Source of the DNA: Denitrovibrio sp. | Lineage (GTDB): Bacteria > Chrysiogenota > Deferribacteres > Deferribacterales > Geovibrionaceae | Direction of reading: 5' to 3' | Length of the DNA stretch: 38,847 bases | NCBI GenBank assembly: GCA_002869145.1 | Contig: PKTM01000018.1 | Coordinates: forward strand, 1 to 38,847 | Part shown: positions 1-38,847 of the stretch, piece by piece | Layout of the letters: every line of letters starts with the position of its first letter | How positions within the stretch are numbered: the first letter of the stretch is position 1 | Program-made: the position numbers and the translations under genes | The notes under the pieces: model-generated | What the model was told of the DNA's origin: nothing | Seen by the model: only the letters and a program-made list of their open reading frames with translations | Database searches by the model: none

Positions 1-2
1 CT

Positions 3-3000
3 ACTGCGGAAGATACATCACTCACAATTAACGCACTTACTAACGATACTGACGTTGATGGTGACACACTTACAGTAGAGTCATTTGCTCAGCCCACTAA
101 CGGAACTGCTGTACTTAACGAGAATGGTACATTTACTTACACACCGAATGCTGATTACAACGGTTCCGACAGTTTCACCTACACCATTACAGATGGTAAG
201 GGCGGAACAAGCACAGCCACAGTGAACATCGGCATAACATCAGTAAATGACGCACCGGAAACAAGCGACAAAACAGTTTCTGTGGATGCTGATGGTAAAG
301 TGACATTTGCGTTGGACGACTTCAGCGAAGGTGGCGCAAAAGACACCGAGGATGATTCCTCCGCAGATATGACTACAAATATTGTAATCAACTCGCTTCC
401 AGAGCATGGAAAGCTTTTTGATGCTGCTGGTGATGAGGTTCAGGTTGGCGATAAGCTCTCAGACATAAGCGACTTAACCTATGTGGCAGATGAAGGCTAT
501 AACGCAACTGTTTTCATGGGAAGCACAGGCGAGCCTGGTGCTATATCTCAGTGGGGCGATGTGCAGGATGACGGCTCAATACGTTTCGAGCCTGCTAATG
601 GGCTTGGCGCTACTATTACAGCTACATATAAAGGCAATCCGGCAGAGATTGGCTTTAATGAAGATATAGGCAATCATCTCGGTCTTGGAATTGGCGTAAC
701 TGCTAGTGGTGACGAAGGGCAGATAGAACCGAACGAAAAAATCACGATAGACTTTGACCAGAAAGTAACAAACGGCGTGGTTGGCTTATCAGGGCTAGGC
801 GGTCACTTTGTGGACGGCGCATCACAGGACGCTCAGGCTAACTGGAATGCATATGCAGAAAACGAGAACGGAGATATGGTTCTTGTTGCTTCCGGCTTTG
901 TGACAAAAACGAACGACTCTTATGTTACTGCGGAGATAAGTGTAACTGATGAAGAGGGCAACCCTGTTGCATTTGATCAGCTTACTTTTGACGTATCCAC
1001 AAACAGCAACTCAAACTATACAGTTCAGTATATCCAGTACAATAACGCTGATATGTCGGACTCTTTTAACTATACAGCGGAAGATTCTGATGGACTTACG
1101 GGTAACGAATCTACTGTAACATTTGCATTGGCGGCAGGTGCAACCCTTGCATACAACACAGCCCCTGAATCAGAAGATAAGTCTGTATCTGTGGAAGACG
1201 GACAGGCAGTATTCAGCCTTGATTCTGTGGCTACTGATCTTGAGGATGATGCAAACCGTTCTGACGCTAATGAGACATCAATTAGAATTGAGTCATTACC
1301 AGAACACGGGCATCTCGAAGACCTTGACGGCAATGTCCTGAGTACTGGTGATATAGTTTCAGATGCCTCCGATATAAAATATGTTTTCGACGGTAATGCT
1401 GACGATAATGTTTCAGTTCTTATGGGCTCCAAAGGTTCAGGGTCAATTAATGACTGGGGAACATATAGCGAGGATGAGGGCAATATACGTTTTGAGTCTG
1501 GTGAAGTAACGGCGACAATATTTGCTTCAAATGAAGGAGTAGGCTTCAGCGATTATTCAGGGATAAACAATCACGAAGGCTTCGGGCTCGGAGTTGTCAG
1601 TAATAGCGGCGACGACGGTCAGATAGAAAGACACGAAAACCTTACAATAGAATTCGACAACCCTGTGTCAAACGCAACAGTAGGTCTTGCAGGGCTTGGA
1701 GGCCACTTTGAGTCTGGAGTTAACGCTTTTGCTCATTGGACAACATATGATGAAGACGGAAATTTTGTTGCAGAAGGTTTTGTTCAAAATGACAATGGCA
1801 ATGAGACTAACTCTTTTAATACGGGCGATCTCGAATTTTATTCGCTTGTGTTAACTGTTGAAAGCACCACCAACTCTAACTATACACTACAGTATATTGA
1901 GTTTGGCGCGACAACAACTGATGCTTTCACTTACGCCACTATAGATTCAGATGGCAAAGAGTCTGATATTGCAACAGTGACATTCGATATCGAACCATCA
2001 GCAGTGCTTACAGCTGAACATGCACCAGAGGCGGCTGAAGACATAGTGGAGACTACTGAAGACACAGCCGTTACGTTTAACTTACTAAGCAACGACACAG
2101 ACTTAGATGGCGATACACTTACTGTAGAGTCATTTGTTCAGCCTGAAAACGGCACGGTATCTCAGAATGGTGACGGCACATTTACTTATACACCGAACGC
2201 TGACTATAACGGCTCAGACAGTTTCACTTATACCATCACAGATGGCAAAGGGGGAACAGACACAGCCACAGTCAAGATAGGAGTAACACCAGTAAATGAT
2301 GCTCCGTTTATAGATCTGAACGGTGATGATCCACTTGTGTTTGGTGATGCAGAACCTACAGGCTTTGAGACAGATTATGTAATAGGTGAAGCCGGAACAG
2401 CTATCGCAGACTCAGATATGTATATAACAGATGCAGACAGCGATACTATGAGTAACGCATCCGTTGTTATCAACGATGCGAAAGATGGTGATGCACTTAA
2501 TTCTGACGGTATAGACACTAGCCTCTTGGATGTGGTTAACAACGGCACAACAGTGACCATAACTCCTAAAGACGGTGCTACAACAACAAATGCTGATTTT
2601 GAAAGTGCTGTCAAGGCAGTAACTTTCAGCACCACTGATGAAACAGACACAGACAGAGATATATCTGTTAATGTTAATGATGGAAAATCAGACAGCAATA
2701 TTGCTGTGACATCTGTAAACATCACAGTGCCTGAGAGTTATGAGCGTGTTGCTGACATATCATCTTATGATGATTTTGAAGCTGAAGCTTTCAAAGGACA
2801 CACATACGCTAATAACAACAGTCTGAAAACTACAGGGGCTGACAATGCAGACCTGACTATAGATAATGATGGTTTTTATGCTGTGGATGCTGTAGAGCGT
2901 AACAATAATGGCGATGACCCGAACGCTATAGAGACAGACGAGGCTGTTGTTTTCGACATGAAAGGTCTTGTGGACAGTGTGACCTTTGAAGTGAAAGGTG

Positions 3001-3596
3001 AAGTTGGCGGAAGCACTTGGGACATCTATGACGCAGAAGGCGACAGGATAGATTATGCTGACGGTTCAAACACTAACGACGGCAGACCTTTTGTCACTTT
3101 AAACGATGACGGGACAGCTACATTTACATCAGACACCCCGTTCAGATACATAGCATTTGACGGCGGTGATAACGGACAGGGCAATCAGTCCGGCACTCAG
3201 ACAGGTTTTGCTTTGAAACCAGTGTCTGCAGAGTTTTCTGATTCTGACAATAACGTACTGTCTGTTCTGGATGAAGGCGGAGATATCGACTTTGCAGGAA
3301 TGGAAGGCCTTGAGGCTGTTCATATGAATTCGTCTCAGGCGCAGTCAATAGAAAACCTTTCCATAGAGTCTGTTCTGCAGGTAACTGACGATGATAATAT
3401 ACTTCAGATAGCAGGCGGAAAAGACGACACGCTTGATATGAACGGATGGGAGCATCGGGGTGAAGGAGTATTCACAGGATCAAACGACTCAGGCGATACA
3501 GCCACTGTGCAAATTACCGGAGACTTCTCTTTTGATGCGGGAACAAATATAGTAACATTTAACCAGTATACTGATGACGGTACAGAGATATCATAG
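3..3596 (+). CDS. Giant type I-secreted cadherin-like repeat adhesin (LapA-like), C-terminal part
   Basis: This is a 5'-truncated gene: the frame is open from base 3, so an internal Met at 222 is not the start; 1197 residues are visible. It is very acidic, with Asp/Asn-rich loops and no cysteine that I can see, as expected of a secreted calcium-binding adhesin. In order it holds a cadherin-like/Big_9 repeat (3-255; ends in GSDSFTYTITDGKGGT and VNDAPE), two tandem modules of about 290 residues (about 256-1150 and 1156-2020) sharing INSLPEHG/IESLPEHG and VGLxGLGGHF, a second cadherin-like repeat (2052-2306), a further repeat region, and a C-terminal block (about 3250-3593) with ESVLQVTDDDNILQI, typical of type I secretion C-termini. 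No GGxGxDxxx RTX nonapeptides are seen here. The N-terminal retention module and LapG cleavage site would lie outside the window. The Lap exporter at 17514-25686 is its likely secretion system, by inference. Confidence 0.85.
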   Translation, partial: TAEDTSLTINALTNDTDVDGDTLTVESFAQPTNGTAVLNENGTFTYTPNADYNGSDSFTYTITDGKGGTSTATVNIGITSVNDAPETSDKTVSVDADGKVTFALDDFSEGGAKDTEDDSSADMTTNIVINSLPEHGKLFDAAGDEVQVGDKLSDISDLTYVADEGYNATVFMGSTGEPGAISQWGDVQDDGSIRFEPANGLGATITATYKGNPAEIGFNEDIGNHLGLGIGVTASGDEGQIEPNEKITIDFDQKVTNGVVGLSGLGGHFVDGASQDAQANWNAYAENENGDMVLVASGFVTKTNDSYVTAEISVTDEEGNPVAFDQLTFDVSTNSNSNYTVQYIQYNNADMSDSFNYTAEDSDGLTGNESTVTFALAAGATLAYNTAPESEDKSVSVEDGQAVFSLDSVATDLEDDANRSDANETSIRIESLPEHGHLEDLDGNVLSTGDIVSDASDIKYVFDGNADDNVSVLMGSKGSGSINDWGTYSEDEGNIRFESGEVTATIFASNEGVGFSDYSGINNHEGFGLGVVSNSGDDGQIERHENLTIEFDNPVSNATVGLAGLGGHFESGVNAFAHWTTYDEDGNFVAEGFVQNDNGNETNSFNTGDLEFYSLVLTVESTTNSNYTLQYIEFGATTTDAFTYATIDSDGKESDIATVTFDIEPSAVLTAEHAPEAAEDIVETTEDTAVTFNLLSNDTDLDGDTLTVESFVQPENGTVSQNGDGTFTYTPNADYNGSDSFTYTITDGKGGTDTATVKIGVTPVNDAPFIDLNGDDPLVFGDAEPTGFETDYVIGEAGTAIADSDMYITDADSDTMSNASVVINDAKDGDALNSDGIDTSLLDVVNNGTTVTITPKDGATTTNADFESAVKAVTFSTTDETDTDRDISVNVNDGKSDSNIAVTSVNITVPESYERVADISSYDDFEAEAFKGHTYANNNSLKTTGADNADLTIDNDGFYAVDAVERNNNGDDPNAIETDEAVVFDMKGLVDSVTFEVKGEVGGSTWDIYDAEGDRIDYADGSNTNDGRPFVTLNDDGTATFTSDTPFRYIAFDGGDNGQGNQSGTQTGFALKPVSAEFSDSDNNVLSVLDEGGDIDFAGMEGLEAVHMNSSQAQSIENLSIESVLQVTDDDNILQIAGGKDDTLDMNGWEHRGEGVFTGSNDSGDTATVQITGDFSFDAGTNIVTFNQYTDDGTEIS
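53..257 (+). repeat. Cadherin-like repeat unit, copy 1
   Basis: This unit within the adhesin aligns closely, at protein and DNA level, with 2102-2306. Both contain DxDGDTLTVESF, then FTYTPNADYNGSDSFTYTIT. The homology extends back to the left edge (3-52), where it is weaker. High DNA similarity suggests recent duplication or gene conversion. Confidence 0.75.
2052..2306 (+). repeat. Cadherin-like repeat unit, copy 2
   Basis: Second copy of the unit at the window start, separated from it by the two 290-residue modules. It carries TEDTAVTFNLLSNDTDLDGD and ends at VNDAPF, the usual boundary of Big_9/cadherin-like tandem repeats in bacterial adhesins. Confidence 0.75.
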
Positions 3597-3647
3597 TTGT
3601 CAGATTATTAAACTATTCTTTTGAATAAAAAGCCAATGCGGGAGTTA

Positions 3648-3680
3648 GGCGGGGCAGTAAATGTCCCGCCTTTCTATTTT
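3648..3680. terminator. Bidirectional intrinsic terminator between adhesin and GntR gene
   Basis: The arms GGCGGGGCA (3648-3656) and TGTCCCGCC (3662-3670) pair over 9 bp with one G-T wobble around a 5-base loop, followed by TTTCTATTTT. It lies between two convergent genes, so it can serve the adhesin on the plus strand and the lactate operon on the minus strand. Confidence 0.85.
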
Positions 3681-3684
3681 AAGG

Positions 3685-4398
3685 TTAATTTGTGGTTTTC
3701 TGCATCTCTTCTATTTCAGTAACGATATAATCCATGTGGGCAAGCATTGCCGCATAAGCGCCTTCAGGGTCTTTAGCTTTCAAAGCTTTAAACACTGCAA
3801 CGTGCTGGTCATATAGGTGTGAAAATTTATCATGATCTTTGAAAAGCCTGGATCTCACCTCATAGCTGACCTTTTCTACCCACTCATAGATACTGTTCAT
3901 AAGGTGGATAAGCAGGAAATTGTGTGTGGCATAAGAGATAGTGTTATGAAAGTTTGCATCAGGTATGTGACCCACCTCTTTGTTATCAAGTGCTGTCTTC
4001 ATCTCTTTCAGATAATCTTCCATTATTTTCAGCTCTTCATCCGTGGCTCGTTCGGCTGCCGTTTTGGCTGCCCAGGTCTCCAGAATCTTTCGAACTTCCA
4101 TAAGGTGCATAAGCCCGTTATGACTTTTGAAATATTCCTCGAACACTTTATCCACAGAGCCAGATGCCATGGAGCGTACGTATGTGCCGTCCCCCTGTAT
4201 CTGTTCTACAAGTCCCTGAGCCTCAAGTTTGTGCAGAGCCTCTCTCAGCGAAGGTCTGCTGACGCTCATCATTGCTGCAAGTTCCCTCTCTGGAGGAAGC
4301 CTGTCGCCGGGGGGCAGTGTAGAGCTTACTATCTTTTCTTTGAGCTGCTCATATATAATGTCGGATATCTTTTTCTGTTTCACTTTATCAAACTTCAT
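3685..4398 (-). CDS. FadR/LldR-type GntR transcriptional regulator
   Basis: 237 residues. The N-terminal winged helix (about residues 8-75) has the GntR signature LPPGDRLPPERELAAMMSVS followed by RPSLREALHKLEAQGLV. The C-terminal all-helical FCD domain (about 90-225) carries the Asp/His metal-site pattern: DANFH, DQHVAVF and AHMDYI. Members of this family sense small organic acids such as lactate, pyruvate or glycolate and bind TTGGT-N3-ACCAA-type palindromes. It is the last gene of the minus-strand operon, 2 bases after the Fe-S subunit gene. Two perfect palindromes of this type lie in the divergent promoter region at 7026-7220, and further sites lie before the TRAP operon, so it is the obvious candidate regulator of both. 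The lactate effector is inferred from the neighbours. Confidence 0.88.
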   Translation of the reverse strand: MKFDKVKQKKISDIIYEQLKEKIVSSTLPPGDRLPPERELAAMMSVSRPSLREALHKLEAQGLVEQIQGDGTYVRSMASGSVDKVFEEYFKSHNGLMHLMEVRKILETWAAKTAAERATDEELKIMEDYLKEMKTALDNKEVGHIPDANFHNTISYATHNFLLIHLMNSIYEWVEKVSYEVRSRLFKDHDKFSHLYDQHVAVFKALKAKDPEGAYAAMLAHMDYIVTEIEEMQKTTN

Positions 4399-4400
4399 TT

Positions 4401-5630
4401 TTACCCTTTTATCTGTCTGTATATTTCTAAAATCGGGTGTATTACTTCTATGTCAGCCCCTGCGGTAGTCACACCATCAGTTAGCTGCATGGAACATCCC
4501 GGACAAGGTGAATATACCACATCTACATTTTTATCTGCAAACTCTTCTGTCTTTGTCATGGCAAAACCTTTGGATCTGTCGTAGTGTTTCATGCTGAAAG
4601 TCCCTGCAAAACCGCAACAGCTCTGGTTTTTGAGTTTTTTATAATCAGTAGAAGTGTTTTCTTTTACAAAGCTTTCCACCACACCGTGCTTATCCTGCTG
4701 ATAGTGGCATGGAAAGTGTATAGTGCTAGTGCCTGTTCTTTCAGATTTAAAGTCTACATTTAAAACTTCTTTCAGGTAAACAAGTACATCTGTGGTGTCT
4801 GCCTTAGATCTTCTGCCGGTTTGTTTTTCGCCCATTTCATAAAGTCCGTATCTGCAAGTCGGACACACGGTTATGATGTGGCTGGCTTCAAAATTCTCGA
4901 ATAGGTTTAAATTTTCATTTACCATCTTTTTATAAAGCTCAAGCTCGCCCATTGTTGCAGCAGGCACTCCGCAGCAGATGTTAGTTTTAGGAACATGCAC
5001 TGAAACGCCAAAATGGTTCAGAACTTCAATGACAGCTTCCCCCCAATCGGTATATATAAAATTCACAGCACATCCGGGGTAAAAAAGAACTGTGTCCACC
5101 TCTTCCCCTTTTGCCTTATGAAACCCGCCGTGGGTAGCTGAAAATGGTTTGCTTTTAACAGAGACAACATGTCTTCCGCCTAGCTGAGGCAGCAGTGGTT
5201 TATATATGTCGTCTTTTATCTTTTTACTTCCGAATTTGAGCCCCATGTGCATCAGCGGCGAAAGCTTAGCCATAAGCTCAGGTTTCTCCATAGCTATAGA
5301 GAGGATGCTCTTTTGCCATTTCGGAAGTTTCTTTATTTTACGTAAGACTTCTTTCCCTTTCAGGAAGATTTCGTCTGTTCTCACGCCGCTCGGGCAGACG
5401 TGTTTACAGCGTCCGCATAGCAGGCATTTGTCTATATGTTCAAGGATCTCTCCGGCATCTTCAATACGCCCTTCGTATACTGACTGGAGCAGAGAAATTT
5501 TACCTCTTGCCACAGATGATTCACGCTGGTCAGTACGGTAGAGCGGGCAGTCTGACTGGCATGTTCCGCACTTCATACACTGGAGCATCATCTCTTCAAG
5601 TTCTTGTAGTTCTTTTACTATATCGTTCAT
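4401..5630 (-). CDS. GlcF-like (D-)lactate dehydrogenase Fe-S subunit
   Basis: 409 residues. The N-terminus has two [4Fe-4S] motifs, CMKCGTCQSDCP and CLLCGRCKHVCP. The C-terminal half has two CCG (heterodisulfide reductase-type) domains: FYPGCAVNF with NICCGVPA, and FPCHYQQ with SCCGFAGTFS and CPGC. This is the architecture of the glycolate/D-lactate oxidase iron-sulfur subunit, which passes electrons from the flavoprotein towards the quinone pool. Its start codon abuts the stop of the GlcD-like gene, so the two are translationally coupled and probably form a complex. There is no GlcE-like third subunit, which argues for a two-subunit lactate dehydrogenase, as in the Desulfovibrio lactate-oxidation region, rather than classical glycolate oxidase. 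Confidence 0.85.
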   Translation of the reverse strand: MNDIVKELQELEEMMLQCMKCGTCQSDCPLYRTDQRESSVARGKISLLQSVYEGRIEDAGEILEHIDKCLLCGRCKHVCPSGVRTDEIFLKGKEVLRKIKKLPKWQKSILSIAMEKPELMAKLSPLMHMGLKFGSKKIKDDIYKPLLPQLGGRHVVSVKSKPFSATHGGFHKAKGEEVDTVLFYPGCAVNFIYTDWGEAVIEVLNHFGVSVHVPKTNICCGVPAATMGELELYKKMVNENLNLFENFEASHIITVCPTCRYGLYEMGEKQTGRRSKADTTDVLVYLKEVLNVDFKSERTGTSTIHFPCHYQQDKHGVVESFVKENTSTDYKKLKNQSCCGFAGTFSMKHYDRSKGFAMTKTEEFADKNVDVVYSPCPGCSMQLTDGVTTAGADIEVIHPILEIYRQIKG

Positions 5631-7007
5631 TTACAGTCCCATTTTATGTGGATTGAGTAAGTTTTTCGGGTCTATCCCCGCTTTAAGCCGTCTCATATAT
5701 TCTATGGTTCCTTTACCTACTTCCATCTCCAGATATTTTGCTTTTGCACTTCCGATACCGTGCTCGCCGCTTATTGTTCCGTCCAGCTTAAGCGCAACAG
5801 CAAATATCTCGTCAACAGCTTTGTGTACACGTTCCATCTCCTCTTTATTGCGTTTGTCAGTGAGGATTGTTGGATGGAGATTTCCATCTCCGGCATGTCC
5901 GAAAGTACCCATTGTTAGGTCATATTTCTTTGTTATGTCTTTCAGAGCCTGCATCATAGCAGGTATTTTGCTCCTTGGCACTGTGGCATCTTCCAGAATA
6001 AGTGTCGGCCTCAGCCTTGCAAGAGAGCTTAGAGCCTTCCGGCGAGCTTCCCACACTTTGTCACGTTCTTCTGCGTTGTTTGCAACCTGAACCTGCCCAC
6101 CCAGCTCTTCGCATATTCTTTTAACAATCTGAAATTCGTCCTCAACCGCTGCAGGGTGTCCGTCTACTTCGATGAGAAGCAGTCCGTCTGCTGTTGTAGG
6201 AAGACCAATTTTTGCAGCTTCTTCTACAGTTTTTATAGTAAAGCTGTCCATAAGCTCAAGCGTAGCAGGCGTTACTTTATTTGCTATAATACCGGATACC
6301 GCACGGCAGGCGTTCATTATGTCGTCAAAAGTGACCATCATAGCTTTAGATGCGGCCGGAGGTGGAACTATCTTCATAATGTGCTCAACCATAACCCCAA
6401 GCAACCCTTCGGAGGACACCATAAGGCCGTTCAGATTGAACCCCGTTACAAGTTTTACTGTTTTGCCGCCAGAAATGATAAGGTTGCCCTCTGTGTAAAA
6501 GAATTTTGTGCCCATCAGGTAGTCGTTTGTAACGCCATATTTAAGAGCGCGAAGTCCGCCTGCGTTTTCAGCAACGTTTCCGCCAATGGTTGACGATTTC
6601 ATACTGCCCGGGTCGGGTGGATACAGAAGTCCATGCTCAGCAACAGCAGCAGCTAAATCAGCAGTTACAACACCTGTTTGCACAACTGCATACATGTCTT
6701 CAGTGTTTATCTCTAATATTTTATTAAGCCCGCTTGTCAGAAGCACACAGCCACCCTTCGAAGCTGGAACTGTTCCGCCGGAAAGGTTTGTTCCGGCACC
6801 TCTTGTAATAATAGGGATGCTGTTTTCGTTGCATATTTTAATGGTCTCAGATACTTCTTCGTATGTGGCAGGCTTTACAACAACGTCTGGCGGGCATTGT
6901 TCGCCAAATGCTGCATCGTAGCTGTAGCACATCATATCTTTCTCTTCTGTCCAGACGTTTTCGCCAGCTATATCTTTAAATTTTTTGATAATATTTTTTT
7001 CTAGCAT
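5631..7007 (-). CDS. GlcD-like FAD-linked (D-)lactate/2-hydroxyacid dehydrogenase
   Basis: 458 residues, the usual GlcD length. The PCMH-type FAD domain (about residues 35-215) shows RGAGTNLSGG and PPDPGSMKSSTIGGNVAENA. The C-terminal FAD-oxidase domain has FGHAGDGNLHPTIL and the GTISGEHGIGSAKAKYL signature. It oxidises a 2-hydroxy acid, probably D-lactate, to the 2-oxo acid. It is the first gene of the minus-strand operon, with Shine-Dalgarno AAGAGGT about 7 bases before the ATG and a promoter/operator at 7026-7068. Substrate is inferred: GlcD, Dld and 2-hydroxyglutarate dehydrogenase are hard to separate by sequence, but the facing lutBC-type operon and the missing GlcE favour lactate. Confidence 0.87.
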   Translation of the reverse strand: MLEKNIIKKFKDIAGENVWTEEKDMMCYSYDAAFGEQCPPDVVVKPATYEEVSETIKICNENSIPIITRGAGTNLSGGTVPASKGGCVLLTSGLNKILEINTEDMYAVVQTGVVTADLAAAVAEHGLLYPPDPGSMKSSTIGGNVAENAGGLRALKYGVTNDYLMGTKFFYTEGNLIISGGKTVKLVTGFNLNGLMVSSEGLLGVMVEHIMKIVPPPAASKAMMVTFDDIMNACRAVSGIIANKVTPATLELMDSFTIKTVEEAAKIGLPTTADGLLLIEVDGHPAAVEDEFQIVKRICEELGGQVQVANNAEERDKVWEARRKALSSLARLRPTLILEDATVPRSKIPAMMQALKDITKKYDLTMGTFGHAGDGNLHPTILTDKRNKEEMERVHKAVDEIFAVALKLDGTISGEHGIGSAKAKYLEMEVGKGTIEYMRRLKAGIDPKNLLNPHKMGL

Positions 7008-7025
7008 AGAGCGACCTCTTAATAT

Positions 7026-7044
7026 AAATTGGTAATACCAATTT
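7026..7044. promoter_or_regulatory. GntR operator 1 (glcD side)
   Basis: AAATTGGTAATACCAATTT is a perfect palindrome with 8-base arms and a 3-base centre. It matches the FadR/LldR/PdhR-type consensus TTGGT-N3-ACCAA. It overlaps the deduced -10 of the minus-strand promoter, so repression in the absence of substrate is the simplest reading. Confidence 0.82.
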
Positions 7045-7068
7045 AGGTTATTAACAGGACATTGTCAA
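7040..7068 (-). promoter_or_regulatory. Predicted sigma70 promoter for the glcD-glcF-gntR operon
   Basis: On the minus strand, TTGACA (7068-7063) is a perfect -35, followed after 17 bases by TAAATT (7045-7040), a 4/6 match to -10. Operator 1 begins within the -10 and covers the start-site region. Confidence 0.65.
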
Positions 7069-7176
7069 TAAGAGGTGTTGAAAATATGGCATTTCGGTTG
7101 AAAGTCGTGAAAAATGTTTATTTTTAATGAACATACTGCAATTAATTTATCTGATTAGGGGGCAAGCATAAAGCGG

Positions 7177-7205
7177 TTGACGGGCAGGATTTGTTAAGTT
7201 AAACT
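7177..7205 (+). promoter_or_regulatory. Predicted sigma70 promoter for the lutC-lutBA operon
   Basis: TTGACG (7177-7182), 17-base spacer, TAAACT (7200-7205). Operator 2 begins at the next base, in the same relative position as operator 1 on the other arm, so the two divergent promoters are near mirror images. Confidence 0.65.
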
Positions 7206-7220
7206 ATTGGTAAGACCAAT
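7206..7220. promoter_or_regulatory. GntR operator 2 (lut side)
   Basis: ATTGGTAAGACCAAT is a perfect palindrome with 6-base arms and centre AAG. It has the same core as operator 1, centred 178 bp away. It lies just downstream of the -10 and about 14 bases before the lutC start codon. Confidence 0.82.
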
Positions 7221-7233
7221 TTGAAGGGGTATT

Positions 7234-7719
7234 ATGAGTAATTTACTAGAACTGTTTTTAAAAAACTCTGAACTTGTCAGCAATATCAACTGTGTATGCA
7301 CAGAAACTGAGCTGACATATAAGCTAAACGCTGTGGACTCAGGCTTCCAGTTTGTTGACACTGAACTGGGCGGACAAAAACTAGTCAGATGCGAAATGAC
7401 AAAAGAGGGTTTTCCAGCCGCTCTTGTACAGGCGGACTTTGCAATCGCAGAGACAGGGTCTGTTGTCATTAACAGCAGTGACGAGCAGAAGAGGCTTGCC
7501 ACATGTCTGTGTGAGGATCTGCACGTTGTTTTCCCGCTGTCATGTTTAAAAGACAGCCTGCTCGATATAGCTGATTATATGCAGGAGATGACATCTGATG
7601 ATGCCTCTTTCATAGCTTTTATGACTGGAGCCAGCAGAACGGCGGACATAGAAAGGGTTTTGACAATTGGAGTGCATGGCCCCGGTAAGATGTATGTATA
7701 TGTGGTAAAGGATGCCTGA
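7234..7719 (+). CDS. lutC: LutC-like LUD-domain lactate utilization protein
   Basis: 161 residues, shorter than typical LutC/LldG (about 200-240) because the N-terminus is reduced. The LUD-domain signatures ADFAIAETGSVV and GASRTADIERVLTIGVHGP are intact. LutC is a subunit of the LutABC L-lactate oxidation complex and carries no Fe-S cluster. The ATG is preceded by AAGGGG at a good distance, and the upstream bases are promoter and operator rather than coding sequence, so the short form looks genuine. Its stop lies within a few bases of the start of the fused LutB-LutA gene, so the two are co-translated. Confidence 0.88.
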   Translation: MSNLLELFLKNSELVSNINCVCTETELTYKLNAVDSGFQFVDTELGGQKLVRCEMTKEGFPAALVQADFAIAETGSVVINSSDEQKRLATCLCEDLHVVFPLSCLKDSLLDIADYMQEMTSDDASFIAFMTGASRTADIERVLTIGVHGPGKMYVYVVKDA

Positions 7720-7720
7720 T

Positions 7721-9832
7721 ATGAACATGAAAACAAAAATTAAAAAAAGTCTGAAAGACGAAAAACTATACAAGAATCTGAAAACTTTTGCTTCTGCGTA
7801 TAAGCAGTCGAAAGCTAACGCATATGAAGGGCTGGATTTTGAAGCGATGAAAGCTGAGATGAACAGCCTCAAAGGATTGACCAGAAAAAGGGGGGAGGAT
7901 CTCTTTGAGGAGTTCACAAAGAACGCCTGCAAAAATGGCGCAAAGGTTTATCGTGCCGATACTGGCGAGGATGCCTGCGCATATATTGCCAGAATCTGTA
8001 AAGAGAAAGGTATCAAGTCAATTGTAAAATCCAAATCAATGACCAGCGAAGAGATACATTTGAATGATTACCTGGAGAAAGAGGGTATAAAACCTGTAGA
8101 GACTGACCTTGGCGAGTGGATACTGCAGCTTGCTCATGAACATCCGTCACACATGGTTATGCCGGCCATACATAAAACAAGAGATCAGGTGGCTGAGCTT
8201 TTCGAAAAAGCTCTCGGCGGAAAAGTTGACAAAGAAGATATCGAGGCTATGGTCAAAATTGCGCGTAAAGAGCTTCGGTCAGAATATTTTGAAGCGGGCG
8301 CAGGACTCACAGGGGCAAACGCCGCTGTGGCTTCAACAGGGACAATAGGCATAGTTACAAACGAGTGCAATGCAAGACTTTCTGCATCACTACCACCTGT
8401 ACACTTTGTGCTGATGGGCTACGAGAAGCTCGTTCCGGATTTCGAAACAGCCCTTAAACTGATACGCATGCTCCCTAAAAGCGCAACAGGTCAGAAGATA
8501 AGCACTTATGTTACATGGATCAAAGGGCAGAACGAATCGTTTAAGTCAGATAACAATACCAAAGAGACACATTATATATTTTTAGATAATGGCAGACTGC
8601 CTTTTCTGGAACACCCTATACTCTCAGAAGCGCTGAAGTGCATGCGCTGCGGAAGCTGTGCAAACATATGCCCCGCATACGAGATGGTTGGCGGGCACGT
8701 TTTCGGCCATGTCTATATTGGTGCGATAGGGCTTATTATGACAGCCATGTTTCACGGTGATGAAAACGCAAAAGATATACTGAAAATGTGTATAGGGTGC
8801 AGGGCGTGTTCGTCAAACTGCCCTTCAGGCATAGACCTTCAGAAAATAATAGCTGAGCTGAACATTTACAGCGGCAAAAAATACGGGCTGGGCTTTGGAA
8901 GAAAATTCCTTTACTCAAGTGTTATGTCCAGACCAGACCTTTTCAAAAATGTTATGGGTATCGGCCGAATATTTGCAAAGCCTTTGGTTAAAGACGGGTC
9001 AATAAAAAGCATCCCCATGGCAGGGGAACGGAATTTCAGAGAACTTCCTTCTATAGCAGAAAAAACTTTTACAGAAATTTACCAAGACAGAGACAAGACC
9101 TCTGAAAATACTGGCAAAAAAGTATTCTTTTATCAGGGGTGTGCTGTTGAGTATTTCTACCCTCAAATGGGTGTTGCTCTTGTGGAGCTTCTGGAACGGA
9201 AAGGATATCAGGTGGATGTACCCGAAAAATCAGTATGCTGCGGACTCCCTGCTCTGCACGGCGGAGACGGTGAAGGCGGTAAAAAAACCATAGAAAAAAA
9301 TCTGGCTATGATGAAAAATCCGGAAGATTACGATGCATATATAGTTTTATGTCCAAGCTGCGGTTTCGCTGTTAAGGATGATTTTCTGCATCATATGTCT
9401 GAGAATCCGGATATGTACAAAAAAGCTGAAAAGATATCAAAGAAGGTTATTTCGCTGGCGAACTTCCTAGAGAAAGAGGGCGTGAAGATTAGCGCAGAAA
9501 GTGCTGAAAAGGTGACATATCATTCCCCGTGCCACCAGAAGAGAGGGCTGGGCACAAATGCGGAAGAACTTCTTAAAGGTATTTTTGGTGATAATTTTGT
9601 ACCTTTGACAGATGCGGATGTATGCTGCGGATTTGGCGGAAGCTGGTCTGTTGATTTTCCGGGGATGTCAAAAGGTATACTTGGCAAAAAGATAGAAAAT
9701 ATAGAAGCAACGGGTGCTGACATAGTTCTTACAGATTGCCCCGGATGTGTTATCCAGATAAAAGGCGGGATAGACAAATACGGGCGGAAGCAGAAGGTGA
9801 TGCATCTGGCGGAGATGATAAAAGGATTATAA
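7721..9832 (+). CDS. Fused LutB-LutA Fe-S lactate oxidation protein
   Basis: About 703 residues. Order: a LUD domain (about residues 55-300), two [4Fe-4S] motifs (CMRCGSCANICP near 307 and CIGCRACSSNCP near 357), then two CCG domains (FYQGCAVEYFYP/VCCGLPA from about 467 and SPCHQKRG/VCCGFGGS/CPGC from about 600). It thus joins the LutB (LldF) and LutA (LldE) functions, separate proteins in Bacillus and Shewanella, in one chain. Similar fusions occur in Desulfovibrio lactate-oxidation loci. With LutC it should oxidise L-lactate to pyruvate. The frame opens at ATG 7712, overlapping lutC, but AAAGG at 7707-7711 fits ATG 7721 better. A strong terminator follows. Confidence 0.88.
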   Translation: MNMKTKIKKSLKDEKLYKNLKTFASAYKQSKANAYEGLDFEAMKAEMNSLKGLTRKRGEDLFEEFTKNACKNGAKVYRADTGEDACAYIARICKEKGIKSIVKSKSMTSEEIHLNDYLEKEGIKPVETDLGEWILQLAHEHPSHMVMPAIHKTRDQVAELFEKALGGKVDKEDIEAMVKIARKELRSEYFEAGAGLTGANAAVASTGTIGIVTNECNARLSASLPPVHFVLMGYEKLVPDFETALKLIRMLPKSATGQKISTYVTWIKGQNESFKSDNNTKETHYIFLDNGRLPFLEHPILSEALKCMRCGSCANICPAYEMVGGHVFGHVYIGAIGLIMTAMFHGDENAKDILKMCIGCRACSSNCPSGIDLQKIIAELNIYSGKKYGLGFGRKFLYSSVMSRPDLFKNVMGIGRIFAKPLVKDGSIKSIPMAGERNFRELPSIAEKTFTEIYQDRDKTSENTGKKVFFYQGCAVEYFYPQMGVALVELLERKGYQVDVPEKSVCCGLPALHGGDGEGGKKTIEKNLAMMKNPEDYDAYIVLCPSCGFAVKDDFLHHMSENPDMYKKAEKISKKVISLANFLEKEGVKISAESAEKVTYHSPCHQKRGLGTNAEELLKGIFGDNFVPLTDADVCCGFGGSWSVDFPGMSKGILGKKIENIEATGADIVLTDCPGCVIQIKGGIDKYGRKQKVMHLAEMIKGL

Positions 9833-9840
9833 TTACCGAT

Positions 9841-9870
9841 AAGCGCAGTCAAAAGGCTGCGCTTTTTTTT
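9841..9870 (+). terminator. Intrinsic terminator after lutBA
   Basis: A 10-bp stem, AAGCGCAGTC with GGCTGCGCTT (one T-G wobble), closes an AAAA loop and runs into eight or more T. It separates the lactate operon from the glycine cleavage operon. Confidence 0.9.
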
Positions 9871-9961
9871 GTTCTGTTTTTGTAAATTGTTCTGAACACT
9901 CATCAACTTTTTTCTCGAAAATTAATAATGTATTTAACATTTTATTGAGGTATTTTTTCTG

Positions 9962-9985
9962 TATAATTGGTACTAGACACGTCTA
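9962..9985 (+). promoter_or_regulatory. gcv promoter -10 with adjacent palindromic operator
   Basis: TATAAT (9962-9967) is a perfect -10. No good -35 lies at 16-18 bp (only AT-rich matches), suggesting activator dependence or a weak promoter. TAGAC-AC-GTCTA (9974-9985) is an inverted repeat at the expected start site, a typical repressor position. No glycine riboswitch is seen in the short leader. Confidence 0.55.
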
Positions 9986-10010
9986 ATCATATATGCAAGA
10001 GGTGACATCT

Positions 10011-11099
10011 GTGGATAAAAAAACCGTCCTATTCCAGAAACATACGGATTTGAAAGCGAAGATGGTTCCTTTTGGCGGATGGGAAATGCCCATTCAGTAC
10101 GAAGGGATTATTGCAGAGACCGAGCAGTGTCGCAAGAGTGTTTCAGTCTTCGACACTTGCCACATTGGAGAATTCAGATTTAAAGGCAATATTGCGACTT
10201 CCGGCATAGAAAAAGCAGTATCTTTTTATATAGAGAAAATACCTGTGGGCAGATGCAAGTATGGATTTCTCATGAATGAAGACGGCGGCGTTGTTGATGA
10301 CCTTATAGTTTATCGTCTGGCAGAGGATGAGCTTATGATTGTTGTGAACGCTGCAACTTGTGAAAACGATTTTAACTACATGAACTCACTCCTTGACGGC
10401 TCATCAGAATTTGTAAATATTTCAGAAAAGATATCAAAGATAGACGTTCAGGGACCTTTTGCCAAAGATGTAATGAAAGACATCTTTGATGCTGATTTTG
10501 ACAACATGAAGTATTTTGGCTTTTCACACGTCACATTTGATGATAAGGAGATACTTATCAGCCGGACGGGCTACACAGGCGAGCTTGGCTATGAGATATA
10601 CTCTGATGTCTCACAAGCTGAAAAGATATGGGACAGCCTGCTTGCAGACGAGAGGGTGAAGCCTGCCGGACTTGGTGCAAGGGACATTCTACGGTTAGAG
10701 GTCGGGCTCTCTCTTTACGGTCAGGAGCTGGACGAAAACATAACACCTGTGGAGGCCGGATTGCCGTTTTTTGTCACTTTTGACAAAGACTTTATCGGTG
10801 CAGATGTTTTAAGAAAGCAGAACGAGAATGGAACAGACAGGGTAAAGATAGCATTTGAGGCCGCAACCAGACGTTCACCCAGACACGGGTACGAGATACA
10901 TGCAGATGGAAAAATCATAGGCGAAGTTACCAGTGGTGTCTTCTCTACTATGTTGAAAAAAGGTATTGGGCTTGGTCTTGTGGAGACAGATTTCAGCAAG
11001 ACAGGCCAGCAGATAAAGATTGTCAGCGGTAAAACGCAGATAGATGCAAAAATATGTGAACTCCCCTTTTACAAAGGCGGCACAGCCAGAAAAAAATAA
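10011..11099 (+). CDS. gcvT: Glycine cleavage system T protein (aminomethyltransferase)
   Basis: 362 residues from GTG 10011. It transfers the methylene group of the aminomethyl-lipoyl H protein to tetrahydrofolate, releasing ammonia. Hallmarks are the N-terminal KMVPFGGWEMP, DVQGPFAKDVM, SRTGYTGELGYEIY and GLGARDILRLEVGLSLYG. The frame also has ATG 9993, but that codon lacks a Shine-Dalgarno and lies within about 20 bases of the deduced transcript start. AAGAGGTG (9997-10004) sits 6 bases before GTG 10011, and the protein then begins with the family-typical DKKTVLFQKH. It is the first gene of a seven-gene operon. Confidence 0.93.
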   Translation: MDKKTVLFQKHTDLKAKMVPFGGWEMPIQYEGIIAETEQCRKSVSVFDTCHIGEFRFKGNIATSGIEKAVSFYIEKIPVGRCKYGFLMNEDGGVVDDLIVYRLAEDELMIVVNAATCENDFNYMNSLLDGSSEFVNISEKISKIDVQGPFAKDVMKDIFDADFDNMKYFGFSHVTFDDKEILISRTGYTGELGYEIYSDVSQAEKIWDSLLADERVKPAGLGARDILRLEVGLSLYGQELDENITPVEAGLPFFVTFDKDFIGADVLRKQNENGTDRVKIAFEAATRRSPRHGYEIHADGKIIGEVTSGVFSTMLKKGIGLGLVETDFSKTGQQIKIVSGKTQIDAKICELPFYKGGTARKK

Positions 11100-11116
11100 C
11101 TTTGCGGAGATTTTAG

Positions 11117-11488
11117 ATGAAGATTTTTTACACAAAAGAGCATGAGTGGGTCAAGATCGAAGGTACAACAGGAACAATAGGTATCTCTGTTTATGCGGCA
11201 GAGCAGCTTGGTGATATAACCTATGTAGAGGTTCCGGATGTTGGTGAAGACCTTGTTAAAGGCGAGACTTTCTGCAGCGTAGAATCAGTGAAAGCTGCAA
11301 GTGACATTTATGCCCCAGTTTCCGGCGTTGTTACAGCCACAAACGACGAACTTATGGAAACACCTGAAATAGTAAATGAAAGTGCTGAAGACGAAGGCTG
11401 GATAGTCACTCTTGAGATCACCGATACTGATAGAGAAGGGCTTTTGACAGCTGAAGAATACGATGCATACCTCGAAACACTAGACTAG
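11117..11488 (+). CDS. gcvH: Glycine cleavage system H protein
   Basis: 123 residues, normal for GcvH. It is the lipoyl-carrying shuttle between the P, T and L proteins. The lipoylation lysine lies in CSVESVKAASDIYAPVSG, and the family C-terminal EDEGWIVTLEI is present. It lies 17 bases after gcvT and 8 bases before gcvPA. Confidence 0.95.
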   Translation: MKIFYTKEHEWVKIEGTTGTIGISVYAAEQLGDITYVEVPDVGEDLVKGETFCSVESVKAASDIYAPVSGVVTATNDELMETPEIVNESAEDEGWIVTLEITDTDREGLLTAEEYDAYLETLD

Positions 11489-11496
11489 GAAAAATT

Positions 11497-12816
11497 ATGA
11501 AATTCACACCACACACTATCGAGGAGACTGCTGAGATGCTTGAAACCATTGGTGTTTCGCAGGTCAGTGATCTATTCTCACCTATTCCGGACGAGCTGAA
11601 AACAGAGAAGTTTGACCTTCCTGTAGGTATCAGTGAGTCAGAGACAATGAAGATAATGAAAAAACTTGCCGGCAAGAATGATGCAGACATGGTCTGTTTT
11701 CTGGGTGGAGGAGTATACGAACACTTTATCCCCGCCGCAGTGGACGCTCTTTCGTCCCGACCGGAATTTTACACAGCATACACACCTTACCAGCCAGAGG
11801 CGTCACAAGGCACTTTGCAGGTTCTTTACGAATTCCAGACCATGATGTGCGAGCTTACAGGGATGGAAGCATCAAACGCATCCATGTACGACGGCGGAAC
11901 GGCACTGGCAGAAGCTGCTCTTATGGCGCTGCGTATATCAAAAAAACGCAGCAGAATAGTTTTAGATGGCTCTGTGAATCCAGTGCAGAAAGAGATAGTT
12001 AAAACCTATCTTAGTTTTCTGGAGGTGGAAGTCGCAGACATCGAATATGGTTCGGACGATTCAATAAACAACTATCTGGACGGGCAAACAGCAGGATTTA
12101 TTTTTCAGAACCCAGCTTTTGACGGAACAGTGAAAGACTATACAGAGATAAACGAAAAGATACACGCAGATAAAGCCGTATCTGTGGTTTCTGTTTATCC
12201 TATCTCTCTCGGCCTCATAAAAACCCCCGGCGATATGGGATTCGACATTGCTGTAGGTGACGGCCAGTCACTCGGAAATCCGCTCAGTTTCGGCGGTCCA
12301 TATTTTGGTTTTATGACCACAACGATGAAACACATAAGAAATCTGCCGGGCAGGATTGTGGGCAAGACCGTGGACACAAAAGGGCGTGACGGATATGTTC
12401 TTACTCTTCAGGCCAGAGAGCAGCATATCAGAAGACAAAAGGCCACATCAAACATTTGCAGTAACCAGTCACTTTGCGCCATGAACGGGCTTTTTTACAT
12501 GTCGCTCATGGGTGAGAAAGGGCTTATGGATGCTGCCTCCCTCTGCAAGAGTAAGGCGGAATATGCCAAATCTGAGCTTGCAAAAGTGAAAGGCGTGAAA
12601 GTGGCTGATGGTGAGACCTTTAACGAGTTTGTTGTTGAACTTTCGGCAAAAGCGGAAGATGTTTGCCTAAAGCTTGCTGATAAAGGGATACTGGCGGGAA
12701 TTCCAATGAATAACTATATAAACGATGCTGAAAACAAGCTTCTTGTAGCTGTTACAGAGCTTCGGACAAAGCAGGATATCGATACACTGGTAAGTGAGAT
12801 AGGGGGTGCTTTATGA
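11497..12816 (+). CDS. gcvPA: Glycine dehydrogenase (decarboxylating) subunit 1
   Basis: 439 residues, the alpha chain of the split P protein found in many bacteria and archaea. With GcvPB it decarboxylates glycine using PLP. Recognised by the N-terminal IPDELK segment, YTPYQPEASQGTLQVLYEFQT, EASNASMYDGGTALAEA, GDGQSLGNPLSFGGPYFGF and EQHIRRQKATSNICSNQSLCA. The gene ends in a 4-base ATGA overlap with gcvPB. Confidence 0.95.
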   Translation: MKFTPHTIEETAEMLETIGVSQVSDLFSPIPDELKTEKFDLPVGISESETMKIMKKLAGKNDADMVCFLGGGVYEHFIPAAVDALSSRPEFYTAYTPYQPEASQGTLQVLYEFQTMMCELTGMEASNASMYDGGTALAEAALMALRISKKRSRIVLDGSVNPVQKEIVKTYLSFLEVEVADIEYGSDDSINNYLDGQTAGFIFQNPAFDGTVKDYTEINEKIHADKAVSVVSVYPISLGLIKTPGDMGFDIAVGDGQSLGNPLSFGGPYFGFMTTTMKHIRNLPGRIVGKTVDTKGRDGYVLTLQAREQHIRRQKATSNICSNQSLCAMNGLFYMSLMGEKGLMDAASLCKSKAEYAKSELAKVKGVKVADGETFNEFVVELSAKAEDVCLKLADKGILAGIPMNNYINDAENKLLVAVTELRTKQDIDTLVSEIGGAL

Positions 12817-14252
12817 GCGAACTTCTTTTTACAAAATCAGTGAAGGGCAGATGTGGTGCATCGCTTCCTGTAATGGATGTTTCAAAGGCTGAGATGTCAG
12901 ATTCGCTCAGACGGGCTAAACCCGCAGAGATAGGCGAATATTCGGAGCTTGACGTAGTGCGTCACTACACAAACCTCTCACTGAAAAACTTTTCAGTGGA
13001 TACTCATTTTTATCCGCTAGGCTCCTGTACCATGAAATATAACCCTAAGGTGTGTGAAAAAGCTGCAAGGCTGGACGGCTTTGGCTCTTTGCACCCTATG
13101 ATGCCAGTGTCCGGTGCGCTTGACAGATGTCAGGGCGCTTTGGAGATGATATTCGAGCTGGAAAAACATCTGGCAGAGGTGACTGGTATGGATGCTGTGA
13201 CCACACAGCCTCTTGCCGGAGCACACGGTGAGATGCTTGGTATTATGCTGATAGCTAGCTACCACAGAGCAAAAGGGAACAAAAAGAGATATGTGATAGT
13301 TCCTGATTCGTCCCATGGAACAAACCCGGCAACAGCGTCCATGATGGGGTACGAAATAATAACTGTCCCTACAGCGGACTATGGCGATATGGATCTGGAC
13401 ATATTCAGAGAGAAGATGAACGATGAGGTTGCGGCGGTTATGATGACCAATCCGAACACCCTCGGCGTTTTCAACCCATACATTAAAGAGATCAGCGATA
13501 TAGCACATTCATACGATGCACTGCTTTATTATGACGGCGCAAACCTTAATGCCATACTTGGAAAGGTTCGCCCGGGCGACCTTGGTTTTGACGTGGTTCA
13601 TGTGAACCTCCATAAAACCTACGCCACACCTCACGGTTCTGGCGGTCCCGGTTCCGGACCTGTCGGCTGTAAAGAGAAACTTATTCCGTTTCTGCCTAAA
13701 CCGGCTGTTGTTAAAAACGGCGAAAAGTTTGAGCTGAACACGAAAGGTGTGGATTCTGCACGCATAACATCATACTTCGGCAACTACGGAGTACTGGTGA
13801 AGGCGTATGCTTATGCGCTAATGATGGGCTCAGACGGGCTTCGCGATGTGGCTGAAAAGGCTGTGCTGAATGCTAACTATATGATGCACAGGCTGAAGCC
13901 GTACTATCACCTCCCATACGACAAAACATGCATGCACGAATGTGTCTTTTCTGCTTCGAAACAGGCGGAAAAAGGTGTTCACGCTCTTGATATAGCAAAA
14001 GCTTTGATAGACAGAGGTTTTCATCCGCCGACAGTCTATTTTCCGCTTATAGTTCCAGAAGCTATGATGGTGGAGCCCACAGAAACAGAAAGCAAACAGA
14101 CAATGGATATTTTTTGTGAAGCTATGATAGAGATTGCTGAAATGACAGAGAAAGATCCTGACAGCCTTCATGAGGCGCCTGTCACCAGACCTGTAACAAG
14201 GCTTGATGAAACACTTGCTGCCAGACAAGTGGATGTCAGATACAGTCGATGA
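12813..14252 (+). CDS. gcvPB: Glycine dehydrogenase (decarboxylating) subunit 2
   Basis: 479 residues, the beta chain carrying the PLP lysine in NLHKTYATPHGSGGPGSGPVG. Other signatures are FYPLGSCTMKYNPK, QPLAGAHGE and PDSSHGTNPATASM. It overlaps gcvPA at its start (ATGA) and the lipoyl transferase at its end, so the P-protein subunits should be made in equal amounts. Confidence 0.95.
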   Translation: MSELLFTKSVKGRCGASLPVMDVSKAEMSDSLRRAKPAEIGEYSELDVVRHYTNLSLKNFSVDTHFYPLGSCTMKYNPKVCEKAARLDGFGSLHPMMPVSGALDRCQGALEMIFELEKHLAEVTGMDAVTTQPLAGAHGEMLGIMLIASYHRAKGNKKRYVIVPDSSHGTNPATASMMGYEIITVPTADYGDMDLDIFREKMNDEVAAVMMTNPNTLGVFNPYIKEISDIAHSYDALLYYDGANLNAILGKVRPGDLGFDVVHVNLHKTYATPHGSGGPGSGPVGCKEKLIPFLPKPAVVKNGEKFELNTKGVDSARITSYFGNYGVLVKAYAYALMMGSDGLRDVAEKAVLNANYMMHRLKPYYHLPYDKTCMHECVFSASKQAEKGVHALDIAKALIDRGFHPPTVYFPLIVPEAMMVEPTETESKQTMDIFCEAMIEIAEMTEKDPDSLHEAPVTRPVTRLDETLAARQVDVRYSR

Positions 14253-15031
14253 CTAAATGGCGGCTTATTGATACTGGCTTTTTGAACGGATATGAAAACA
14301 TGGCACTGGATGAGGCTCTTCTTATTAATTTCAAAGAGGGCAGCAGTCCTGTGCTTCGTCTTTATGGCTGGGAACCTGCCGCAGTTTCTATAGGGCGGTT
14401 TCAAAAAATAAGTGACTTTTTGAACGCTGCTGAATGCACTGCCAGAAACATTCCGATAGTTCGACGTATAACAGGCGGGGGGATGATATACCACCACAAA
14501 GAGCTAACGTACAGCATAGTGGCAACGCCTGAACACCTCGGAGTTTCTAAAAAACCTGCTGATGCTTACCGGAAAATATGTGGTTTTCTTCTGGAATTTT
14601 ACCGCAGACTTTGGATGGAAGCTGATTTCGCTATGGATACTAAAGGCTGGCAGTTTGGCGGAAGGGAAAACTTTTGTTTTGCAGCAAACGAACAGTACGA
14701 CATTGTTATTAATGGTAAAAAAATAGGCGGGAACGCGCAGAGGTGGCTCAAAAATGCTGTATTTCAGCACGGCTCAATCCCTGTTGAGAACTGCATAGAG
14801 CAAGCATCCAGTCTGCTTATTTCTAAACCGGATAATATTTTAGAGAGTTCAACATCACTAAAAGAGCAGGGCGTTGATGAAACTTACAGGTATTTGTTTA
14901 CCCTTATGAAAGACTCATTTTTAGCCAAAACTTATGATGATGCGCTCACTGATGCTGAAAAAGCTACAATGAACGAGCTGCTGGAAACTAAATATAAACC
15001 AGATTCATGGAAAAATTATGAAGATCAGTAG
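14249..15031 (+). CDS. LplA/LipM-type lipoyl or octanoyl protein transferase
   Basis: 260 residues of the BPL/LplA/LipB fold. RRITGGGMIYHHKELTYS is the family RRxTGGGAVxH motif, and NGKKIGGNAQRW with FQHGSIP holds the conserved lysine region. A cysteine in ENFCFAANEQYDI occupies the position of the LipM catalytic cysteine (family pattern CFxxxxxYEI), so octanoyl transfer from ACP to GcvH, followed by sulfur insertion by the next gene product, is more likely than ATP-dependent lipoate ligation. I cannot exclude LplA. It overlaps gcvPB by 4 bases and lipA by 14 bases. Confidence 0.8.
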   Translation: MTKWRLIDTGFLNGYENMALDEALLINFKEGSSPVLRLYGWEPAAVSIGRFQKISDFLNAAECTARNIPIVRRITGGGMIYHHKELTYSIVATPEHLGVSKKPADAYRKICGFLLEFYRRLWMEADFAMDTKGWQFGGRENFCFAANEQYDIVINGKKIGGNAQRWLKNAVFQHGSIPVENCIEQASSLLISKPDNILESSTSLKEQGVDETYRYLFTLMKDSFLAKTYDDALTDAEKATMNELLETKYKPDSWKNYEDQ

Positions 15032-15854
15032 AAAACCTGAATGGCTGAATAAAAAGATAGATTTTAGAGCTCATCAGGAGATGAGCGTTATGCTGAAAGG
15101 GTTCAAACTGAATACTATATGCAGTGAAGCTGCATGCCCTAATATATCTGAGTGTTTTTCATGCGGCCGTGCGACCTTCCTCATCATGGGCACAAAGTGC
15201 ACAAGGGAATGCTCATTTTGTAATGTGTCAAAAGAGAAACCGGGCGAGCTTGATAAAGAAGAACCTGCCAATGTAGCAGAGGCTGTGAAAAAGCTTGGGC
15301 TTGCGCATGTTGTAATAACCAGCCCCACAAGGGATGACCTGTGTGATTATGGCGCAGGGCATTTTGCTTATACAGTTAAAGCTGTCAGAGAAGTTTCGCC
15401 GGAGACAAGGGTAGAACTGCTTGTACCGGATTTCAGAGGAGACTTAAAATCACTTGAAACAGTGGCTGAGGTGAAGCCGGATATATTCGGCCATAACCTT
15501 GAAACAGTAAGCAGGCTTTACCATATCAGAAAAGGTGCAGACTATCAGCTATCACTGAAACTGCTTAAAAATGCCTCAGAGATGGGCATGCTTACAAAAT
15601 CAGGCATCATGGCGGGACTCGGTGAAAAAGAAGATGAGGTCGCAGAGCTTATGGATGACCTTCGGGAAGCTGGGGTGGATTATTTTAGTATTGGCCAGTA
15701 CCTGCAGCCGTCCAGAAATCACTACGATGTTGCTGAATTTGTAAGACCAGAAATATTTGATAGATATAAAACACTTGCCATTGAAAAAGGTTTTAAGCAT
15801 GTTGAGTCTGCTCCCTATGTGAGGAGTTCCTACATGGCGGAGGAGTACAAATGA
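15018..15854 (+). CDS. lipA: Lipoyl synthase (radical SAM), slightly divergent
   Basis: 278 residues. It inserts two sulfurs into the octanoyl chain on GcvH. The auxiliary cluster motif CSEAACPNISEC (CX4CX5C), the radical-SAM motif CTRECSFC (CX3CX2C) and the C-terminal VRSSYMAEEY with its cluster-ligating serine are all present. Odd: the usually invariant SVDRDDLxDGGA stretch reads SPTRDDLCDYGA here, so this could be a specialised paralogue dedicated to GcvH. Its stop overlaps the lpd start (ATGA). Confidence 0.9.
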   Translation: MKISRKPEWLNKKIDFRAHQEMSVMLKGFKLNTICSEAACPNISECFSCGRATFLIMGTKCTRECSFCNVSKEKPGELDKEEPANVAEAVKKLGLAHVVITSPTRDDLCDYGAGHFAYTVKAVREVSPETRVELLVPDFRGDLKSLETVAEVKPDIFGHNLETVSRLYHIRKGADYQLSLKLLKNASEMGMLTKSGIMAGLGEKEDEVAELMDDLREAGVDYFSIGQYLQPSRNHYDVAEFVRPEIFDRYKTLAIEKGFKHVESAPYVRSSYMAEEYK

Positions 15855-17203
15855 ATAAATATGATGTGATTGTAATAGGCGGCGGCCCGGCAGGCTACAA
15901 GTCTGCTCTTAAGCTGGCAGGTATGGACAAAAAAGTCTGCATTATTGATAAAAGCAGCAAACACCTTGGTGGAACCTGTTTGAACCAGGGGTGTATCCCG
16001 GTAAAATCACTACTGAAGTCAGCAGAAGTTTATAAAACAGCAATGAATGCAGCGGAATATGGTGTTCAGACAGGCGAAGTGTCTTTCAGCCTGAGCGCAG
16101 TAAAACAGAAGATGCTGAAAAACATTGAACTCCTCAATAACGGTCTTGCAGGAACAATAAAGCGTGCGAAGATAGAGTTTGTTGAAGGGTATGGAAGTTT
16201 TGTAGATAAAAACACTGTGGCAGTAGGTGAAAAGCAGCTGCAGGCTGATTATATAATAATAGCAGCAGGTTCTGTTGCTTCTGAACTGCCTGATATAAAG
16301 CCAGACGGAGACAGGATTCTTACCAGCAGAGAACTGCTTATGAACGAGGAATTTCAAGAAAAACTACTTATAATAGGCGGGGGAGTTATCGGATGTGAGT
16401 TTGCAACATTTTATAACAGACTTGGGACTGCTGTAACTATAGTTGAGCCTATGGCTGAACTTCTGCCGAATGAAGAAGAGGAGACAGGGAAAGCTGTTAA
16501 GCGTGAATTCAAAAAAGCAGGCATAGTCTCTGAGACCAGTTCTCTGGTTAAGTCGCTCACATATGAAGAAGGCCGTGTTAGAGCGGTCATTTCCGGTAAA
16601 AAAGTTCGAGAGGACAGCTTTGATCTTGTTCTGCTTGCTGTTGGACGAAAACCGAATCTGAGCGGGCTAGAGCTTTCAAAAGCTGGTGTACAGACAGAAA
16701 GAGGGCATATAAAGGTTAATAAATATATGCAGACCACTGCGGAAAATATATATAGCGCCGGTGATGCGGCAGATGGCTGGATGCTTGCTCATTCTGCATA
16801 TGATGAGGGTATGTGTGCGGCTAAGAACATTGTATACGGCAATAAATACATGCCTGAACGCACTGCTGTACCGAGGGTTGTTTATTGCAGTCCGGAAGTT
16901 GGAGCGGCAGGACTCACAGAAGAACAGGCTGCAGATAAATATGAGATAGAAGTTTATAAAACTCTCTTTAAACCTAACGCAAAAGCTCTTATAGAGGGAG
17001 CAGGCGAGGGGTTTGTAAAGGTGATCTCAGATAAAAAATCAGGGGTTGTTCTTGGTGCTTGTGTTGTGGGCAAATCTGCAACGGAGCTCATTCATGAGTT
17101 CATACCTGTGATAAAAAACAAACTCACCGTAAGTGACCTTGCAGGCTGTGTGCATGGTCATCCAACTCTCAGCGAGACAGTATGGGAAACTTTGTTAAGC
17201 TGA
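15851..17203 (+). CDS. lpdA: Dihydrolipoamide dehydrogenase (glycine cleavage L protein)
   Basis: 450 residues. It reoxidises the dihydrolipoyl H protein with NAD. It has the N-terminal FAD site VIGGGPAGYKSA, the redox disulfide GGTCLNQGCIPVKSLL, the NAD-binding LLIIGGGVIGCEFA, and the C-terminal active-site HGHPTLSETVWE with its His-Glu pair. The usual GCIPSK is GCIPVK. It is the last gene of the glycine cleavage operon. No convincing intrinsic terminator follows it. Confidence 0.93.
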   Translation: MNKYDVIVIGGGPAGYKSALKLAGMDKKVCIIDKSSKHLGGTCLNQGCIPVKSLLKSAEVYKTAMNAAEYGVQTGEVSFSLSAVKQKMLKNIELLNNGLAGTIKRAKIEFVEGYGSFVDKNTVAVGEKQLQADYIIIAAGSVASELPDIKPDGDRILTSRELLMNEEFQEKLLIIGGGVIGCEFATFYNRLGTAVTIVEPMAELLPNEEEETGKAVKREFKKAGIVSETSSLVKSLTYEEGRVRAVISGKKVREDSFDLVLLAVGRKPNLSGLELSKAGVQTERGHIKVNKYMQTTAENIYSAGDAADGWMLAHSAYDEGMCAAKNIVYGNKYMPERTAVPRVVYCSPEVGAAGLTEEQAADKYEIEVYKTLFKPNAKALIEGAGEGFVKVISDKKSGVVLGACVVGKSATELIHEFIPVIKNKLTVSDLAGCVHGHPTLSETVWETLLS

Positions 17204-17304
17204 TTTTTGTTTATGAAAAACTGGCGAGACAGTGTGTAAATCATTTTTACATCTTAACATTTTCCAGCAAAGTAATAATAATATCTATAGTCAATTGATT
17301 TTAA

Positions 17305-17330
17305 TTTAAAGTATGTTAACATACTTTAAA
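17305..17330. promoter_or_regulatory. Perfect 26-bp palindrome upstream of the lap operon
   Basis: The arm TTTAAAGTATGTT is followed directly by its exact reverse complement, centred on GTTAAC. The centre lies about 70 bp upstream of the deduced -10, a position suited to an activator. The regulator is unknown; the LuxR-type protein at the end of the operon is one candidate. Confidence 0.6.
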
Positions 17331-17469
17331 CAGAATTAATTTGTCTGCAACATAAGTATTTTAATTATAGTTATTCATGGTTTGCATATAATGGTAGCGG
17401 TATACCGCCTTATTTGTAAAAAATATTTTATAACAAAAAAGCCCAAACTAAAGCTAGTATAGTAGAGCC

Positions 17470-17491
17470 AACAGTGAGTGGCGCTGTTTTT
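17470..17491 (+). terminator. Possible leader attenuator hairpin
   Basis: AACAGTG (17470-17476) pairs with CGCTGTT (17482-17488), 7 bp with one wobble, around AGTGG, and five T follow from 17487. It stands in the leader, 12 bases before the Shine-Dalgarno of the first lap gene, so it could be an attenuator rather than the end of the upstream operon. The stem is short. Confidence 0.4.
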
Positions 17492-17513
17492 CTATTAATA
17501 TGTGAAGGTGTTT

Positions 17514-19589
17514 ATGTTTGTTATTAGTCTGCGAAAAGCATTCAGTGTGTTGTTATTAGCTCTGTTTGTTTTTCATTTTAATATAAAAGTGTACTCAGAA
17601 ACTTTATCCCTCCAGCCTCGTACGCTTAGCGATGTTATGGCGGATGTAGCTGCTACTAACCCGGAAATACTCGAAGCAATTCAGGTTTATGAAGGGGTTG
17701 TTCATGAGGTGGCTGCCGCCGAAAGTGGTTACAAGCCTAAAGTGGTCACCGATTTGTCCATAGGGAAACAGGTGACAGACGGTGTGGCATCCAACGAGGT
17801 TCGTCGCGATCTGACGGCAAGTTCAGCTTCATTATATGTTAGACAAAACCTTTTCAACGGAAACGGAACAGACAACCATGTAAATGAAACCAAAGCCCGT
17901 GTGAAAGCAGCCGCATATGAAGTGCTTAATGTTGCTAATAAGGTTTTTGAAGGGGTTGTAGAATCATACATAAACATTTTGAAAGAGCTTGCACTGCTGC
18001 AACTGAGTGAGAATAATATTTATACTCAAGCTCAGATACTGGAGCAGATAAAAGAGAAGACAGAAGCTGGTTTCGGCAGAGCCTCTGACCTTCTGAACGC
18101 TCAATCCAAGCTGGCGCTGGCCAGAGCAAACTTCATTTCACAACAGCAGAACCTTAAACAGGCATCAGTTAAATTTCATAAATATTACGGCAAGTTTTTA
18201 GACCCAAAACAGCTTGTGGAACCGACGGATTTATTCCCGTTTCCTGACAGAGAGGACGAAGTTGTTGATATGGCATTTAAAAGTTATCCGGCCATACAAG
18301 TGTCTAAGTATAATGTCATCGCAAGAAAATACACCATGAAAAGAACTGAATCGCTTTATTTTCCAAAGATAGATGCTGAGCTGAAAGCTAATTATTCTAA
18401 CAACACAAGCGGAGACGTTGGCGACACCACCAGTTATAGCGCTATGCTTTATTTCAACTATGAATTGTATGACGGTGGTCTGAAAAAAGCGGAAAAGCAG
18501 AAGAACTATTCACAGGTGCTGAAAGAGCATGAGAGAAGCTATATAGAAAGAAGAAATCTTAATGAATCTGTACGTCTCGCGTGGAATATAAAAGAGGCGG
18601 AAGACAGAAAATATGAATTTCTTCAGGAGCATATCGATTTAACTGAAAAAACCCTCGACGCTTTTAAGCAGGAATACGAGCTAGGGCGCAGAACTCTTCT
18701 GGAGCTTCTGGACATGGAAAATGAATACCAGAGAGCTCTTGAGGCTCTTACAGAATCAAAATATACATCCATGATAGCCCATTACAGGGTTATGTTTGTT
18801 ACTGGTGTGCTGCTTCAGAAATACAAAATGGATATTTTTGACAAGGTAGGCCTGAGTGACGAAGAAGTAGATTTCGCAACACTGGAAAAATACAGAGAGC
18901 TTGGCACAGACAGGGACATGGACAAGGTTAATGACAACTACGACAAATGTGATAATTCTATTTTAAACTCTAAAGCCGGTACTTACGGCTGTTTTGAAAA
19001 GTCTAACATAAAAGTTGGTTACACCAGACCGGACAAGATAGAACCTTACATTAAGCCTAAAGGTGCGCAGACTCTGGAAAGCTCAGAAGGTCTTGGCGAA
19101 CCTTTATCACTTGGTGAACCGGAAGGTCTTGGCGAGCCGTTATCACTTGGTGAGCCGGAAAGCCTTGGCGAGCCACTGGTTGCCGAGGAAGCACCTGAGC
19201 CTCAGGTTATGGAAATAGAAAATACAAAAGAAGCACAGAGTTTTAATTTTGACAACGTCACTTTTTTGCTGAATTCCAGCAGGCTTACCAAATCTTCTGA
19301 GAAGATAGTGAAAAAGGTAGCCGCTCAGCTTAAAACTATAGACAATTTTTCTCTGGAGATTATAGGCCATACTGACACATCCGGCAGAGCATCTTTTAAC
19401 AGAGAGTTGTCTGCCGAGAGAGCTGACACAGTTTTGAAAAAACTAGCTAAAATGGGAGTAGACCCGGCCAAGATGAAGGCATATGGTAAAGGGGAGAACG
19501 AGCCTCTATACTCAAATGCCACCAGAGAAGGCAGGAAAAAGAACAGAAGGATTGAGTTTAGGCTTCAGCTAATAAACTATCAAAAATGA
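17514..19589 (+). CDS. TolC-like outer-membrane channel fused to OmpA peptidoglycan-binding domain
   Basis: 691 residues from ATG 17514, chosen because GAAGGTG (17504-17510) precedes it; the frame opens at GTG 17502, which lacks a Shine-Dalgarno. A signal peptide ends near KVYSETLS. Residues about 30-440 form the TolC-type outer membrane factor with long coiled coils (repeat starts such as TLSDVMADVAATNP and VEPTDLFPFPD; LLELLDMENEYQRALEAL). A thrombospondin type 3-like calcium loop follows (GTDRDMDKVNDNYDKCDNS), then a Gly-Glu-Pro-Leu repeat linker, then an OmpA domain (about 585-690) with IIGHTDTSGRASFNRELSAERA and GRKKNRRIEFRL. Function: outer-membrane pore of the type I adhesin exporter (LapE role), here tethered to the cell wall. 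In related clusters the OmpA protein can be a separate neighbour; here the two are one chain. Confidence 0.88.
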   Translation: MFVISLRKAFSVLLLALFVFHFNIKVYSETLSLQPRTLSDVMADVAATNPEILEAIQVYEGVVHEVAAAESGYKPKVVTDLSIGKQVTDGVASNEVRRDLTASSASLYVRQNLFNGNGTDNHVNETKARVKAAAYEVLNVANKVFEGVVESYINILKELALLQLSENNIYTQAQILEQIKEKTEAGFGRASDLLNAQSKLALARANFISQQQNLKQASVKFHKYYGKFLDPKQLVEPTDLFPFPDREDEVVDMAFKSYPAIQVSKYNVIARKYTMKRTESLYFPKIDAELKANYSNNTSGDVGDTTSYSAMLYFNYELYDGGLKKAEKQKNYSQVLKEHERSYIERRNLNESVRLAWNIKEAEDRKYEFLQEHIDLTEKTLDAFKQEYELGRRTLLELLDMENEYQRALEALTESKYTSMIAHYRVMFVTGVLLQKYKMDIFDKVGLSDEEVDFATLEKYRELGTDRDMDKVNDNYDKCDNSILNSKAGTYGCFEKSNIKVGYTRPDKIEPYIKPKGAQTLESSEGLGEPLSLGEPEGLGEPLSLGEPESLGEPLVAEEAPEPQVMEIENTKEAQSFNFDNVTFLLNSSRLTKSSEKIVKKVAAQLKTIDNFSLEIIGHTDTSGRASFNRELSAERADTVLKKLAKMGVDPAKMKAYGKGENEPLYSNATREGRKKNRRIEFRLQLINYQK
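19089..19178 (+). repeat. 36-bp tandem repeat in TolC-OmpA linker
   Basis: Two full 36-base units (19089-19124 and 19125-19160) and half a third encode repeated GLGEPLSLGEPE. The linker joins the TolC channel to the OmpA domain, and copy number could vary between strains and change its length. Confidence 0.85.
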
Positions 19590-19590
19590 T

Positions 19591-20250
19591 ATGTCAAAAA
19601 TTAAGTTTTACGCCCTTGCCGCTGCGATTTTTTTACTGAGTATCGCGGGAATCAGTGCTCAGCTCAAGTTTTATATACCTGAGACGGAGATGAATGCGTA
19701 CAGCAGTAAATATGGAGATATGGCGGTCAGAAGGGCTGAAGGACTTTTGACGTTGATGGACAGTATCATAGACGAAAAAGAGGACGTTAAGGTCATAAAA
19801 GTAAACAGCTTTTATAACCAGATTCCATATAAGTCGGACATGAAGACATGGGGTAAAAGTGATTACTGGGCGAGCCGTCTGGAGTTTCTTGGGGTTGGTC
19901 AAGGTGACTGCGAGGATTATGCGGTTTCAAAATTCCTGACGCTGCTTCAGCTTGGAGTTCCGGAGGAGAAGCTTTTTCTGACCTATGTTAAGGCGAAAGG
20001 TTATGCCGATGAAGCTCATATGGTAGTCACTTATTACAAGAAAAAGGGCACCGTACCCTTTGTGCTTGATAATTATATAAAAAAGATAATGCCCGCAACA
20101 CAGCGGAAGGACTTGTTTCCGGTATATAGCTTTACTGCGAACGATCTTTTCCTTCAGAAGCAAAAGGGGCTTGGTAAAAGAGTAGACCCGTCTCAGTCTA
20201 AAAATGTCAGCAAACTTAAGTCTGTTGACCTTGAGATAATGAAGAGGTAG
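19591..20250 (+). CDS. lapG: LapG-like periplasmic cysteine protease (BTLCP family)
   Basis: 219 residues with an N-terminal signal/anchor helix (about residues 5-23). The transglutaminase-like catalytic triad is C107 (in GQGDCEDYA), H143 (DEAHMVV) and D160 (VLDN). The spacing of 36 and 17 residues is very close to that of characterised LapG. D106 and E108 flank the cysteine where LapG binds the calcium it needs. LapG cuts the N-terminal retention module of a LapA-type adhesin and releases it from the cell surface. The gene starts 1 base after the TolC-OmpA stop, and 3 bases separate it from the lapD homologue that should hold it inactive. Confidence 0.9.
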   Translation: MSKIKFYALAAAIFLLSIAGISAQLKFYIPETEMNAYSSKYGDMAVRRAEGLLTLMDSIIDEKEDVKVIKVNSFYNQIPYKSDMKTWGKSDYWASRLEFLGVGQGDCEDYAVSKFLTLLQLGVPEEKLFLTYVKAKGYADEAHMVVTYYKKKGTVPFVLDNYIKKIMPATQRKDLFPVYSFTANDLFLQKQKGLGKRVDPSQSKNVSKLKSVDLEIMKR

Positions 20251-20253
20251 CAA

Positions 20254-22197
20254 ATGACTTTATTGAAGCAGATTCAGATATTCGTGGCTATACTGCTTGT
20301 CGCAACCCTTGCGATCGTTTTGAAAATTAATTTCGATAATACAAAAGAGTTTGTAAGAACCCAGCTATACTCTAACGCCAAAAATACTGCAAATTCACTC
20401 TCGCTTTCTCTCAGTTCCGTGACTGATGATAAGGCCACTATGACTACAATGATAAGAGCGATGTTTGACGGTGGATACTTCGAAGAGATCAGCCTTGTTG
20501 ATGCCGAAGGTGAGGTTGTAGAAAAAATATATCAGGAGCCAAAAATAGAGGGAGTACCTCAGATCTTTGTAGATTTTGTAAATTTTGAAAATGTACCTGC
20601 TGATGCACAGATATCCAGCGGCTGGTCGATATTCGGCACGCTTTATGTAAAAGGACATCCGGGGCTCTCATACATCAGACTTTACAACACTTTCAAATAT
20701 CTTAGTATCTCCTTCATTGTGATAGGTGTGGTTGCGCTCATTGTAACCTTTTGGGTGCTGAAGCTTATATTCAGACCTTTGAATGCTGTTCAGCGACAGG
20801 CAGAGGCCATAGAGAATAACGAGTTCATTATAAACGAAAACATCCCAAAAACACCTGAGATGAAGCAGGTGGTAACCACCATGAACTCTATGGTGGAGAA
20901 GGCACAGACAATTTACAACAGAGAGATAGAAGCTCTGAAGAATTATCAGGAGCTTTTATATAAAGATCAGCAGACCGGGCTTTATAACCGAAAATACTTT
21001 ATAAAACAGCTTAGCTTTTTTCTAGGATCAGATGACGCCAACGCAAACGGCGAAGTATCCATATTTTCATTTGAAGGGCTGGAGGATGCTATATCCGAGG
21101 CGGGGCATCAGGTTGTGAACGGATTTTTTAATAGCTGCAAAGATATTATTACGGATAAAACCAGCAGCTTCGGCAGAGCTGTGCCTGCCTTTTTGAACGG
21201 AAAAGAGTTTGCGCTCATCCTTCCGGGGGTTGAAGCGGAGAGTGCACTTAAATGTACAGAAGAAATTACCAGCGGTATTAATGAACTGATAGAGCAAAAT
21301 GAAGAGCTGAGTGGTGTTCTGAAGATTTGCTGCGGAACAGTCCCATACAGGTATGACGAAAAGATGGGGAATGTGCTTTCAAAAGCAGACTATGCTGTCA
21401 CTGTAGCAAAAACCCGTGATTCCGGTTATGTGGAGAGGTTCAAAGATGATGGCAGCCAGGTTGTGATGGGCAAAATGGAGTGGAAAAACATGATAGAGGA
21501 TGCGCTGGAGAACGGCAGGTTTATCCTTACATCCCAGTCTGTTGTGTCTGATATCGGCGAGCTTCATCAGGAAATCTATGTCAATATGCTGGACGAGGAA
21601 GGGGTTGTACAGAAGGCGGGCTTCTTTATGCCTATGGTTGTCAGCCTGAACCTTGCCAACAGCCTGGACAGGTATGTTCTGGAAAGAACAGTTGAGTTTC
21701 TCAGCACCCATAAAGATGACACTCTTGCCATAAATATAACTGATATGTTTCTGAATGACAGGGAATCATTTTCGTGGTTCAGAAAGCTTCTGGTATCTGC
21801 CAAGCATCTTGTGGACAGGCTTACTTTTGAAATATCAGACAGTGCTATAAAAAACCATCTTGAGATATGTCTTGACTTCGCCGGTCTAATAAAAGGGCTT
21901 GGGTTCACATTTGGCGTGGACAGGTTCGAGATGAGCCAGACTTCTCTGGAGAATCTTCAGCAGCTTAAACCTAACTATCTCAAGGTTGATTACGATTATC
22001 TGATAGACGCTGAGGCCGGAAAGGCAGCAGGATCACTAAAATCGCTTCAGACTATAACCGAAAGCCTCGGCATAAAGCTTATCGCGACTAAGATTGACAA
22101 CGACGATCTTAAACGTAAGCTTGAGGATAACAATATTAAATATTTTCAGGGCAGAGGTGTATCAGGCATCAACCCTCTGGTAAAAGACAATGAGTGA
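20254..22197 (+). CDS. lapD: LapD-like inner-membrane c-di-GMP receptor (degenerate GGDEF-EAL)
   Basis: 647 residues. TM1 (about 7-24), periplasmic LapD/MoxY-N domain (about 25-145) with W124 in SSGWSIFGTLYV near the position used by LapD to grip LapG, TM2 (about 148-170), HAMP (about 172-225), GGDEF-like domain (about 240-390) and EAL-like domain (about 410-645). Both catalytic motifs are lost: GGDEF reads NGKEF (315-319) and the EAL motif region reads EIYVN (440-444). It should therefore bind rather than make or break c-di-GMP. When c-di-GMP is high, LapD sequesters LapG and the adhesin stays on the cell; when low, LapG is freed. The end overlaps the exporter start. Confidence 0.9.
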   Translation: MTLLKQIQIFVAILLVATLAIVLKINFDNTKEFVRTQLYSNAKNTANSLSLSLSSVTDDKATMTTMIRAMFDGGYFEEISLVDAEGEVVEKIYQEPKIEGVPQIFVDFVNFENVPADAQISSGWSIFGTLYVKGHPGLSYIRLYNTFKYLSISFIVIGVVALIVTFWVLKLIFRPLNAVQRQAEAIENNEFIINENIPKTPEMKQVVTTMNSMVEKAQTIYNREIEALKNYQELLYKDQQTGLYNRKYFIKQLSFFLGSDDANANGEVSIFSFEGLEDAISEAGHQVVNGFFNSCKDIITDKTSSFGRAVPAFLNGKEFALILPGVEAESALKCTEEITSGINELIEQNEELSGVLKICCGTVPYRYDEKMGNVLSKADYAVTVAKTRDSGYVERFKDDGSQVVMGKMEWKNMIEDALENGRFILTSQSVVSDIGELHQEIYVNMLDEEGVVQKAGFFMPMVVSLNLANSLDRYVLERTVEFLSTHKDDTLAINITDMFLNDRESFSWFRKLLVSAKHLVDRLTFEISDSAIKNHLEICLDFAGLIKGLGFTFGVDRFEMSQTSLENLQQLKPNYLKVDYDYLIDAEAGKAAGSLKSLQTITESLGIKLIATKIDNDDLKRKLEDNNIKYFQGRGVSGINPLVKDNE

Positions 22198-24334
22198 AAA
22201 GGTAAATGTTGACCCTTTAATGCAGTGTCTGGTTATTCTGACCAAACTGAATAACAGTCCAGCAACAGCTGAAGCACTTTCGCACGGACTACCTCTTGAT
22301 CCGTCCGATATCAGGCGAAAGCTTTTTACGATGGAAGGTGGGAAAGCTAACTTTTCCAGAGCAGCAGCCAGAGCAGGCTTTAATGCCACGTTGGTGAAGC
22401 GAAAATTGAGCGCCATCCCAAACGTGGTTCTTCCGGCTATACTGCTTTTAAAGGATGATTCCGCATGTGTGCTGACTGCTCTTGATTCGGAATCCGGCAA
22501 GGCGGAGATCATTGTTCCTCAGATAGATGAATTTCCTCAGGAGATAGAACTTGAAAAGCTTGAGCAGGAATTTCTCGGCTATGCATTTTTCCTGAAAAAA
22601 ATATATATAGACAACAGACCAGAATACGAAAAAGAGGGAGCAGAGCACAATGAGAATTGGTTTTTTGGCACTCTCTGGCGCTTTAAAGGTATTTATACAA
22701 ATGTGATAATAGCATCACTGGTTATAAATATTTTTGTAGTTGTGGGGCCGATTTTTACTATGAACGTGTATGACAGAATAATCCCGCACAACGCAGTAGA
22801 CACTCTTTGGGTGCTGGCGGTGGGGATGTTTGTTATATACTCATTTGATCTGCTTCTGAAGTTTATACGGACTTATTTTCTGGAAGTCATCGCCAAAAAG
22901 AGTGATGTCATTCTTTCCTCTATGATATTTGAGCAGGCGCTGAATATTAAAATGAGTGAGAAACCTCGTTCAGTAGGTTCTTTTGCGAATAATATAAGAG
23001 ACTTCGACAGTATAAGGTCTTTTTATGCTTCGAGTGCTCTTGTGGCTTTTATAGACTTCCCTTTTGTGGTGATATTTCTGATGGTAATATTTTATGTGGC
23101 CGGCTATCTCGTGTTTGTGCCGGTTGTTATCATATTTGCAATCATAGCTTACGGGCTTCTGGTGCGGGGACCACTTCAAAGAAGCATCGAAAGCACTTAC
23201 GAATCATCATCACGTCGAAACGGTCTCCTCATTGAGTCGCTTTCTAATTTGGAAAACATAAAGTCTTTTAACGCCAGCAGTTCTGTTCAGTGTGGGTGGG
23301 AGGAGCGAACCGGGGACATAGCTGTTAAAAGTCTTAAATCAAGAATACTCTCGAGTTCGCTATCTACTGTTTCAGTATTTTTCACACAGCTTTCAACAGT
23401 GGCAATAGTCGTAACCGGCGTTTATCTTATACGTGCCGGAGACCTCACCATGGGGGGGCTGATAGCAACAGTTATACTCTCTTCGAGAACCATAGCGCCA
23501 ATGTCGCAGGTGGCTTCGCTGCTCTCTAACTACCAGCAGATGAAGACATCTCTCACAGCTTTGAACGACCTTATGAACAAAGATGTTGAAAGACCAGAAC
23601 AGAAAAGTTTTCTGCGAAGACCTGTTTTTAAAGGTGCAATATAGTTAAAGAACGTATCATTCAGCTATCCCGACGAGACCAATCAGGCTCTTCGTGACAT
23701 AAACCTTAAAATAGAACCGAAGGAGCGAGTGGGTATTGTAGGGCAGGTAGGCTCCGGTAAGTCAACACTCAGCAAGCTTCTGTTAGGTCTTTACGAGCCC
23801 ACCGAGGGTTCAGTTTTTGTAGACGGCATAGATATTCAGCAGATGGACCCCGCTGACCTGCGTCATAATATCGGCTATGTGCCTCAGGACGTAACACTTT
23901 TTTCCGGCACTGTGCGGGAGAATATCGTTTTTAAAGCACCTCATTCTGATGACGAGGCGATACTTGATGCGGTAAATATTGGAAACGTAAACGTCTTTAC
24001 AGACAAACACCCTATGGGGTTGGATCTTTTTGTGGGAGAACGTGGAGCTAATTTATCAGGCGGTCAGAGACAGGCTGTTGCTGTTGCCAGAGCAATGCTC
24101 GTAGACAGTCCTATTGTTCTTATGGATGAGCCGACAAACTCTATGGATTTTACCACTGAGGCGAAAGTCATTCAGAACCTAAGAAAGGCTACAGAGGGTA
24201 AAACAACAATAGTTATAACACATAAACCTTCTATCCTTGCCATTGTTGACAGGCTTATTGTGATGGAGGGCGGCCATATTGTTATGGATGGGCCAAAGAA
24301 CGAAGTGCTCCAGAAGCTGGGGAAAAACAGATGA
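22190..24334 (+). pseudogene. lapB: LapB-like type I secretion ABC exporter, interrupted by in-frame TAG
   Basis: Together 714 codons in one frame with a single amber codon, number 485 (23642-23644), between the membrane domain and the ATPase. Before it: an N-terminal C39-like domain lacking the protease cysteine motif (DPLMQCLVILTKLNNSPATA, as in LapB) and a six-helix transporter domain from about residue 160. After it: the nucleotide-binding domain starting LKNVSFSYP, with Walker A GQVGSGKST, signature LSGGQRQ, Walker B IVLMDEP and switch ITHK. The family consensus around the stop (GxIEFKNVSFSYP) has Glu, so GAG to TAG is the likely lesion. No other damage is seen. If real, adhesin export is lost unless the stop is read through or the downstream part is reinitiated (in-frame ATG 23729, which would lack the first ATPase strand). 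Confidence 0.88.
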
Positions 24335-25686
24335 CAGGCGATAACAGATCAAAATTCAAACGAAACAAAAATGTTCGCAAGCAGGACGTGGCTTATATGA
24401 AGAGCCTTAATGCTGCCGTGGTGCAGAAAAGTCCGGTGCGTATGTCGCTGGTTTTATATATTATAGCCGGGCTTACTTTTGCATTTATCTTCTGGGCAAA
24501 TGTGGCAGAAGTGGATGAGATGACGAGAGGGATGGGGCGTGTTATCCCTTCACGCCAGATACAGGTGGTTCAGAACCTTGAATGCGGCATTGTCGAAGAT
24601 ATCCTTGTAAGAGAGGGTGAACACGTCAACAAGGGTCAGGTGATGATCGTAATTGACGACACAGGTTTTGGCAGCTCATTCGAAGAGAGTAAAACCAGAG
24701 TAGTGGAATTGAAAGCAAAGCTTGTAAGGCTGCGTGCAGAGGCAGATGAAAAACCTTTCAAACCTGACAAAGAGCTTTTGGAAGAATTTCCTGAGCTGGT
24801 GGGTGAAGAGATGAATCTGTACAATCTTAACCAGTCCAAACTGAAGAGTGAGCTTGAAGTGCTTCAGCAGCGTCTGAAACAAAGACAGATAGAGCTTCAA
24901 GACACAAGGGCAAGGATAAAAAGCCTTAAAGAAAGTGTAGCACTCATTCAGAAAGAATATAAAATCACTAAGCCGCTTTTTGACAGAGGGCTAGTGTCAG
25001 AGGTTGAGTTTCTCCAGCTTCAGCAGAAGGAGATAGAAAACAAGAAAGAGCTGGATTCTATGGAAAATTCTATAGGTTCGGTCATCTCAAAGATAGAAGA
25101 GACAAGGAATATGATAAGTGAGACCAGACTGAAATTTCAAAGCCTTGCTCAGGAAGAGATTAATAAAACGCTGGCAGAGCTGAAAAGACTTAGCAACACT
25201 CAGGTTGCCATAGAGGACAGGGTGCAAAGAGCAAATGTAAGAAGCCCTGTGGACGGTACCGTTAACCAGCTTCTTGTAAACACCATAGGCGGAGTGGTTA
25301 AGCCGGGCATGGACATTCTGGAGATAGTTCCGGATGATGATGCTCTTTTAGTCGAGGCGAAGATAAAACCTTCGGATATAGCGTTTATATATCCCGGACT
25401 GAAAGCTATTGTTAAACTCACAGCGTATGATTATGCAATATATGGCGGTCTTGAAGGGAAGGTGGTGCACATAAGTGCTGACACTATTGTGGACGAAAAA
25501 CAGGAGCACTATTATCTGGTTCGTATCAAAACAGATAAAAGCTACCTTGGCAATGAATCAGAAGAGAAGGACATTATGGTGGGAATGACTGTAATGGTGG
25601 ACATTTTGACTGGCAAAAAGACCGTTATGCAGTATTTGATGAAGCCTATACTTCGTGCGAAATACAATGCATTGCGAGAGAGATGA
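24331..25686 (+). CDS. lapC: HlyD/LapC-type membrane fusion protein
   Basis: 451 residues: a short cytoplasmic N-terminus, one membrane helix (about 38-57), a biotinyl-lipoyl-like half motif (GIVEDILVREGEHVNKGQVMIVIDD), a long coiled-coil hairpin (about 115-285), the second half motif (VRSPVDGTVNQLLVNTIGGVVKPGMDILEIVP) and a beta-barrel domain. This periplasmic adaptor bridges the LapB-type ABC exporter and the TolC-like channel. It starts in a 4-base ATGA overlap with the ATPase part of the exporter gene, so the amber codon there could have a polar effect on it. Confidence 0.92.
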   Translation: MTGDNRSKFKRNKNVRKQDVAYMKSLNAAVVQKSPVRMSLVLYIIAGLTFAFIFWANVAEVDEMTRGMGRVIPSRQIQVVQNLECGIVEDILVREGEHVNKGQVMIVIDDTGFGSSFEESKTRVVELKAKLVRLRAEADEKPFKPDKELLEEFPELVGEEMNLYNLNQSKLKSELEVLQQRLKQRQIELQDTRARIKSLKESVALIQKEYKITKPLFDRGLVSEVEFLQLQQKEIENKKELDSMENSIGSVISKIEETRNMISETRLKFQSLAQEEINKTLAELKRLSNTQVAIEDRVQRANVRSPVDGTVNQLLVNTIGGVVKPGMDILEIVPDDDALLVEAKIKPSDIAFIYPGLKAIVKLTAYDYAIYGGLEGKVVHISADTIVDEKQEHYYLVRIKTDKSYLGNESEEKDIMVGMTVMVDILTGKKTVMQYLMKPILRAKYNALRER

Positions 25687-26273
25687 TGATTATAATATTC
25701 AGCAGGGATAAATTCCTGTGCGACAACCTTATTAAAACTTTCGAATCTGAGGCAGTCTTTTGCTCTGCAGGATTTGACGAGTTTAGGAAAAAAATGAAGG
25801 AGAAGTCTGGTGATGTGGTTATTGTAGATATAGCTAATACTGCTCCTTTTGATATTACAAAGCTTAAGTGCGGTTCAATTGTTCTTTCGGGTGTGCCTAA
25901 GTTTAATGAGGCTGTAAAGCTTATGCGGTTTGGAGTAAGAGGTTATGGAAACAGAGCTATGATGCCTGACAACATGAGACAGGTGGTGAACTCTGTGCGC
26001 TCCGGTCAGGTCTGGATGCCGCCATTCATAATAAGCAAACTAATATCAAACATGCCTGTGGGGGATTTGTCTGAGAATCAAACAGATGATGTTGAGTTTT
26101 CTGAAAGGGAATCGCAGGTTGTGAAGCATGTATCTTCCGGACTCAGCAACAAAGAGATTGCACAGGAGATGGGGATAACAGTCCGCACTGTTAAGGCTCA
26201 TCTTACATCAATATTTACAAAAACTGGTCTGAGAGACAGGGTTGCACTTGCTCTGAAATATAAGCAAGCCTGA
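25683..26273 (+). CDS. LuxR/NarL-type regulator with degenerate receiver domain
   Basis: 196 residues. The C-terminal HTH (about 135-195) is typical: FSERESQVVKHVSSGLSNKEIAQEMGITVRTVKAHLTSIFTKTGL. The N-terminal domain (about 1-115) has a receiver-like outline, with an aspartate in VVIVDIANT, but the acidic pair after strand 1 reads SRD and the conserved lysine is replaced (RGYGNRAM), so phosphorylation control is doubtful. It overlaps the adaptor gene (ATGATGA) and closes the lap operon. Such regulators often sit beside adhesin type I systems. Autoregulation through the palindromes at 17305-17408 is only a guess. Confidence 0.82.
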   Translation: MMIIIFSRDKFLCDNLIKTFESEAVFCSAGFDEFRKKMKEKSGDVVIVDIANTAPFDITKLKCGSIVLSGVPKFNEAVKLMRFGVRGYGNRAMMPDNMRQVVNSVRSGQVWMPPFIISKLISNMPVGDLSENQTDDVEFSERESQVVKHVSSGLSNKEIAQEMGITVRTVKAHLTSIFTKTGLRDRVALALKYKQA

Positions 26274-26481
26274 CAGGTAAAATTTTCATTTTATATTACA
26301 AGATGTTGGGAATGCGTCAATTTTCTATGGAAACCTAAGCTTCCGTTTTTTTACTTCCAAAATATTCTAATTAAAATCTCTGTTGCTTCTTTAATTCACT
26401 GCGTACTTATAAATATGTAAGCATATCGATATATAATATTAAACAGAAGTTAACTATGTATATAGAGCTGCGGGTTAAGAC

Positions 26482-26496
26482 AATGGTAATACCATT
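26482..26496. promoter_or_regulatory. GntR-type operator 3 (upstream TRAP site)
   Basis: AATGGTAATACCATT is a perfect palindrome sharing the GGTAATACC core of operator 1 at the lactate locus. It is centred 175 bp upstream of operator 4. Confidence 0.7.
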
Positions 26497-26629
26497 TGGA
26501 ATAGGAGTGTATTAATGTTAAGCATGAACATTTAATAAACAAAAATTTGTTATTAGTTCAATTGCAATGTACTGGTATCTATAAAAATATGTCGTCACAT
26601 AGGTTTAGGGGCCAATATTAAAACAGTTG

Positions 26630-26659
26630 TTGACAACTCATAAAAGTCATGCCAATAAT
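26630..26659 (+). promoter_or_regulatory. Predicted sigma70 promoter of the TRAP operon
   Basis: TTGACA (26630-26635), 18-base spacer, AATAAT (26654-26659; 5/6). The -35 lies inside a small inverted repeat, AGTTGT-TG-ACAACT (26625-26638). Operator 4 overlaps the -10. Confidence 0.7.
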
Positions 26660-26671
26660 GGTCATACCAAT
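26657..26671. promoter_or_regulatory. GntR-type operator 4 (TRAP promoter site)
   Basis: AATGGTCATACCAAT is an inverted repeat with one arm mismatch around a 3-base centre. It overlaps the -10 of the TRAP promoter, the same arrangement as at both lactate promoters. Confidence 0.7.
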
Positions 26672-26785
26672 TAAGCATAGTTGGTTTCAATCAGCTTAAC
26701 TGACATAACTGTGGGGATTAAAGAGTTAGTCAGGAAGTTGTGAGTAAAACAGACTATGTGTTCAGGTCACACTATGGAGGTTTCT

Positions 26786-27847
26786 ATGACTAGTTTTAAA
26801 ACAATGATCAGATTTGCAGCAATAATAGTATTCGCTGTAGCGCTTACAGCGGGCTCAGCTGTAGCAAAAGAGAAGAAAATCCTTCTCAAAATGCCGCTTG
26901 CTCTCCCATCTTCACTCCCTATTCTAGGTGAAGGCGCAGTTTATTTTCAGGACATGGTAAACGCCATGGACGAAACTATTAAGGTGAAACTCTACGAGCC
27001 TGGCAAACTTATGCCAGCTTTCGAGATCCACGACGCTGTTTCAACAGGAAAAGTTAACGCCGGCTACTCTATCTCTGGTTATATTCAGGGTAAAGTTCCC
27101 GCTGCTTCTCTTTTTGCAGCACTCCCTTTCGGCCCTACAGCAGAAGTTTTTGCTTCATGGTTCAGAGAGGGCAACGGTGGTAAACTGTATCAGGAAATGT
27201 ATGAAAAAAACGGATACGACATTAAAGTTTTCCCTGTAGCTCCATACGCAGCAGAGACAGCTGGATGGTTCCGTAAGCCTATCGAAAGCGCAGAGGACTT
27301 CAAAGGTCTTAAGATTCGCTTCTTCGGACTCGGTGGAAAAGCTATGGCAAAACTTGGAGCATCTGTTGCTCTTCTTCCAGGCGCAGAGATTTTTCCTGCT
27401 CTTGAAAAAGGCGCACTTGATGCGACAGAGTTCTCAATGCCTATCGTAGATAAAAAACTCGGTTTTTACAAAATCGCAAAATACAACTACTTCCCGGGCT
27501 GGCATCAGCCTTCCTCAACATTTGAGCTTCTTATAAACAAAAAGACATGGGATTCTATGAGCCCTCGTCAGCAGAAAGTTATTCAGGCTGCTGTTGAGGC
27601 CACTAGCTTCCATATTCTTACAAAATCAGTTGCTGTTCAGGGTAAAGTTATGATAGAGAACGAGAAAAACGGCGTTCATAACATGACATTCAAGCCTGAG
27701 GTTCTCAGTGCTATAGAGAAAGCATGGAACGAGGTTGCCGCTGAAGAATCTGCTAAAGATCCTTTTTTCAAGCAGGTTCTTGAAGATCAGCAGCAATACT
27801 TCAAAGAAGTCAGCACATTCGTAAAAAGAAGCACAATTTCTGACTAA
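26786..27847 (+). CDS. dctP: TRAP transporter periplasmic solute-binding protein
   Basis: 353 residues from ATG 26786, preceded by GGAGGT; the frame opens at ATG 26756, but the later start gives a clean signal peptide (MTSFKTMIRF, then a hydrophobic stretch, cut near AVAKEKK). DctP family: GWFRKPIESAEDFKGLKIRF with the carboxylate-binding arginine region, GAEIFPALEKGALDATEF and a PGWHQPSS segment. The last resembles the TakP subgroup, which binds 2-oxo acids and lactate (from memory). It captures an organic acid for DctQM. Candidates are 3-hydroxybutyrate (from downstream genes) or lactate/pyruvate (from shared operators). A hairpin after the gene probably gives it more transcript than dctQM. 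Confidence 0.9.
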   Translation: MTSFKTMIRFAAIIVFAVALTAGSAVAKEKKILLKMPLALPSSLPILGEGAVYFQDMVNAMDETIKVKLYEPGKLMPAFEIHDAVSTGKVNAGYSISGYIQGKVPAASLFAALPFGPTAEVFASWFREGNGGKLYQEMYEKNGYDIKVFPVAPYAAETAGWFRKPIESAEDFKGLKIRFFGLGGKAMAKLGASVALLPGAEIFPALEKGALDATEFSMPIVDKKLGFYKIAKYNYFPGWHQPSSTFELLINKKTWDSMSPRQQKVIQAAVEATSFHILTKSVAVQGKVMIENEKNGVHNMTFKPEVLSAIEKAWNEVAAEESAKDPFFKQVLEDQQQYFKEVSTFVKRSTISD

Positions 27848-27872
27848 TACTATTTAAACGTATTTACGTGTC

Positions 27873-27898
27873 GGGGCATACTTTGTATGCCCCTTTTT
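27873..27898 (+). terminator. Intercistronic hairpin/partial terminator between dctP and dctQ
   Basis: GGGGCATAC (27873-27881) and GTATGCCCC (27885-27893) form a perfect 9-bp stem with a TTT loop and a T5 tail. Since dctQM follow in the same direction with no clear promoter, it is best read as a leaky terminator or 3'-stabilising hairpin favouring dctP mRNA. A perfect 12-bp palindrome, CTGTTTAAACAG (27903-27914), follows. Confidence 0.75.
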
Positions 27899-27938
27899 AT
27901 GACTGTTTAAACAGAATAATAAATATAAGGATGTTCAG

Positions 27939-28481
27939 ATGCAGTCTGATACTAATACAAATACATTATCTGTACCTGTCGCTGACAGTATAGATAATTT
28001 TTTGCTTACTACTGGCAGGTGGTTCAGTTGGGCAAATTTCATACTGATACTTGTGACAATTTTACAGGTTGTTCTCAGGTATGGCTTTAGGAATGGTCTT
28101 GTAACACTTGAGGAGCTCGAATGGCACCTCTACGGCTTTGCCTTTATGATGGGGCTTTCTTATGCGCTGATAACGAATTCTCATGTTAGAGTTGACGTTA
28201 TCCAGAGCAGATTTTCCAGAAAAACGAGGGAATGGATAGACATTATCGGTCACATTTTCCTCCTGCTTCCGTTTATAGTTACGGTAATTTACTTCGGTTG
28301 GGAGTTTACATATAAGTCTTTTGTGCTGTCAGAGCATTCTAATGCTCCGATGGGGCTTCCTTACAGGTGGATAATAAAAAGCGTAGTTCCTATAAGTTTC
28401 GCATTTTTAGGTCTTGCTACAATATCCAGAATAATTCGTTCATTTGCAATAATAAGGAGTGAAAAACATGGAAGTAATTAA
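27939..28481 (+). CDS. dctQ: TRAP transporter small membrane subunit
   Basis: 180 residues with four predicted membrane helices and the DctQ pattern (LEELEWHLYGFAFMMGLSYAL, then HVRVDVI). It scaffolds the large permease and docks the binding protein. AAGGATG gives a Shine-Dalgarno. It overlaps dctM by 14 bases. Confidence 0.9.
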   Translation: MQSDTNTNTLSVPVADSIDNFLLTTGRWFSWANFILILVTILQVVLRYGFRNGLVTLEELEWHLYGFAFMMGLSYALITNSHVRVDVIQSRFSRKTREWIDIIGHIFLLLPFIVTVIYFGWEFTYKSFVLSEHSNAPMGLPYRWIIKSVVPISFAFLGLATISRIIRSFAIIRSEKHGSN

Positions 28482-29856
28482 TGATGTTCTTGTTGCTGCG
28501 ATGTTCTTCACCTTTATAGGGTTTCTGCTTACAGGATATCCTGTGGCTCTCTGCCTTGGCGGAACGGCCATACTTTTTGTTGGTGTAGGTTATTTTGCAG
28601 ATATATATTTTGATGCTTTTACCGGGATGGATCTTAACTATTTCGGTATAGTTGTGACACGTATATATAAGACCATGACAAACTGGGTACTGGTTTCATT
28701 GCCCATATTTATTTTTATGGGGCTAATGCTTGACAAGTCTGGAATAGCAGAGCGGCTTATGTATTCTGCTCAGGAGCTTTTCGGTAAAGTAAGGGGTGGT
28801 CTTGCCATCACTGTTACGCTCATAGGCGTTCTTCTTGCCGCATCAACAGGTATCGTTGGTGCTTCAGTTGTGCTTTTGGGGCTTTTGTCTCTTCCCGCCA
28901 TGCTGAATCAGGGGTATTCAAAGACTCTTGCTCTCGGTACGGTGGCCTCTGCCGGTACTCTTGGTATACTCATTCCGCCATCCATTATGCTGGTGGTTAT
29001 GGGCGATCAGCTCTCGCTGTCCGTTGGAGACCTCTTTCTGGGCGCGGTTTTTCCGGGACTTGTTCTTGCGGGGATGTACCTTGTTTTTCTGCTGCTGTTT
29101 GCTTATCTAAAACCTAGTGCAGCACCCCTTGCAGACGACAGACAGCCAATATCAATAAAGACTGTTTTGCGTGTTCTTATGAATGTTATACCCCCTGCAC
29201 TGCTTATTATAGCGGTTCTGGGATCGATATTTGCAGGTATAGCTACAGTGACCGAGGCATCAGCAGTTGGTGCTGTCGGTTCAATGATACTCGCAGCAAG
29301 TTTCAAAAGACTTAATTTTAAAGTGCTGAAAGAAGTAGTTTACGGCACATATAACACTACAGCATATATTTTCGGAATATTTGTGGGTGCCACAGCATTT
29401 GCACTTGTTCTCAGGGGACTTGGCGGTGACGAGGTTATTGAAAGTGCGCTTACATCTCTGCCATTTGGCCCCACAGGAATTATCATATTTATCCTTTTTA
29501 TGGTATTTCTCCTCGGGTTTTTCCTTGACTGTGTAGAGATAACACTTATTGTCCTTCCGCTTCTGGCTCCTGTTATCACTAGCCTAGGGGTAGAGATCAA
29601 TGGTTACGGAGTTATCGAAAACCCATCTCTTGTATGGTTTGTGATGCTTGTTGCTATGGCGCTTCAGACATCGTTTTTGACGCCGCCCGTTGGTTTCTCG
29701 CTGTTTTATCTGAAAGGTGTCGCTCCGCCTAATGTTACGCTTGGCGATATATATAAGGGTGTTATCCCGTTTATTATAATACAGCTTATAGCTTTGACTG
29801 CGCTAATTATTTGGCCAGAGCTTGTTACATGGCTTCCGGCTAAAGTATACGGCTAA
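28468..29856 (+). CDS. dctM: TRAP transporter large permease
   Basis: 462 residues from ATG 28468, which has AAGGAG 8 bases upstream; GTG 28459 also opens the frame but lies within that Shine-Dalgarno. A strongly hydrophobic multi-pass protein with DctM signatures: VALCLGGTAILF, SLPIFIFMGLMLDKSGIAERL, GASVVLLGLLSLPAML, GTLGILIPPSIMLVVMGD and TPPVGFSLFYLKGVAP. It performs Na+-coupled uptake of the organic acid delivered by DctP. It is followed 11 bases later by the 3-hydroxybutyrate dehydrogenase gene in the same operon. Confidence 0.93.
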   Translation: MEVINDVLVAAMFFTFIGFLLTGYPVALCLGGTAILFVGVGYFADIYFDAFTGMDLNYFGIVVTRIYKTMTNWVLVSLPIFIFMGLMLDKSGIAERLMYSAQELFGKVRGGLAITVTLIGVLLAASTGIVGASVVLLGLLSLPAMLNQGYSKTLALGTVASAGTLGILIPPSIMLVVMGDQLSLSVGDLFLGAVFPGLVLAGMYLVFLLLFAYLKPSAAPLADDRQPISIKTVLRVLMNVIPPALLIIAVLGSIFAGIATVTEASAVGAVGSMILAASFKRLNFKVLKEVVYGTYNTTAYIFGIFVGATAFALVLRGLGGDEVIESALTSLPFGPTGIIIFILFMVFLLGFFLDCVEITLIVLPLLAPVITSLGVEINGYGVIENPSLVWFVMLVAMALQTSFLTPPVGFSLFYLKGVAPPNVTLGDIYKGVIPFIIIQLIALTALIIWPELVTWLPAKVYG

Positions 29857-29867
29857 GGGGTGACGTT

Positions 29868-30626
29868 ATGAATAAAAAAGTTGCAGTAGTGACAGGTGGT
29901 GCCAGCGGCATCGGACTTAGCGTTGCCCGTACGCTTGCAGACAACAACTACAACGTAGTTATTGCAGATATAAACGAAGAACAGGGCTCTGCGATAGCCT
30001 CAGAGGCGGGTGCTTTCTTTGTGAAGGCTGACCTTTCAAAACCGTCAGATTGTAAAAAGCTTATAGATGCCTCTGTAGCTCATTTTGGCTCAGTTGATGT
30101 TCTGGTAAATAACGCAGGTGTGCAGCATGTATGCCCAATAGAAGATTTTCCAGAGGAAAAGTGGAATTTTATCATTTCTCTTATGCTTACCGCCCCATTT
30201 CTGCTTACAAAATACGCGTGGCCGTATATGAAAGCGAAAGGCTGGGGAAGGGTAATTAACATAAGCTCTGTGCACGGTTTAAGAGCATCTGAGTTTAAAG
30301 CGGCTTATGTCTCTGCTAAGCATGGCTTGATGGGTATGACAAAAGTTGCAGCACTCGAGGGGGGGAAAGACGGCATAACAGTAAACACTATATGTCCTGC
30401 TTATGTCCGCACACCTTTGGTGGATGGTCAGATAGATGATCAGGCGAAGGCACACGGCATTCCCCGCGAGGAAGTGATAGAGAAAATAATGCTGAAAAAG
30501 GCTGCCGTAAAGCGAATGATAGAGCCGGACGAGATAGGCAACATTGTTATGTATCTTTGTTCGGATGCGGCTGGGTGCATGACTGGAGTGGACTTCACCA
30601 TAGACTGTGGATGGACAGCCCAGTAA
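29868..30626 (+). CDS. bdhA: D-3-hydroxybutyrate dehydrogenase (SDR family)
   Basis: 252 residues. Rossmann glycine motif TGGASGIG, NNAG, catalytic Ser (NISSVHG) and YxxxK (AYVSAKHG). Residues typical of 3-hydroxybutyrate dehydrogenases are present: the AGVQHV glutamine, the SSVHG histidine, and TPLVDGQI with its glutamine. One odd change is CPAYVRTP, where characterised enzymes have CPGWV. It oxidises 3-hydroxybutyrate to acetoacetate with NAD. Its place directly after dctM and before thiolase and CoA-transferase makes this function likely. Confidence 0.87.
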   Translation: MNKKVAVVTGGASGIGLSVARTLADNNYNVVIADINEEQGSAIASEAGAFFVKADLSKPSDCKKLIDASVAHFGSVDVLVNNAGVQHVCPIEDFPEEKWNFIISLMLTAPFLLTKYAWPYMKAKGWGRVINISSVHGLRASEFKAAYVSAKHGLMGMTKVAALEGGKDGITVNTICPAYVRTPLVDGQIDDQAKAHGIPREEVIEKIMLKKAAVKRMIEPDEIGNIVMYLCSDAAGCMTGVDFTIDCGWTAQ

Positions 30627-30720
30627 TTATACTTTTACGAAAGGTCACTTGCGAGCTGGAAATGAATAATTACTGAAAAAACACGGTTTAGATTTTTAAA
30701 GCAATATATTATTTTAGCCT

Positions 30721-30793
30721 TATAATTAGTTATGTACCAAATGCAATGACTGTTCAAAAACAGATTTGGTTAACGCAAACATTTTAAAAGGTG
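30721..30793 (+). promoter_or_regulatory. Predicted promoter -10 and structured leader of the thiolase gene
   Basis: TATAAT (30721-30726) is a perfect -10 with no good -35. Soon after it, ACCAAAT (30736-30742) can pair with ATTTGGT (30764-30770), and CTGTT (30750-30754) with AACAG (30759-30763), giving a 12-bp hairpin with a one-sided 7-base bulge. Shine-Dalgarno AAAAGGTG follows at 30786-30793. The thiolase and CoA-transferase may thus have their own promoter. Confidence 0.45.
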
Positions 30794-30798
30794 CAATT

Positions 30799-31974
30799 AT
30801 GAAGAACGTATATATAGTCGAAGCTCTCAGAACTCCATTTGGCTCATTTGGCGGCTCATTGTCAGATGTTCCTGCCACATTGCTTGCAGCAACTGCCATG
30901 AAGAGTGTGCTCGAAAAATCAGGCATGCCTCCGGAAGCAGTAGATGAGGTTATACTCGGACAGGTTATTCAGGGGGGTGTCGGTCAGGCTCCCGCACGTA
31001 TAGCTATGCGAAGCGCCGGTCTTCCTGACAAAACTCATGCAATAACAATTAATAAAGTTTGCGGAAGCGGATTAAAATCTGTCATGCTCGGAGTGCAGTC
31101 TATACTGCTTGGTGACAGCTCTGTTGTGATGGCTGGCTGTATGGAAAATATGTCTGCGGCTCCATATGCTATGTTCAGAGCGAGAGACGGATTCCGTATG
31201 GGCAACGGCGAGGTTGTGGACCTTATGCTGCATGATGCCCTCCTTGACCCTTATTCAGGTTTGCATATGGGTGTTATCACTGAGGCTGCAAACGAAAAGT
31301 ACGGCATAACCAGAGAGGAACAGGACGAATACGCCGTAAGATCATACACGCTTGCTTCGAAAGCGGTTTCCGAAGGCATATTTGACTACGAGGTGTCCCC
31401 TGTGGTGAAAAAAACCAGAAAGGGTGACGTGGTTGTTGATAAAGATGAGGAACCAGGTCGAGGGAAGATCGAAAAAATCACTACACTCAGTCCAGTTTTC
31501 AAAAAGGACGGGGGGATAACAGCTGGAAACGCTTCCAGTATAAACGACGGCGCATGTGCTGTGCTTGTAGCTGATGATGCGAGTGTTCAGAAATACGGCT
31601 TAACTCCGAAAGCAAAAATTATCGCTTACACCACCAACAGTATTCACCCAGACGACTTTGGTCAGGCTCCCGTGGGAGCTATCAAAAAGCTTCTTGAAAA
31701 AGCGGAGATGAGTGTAAACGACATAGATTTATTTGAGATAAACGAGGCTTTCTCCTCTGTGCCTGTCATAGCTGCACGTGAGTGCGGATTAAACATAGAC
31801 AGGCTGAATGTGAACGGAGGTGCTGTAGCACTGGGGCATCCTGTAGGAGCCAGCGGTGCAAGGCTTATTACAACTCTTGTCCGTGAGCTGAAGCTAAGAA
31901 ATAAAAAGTACGGTGTGGCTAGCCTGTGTATAGGCGGTGGTGAAGCTGTTGCCATGTTAATAGAAAGAGTATAG
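30799..31974 (+). CDS. atoB: Acetyl-CoA C-acetyltransferase (thiolase)
   Basis: 391 residues from ATG 30799 with AAAAGGTG five bases upstream; the open frame extends back to TTG 30766, which is unlikely. Catalytic Cys in NKVCGSGLKSV, His in NGGAVALGHPVGASGAR, second Cys in ASLCIGGGEA; LFEINEAFSSVPV is also typical. It splits acetoacetyl-CoA into two acetyl-CoA in the ketone-body route, though the reaction is reversible. It starts about 170 bases after bdhA and is followed 6 bases later by the CoA-transferase. Confidence 0.92.
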   Translation: MKNVYIVEALRTPFGSFGGSLSDVPATLLAATAMKSVLEKSGMPPEAVDEVILGQVIQGGVGQAPARIAMRSAGLPDKTHAITINKVCGSGLKSVMLGVQSILLGDSSVVMAGCMENMSAAPYAMFRARDGFRMGNGEVVDLMLHDALLDPYSGLHMGVITEAANEKYGITREEQDEYAVRSYTLASKAVSEGIFDYEVSPVVKKTRKGDVVVDKDEEPGRGKIEKITTLSPVFKKDGGITAGNASSINDGACAVLVADDASVQKYGLTPKAKIIAYTTNSIHPDDFGQAPVGAIKKLLEKAEMSVNDIDLFEINEAFSSVPVIAARECGLNIDRLNVNGGAVALGHPVGASGARLITTLVRELKLRNKKYGVASLCIGGGEAVAMLIERV

Positions 31975-31980
31975 GTGGAA

Positions 31981-33333
31981 ATGATGAGCAAAATTTATAA
32001 AGATGCACTCAGTGCACTGGAAGGTGCTGTAAAGGACGGAATGACCATAGCAGCAGGAGGATTTGGACTCTGCGGCATTCCCTAAAACCTTATCCTTGCA
32101 CTCCGTGACAGCGGCGCAAAGGATCTTACATTTGTCAGCAACAACGCAGGGGTGGACGATTTCGGCATCGGACTTCTGCTTCAGACAAAACAGGTAAAAA
32201 AGATGATTTCATCATATGTTTGTGAAAATGCAATATTTGAGCGTCAGTTCCTTGACGGAGAGCTGGAGGTCACACTCACTCCTCAGGGGACACTGGCAGA
32301 AAAGCTTCGTGCCGGCGGTGCGTGGATTCCGGCTTTTTATACAAGGACAGGCTTTGGTACAATGCTCACCGAAGGCAAGGAAGAGCGTGATTTTGACGGT
32401 AAAGGCTATGTTCTGGAGGAGAGTATTACAACGGATCTGGCTATAGTAAAGGCTTGGAAAGCGGATACAACAGGCAACGTTATATTTCGCTATACTGCTA
32501 ATAACTTTAATGAAGCCTGCGCAAAGGCGGGTAGGTTAACGATAGTCGAGGTGGAAGAGATAGTAGAGGCGGGGGAGCTTGATCCTCATGCTGTTCATCT
32601 GCCGGGTGTTTATGTTGACAGGATAATCAAAGGCGAAAACTACGAAAAACGAATTGAACAGCGCACAATAAATACAGGAAAAATAGAGGCTAAGGGTTAC
32701 AACGAAAAACGTGAGTGGATGGCAAAGCGTATCGCAAAAGAGCTTGAAGCGAACATGTATGTAAACCTCGGGATAGGCATGCCGACTCTGGTTGCAAATT
32801 TTGCACCGAACGACTTGGACATAACACTCCACTCAGAAAATGGTCTGCTTGGTATCGGCCCTTTTCCCACAGAAGATGTTATAGATGCTGATCTTATAAA
32901 CGCTGGGAAACAGACAATTACCTACACCAAAGGAGCAGCGTTCTTTGACTCATCAGAATCTTTCGCTATGGTCAGGGGCGGTCACATAGACATCTCAGTG
33001 CTAGGCGGAATGCAGGTGAGCAGAACAGGCGATCTTGCGAACTGGATGATACCCGGTAAGATGGTGAAAGGGCCTGGCGGCGCTATGGATCTTGTTGCAG
33101 GAGTTAAAAAACTTGTTGTAATGATGGAGCACTGCGCTAAAGACGGCAGTCCGAAGATACTGGAAGAGTGCGATCTGCCTGTTACAGGGAGAGCTGTTGT
33201 TGACATGCTGGTCACTGATAAAGCAGTTTTTGAGGTGGGTGAAAATGGTCTGAAACTAGTAGAGATTTCGCCATTTTCTTCACTTGATGATATAAAAGAG
33301 ACTACTGGATGCGATTTCGAGGTAGCACTATAG
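31981..33333 (+). pseudogene. Fused 3-oxoacid CoA-transferase (SCOT-like), interrupted by in-frame TAA
   Basis: 450 codons in one frame: ATG 31981 (with GGTGGAAA before it), then an in-frame TAA at codon 35 (32083-32085), then an uninterrupted frame to 33333. The text around the stop is GGFGLCGIP-stop-NLILAL; the family reads GGFGLCGIPENLI, so GAA to TAA is the likely change. The alpha (AtoD-like) part comes first ([18 protein letters not shown]), then the beta part ([13 protein letters not shown]; catalytic Glu in [11 protein letters not shown]). The intact enzyme would activate acetoacetate with succinyl-CoA. As read, no good Shine-Dalgarno precedes a later in-frame start, so the protein is probably lost and the ketone-body pathway blocked here unless a paralogue exists. 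Confidence 0.88.
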
Positions 33334-33359
33334 ACCTCATTCTCTCATAATCTTCTCTG

Positions 33360-33385
33360 GGGAGTGCTGCTGCACTCCCTTTTTT
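33360..33385 (+). terminator. Intrinsic terminator after the CoA-transferase
   Basis: GGGAGTGC (33360-33367), loop TGCT, GCACTCCC (33372-33379), then six T. It ends the TRAP/ketone-body operon. Confidence 0.92.
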
Positions 33386-33432
33386 ATTGAAAAAACATTA
33401 TTTATCGCTATTCTTAAGATGAGGTAGTTGAT

Positions 33433-35085
33433 TTGAAAAAAATGCTTGAACACATCCTGCTTGAGATGGAAGAGTTCCTTCAGGGTTGGGCTCTTTATAT
33501 GGAGCGTGCGGGATATCTCGAACACACAACAGCGAAAAGAGAAGACTGCATCCTTAGTATTGAGGGTGTTATCCATCCTATTTTGGAAAATATCGAAAAC
33601 GGAACTCCTCTTGATTTCTCTCATATTCTTAAAAACACACGTTAAATAGCAAAGTTTGTGCTGATGACGGCAAACAGGCACAAGGCCAGAGGTATAAATG
33701 CAGAGATGTTTTTCGGCTGTTTCAAAACGCTTATTCACTCTGTGGAAGACATAATTCTAGCTTATGACATGCCGTCAGATGAAAAACTGTCAAAATATAT
33801 TGAACTTCGAAGAATTTTGGATGCTATGGAGACAATGGCTGTTAATGACTGGGAATGCAAAGGGCTGGATGAGGAGCTAGAGCTTCTGTCCGGAAAAAAC
33901 CGCGAGCTAACTCTGGATAAAAATAAATATGAAAACATTTTCGAGGCGACTTCAGATATTGTTTTGGTAATAGATCAGGCCGGAGCTGTTTTAGAGATGA
34001 ATACCGCTGCGAAAACTGCTCTTAAAGAGGATGCGCTCAGTGAGGGTCTGCTGGCGTATATGGGATTGTCGGATTACACTGTGGACGAGTTCCTAGAGAG
34101 TTTTCCATACGGTCAGATGCATGAGATACGCATGCCTAATGACAATGCGATATATTCTATGGTGGTCGTGCCTCTGAAAAAAGTATCGCTGGCATCGGCC
34201 GGGTATGTCATTATCCTTAACGACATTACGTTAATGGTTGATCAGCGGGTAAAGCTTGAACAGGTGGTCTCAGAAAGAACCGCAGCTCTGCGTAAATCTG
34301 AAAAACTTTTCCGCTCACTTTTCACATCTGCGGGTGAAGGGATAATACTTGTGGACAAAGAATTGAAGATTATGCAGGTCAACGAGAAGGGTGCAGATAT
34401 TTTCGGCAGGAAGGTTTCGGAGCTGGAAGGTCACAATTGCATCAGCTTCATCCACCCAGACAGTATAGATAACCTGTTGGCGGCATCAGCCATAAAAGAG
34501 GGGGATGTCTGGCACGGAACTGTTAACGGTATCACCGGAAGCGGAGATGCATTTCCTGCCAGCATAACAGTTAACAAATTCCATCTTGGCGGGGAAAATG
34601 TTCTCCACCTTATCATAAGAAACATAACTCAGCAGATGGCGATGGAGGAATATCTTCGGCAGGAGAAAACCAAAGCCGAAGAGATGAACGTGACCCTCAG
34701 AAATGTCATGAAAGCCATAGATCAGGAGAAAGAGGAACTCCAGCTAACAATAGCTCAGAAAGTAACTACAAGCATAATACCCTCACTTCAAAAGCTGGCA
34801 TCAGAGAAGAACAGCGATGTACGTACAATGTATATGAATATTCTGCGTGATCAGCTGACAGGGCTTTCGCACTCCACAGGCTCTATAAACAATCAGGACA
34901 TGATGAAGCTGACCAAATCAGAGATTCAGGTCTGCCAGATGATACAGTCCGGCTCTTCCAGTAAAGATATAGCTGACTGTATGAATATCTCATTCGAAAC
35001 TGTTCAGACACATAGAAAAAACATACGCAAAAAACTAGGTCTGTCCGGCAAAGACGTAAATCTGTTCGCATATCTGAACAAGTAA
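33433..35085 (+). pseudogene. PAS-domain LuxR-type regulator, interrupted by in-frame TAA
   Basis: 550 codons in one frame from TTG 33433 (GAGGTAG 6 bases upstream), broken by TAA at codon 71 (33643-33645). Protein order: an N-terminal helical region spanning the stop (FSHILKNTR-stop-IAKFVLMTANRHK, with ...FKTLIHSVEDIILAY after it, which reads as one helical sensor domain), two PAS domains (about residues 165-275 and 290-405; NIFEATSDIVLVID and LFTSAGEGIILVD), a coiled linker, and a C-terminal HTH (LTKSEIQVCQMIQSGSSSKDIADCMNISFETVQTHRKNIRKKLGL). This is a known soluble PAS-LuxR activator layout. An in-frame ATG at 33664 could restart a protein with PAS and HTH domains intact. It most likely controls the adjacent molybdoenzyme operon. 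Confidence 0.8.
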
Positions 35086-35093
35086 ACCTTCCA

Positions 35094-35164
35094 TCGGGTA
35101 TATAAACATACCCGAAAATTACCCTTTATCCCCCATTTCTACCCTATTAATACCCGACTATAGT
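35094..35164 (+). promoter_or_regulatory. Phased TACCC heptamer array and promoter of the molybdoenzyme operon
   Basis: Heptamers TACCCGA (35109-35115), TACCCTT (35120-35126), TACCCTA (35140-35146) and TACCCGA (35151-35157) are on the plus strand, with an inverted TACCCGA at 35094-35100. Plus-strand starts are 11, 20 and 11 bases apart, i.e. on one face of the helix. They resemble the NarL-family heptamer TACYYMT. The first two units form the inverted repeat CGGGTAT-N6-ATACCCG. TATAGT (35159-35164) is a possible -10 with a poor -35, as expected of an activated promoter. Confidence 0.7.
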
Positions 35165-35194
35165 TAACATAAGTTAAAAAGGAACAGGTGAGTA

Positions 35195-35752
35195 ATGGAC
35201 AAGGTTCAGTTGATTGAAGCTATCAGAGACTTTTTTTATTATGGAAGATCAGAAGAGATGAGAGAATCCTATTCAAAAATTCATAATATCACCGGTGTGG
35301 GCACTCCCCCCGAAAAGATTAACTGGGAAGAGGCAGAGTTCTTGTTTAACAAGCTCTTTGTTGGTCCCGCAAAACCTATTGCACCTCCAATAGCATCTGT
35401 TTATCTAGACCCGGAAGAGATCGTTCAGGGGCGTGTAACAGCCTCTGTTCGTGAGTTTTATAATACCATTGGGCTCAGCCTTGAAGAGGCGGGTTCCAGA
35501 CCGGAAGACAGTATAGAATATGAGCTTGACGCATGCAGATATCTTCTTCTTTTAGGAGAACAAGTACCAGAGGCGTTAGATGCTTATGAAGGATTTATAA
35601 ATGAGCACATGAATATGTGGGTGGGCGAATTTGCAGAAAAAGGTATGAACCACTGCGAAGACGGATCACCTGTAAAGGATGTGCTGCGGCTTCTTGCTAG
35701 TTTTATTGAGCAGGAGTCGAAAATGACTGTTAAGTCTAAGGAGATGTCATGA
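35195..35752 (+). CDS. TorD/DmsD-family molybdoenzyme chaperone
   Basis: 185 residues, all-helical TorD-like. FNKLFVGPAKPIAPPIASVYLD matches the family F/Y-x-x-LFVGP...PPxxSVY signature, and a conserved acidic ELDAC region lies near residue 110. Such cytoplasmic chaperones hold the Tat signal peptide of the catalytic subunit until the molybdenum cofactor is inserted. It overlaps the start of the catalytic gene by 4 bases, consistent with a dedicated pair. Confidence 0.85.
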   Translation: MDKVQLIEAIRDFFYYGRSEEMRESYSKIHNITGVGTPPEKINWEEAEFLFNKLFVGPAKPIAPPIASVYLDPEEIVQGRVTASVREFYNTIGLSLEEAGSRPEDSIEYELDACRYLLLLGEQVPEALDAYEGFINEHMNMWVGEFAEKGMNHCEDGSPVKDVLRLLASFIEQESKMTVKSKEMS

Positions 35753-38016
35753 AAAGGGAGCAAAGTTTATTAAAAGATGGGACATTATGTCCTTTCAGCA
35801 GACGTACCTTTCTGAAAGGTGCCATTGCTGCAGGTGCTCTTGCAACACTGCCCGCAGGAATTCTGCGTGCAGAGGCGTGGGAACGCACAAAGTATGAAGG
35901 GGGCTATCAGACATTTAGAAATGCGTGCCCTAGAAACTGCTACGACACATGCAGTATCAAGTCTTATGTAAAAGACGGTGTGCTTGAGTTTGTAGAAGGC
36001 GCAACAGAATCAACATTTACAGACGGCGCGCTCTGCGTGAAAGGATTCAGTTATCCAAGACGTGTTTACAGCCCTGACAGGATAAAGTATCCGATGAAGC
36101 AGATAGGCAGAGGCACAGGTAACTGGAAAAGAATAAGCTGGGATGAGGCTCTCACTGAGATAGCCGAAAAGCTTCAGGAAATGAAAAAGAAAGACGGCTC
36201 ACTGCTGGGTATGGCACTCGACAAATACTCAGGAAACTTTGGCATCACACATTACGGAGTAGAGGGGATGATGTCCTCACTCGGCTATACCACACGTTTC
36301 GGCGGAACACCCTGCTGGCCTGCCGGTATAGATGCTCAGAACTTCGATACCGGAAACATGTGGTGTAACGATCCTGAAGATATAGTAAAAGCAAAATACA
36401 TTATACTGTGGGGCGGTAACGCAGCCTGGAACTCTGTGCACTCCATGAAATTCATATACGAAGCTCGTGAAAAAGGCGCAAAGGTAGTTGTGATAGATCC
36501 TGTTATGACTGCAACAGCAGCAAAAGCTGACATGTATATCAGAGTAAAGACTTCTCAGGACGGAGCTCTTGCACTTGGTATGGCAAGACATATAGTTGAT
36601 AAAAAACTTTACGACACAAACTTTGTCGACAACCACGCACTCGGTTTTTATGAGTATGTTCAGTATCTGCTGGCCAACGTCACTCTCGACTGGGCGGCTG
36701 AAACAAGCGGCGTACCTGTAGATGTTATCAAGCAGCTTGCTGAAGATTTTGCAAAAGCAGATCCTGCTACAATCTGGATCGGTTATGGTATGCAGCGTCA
36801 CACTAACGGTGGTGCAAACGTCCGCGCAATAGATGCTCTTGTTGCCATGACTGGCAACGTTGGTAAAGAGGGCGGCGGTGCTAGATACGGCCATCTTCAG
36901 ACATGGGGATTCAACTACAACGCGCTCATTCAGAAACAGCCTGAAGGCTCTGTGGGATTCCTCGGCGCAAGCTCAGTAAAAAGCGAATTCGCAAACGATG
37001 AGACAAAGAAAGCCGCTTACACTGACAGATCAGTAAACATTAATAAAATAGCGGAAGTTATTCTTACAACAAATGAGCCTCCGATAAGATTTCTGTGGGT
37101 AGCCTGCAAGAATCCATTTGCGCAGGACTTCGACAGACCAAAGCTCAAGAAGGCATTTGACAAGCTTGAGATGGTTGTAACTGTTGACCAGTTTTTCAAC
37201 GAAACAGTGGAAAACTCCGACATAGTTCTTCCATGTACAACACTTTTCGAAGAGTACACAGTAAACGTGTCCTACTGGCACTACTGGCTCAGCCTGAACG
37301 AAAAAGCTATCCCTGAGCAGTACGAGGCCAAGAGTGATCTTCAGATAGCAGCTATGCTTTCTAAAAAGATGAACGAGCTTGAGCCGGGTTCCTGCACATT
37401 TCCTCAGATAACAGACACAAAGGTCTGGATGGAGAAGGAATTCAACGATGGCATTCATAAATTCTTCGGCATAAACAGCTGGGAAGACCTCAAGAAAGGA
37501 CCTAGAAAAGCAAAACTTGCATCTAGCGCATCCTGGAGTGATAAAAAGTTCAGCACACCTTCCGGACTCTACGAGTTCAGCTCTGAGCTGGCTGCTGAAT
37601 ACGGTCACACTAAGCTGCCTGAGTACAAAGGGCGCAGAAAAGCATACGACAAATTCCGTCTGCTGACTCCGCACACTCAGTTCGGACTTCACTCACAGTT
37701 TATGAACCTCGACTATATGGAAGAATTTAATCCTCAGCCGTTTGTATACATCAACCCTGCTGCGGCAGATAAGAAAGGTATCAAAGACGGCGATATGGTG
37801 AAGGTCTCCAACAAAGTCGGAAATCTTGAGCTGAGAGCTAAGCTTACCGAAAATGTTGCAGAAGATGTGCTTTTAATGTATGAGGCATGGTTTAAAAAAG
37901 GTAATTTTAACGTTCAGAATCTGGTGGATGACGAATCATCCGATATGGGTACATTTAAGACCGGAGCTCCCGGTGTTGCCATACACGACCAGTTCGCAGA
38001 CATAGTTAAGGCTTAA
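35749..38016 (+). CDS. Tat-exported molybdopterin oxidoreductase catalytic subunit (DMSO reductase family)
   Basis: 755 residues. A perfect Tat motif, SRRTFLK (17-23), precedes a hydrophobic stretch ending near ILRAEA, so the enzyme is periplasmic. One [4Fe-4S] site: C60, C64, C68, C96 (CPRNCYDTC...LCVKG). Then come the molybdopterin domain (WDEALTEIAEKL, YIILWGGNAAWNS, VVVIDPVMTATAAKADMYI) and the C-terminal dinucleotide-binding domain (from about residue 640, LLTPHTQFGLHSQF). At the molybdenum-ligand region GGTPCWPAG, C189 aligns roughly with the DmsA serine, suggesting a Cys ligand as in the Psr/Phs group; this is an eyeball alignment. The substrate is unknown: polysulfide/thiosulfate-, DMSO- or other S/N-oxide reductase are possible. 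It is followed 7 bases later by the Fe-S subunit. Confidence 0.9.
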   Translation: MKREQSLLKDGTLCPFSRRTFLKGAIAAGALATLPAGILRAEAWERTKYEGGYQTFRNACPRNCYDTCSIKSYVKDGVLEFVEGATESTFTDGALCVKGFSYPRRVYSPDRIKYPMKQIGRGTGNWKRISWDEALTEIAEKLQEMKKKDGSLLGMALDKYSGNFGITHYGVEGMMSSLGYTTRFGGTPCWPAGIDAQNFDTGNMWCNDPEDIVKAKYIILWGGNAAWNSVHSMKFIYEAREKGAKVVVIDPVMTATAAKADMYIRVKTSQDGALALGMARHIVDKKLYDTNFVDNHALGFYEYVQYLLANVTLDWAAETSGVPVDVIKQLAEDFAKADPATIWIGYGMQRHTNGGANVRAIDALVAMTGNVGKEGGGARYGHLQTWGFNYNALIQKQPEGSVGFLGASSVKSEFANDETKKAAYTDRSVNINKIAEVILTTNEPPIRFLWVACKNPFAQDFDRPKLKKAFDKLEMVVTVDQFFNETVENSDIVLPCTTLFEEYTVNVSYWHYWLSLNEKAIPEQYEAKSDLQIAAMLSKKMNELEPGSCTFPQITDTKVWMEKEFNDGIHKFFGINSWEDLKKGPRKAKLASSASWSDKKFSTPSGLYEFSSELAAEYGHTKLPEYKGRRKAYDKFRLLTPHTQFGLHSQFMNLDYMEEFNPQPFVYINPAAADKKGIKDGDMVKVSNKVGNLELRAKLTENVAEDVLLMYEAWFKKGNFNVQNLVDDESSDMGTFKTGAPGVAIHDQFADIVKA

Positions 38017-38023
38017 GGGGGCA

Positions 38024-38593
38024 ATGATGAAAAAACAGCTGGCCTTTATGGTCAATTCTAAAAAATGTGTTGGGTGCTATTCATGTGCAATGGCATGCAA
38101 GAATCAGTACCATCAGGAAGTAGGGGTAACATGGAGAACTCTGACACCCCTTTCAAAGAAGGACTATCCTTTCGAGGATCGTGCTTATTACTCATTGGCG
38201 TGCAACCACTGTGAATCTCCAGTTTGTGTGGAAGTATGCCCGGTAAATGCTCATGTGAAAAGGGATAAAGACGGTATTGTTGTTCAATCCGCTGATAAGT
38301 GCATTTACTGTAAACAGTGTATAGAAGAGTGCTCATACGGTGCTTCCAAGGACAACAAAGTTCTGGGTAGAGCTGAAAAATGCAGCATGTGTGTGGAACG
38401 CATTGATGCGGGATTGACTCCTGCATGCGTTATGGGGTGTCCCACAAAAGCTCTTACACTTGTGGAACTGTCTGATGTGAAAGATGCAGTACAGTATCCT
38501 GCCGGATTTGCTAAGCACGAAGAACTGAATCCTTCAACAAGATTTGTTGAGGCTTCAGTACCTGAGCTGGTGCTTGCGAAAAAGGACTCCTAA
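38024..38593 (+). CDS. DmsB/PhsB-like four-cluster Fe-S electron-transfer subunit
   Basis: 189 residues with four cysteine groups for [4Fe-4S] clusters: CVGCYSCAMAC, CNHCESPVCVEVCP, CIYCKQCIEEC and CSMCVERIDAG...CVMGC. This is the usual layout of the electron-transfer subunit of DMSO reductase-family enzymes. It has no signal peptide and would travel with the Tat-exported catalytic partner. No NrfD/DmsC membrane anchor follows; the operon ends at the terminator after this gene, so the quinone link must be encoded elsewhere or be a cytochrome. Confidence 0.92.
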   Translation: MMKKQLAFMVNSKKCVGCYSCAMACKNQYHQEVGVTWRTLTPLSKKDYPFEDRAYYSLACNHCESPVCVEVCPVNAHVKRDKDGIVVQSADKCIYCKQCIEECSYGASKDNKVLGRAEKCSMCVERIDAGLTPACVMGCPTKALTLVELSDVKDAVQYPAGFAKHEELNPSTRFVEASVPELVLAKKDS

Positions 38594-38602
38594 ATACATA
38601 GG

Positions 38603-38633
38603 CCCGGGTATCTGCGGATGCCCGGGTTTTTTT
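38603..38633 (+). terminator. Intrinsic terminator after the molybdoenzyme operon
   Basis: CCCGGGTATC (38603-38612), loop TGCG, GATGCCCGGG (38617-38626): a 10-bp stem with one wobble, then seven T. Confidence 0.92.
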
Positions 38634-38639
38634 AATTAT

Positions 38640-38847
38640 ATGAAAAAATTGCTTATAATATTAATTTTTATAGTTACTGCAACAGCCATGGCCGATACCT
38701 TCAAAGCTAAAGCTGGCGAAAGTATCTTTGTAGGTGCTGAGGTTCCGGCAGGCAAAATTGGCGGCGGAGATTTTTATAACCTGAACCTTGTACCCGAAAA
38801 TGGAGACTACAGCAGTTTTTCATATGTTGAAACTGACGGCGGGATGA
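38640..38847 (+). CDS. Exported protein of unknown function, N-terminal part
   Basis: The window ends inside this gene; 69 codons are visible from ATG 38640. The N-terminus MKKLLIILIFIVTATAMA is a standard signal peptide, with cleavage expected after AMA. The mature start, DTFKAKAGESIFVGAEVPAG, is not one I recognise. There is no good Shine-Dalgarno, since the ATG lies 7 bases after the T-run of the preceding terminator, so the true start or its expression is uncertain. Confidence 0.6.
   Translation, partial: MKKLLIILIFIVTATAMADTFKAKAGESIFVGAEVPAGKIGGGDFYNLNLVPENGDYSSFSYVETDGGM

Follow-up and report, generated by a model that had tools for sequence, protein, structure and literature searches.

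A probable Lap-type surface-adhesin switch with a relaxed LapG site in one family of Deferribacterota

The locus analysed here raises the question of whether a bacterium of the phylum Deferribacterota holds and sheds a giant surface adhesin through a c-di-GMP-controlled switch of the LapD/LapG type. The window, that is, the whole stretch of DNA that was analysed, spans contig C4 from end to end (38,847 bases); the genome to which it belongs measures 2.88 Mb and is assembled into 29 contigs. The preliminary description of this sequence had proposed c-di-GMP-controlled retention and release of such an adhesin in what looked like a deep-branching anaerobe, a guess consistent with Deferribacterota, the phylum to which the relatives of its LapG assign it, close to Denitrovibrio. 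Comparisons were made with the genomes of the genus (three, including this one), with a survey of 51 Deferribacterota genomes (12 from the family of the window and 39 others), and with 192 genomes sampled from the class Desulfobacteria. The idea of a LapD/LapG-controlled adhesin is supported by genes, residues and co-occurrence, whereas the TAAG/PAAG site is absent and the exporter is not intact as assembled. We consider it likely that one Deferribacterota family possesses a Lap-type surface-adhesin switch in which the residue after the scissile bond is relaxed. In the open-access literature we found no report of a LapD/LapG-type switch in Deferribacterota; the present analysis places one there, with a clean pattern of co-occurrence within a single family.

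The lap operon and its interrupted exporter gene

The operon comprises the following genes, to which the position of the internal stop codon is added:

17502-19589, plus strand: TolC-family outer-membrane channel with a C-terminal OmpA domain, LapE-like (OEP 1.2e-41, OmpA 7.6e-20; TIGR01844 239 bits, cut-off 225)
19591-20250, plus strand: LapG-family periplasmic cysteine protease (Peptidase_C93 4.2e-16; NF045674 166 bits, below the cut-off of 320)
20254-22197, plus strand: LapD-family receptor, LapD_MoxY_N-GGDEF-EAL (NCBIfam LapD 326 bits, below the cut-off of 1020)
22190-24334, plus strand: LssB/LapB-type ABC exporter, interrupted (TIGR03375 896.9 bits when read through one TAG, cut-off 693.1)
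23642-23644, plus strand: TAG stop within the exporter reading frame, where relatives have GAA or GAG (Glu)
24331-25686, plus strand: HlyD-family periplasmic adaptor, LapC-like (TIGR01843 412 bits, cut-off 209)
25683-26273, plus strand: LuxR-type (GerE) transcription regulator, the last gene of the operon (GerE 1.9e-15)

These genes lie head to tail, with spacings of three bases or fewer or with short overlaps; the channel gene begins with GTG, and alternative starts are possible. The outer-membrane channel and the adaptor expected in the operon are both encoded, the former being additionally a TolC-OmpA fusion. The LuxR-type regulator gene, which overlaps the adaptor gene and had not been listed before, occupies the same position in every Deferribacterota lap operon read.

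The residues expected of a working protease and of a catalytically dead receptor were recovered, as the preliminary description had read them. LapG carries the full catalytic triad (C107/H143/D160), with the calcium-site acidic residues D106 and E108 flanking the cysteine; in its alignment to two solved structures of the family, 4u65_E (E 1.5e-34) and 4fgo_A, these catalytic and acidic residues are conserved, and the catalytic residues are likewise kept in the alignment of the genus. The LapD-like receptor is built of LapD_MoxY_N, GGDEF and EAL domains, and not of the dCache and HD-GYP domains of the Dvh type. Its motifs are degenerate, with NGKEF replacing GGDEF and EIY replacing EAL, and its periplasmic LapD_MoxY_N domain bears a Gly-Trp pair (W124). 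In known systems, a Trp of this domain serves as the docking point for LapG (PMC13090378). The Gly-Trp pair and the degenerate motifs recur in LapD of all 11 family genomes that carry the system. The NCBIfam LapG and LapD models are the best ones for the two proteins, yet their scores fall well under the curated cut-offs, as would be expected of distant homologues.

Although exporter, adaptor and outer-membrane channel genes are all present, the export system cannot be called complete, as had been claimed, because the exporter frame is broken in this assembly. The TAG separates residues 1-484 (22190-23641) from a nucleotide-binding part of 229 residues (23645-24334), at a position where G018 reads GAA and G019 and G021 read GAG. 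Among 14 strong exporter matches in the family, an internal stop occurs only in this genome, and the lap exporter is intact in the remaining genomes with the system except G027, in which a homopolymer frameshift truncates it. The Pfam scan gave no peptidase C39 match in the N-terminal domain of the exporter, consistent with the degenerate C39 domain of a LapB-type exporter that had been proposed.

One alternative is decay of the system in this strain: the nonsense codon would be real and the adhesin no longer exported through the lap exporter, a reading to which we give somewhat less than an even chance. It accords with the single-base change to a stop where relatives encode Glu, and with the next possible start (23729), which sits just ahead of the Walker A motif, so that translation restarting there would yield only part of the nucleotide-binding half. 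TAG is, moreover, an ordinary stop in this genome, because it terminates 6 of the 28 window genes, and its decoding as an amino acid was rejected for this reason. On the other hand, identity to the orthologues of the genus is 82-83% upstream of the stop and 84-87% downstream; since the latter part is as conserved as the former, and all other genes of the operon are open, the change is either recent, polymorphic or due to an error of assembly. Contig C28 also encodes another LssB-type exporter, which is intact. Activity of the switch in this strain is doubtful: the switch may no longer operate, unless the stop was introduced in assembly or the C28 exporter substitutes.

In G027 (L067:3425-8161), lapG and the exporter gene are both frameshifted, each inside a six-base homopolymer run, which makes sequencing error or slippage likelier than a biological change. 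The apparent internal stop of a further ABC gene (L012) is simply where that gene naturally ends.

Distribution, relocation and Desulfobacteria relatives

LapG, a retention adhesin and an LssB exporter are found as a set in 11 of the 12 family genomes, and the twelfth is devoid of all three; in G025, which is among the 11, the sole retention match is the weaker one of a second adhesin cluster, and the lap operon lies on a short contig. None of the remaining 39 of the 51 Deferribacterota genomes has LapG. In genera g2 and g4, the adhesin gene is found just downstream of the operon and convergent with it, wherever the contig permits a view. The distance between the two is about 14 kb in this genome, across glycolate/lactate oxidation and glycine-cleavage genes, and about 0.7 Mb in G018 (one contig, 3.22 Mb) if that contig is circular. 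Since the adhesin stands beside the operon in the sister genera and apart from it in the genus of the window, this distance is a local relocation. Between adhesin and operon, window positions 3685-9832 hold a glycolate/lactate oxidation cluster, in which a GntR regulator and GlcD/GlcF-like genes face the gene for the large subunit, at full length, of an LdhH-type L-lactate dehydrogenase (927 bits, cut-off 800).

A LapG match was also obtained in 21 of the 192 Desulfobacteria genomes, eleven of them at 57-63% identity and the others at 28-50%. LapG of these eleven forms one clade with the Deferribacterota LapG (support 100/100). The lap operons of the Desulfobacteria in this clade (e.g., L006, L134, L135 and L137) share the same six-gene order, with the TolC-type channel first and the LuxR gene last, and a convergent adhesin where the contig permits; they differ in belonging to another phylum, in the identity of LapG and in their cleavage sites, which are given below. 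An exchange of the operon between Deferribacterota and Desulfobacteria, in either direction, is plausible, the deep branches of the LapG tree being poorly resolved.

The probably split adhesin and its putative cleavage site

The adhesin gene is cut by the start of the contig:

3-3596, plus strand: C-terminal part of a giant adhesin, 1197 residues, with cadherin-like / tandem-95 repeats

Following it leftward was precluded, the window being the whole of contig C4, and the N-terminus was located by family search instead. The repeats occur at a single other place in the genome, the extreme end of contig C26, where they are 75-89% identical and where a reading frame opens at C26:221212 and is still open when the contig stops (C26:221212-223169). 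The N-terminal part of this frame matches the LapA retention module and is followed by the same repeat family as in the window adhesin. Against a cut-off of 50, the module is borderline in sequence (50.4 bits in a six-frame search, 46.3 bits in a whole-protein scan), and its predicted fold is a strong match. An AlphaFold2 model built from 11 relatives, with pLDDT of about 84-94 over residues 1-70 and low values beyond, matches the solved cell-surface anchoring domain PDB 5ix9 (76 of 76 residues; Z 12.7, against 5.0 for the next structure; Foldseek E 2e-5).

The adhesin N-terminus is most likely C26:221212-223169, the gene being split by an assembly gap within the repeats, with C26 joined to C4. 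That the C26 and C4 parts belong to two different adhesins is very improbable: the contig ends as read share no exact overlap, and the two congeneric genomes have different genes upstream of the adhesin, but the repeats occur at just two places of the genome, both open-ended (the C26 end and the C4 start) and in compatible orientation. Taking the two parts as one split gene, the proposed pairing of the operon with a distant adhesin holds, given the retention module and shared repeats on C26, the identical set of 11 family genomes with LapG and a retention adhesin, and their adjacency in two sister genera. A second type I system beside the adhesin, which would have spoken for another pairing, was not seen in the stretches read (the window, and C26:205000-223169 by tblastn with the lap proteins).

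The published LapG rule is [T/A/P]AAG, with the cut between the alanines (PMC13090378; PMC6890996), and Legionella RtxA is cut at 108-109 (PMC11264772). The TAAG/PAAG site anticipated at the adhesin N-terminus is absent here: behind the retention module, no di-alanine [T/A/P]AAG site is present in the genus, and all three of its adhesins read TATG in the same aligned column in which all seven adhesins of g2 and g4 with LapA-type modules read TAAG. The residues T, A and G of the site are invariant in the alignment of 11 adhesins. Desulfobacteria adhesins from the 57-63% LapG group read TAAG (four), TAVG, TALG, TAIG, TAFG and TSLG, and those from the 28-50% group read TAAG or PAAG where the site is clear. 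When the adhesins of the shared clade are tallied (19, one per genome, each paired with LapG by genome only), T is found in 19 of 19, A in 18 and G in 19, while the third position is A in 11, T in three, L in two, and V, I and F in one each, so that the published rule misses 8 of the 19. In the LapG tree, the protease of G121, a genome with the site TAVG, branches near that of G091, which has TAAG, so that the site residue shifts with little change of the protease.

We think that TATG is cut by LapG in the genus of the window, between its A and second T, because the variable residue follows the scissile bond and LapG models make no protease contacts past that bond (PMC13090378). On balance, these alignments favour, with some reserve, a substrate rule T-A-x-G for the LapG lineage of Deferribacterota and one Desulfobacteria clade, in which x would be free (A, T, V, L, I or F) and release would proceed without a di-alanine. 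Given that the residue after the scissile bond varies between fixed neighbours, the published motif probably needs widening; if the T-A-x-G rule is true, surveys by the di-alanine motif under-count LapG-controlled adhesins.

It is unlikely, in our judgement, that TATG escapes cleavage, which would leave the adhesin of this genus permanently anchored and LapG and LapD serving another substrate or persisting as relics. In its favour, the sites that have been tested by experiment carry a di-alanine, and cleavage is blocked once both alanines are replaced by arginine (PMC6890996; PMC13090378). Some retention adhesins may have lost the site, as a second, paralogous retention adhesin of the Desulfobacteria genome G175 (L137:14064-17264, minus strand) reads TEAG at the expected LapG position and may not be releasable. 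Against permanent anchoring, T, A and G are fixed in the three genomes of the genus, where solely the post-scissile residue differs; that position varies freely across the wider clade, lies where the models place no protease contacts, and is accompanied by a LapG with its catalytic residues kept.

The proposed switch, known systems and further type I loci

The mechanism proposed for this family is carried over by analogy from work on Pseudomonas, Vibrio and Legionella, and to it the present genomes contribute genes, residues, co-occurrence, a predicted retention fold and a conserved site. The adhesin would consist of an N-terminal retention module, the LapG site, long repeats and a C-terminal part, and would be exported through the ABC exporter, the adaptor and the TolC-OmpA channel. 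Export would stall at the folded retention module, which would stay periplasmic and hold the adhesin on the surface. When c-di-GMP is high, the catalytically dead LapD is expected to hold LapG by means of a periplasmic Trp loop; when c-di-GMP is low, LapG would be freed and could cut after the conserved TA of TA-T-G, so that the adhesin is shed.

A close parallel is the Lap system of Pseudomonas fluorescens (LapA, LapB, LapC, LapE, LapD and LapG), with which the present one shares a retention-module adhesin, the LapG triad and acidic residues, a LapD with periplasmic Trp and degenerate GGDEF/EAL, a LapB/LssB-type exporter, an HlyD adaptor and a TolC-type channel. It differs in reading TATG and not TAAG, in the fusion of the channel to an OmpA domain, in the LuxR gene that closes the operon, in the relocation of the adhesin within the genus and in the interruption of the exporter in this assembly. 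The Dvh system of the anaerobe Desulfovibrio vulgaris (DvhA, DVU1545, DvhD and DvhG; PMC13090378) likewise combines a LapG-family protease, large retention adhesins, a c-di-GMP receptor and type I export. DvhD, however, has dCache and HD-GYP domains and no Trp, in contrast to the LapD-type receptor found here, and the D. vulgaris sites fit [T/A/P]AAG (PMC13090378), unlike the TATG of this genus.

The window adhesin had been called the only visible large type I substrate, which is correct within the window; genome-wide, the LssB-type locus on C28 has its own candidate substrate. This second type I secretion locus (L018, G000:C28:101500-121000, positions 3592-15947) is devoid of LapG and LapD and encodes an exporter 50% identical to the lap exporter, an adaptor that carries a fused PAS domain, a paralogue of the LuxR-type regulator and a TolC-like protein. 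The candidate is the product of a divergent gene, a protein of 1334 residues with Asp/Glu/Thr/Pro repeats and no family match; the opposite strand of this gene is open too, over 1053 residues. Second giant adhesins are also encoded in G025 (L064:1442-13885) and G028 (L071:1649-12427), each adjoining its own LssB-type exporter and TolC-like gene; both match the retention module weakly, at 37 and 39 bits, respectively, and no TAxG site was seen behind that match.

Follow-up and report, generated by a model that had tools for sequence, protein, structure and literature searches.

In an assembly of Denitrovibrio sp., the gene for a LapB-type exporter shows an amber codon at the border between the membrane and ATPase domains of its product. 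This raises the question of whether the gene is inactive, split into two working chains, recoded or wrongly represented in the assembly. We addressed this question in the window, a stretch of 38,847 nucleotides that makes up the whole of contig C4 of the assembly (G000; 2.88 Mb in 29 contigs), and by comparison with other genomes of the family, including the congeners G001 and G002.

On the forward strand, the TAG at 23642-23644 is codon 485, as the initial annotation had stated, of the reading frame that starts with the ATG at 22190, and the frame runs on past the TAG to a stop at 24332-24334. The upstream piece (22190..23641, 484 aa) is predicted to comprise the N-terminal part and the membrane domain of a LapB/LssB-type type I secretion permease/ATPase: it matched Pfam ABC_membrane (6e-25) and positions 1-466 of TIGR03375 (type_I_sec_LssB; 6.9e-159). 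The downstream piece (23645..24331), comprising the 229 codons after the stop, matched ABC_tran (3.1e-34) and positions 468-695 of TIGR03375 (3.7e-103), and contains the GSGKS and LSGGQ motifs of a nucleotide-binding domain. The TAG stands in for one position of the TIGR03375 model, and its location at the membrane/ATPase border agrees with what had been claimed from the sequence. The two pieces alone scored 530.3 and 346.1 bits against this model, neither reaching the cut-off of 693.1, as compared with 896.9 bits when the stop was read through. According to Pfam, both domains are present; the one-chain frame is broken in G000 and open in all nine full-length relatives. Judged by these matches, the exporter frame is not a chance open frame.

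The exporter gene is embedded in a Lap-type cluster on the forward strand whose gene order is the same in G001 and G002. Upstream are genes for a TolC-family outer membrane protein with an OmpA domain (17502..19589; TIGR01844, 9.4e-71, above cut-off; OmpA from Pfam), a LapG-type cysteine protease (19591..20250; Peptidase_C93) and a LapD-type c-di-GMP receptor (20254..22197; LapD_MoxY_N, GGDEF and EAL). The LapG- and LapD-type proteins both matched their equivalog models under the cut-off (NF045674, 166.3 bits against 320; NF045673, 325.6 bits against 1020). Downstream are genes for a LapC/HlyD-type periplasmic adaptor (24331..25686; TIGR01843, 2.7e-123, above cut-off) and, at the end of the cluster, a LuxR-type regulator (25683..26273; GerE). 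The TolC-, LapG-, LapD- and HlyD-type genes are uninterrupted, and the TolC- and LuxR-type genes are syntenic in both congeners. According to its reading frame and Pfam matches, the C-terminal part of a large Big_9/cadherin-repeat adhesin lies at 3..3596 (+), truncated by the contig start. Contig C4 starts inside this gene and the N-terminal part of the adhesin is absent from it. This adhesin is a possible substrate: by analogy with known Lap systems, the lapB product would export a large adhesin, putatively the one whose end lies in the window. By homology, a dimeric ABC permease/ATPase would form the outward path for the adhesin together with TolC and the HlyD-type adaptor, and LapD and LapG would control its export.

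Comparison of codon 485 with the same position in related genomes, a check proposed in the initial annotation, showed that all relatives read in the correct orientation have a sense codon there. Glutamate is encoded at this site in 9 of 9 aligned full-length family orthologues, and also in a frameshifted lapB copy of G005. In wider homologues read on the right strand, glutamate predominated, with few other residues and no stop. Among the relatives compared, a TAG at the domain border occurs only in G000. The frameshift in the G005 orthologue (on C5, around 11600-11640 of locus L078) lies at a run of C and may reflect phase variation or a sequence error.

To assess the condition of the interrupted gene, we compared its two pieces with those of the congeners. 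The dN values of the 5′ piece were 0.132 and 0.121 from G000 to the congeners and 0.140 between the congeners. For the 3′ piece, the corresponding values were 0.104 and 0.097, and 0.088. At otherwise invariant columns of lapB, G000 has 7 unique substitutions besides the stop, as compared with 13 and 10 in the congeners. By these measures, lapB of G000 is without other decay besides the stop. The stop, if real, would therefore be very young.

We considered whether the two pieces might work as separate chains, the second being made from a start codon within the downstream piece and assembling with the first. The initial annotation had placed an in-frame ATG at 23729, but the codon at 23729..23731 (+) is GTG. 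This is the first in-frame start codon past the TAG; the next are ATG at 23843, which is the first in-frame ATG, and GTG at 23879. An AAGGAG motif 3 bases before the GTG at 23729 could favour initiation there. However, this spacing is short, and the GTG lies past the FSYP stretch, so a chain started there would lack the first 28 codons of the ATPase domain. Moreover, AAGGAG encodes the K-E of PKERVG, which is common to G001 (PNERIG in G002), making the motif weak evidence of a start. The stop is absent from all relatives read on the right strand and none of the nine full-length relatives is split. The earlier judgement that a working two-chain split is unlikely is in keeping with these data. 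We therefore rejected a split half-transporter: a functional pair produced in this way appears exceedingly improbable, and a split exporter is probably absent as biology.

We also scanned stretches of the G000 assembly for places where the same frame is coding-like on both sides of a lone stop codon. The scan yielded 55 candidates in the first 1,134,847 bases of G000 and, taken as a union, 74 candidates in 1,534,847 bases, or 4.8 per 100 kb. In the complete congener G001, 7 candidates were found in 452,000 bases, or 1.5 per 100 kb (P about 0.001 for the difference in rate); the scanned stretches are not a random sample, a few having been picked from earlier search matches. From these figures (74 in 1.53 Mb vs 7 in 0.45 Mb), G000 would exceed the congener rate by about one in-frame stop in every 30 kb. 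No candidates occurred in the small samples taken from G002 (40 kb) and G005 (20 kb).

The 55 candidates were all compared with the relatives' loci, the further 19 of the 74 falling outside this comparison. Searches of G001 and G002 covered 36 of the 55, the others having been left out in two steps (7, then 12), mainly on account of length. For 29 of the 55, a relative's homologue spanned the site. A relative had a sense codon in 26 of these cases and only stops were found in three, so natural gene termini are also among the scan's candidates, making up at least 3 of the 29 that could be tested; in one of the three, C13:257028, the stop is seen only in a 40% homologue. For four of the 26, one of which matches nothing closer than a 42-45% homologue, a single-step polarisation was impossible, and only the other 22 were used. 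These were polarised by eye, assuming that the G000 codon was originally synonymous with that of the relatives, and 21 of the 22 fit a G:C to T:A change: 12 from Glu or Asp/Glu, 5 from Gly and 4 from Ser. The remaining one is a transition. Under equal rates, G:C to T:A changes are expected to account for 36% of nonsense changes (binomial P about 6e-9).

The interruptions also appear to stem from base substitutions and not from indels, since no relative ORF matched in two frames among 137 ORFs; many of these ORFs are either antisense or represent one gene in two relatives. A stop was contained in 47 of the 137 matched ORFs, a figure that is not a rate because the loci were fetched for interrupted genes, with antisense matches included. 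Synonymous sites are saturated between the congeners, such that a genome-wide substitution spectrum is not measurable. Further stops were encountered in G000. One of those that arose in the search for ABC exporters, on C2, was rejected as the gene's own end. Another lies at C29:78533-78547, where the third codon of an ABC ATPase-like gene is a stop and the G001 homologue (83% identical) has Glu.

Similar stops occur in genes that a cell can hardly do without. The single gyrB match in G000 contains an in-frame TAG, and all 6 relatives searched have an open gyrB. In-frame stops also interrupt nusA (C22:92011) and trmD (C14:81058), and bamA contains two (C14:96861 and 96114); the pieces of each of these three match adjoining positions of NCBIfam models. 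The copy-number search and the comparison with relatives cover gyrB only. Almost all Gram-negative bacteria depend on these four genes for survival. A living population should therefore not have all four cut, so consensus errors must account for a large fraction of the stops. Such errors would be sparse, since the housekeeping genes for RF1, RF2 and all 13 GTP_EFTU domain matches are open in G000. At C10:248036-251312, gyrB (TAG) neighbours a second interrupted gene (TGA), which we take to be recF-like, the two stops lying about 1.5 kb apart. On the same contig, the genes for MutS (C10:208410) and UvrA (C10:215512) are both interrupted by TAA.

The TAG in gyrB also bears on whether amber codons are read through or recoded in this organism, which would restore a full-length exporter. 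The conserved coding sequence past the lapB stop is likewise in keeping with such an explanation. By contrast, RF1 is open in G000 and scores over its cut-off, PylS has no match in this genome, and a CTA anticodon is present in none of the 38 tRNA matches to the Rfam model, a count that does not extend to tRNAs missed by the model. Moreover, all three stop codons are represented among the 22 polarised interruptions, and TAG (4) is outnumbered by both TAA (13) and TGA (5). Amber suppression or recoding, through either pyrrolysine or a CTA tRNA, was therefore rejected and would be every bit as surprising as a two-chain exporter.

Together, these data point to a base error in the assembled consensus as the origin of the lapB amber, and the organism itself very probably has an uninterrupted LapB-type exporter. 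The TAG at 23642..23644 is marked as a probable error by the Glu codon in 9 of 9 full-length family orthologues and by the genome-wide pattern of stops. More specifically, this reading follows from the substitution class that the lapB stop shares with the others, from the lack of other decay in lapB and from the similar stops in indispensable genes. Two considerations run against it: long contigs, which in G000 reach 464 kb, argue for decent coverage, under which random read errors should be outvoted, and lapB is dispensable in other bacteria, so its stop alone could be real.

In a possible mechanism, G-to-T or C-to-A damage or miscalls, arising for example from 8-oxoguanine in the template, would have persisted into the consensus at sites with few supporting reads. 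Such changes may have entered it through amplification from few templates, and codon 485 of lapB may have the same origin as the other stops. The 1.53 Mb of G000 contain five single Ns and one NNN, as compared with none in the stretches of G001 and G002 examined. These Ns hint at thin read support in places. Artefacts of oxidised guanine are usually low-frequency read errors. The changes in G000, for which such a cause is proposed, differ from these in that they stand in the assembled consensus. They resemble them in that one substitution class, G>T or C>A, is dominant. Oxidative G>T sequence artefacts have been described (PMC12390751).

The second explanation in order of likelihood, after a consensus error as the most likely, is that LapB has been inactivated by a real nonsense mutation of very recent origin, as might arise in a lineage where G:C to T:A changes are more frequent than usual. 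We consider this unlikely. Loss of a LapB-type exporter can be tolerated: in a laboratory line of Desulfovibrio vulgaris, a single substitution in DVU1017 is reported to have abolished biofilm formation (PMC5646257). Repair of 8-oxoguanine may also be weak in the family, since MutM (Fpg) and Ogg-HhH had no match, and MutY none over the cut-off, in any of the 10 family genomes searched (G000-G007, G009 and G011). The missing repair genes could make the family sensitive to oxidation. However, their absence is common to all 10 genomes and does not explain an excess of stops in G000 alone; loss of mutY, mutM and Ogg as the cause of a mutator was rejected for this reason. HhH-GPD genes number two to three per genome in the 10 genomes, and both of those in G000, which are of the endonuclease III type, are open. 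An HhH-GPD match on C10 that looked shortened has an unbroken reading frame on inspection. Finally, stops of this kind also lie in gyrB, bamA, nusA and trmD, where they should be absent from any viable lineage.

A related explanation takes the stops as true lesions or mutations in few or dying cells: a heavily oxidised anaerobe devoid of the usual 8-oxoguanine glycosylases would have suffered a burst of G:C to T:A changes in essential and dispensable genes alike, lapB included. This appears less likely still than a single recent mutation. If the lesions are real, a family whose genomes have no matches for MutM, MutY or Ogg would be well suited to studies of guanine oxidation that goes unrepaired. 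Given the excess of in-frame stops in this assembly, a lone stop in a G000 gene offers, without reads, no basis for calling a pseudogene, a split gene or recoding.

The consequences of a true lapB null would also depend on a second LapB-type exporter, which is uninterrupted in G000 (C28:111259-113418). A HlyD-type gene lies downstream of it, and genes for a TolC-type protein and a long repeat-rich protein lie on the opposite side. This region (C28:105091-115890) encodes the TolC-type protein, a 1334-aa repeat-rich protein without a Pfam match, the exporter, the HlyD-type protein and a LuxR-type protein. Among the matches listed, TIGR03375 was exceeded over its cut-off by two proteins in G000 and by one each in G001 and G002. 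The initial annotation had held that a null exporter would leave the whole adhesin apparatus silent. This is not supported: given the similar stops in indispensable genes, the organism most likely lacks the lapB stop, and with the second exporter and its HlyD- and TolC-type neighbours present, some adhesin export could continue even in a true null. If the stop is real, display of the adhesin would depend on the second exporter taking over, and complete silence is uncertain.

In its composition, the G000 cluster resembles LapB/LssB-type (TIGR03375) Lap systems, in which an exporter with ABC_membrane and ABC_tran domains is accompanied by HlyD, TolC and LapD- and LapG-type neighbours. The exporter exceeds the curated cut-off for this type only with the stop read through, and the difference lies in the in-frame TAG at its domain border. 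In Desulfovibrio vulgaris Hildenborough, a single base change in DVU1017, the proposed lapB, is reported to have eliminated biofilm formation (PMC5646257). Loss of lapB in G000 could therefore matter, if the stop is real. According to the same study (PMC5646257), the DVU1017 change is a missense mutation observed at 50- to 68-fold coverage, whereas the G000 stop is known from the consensus alone, and its genome context points to error.
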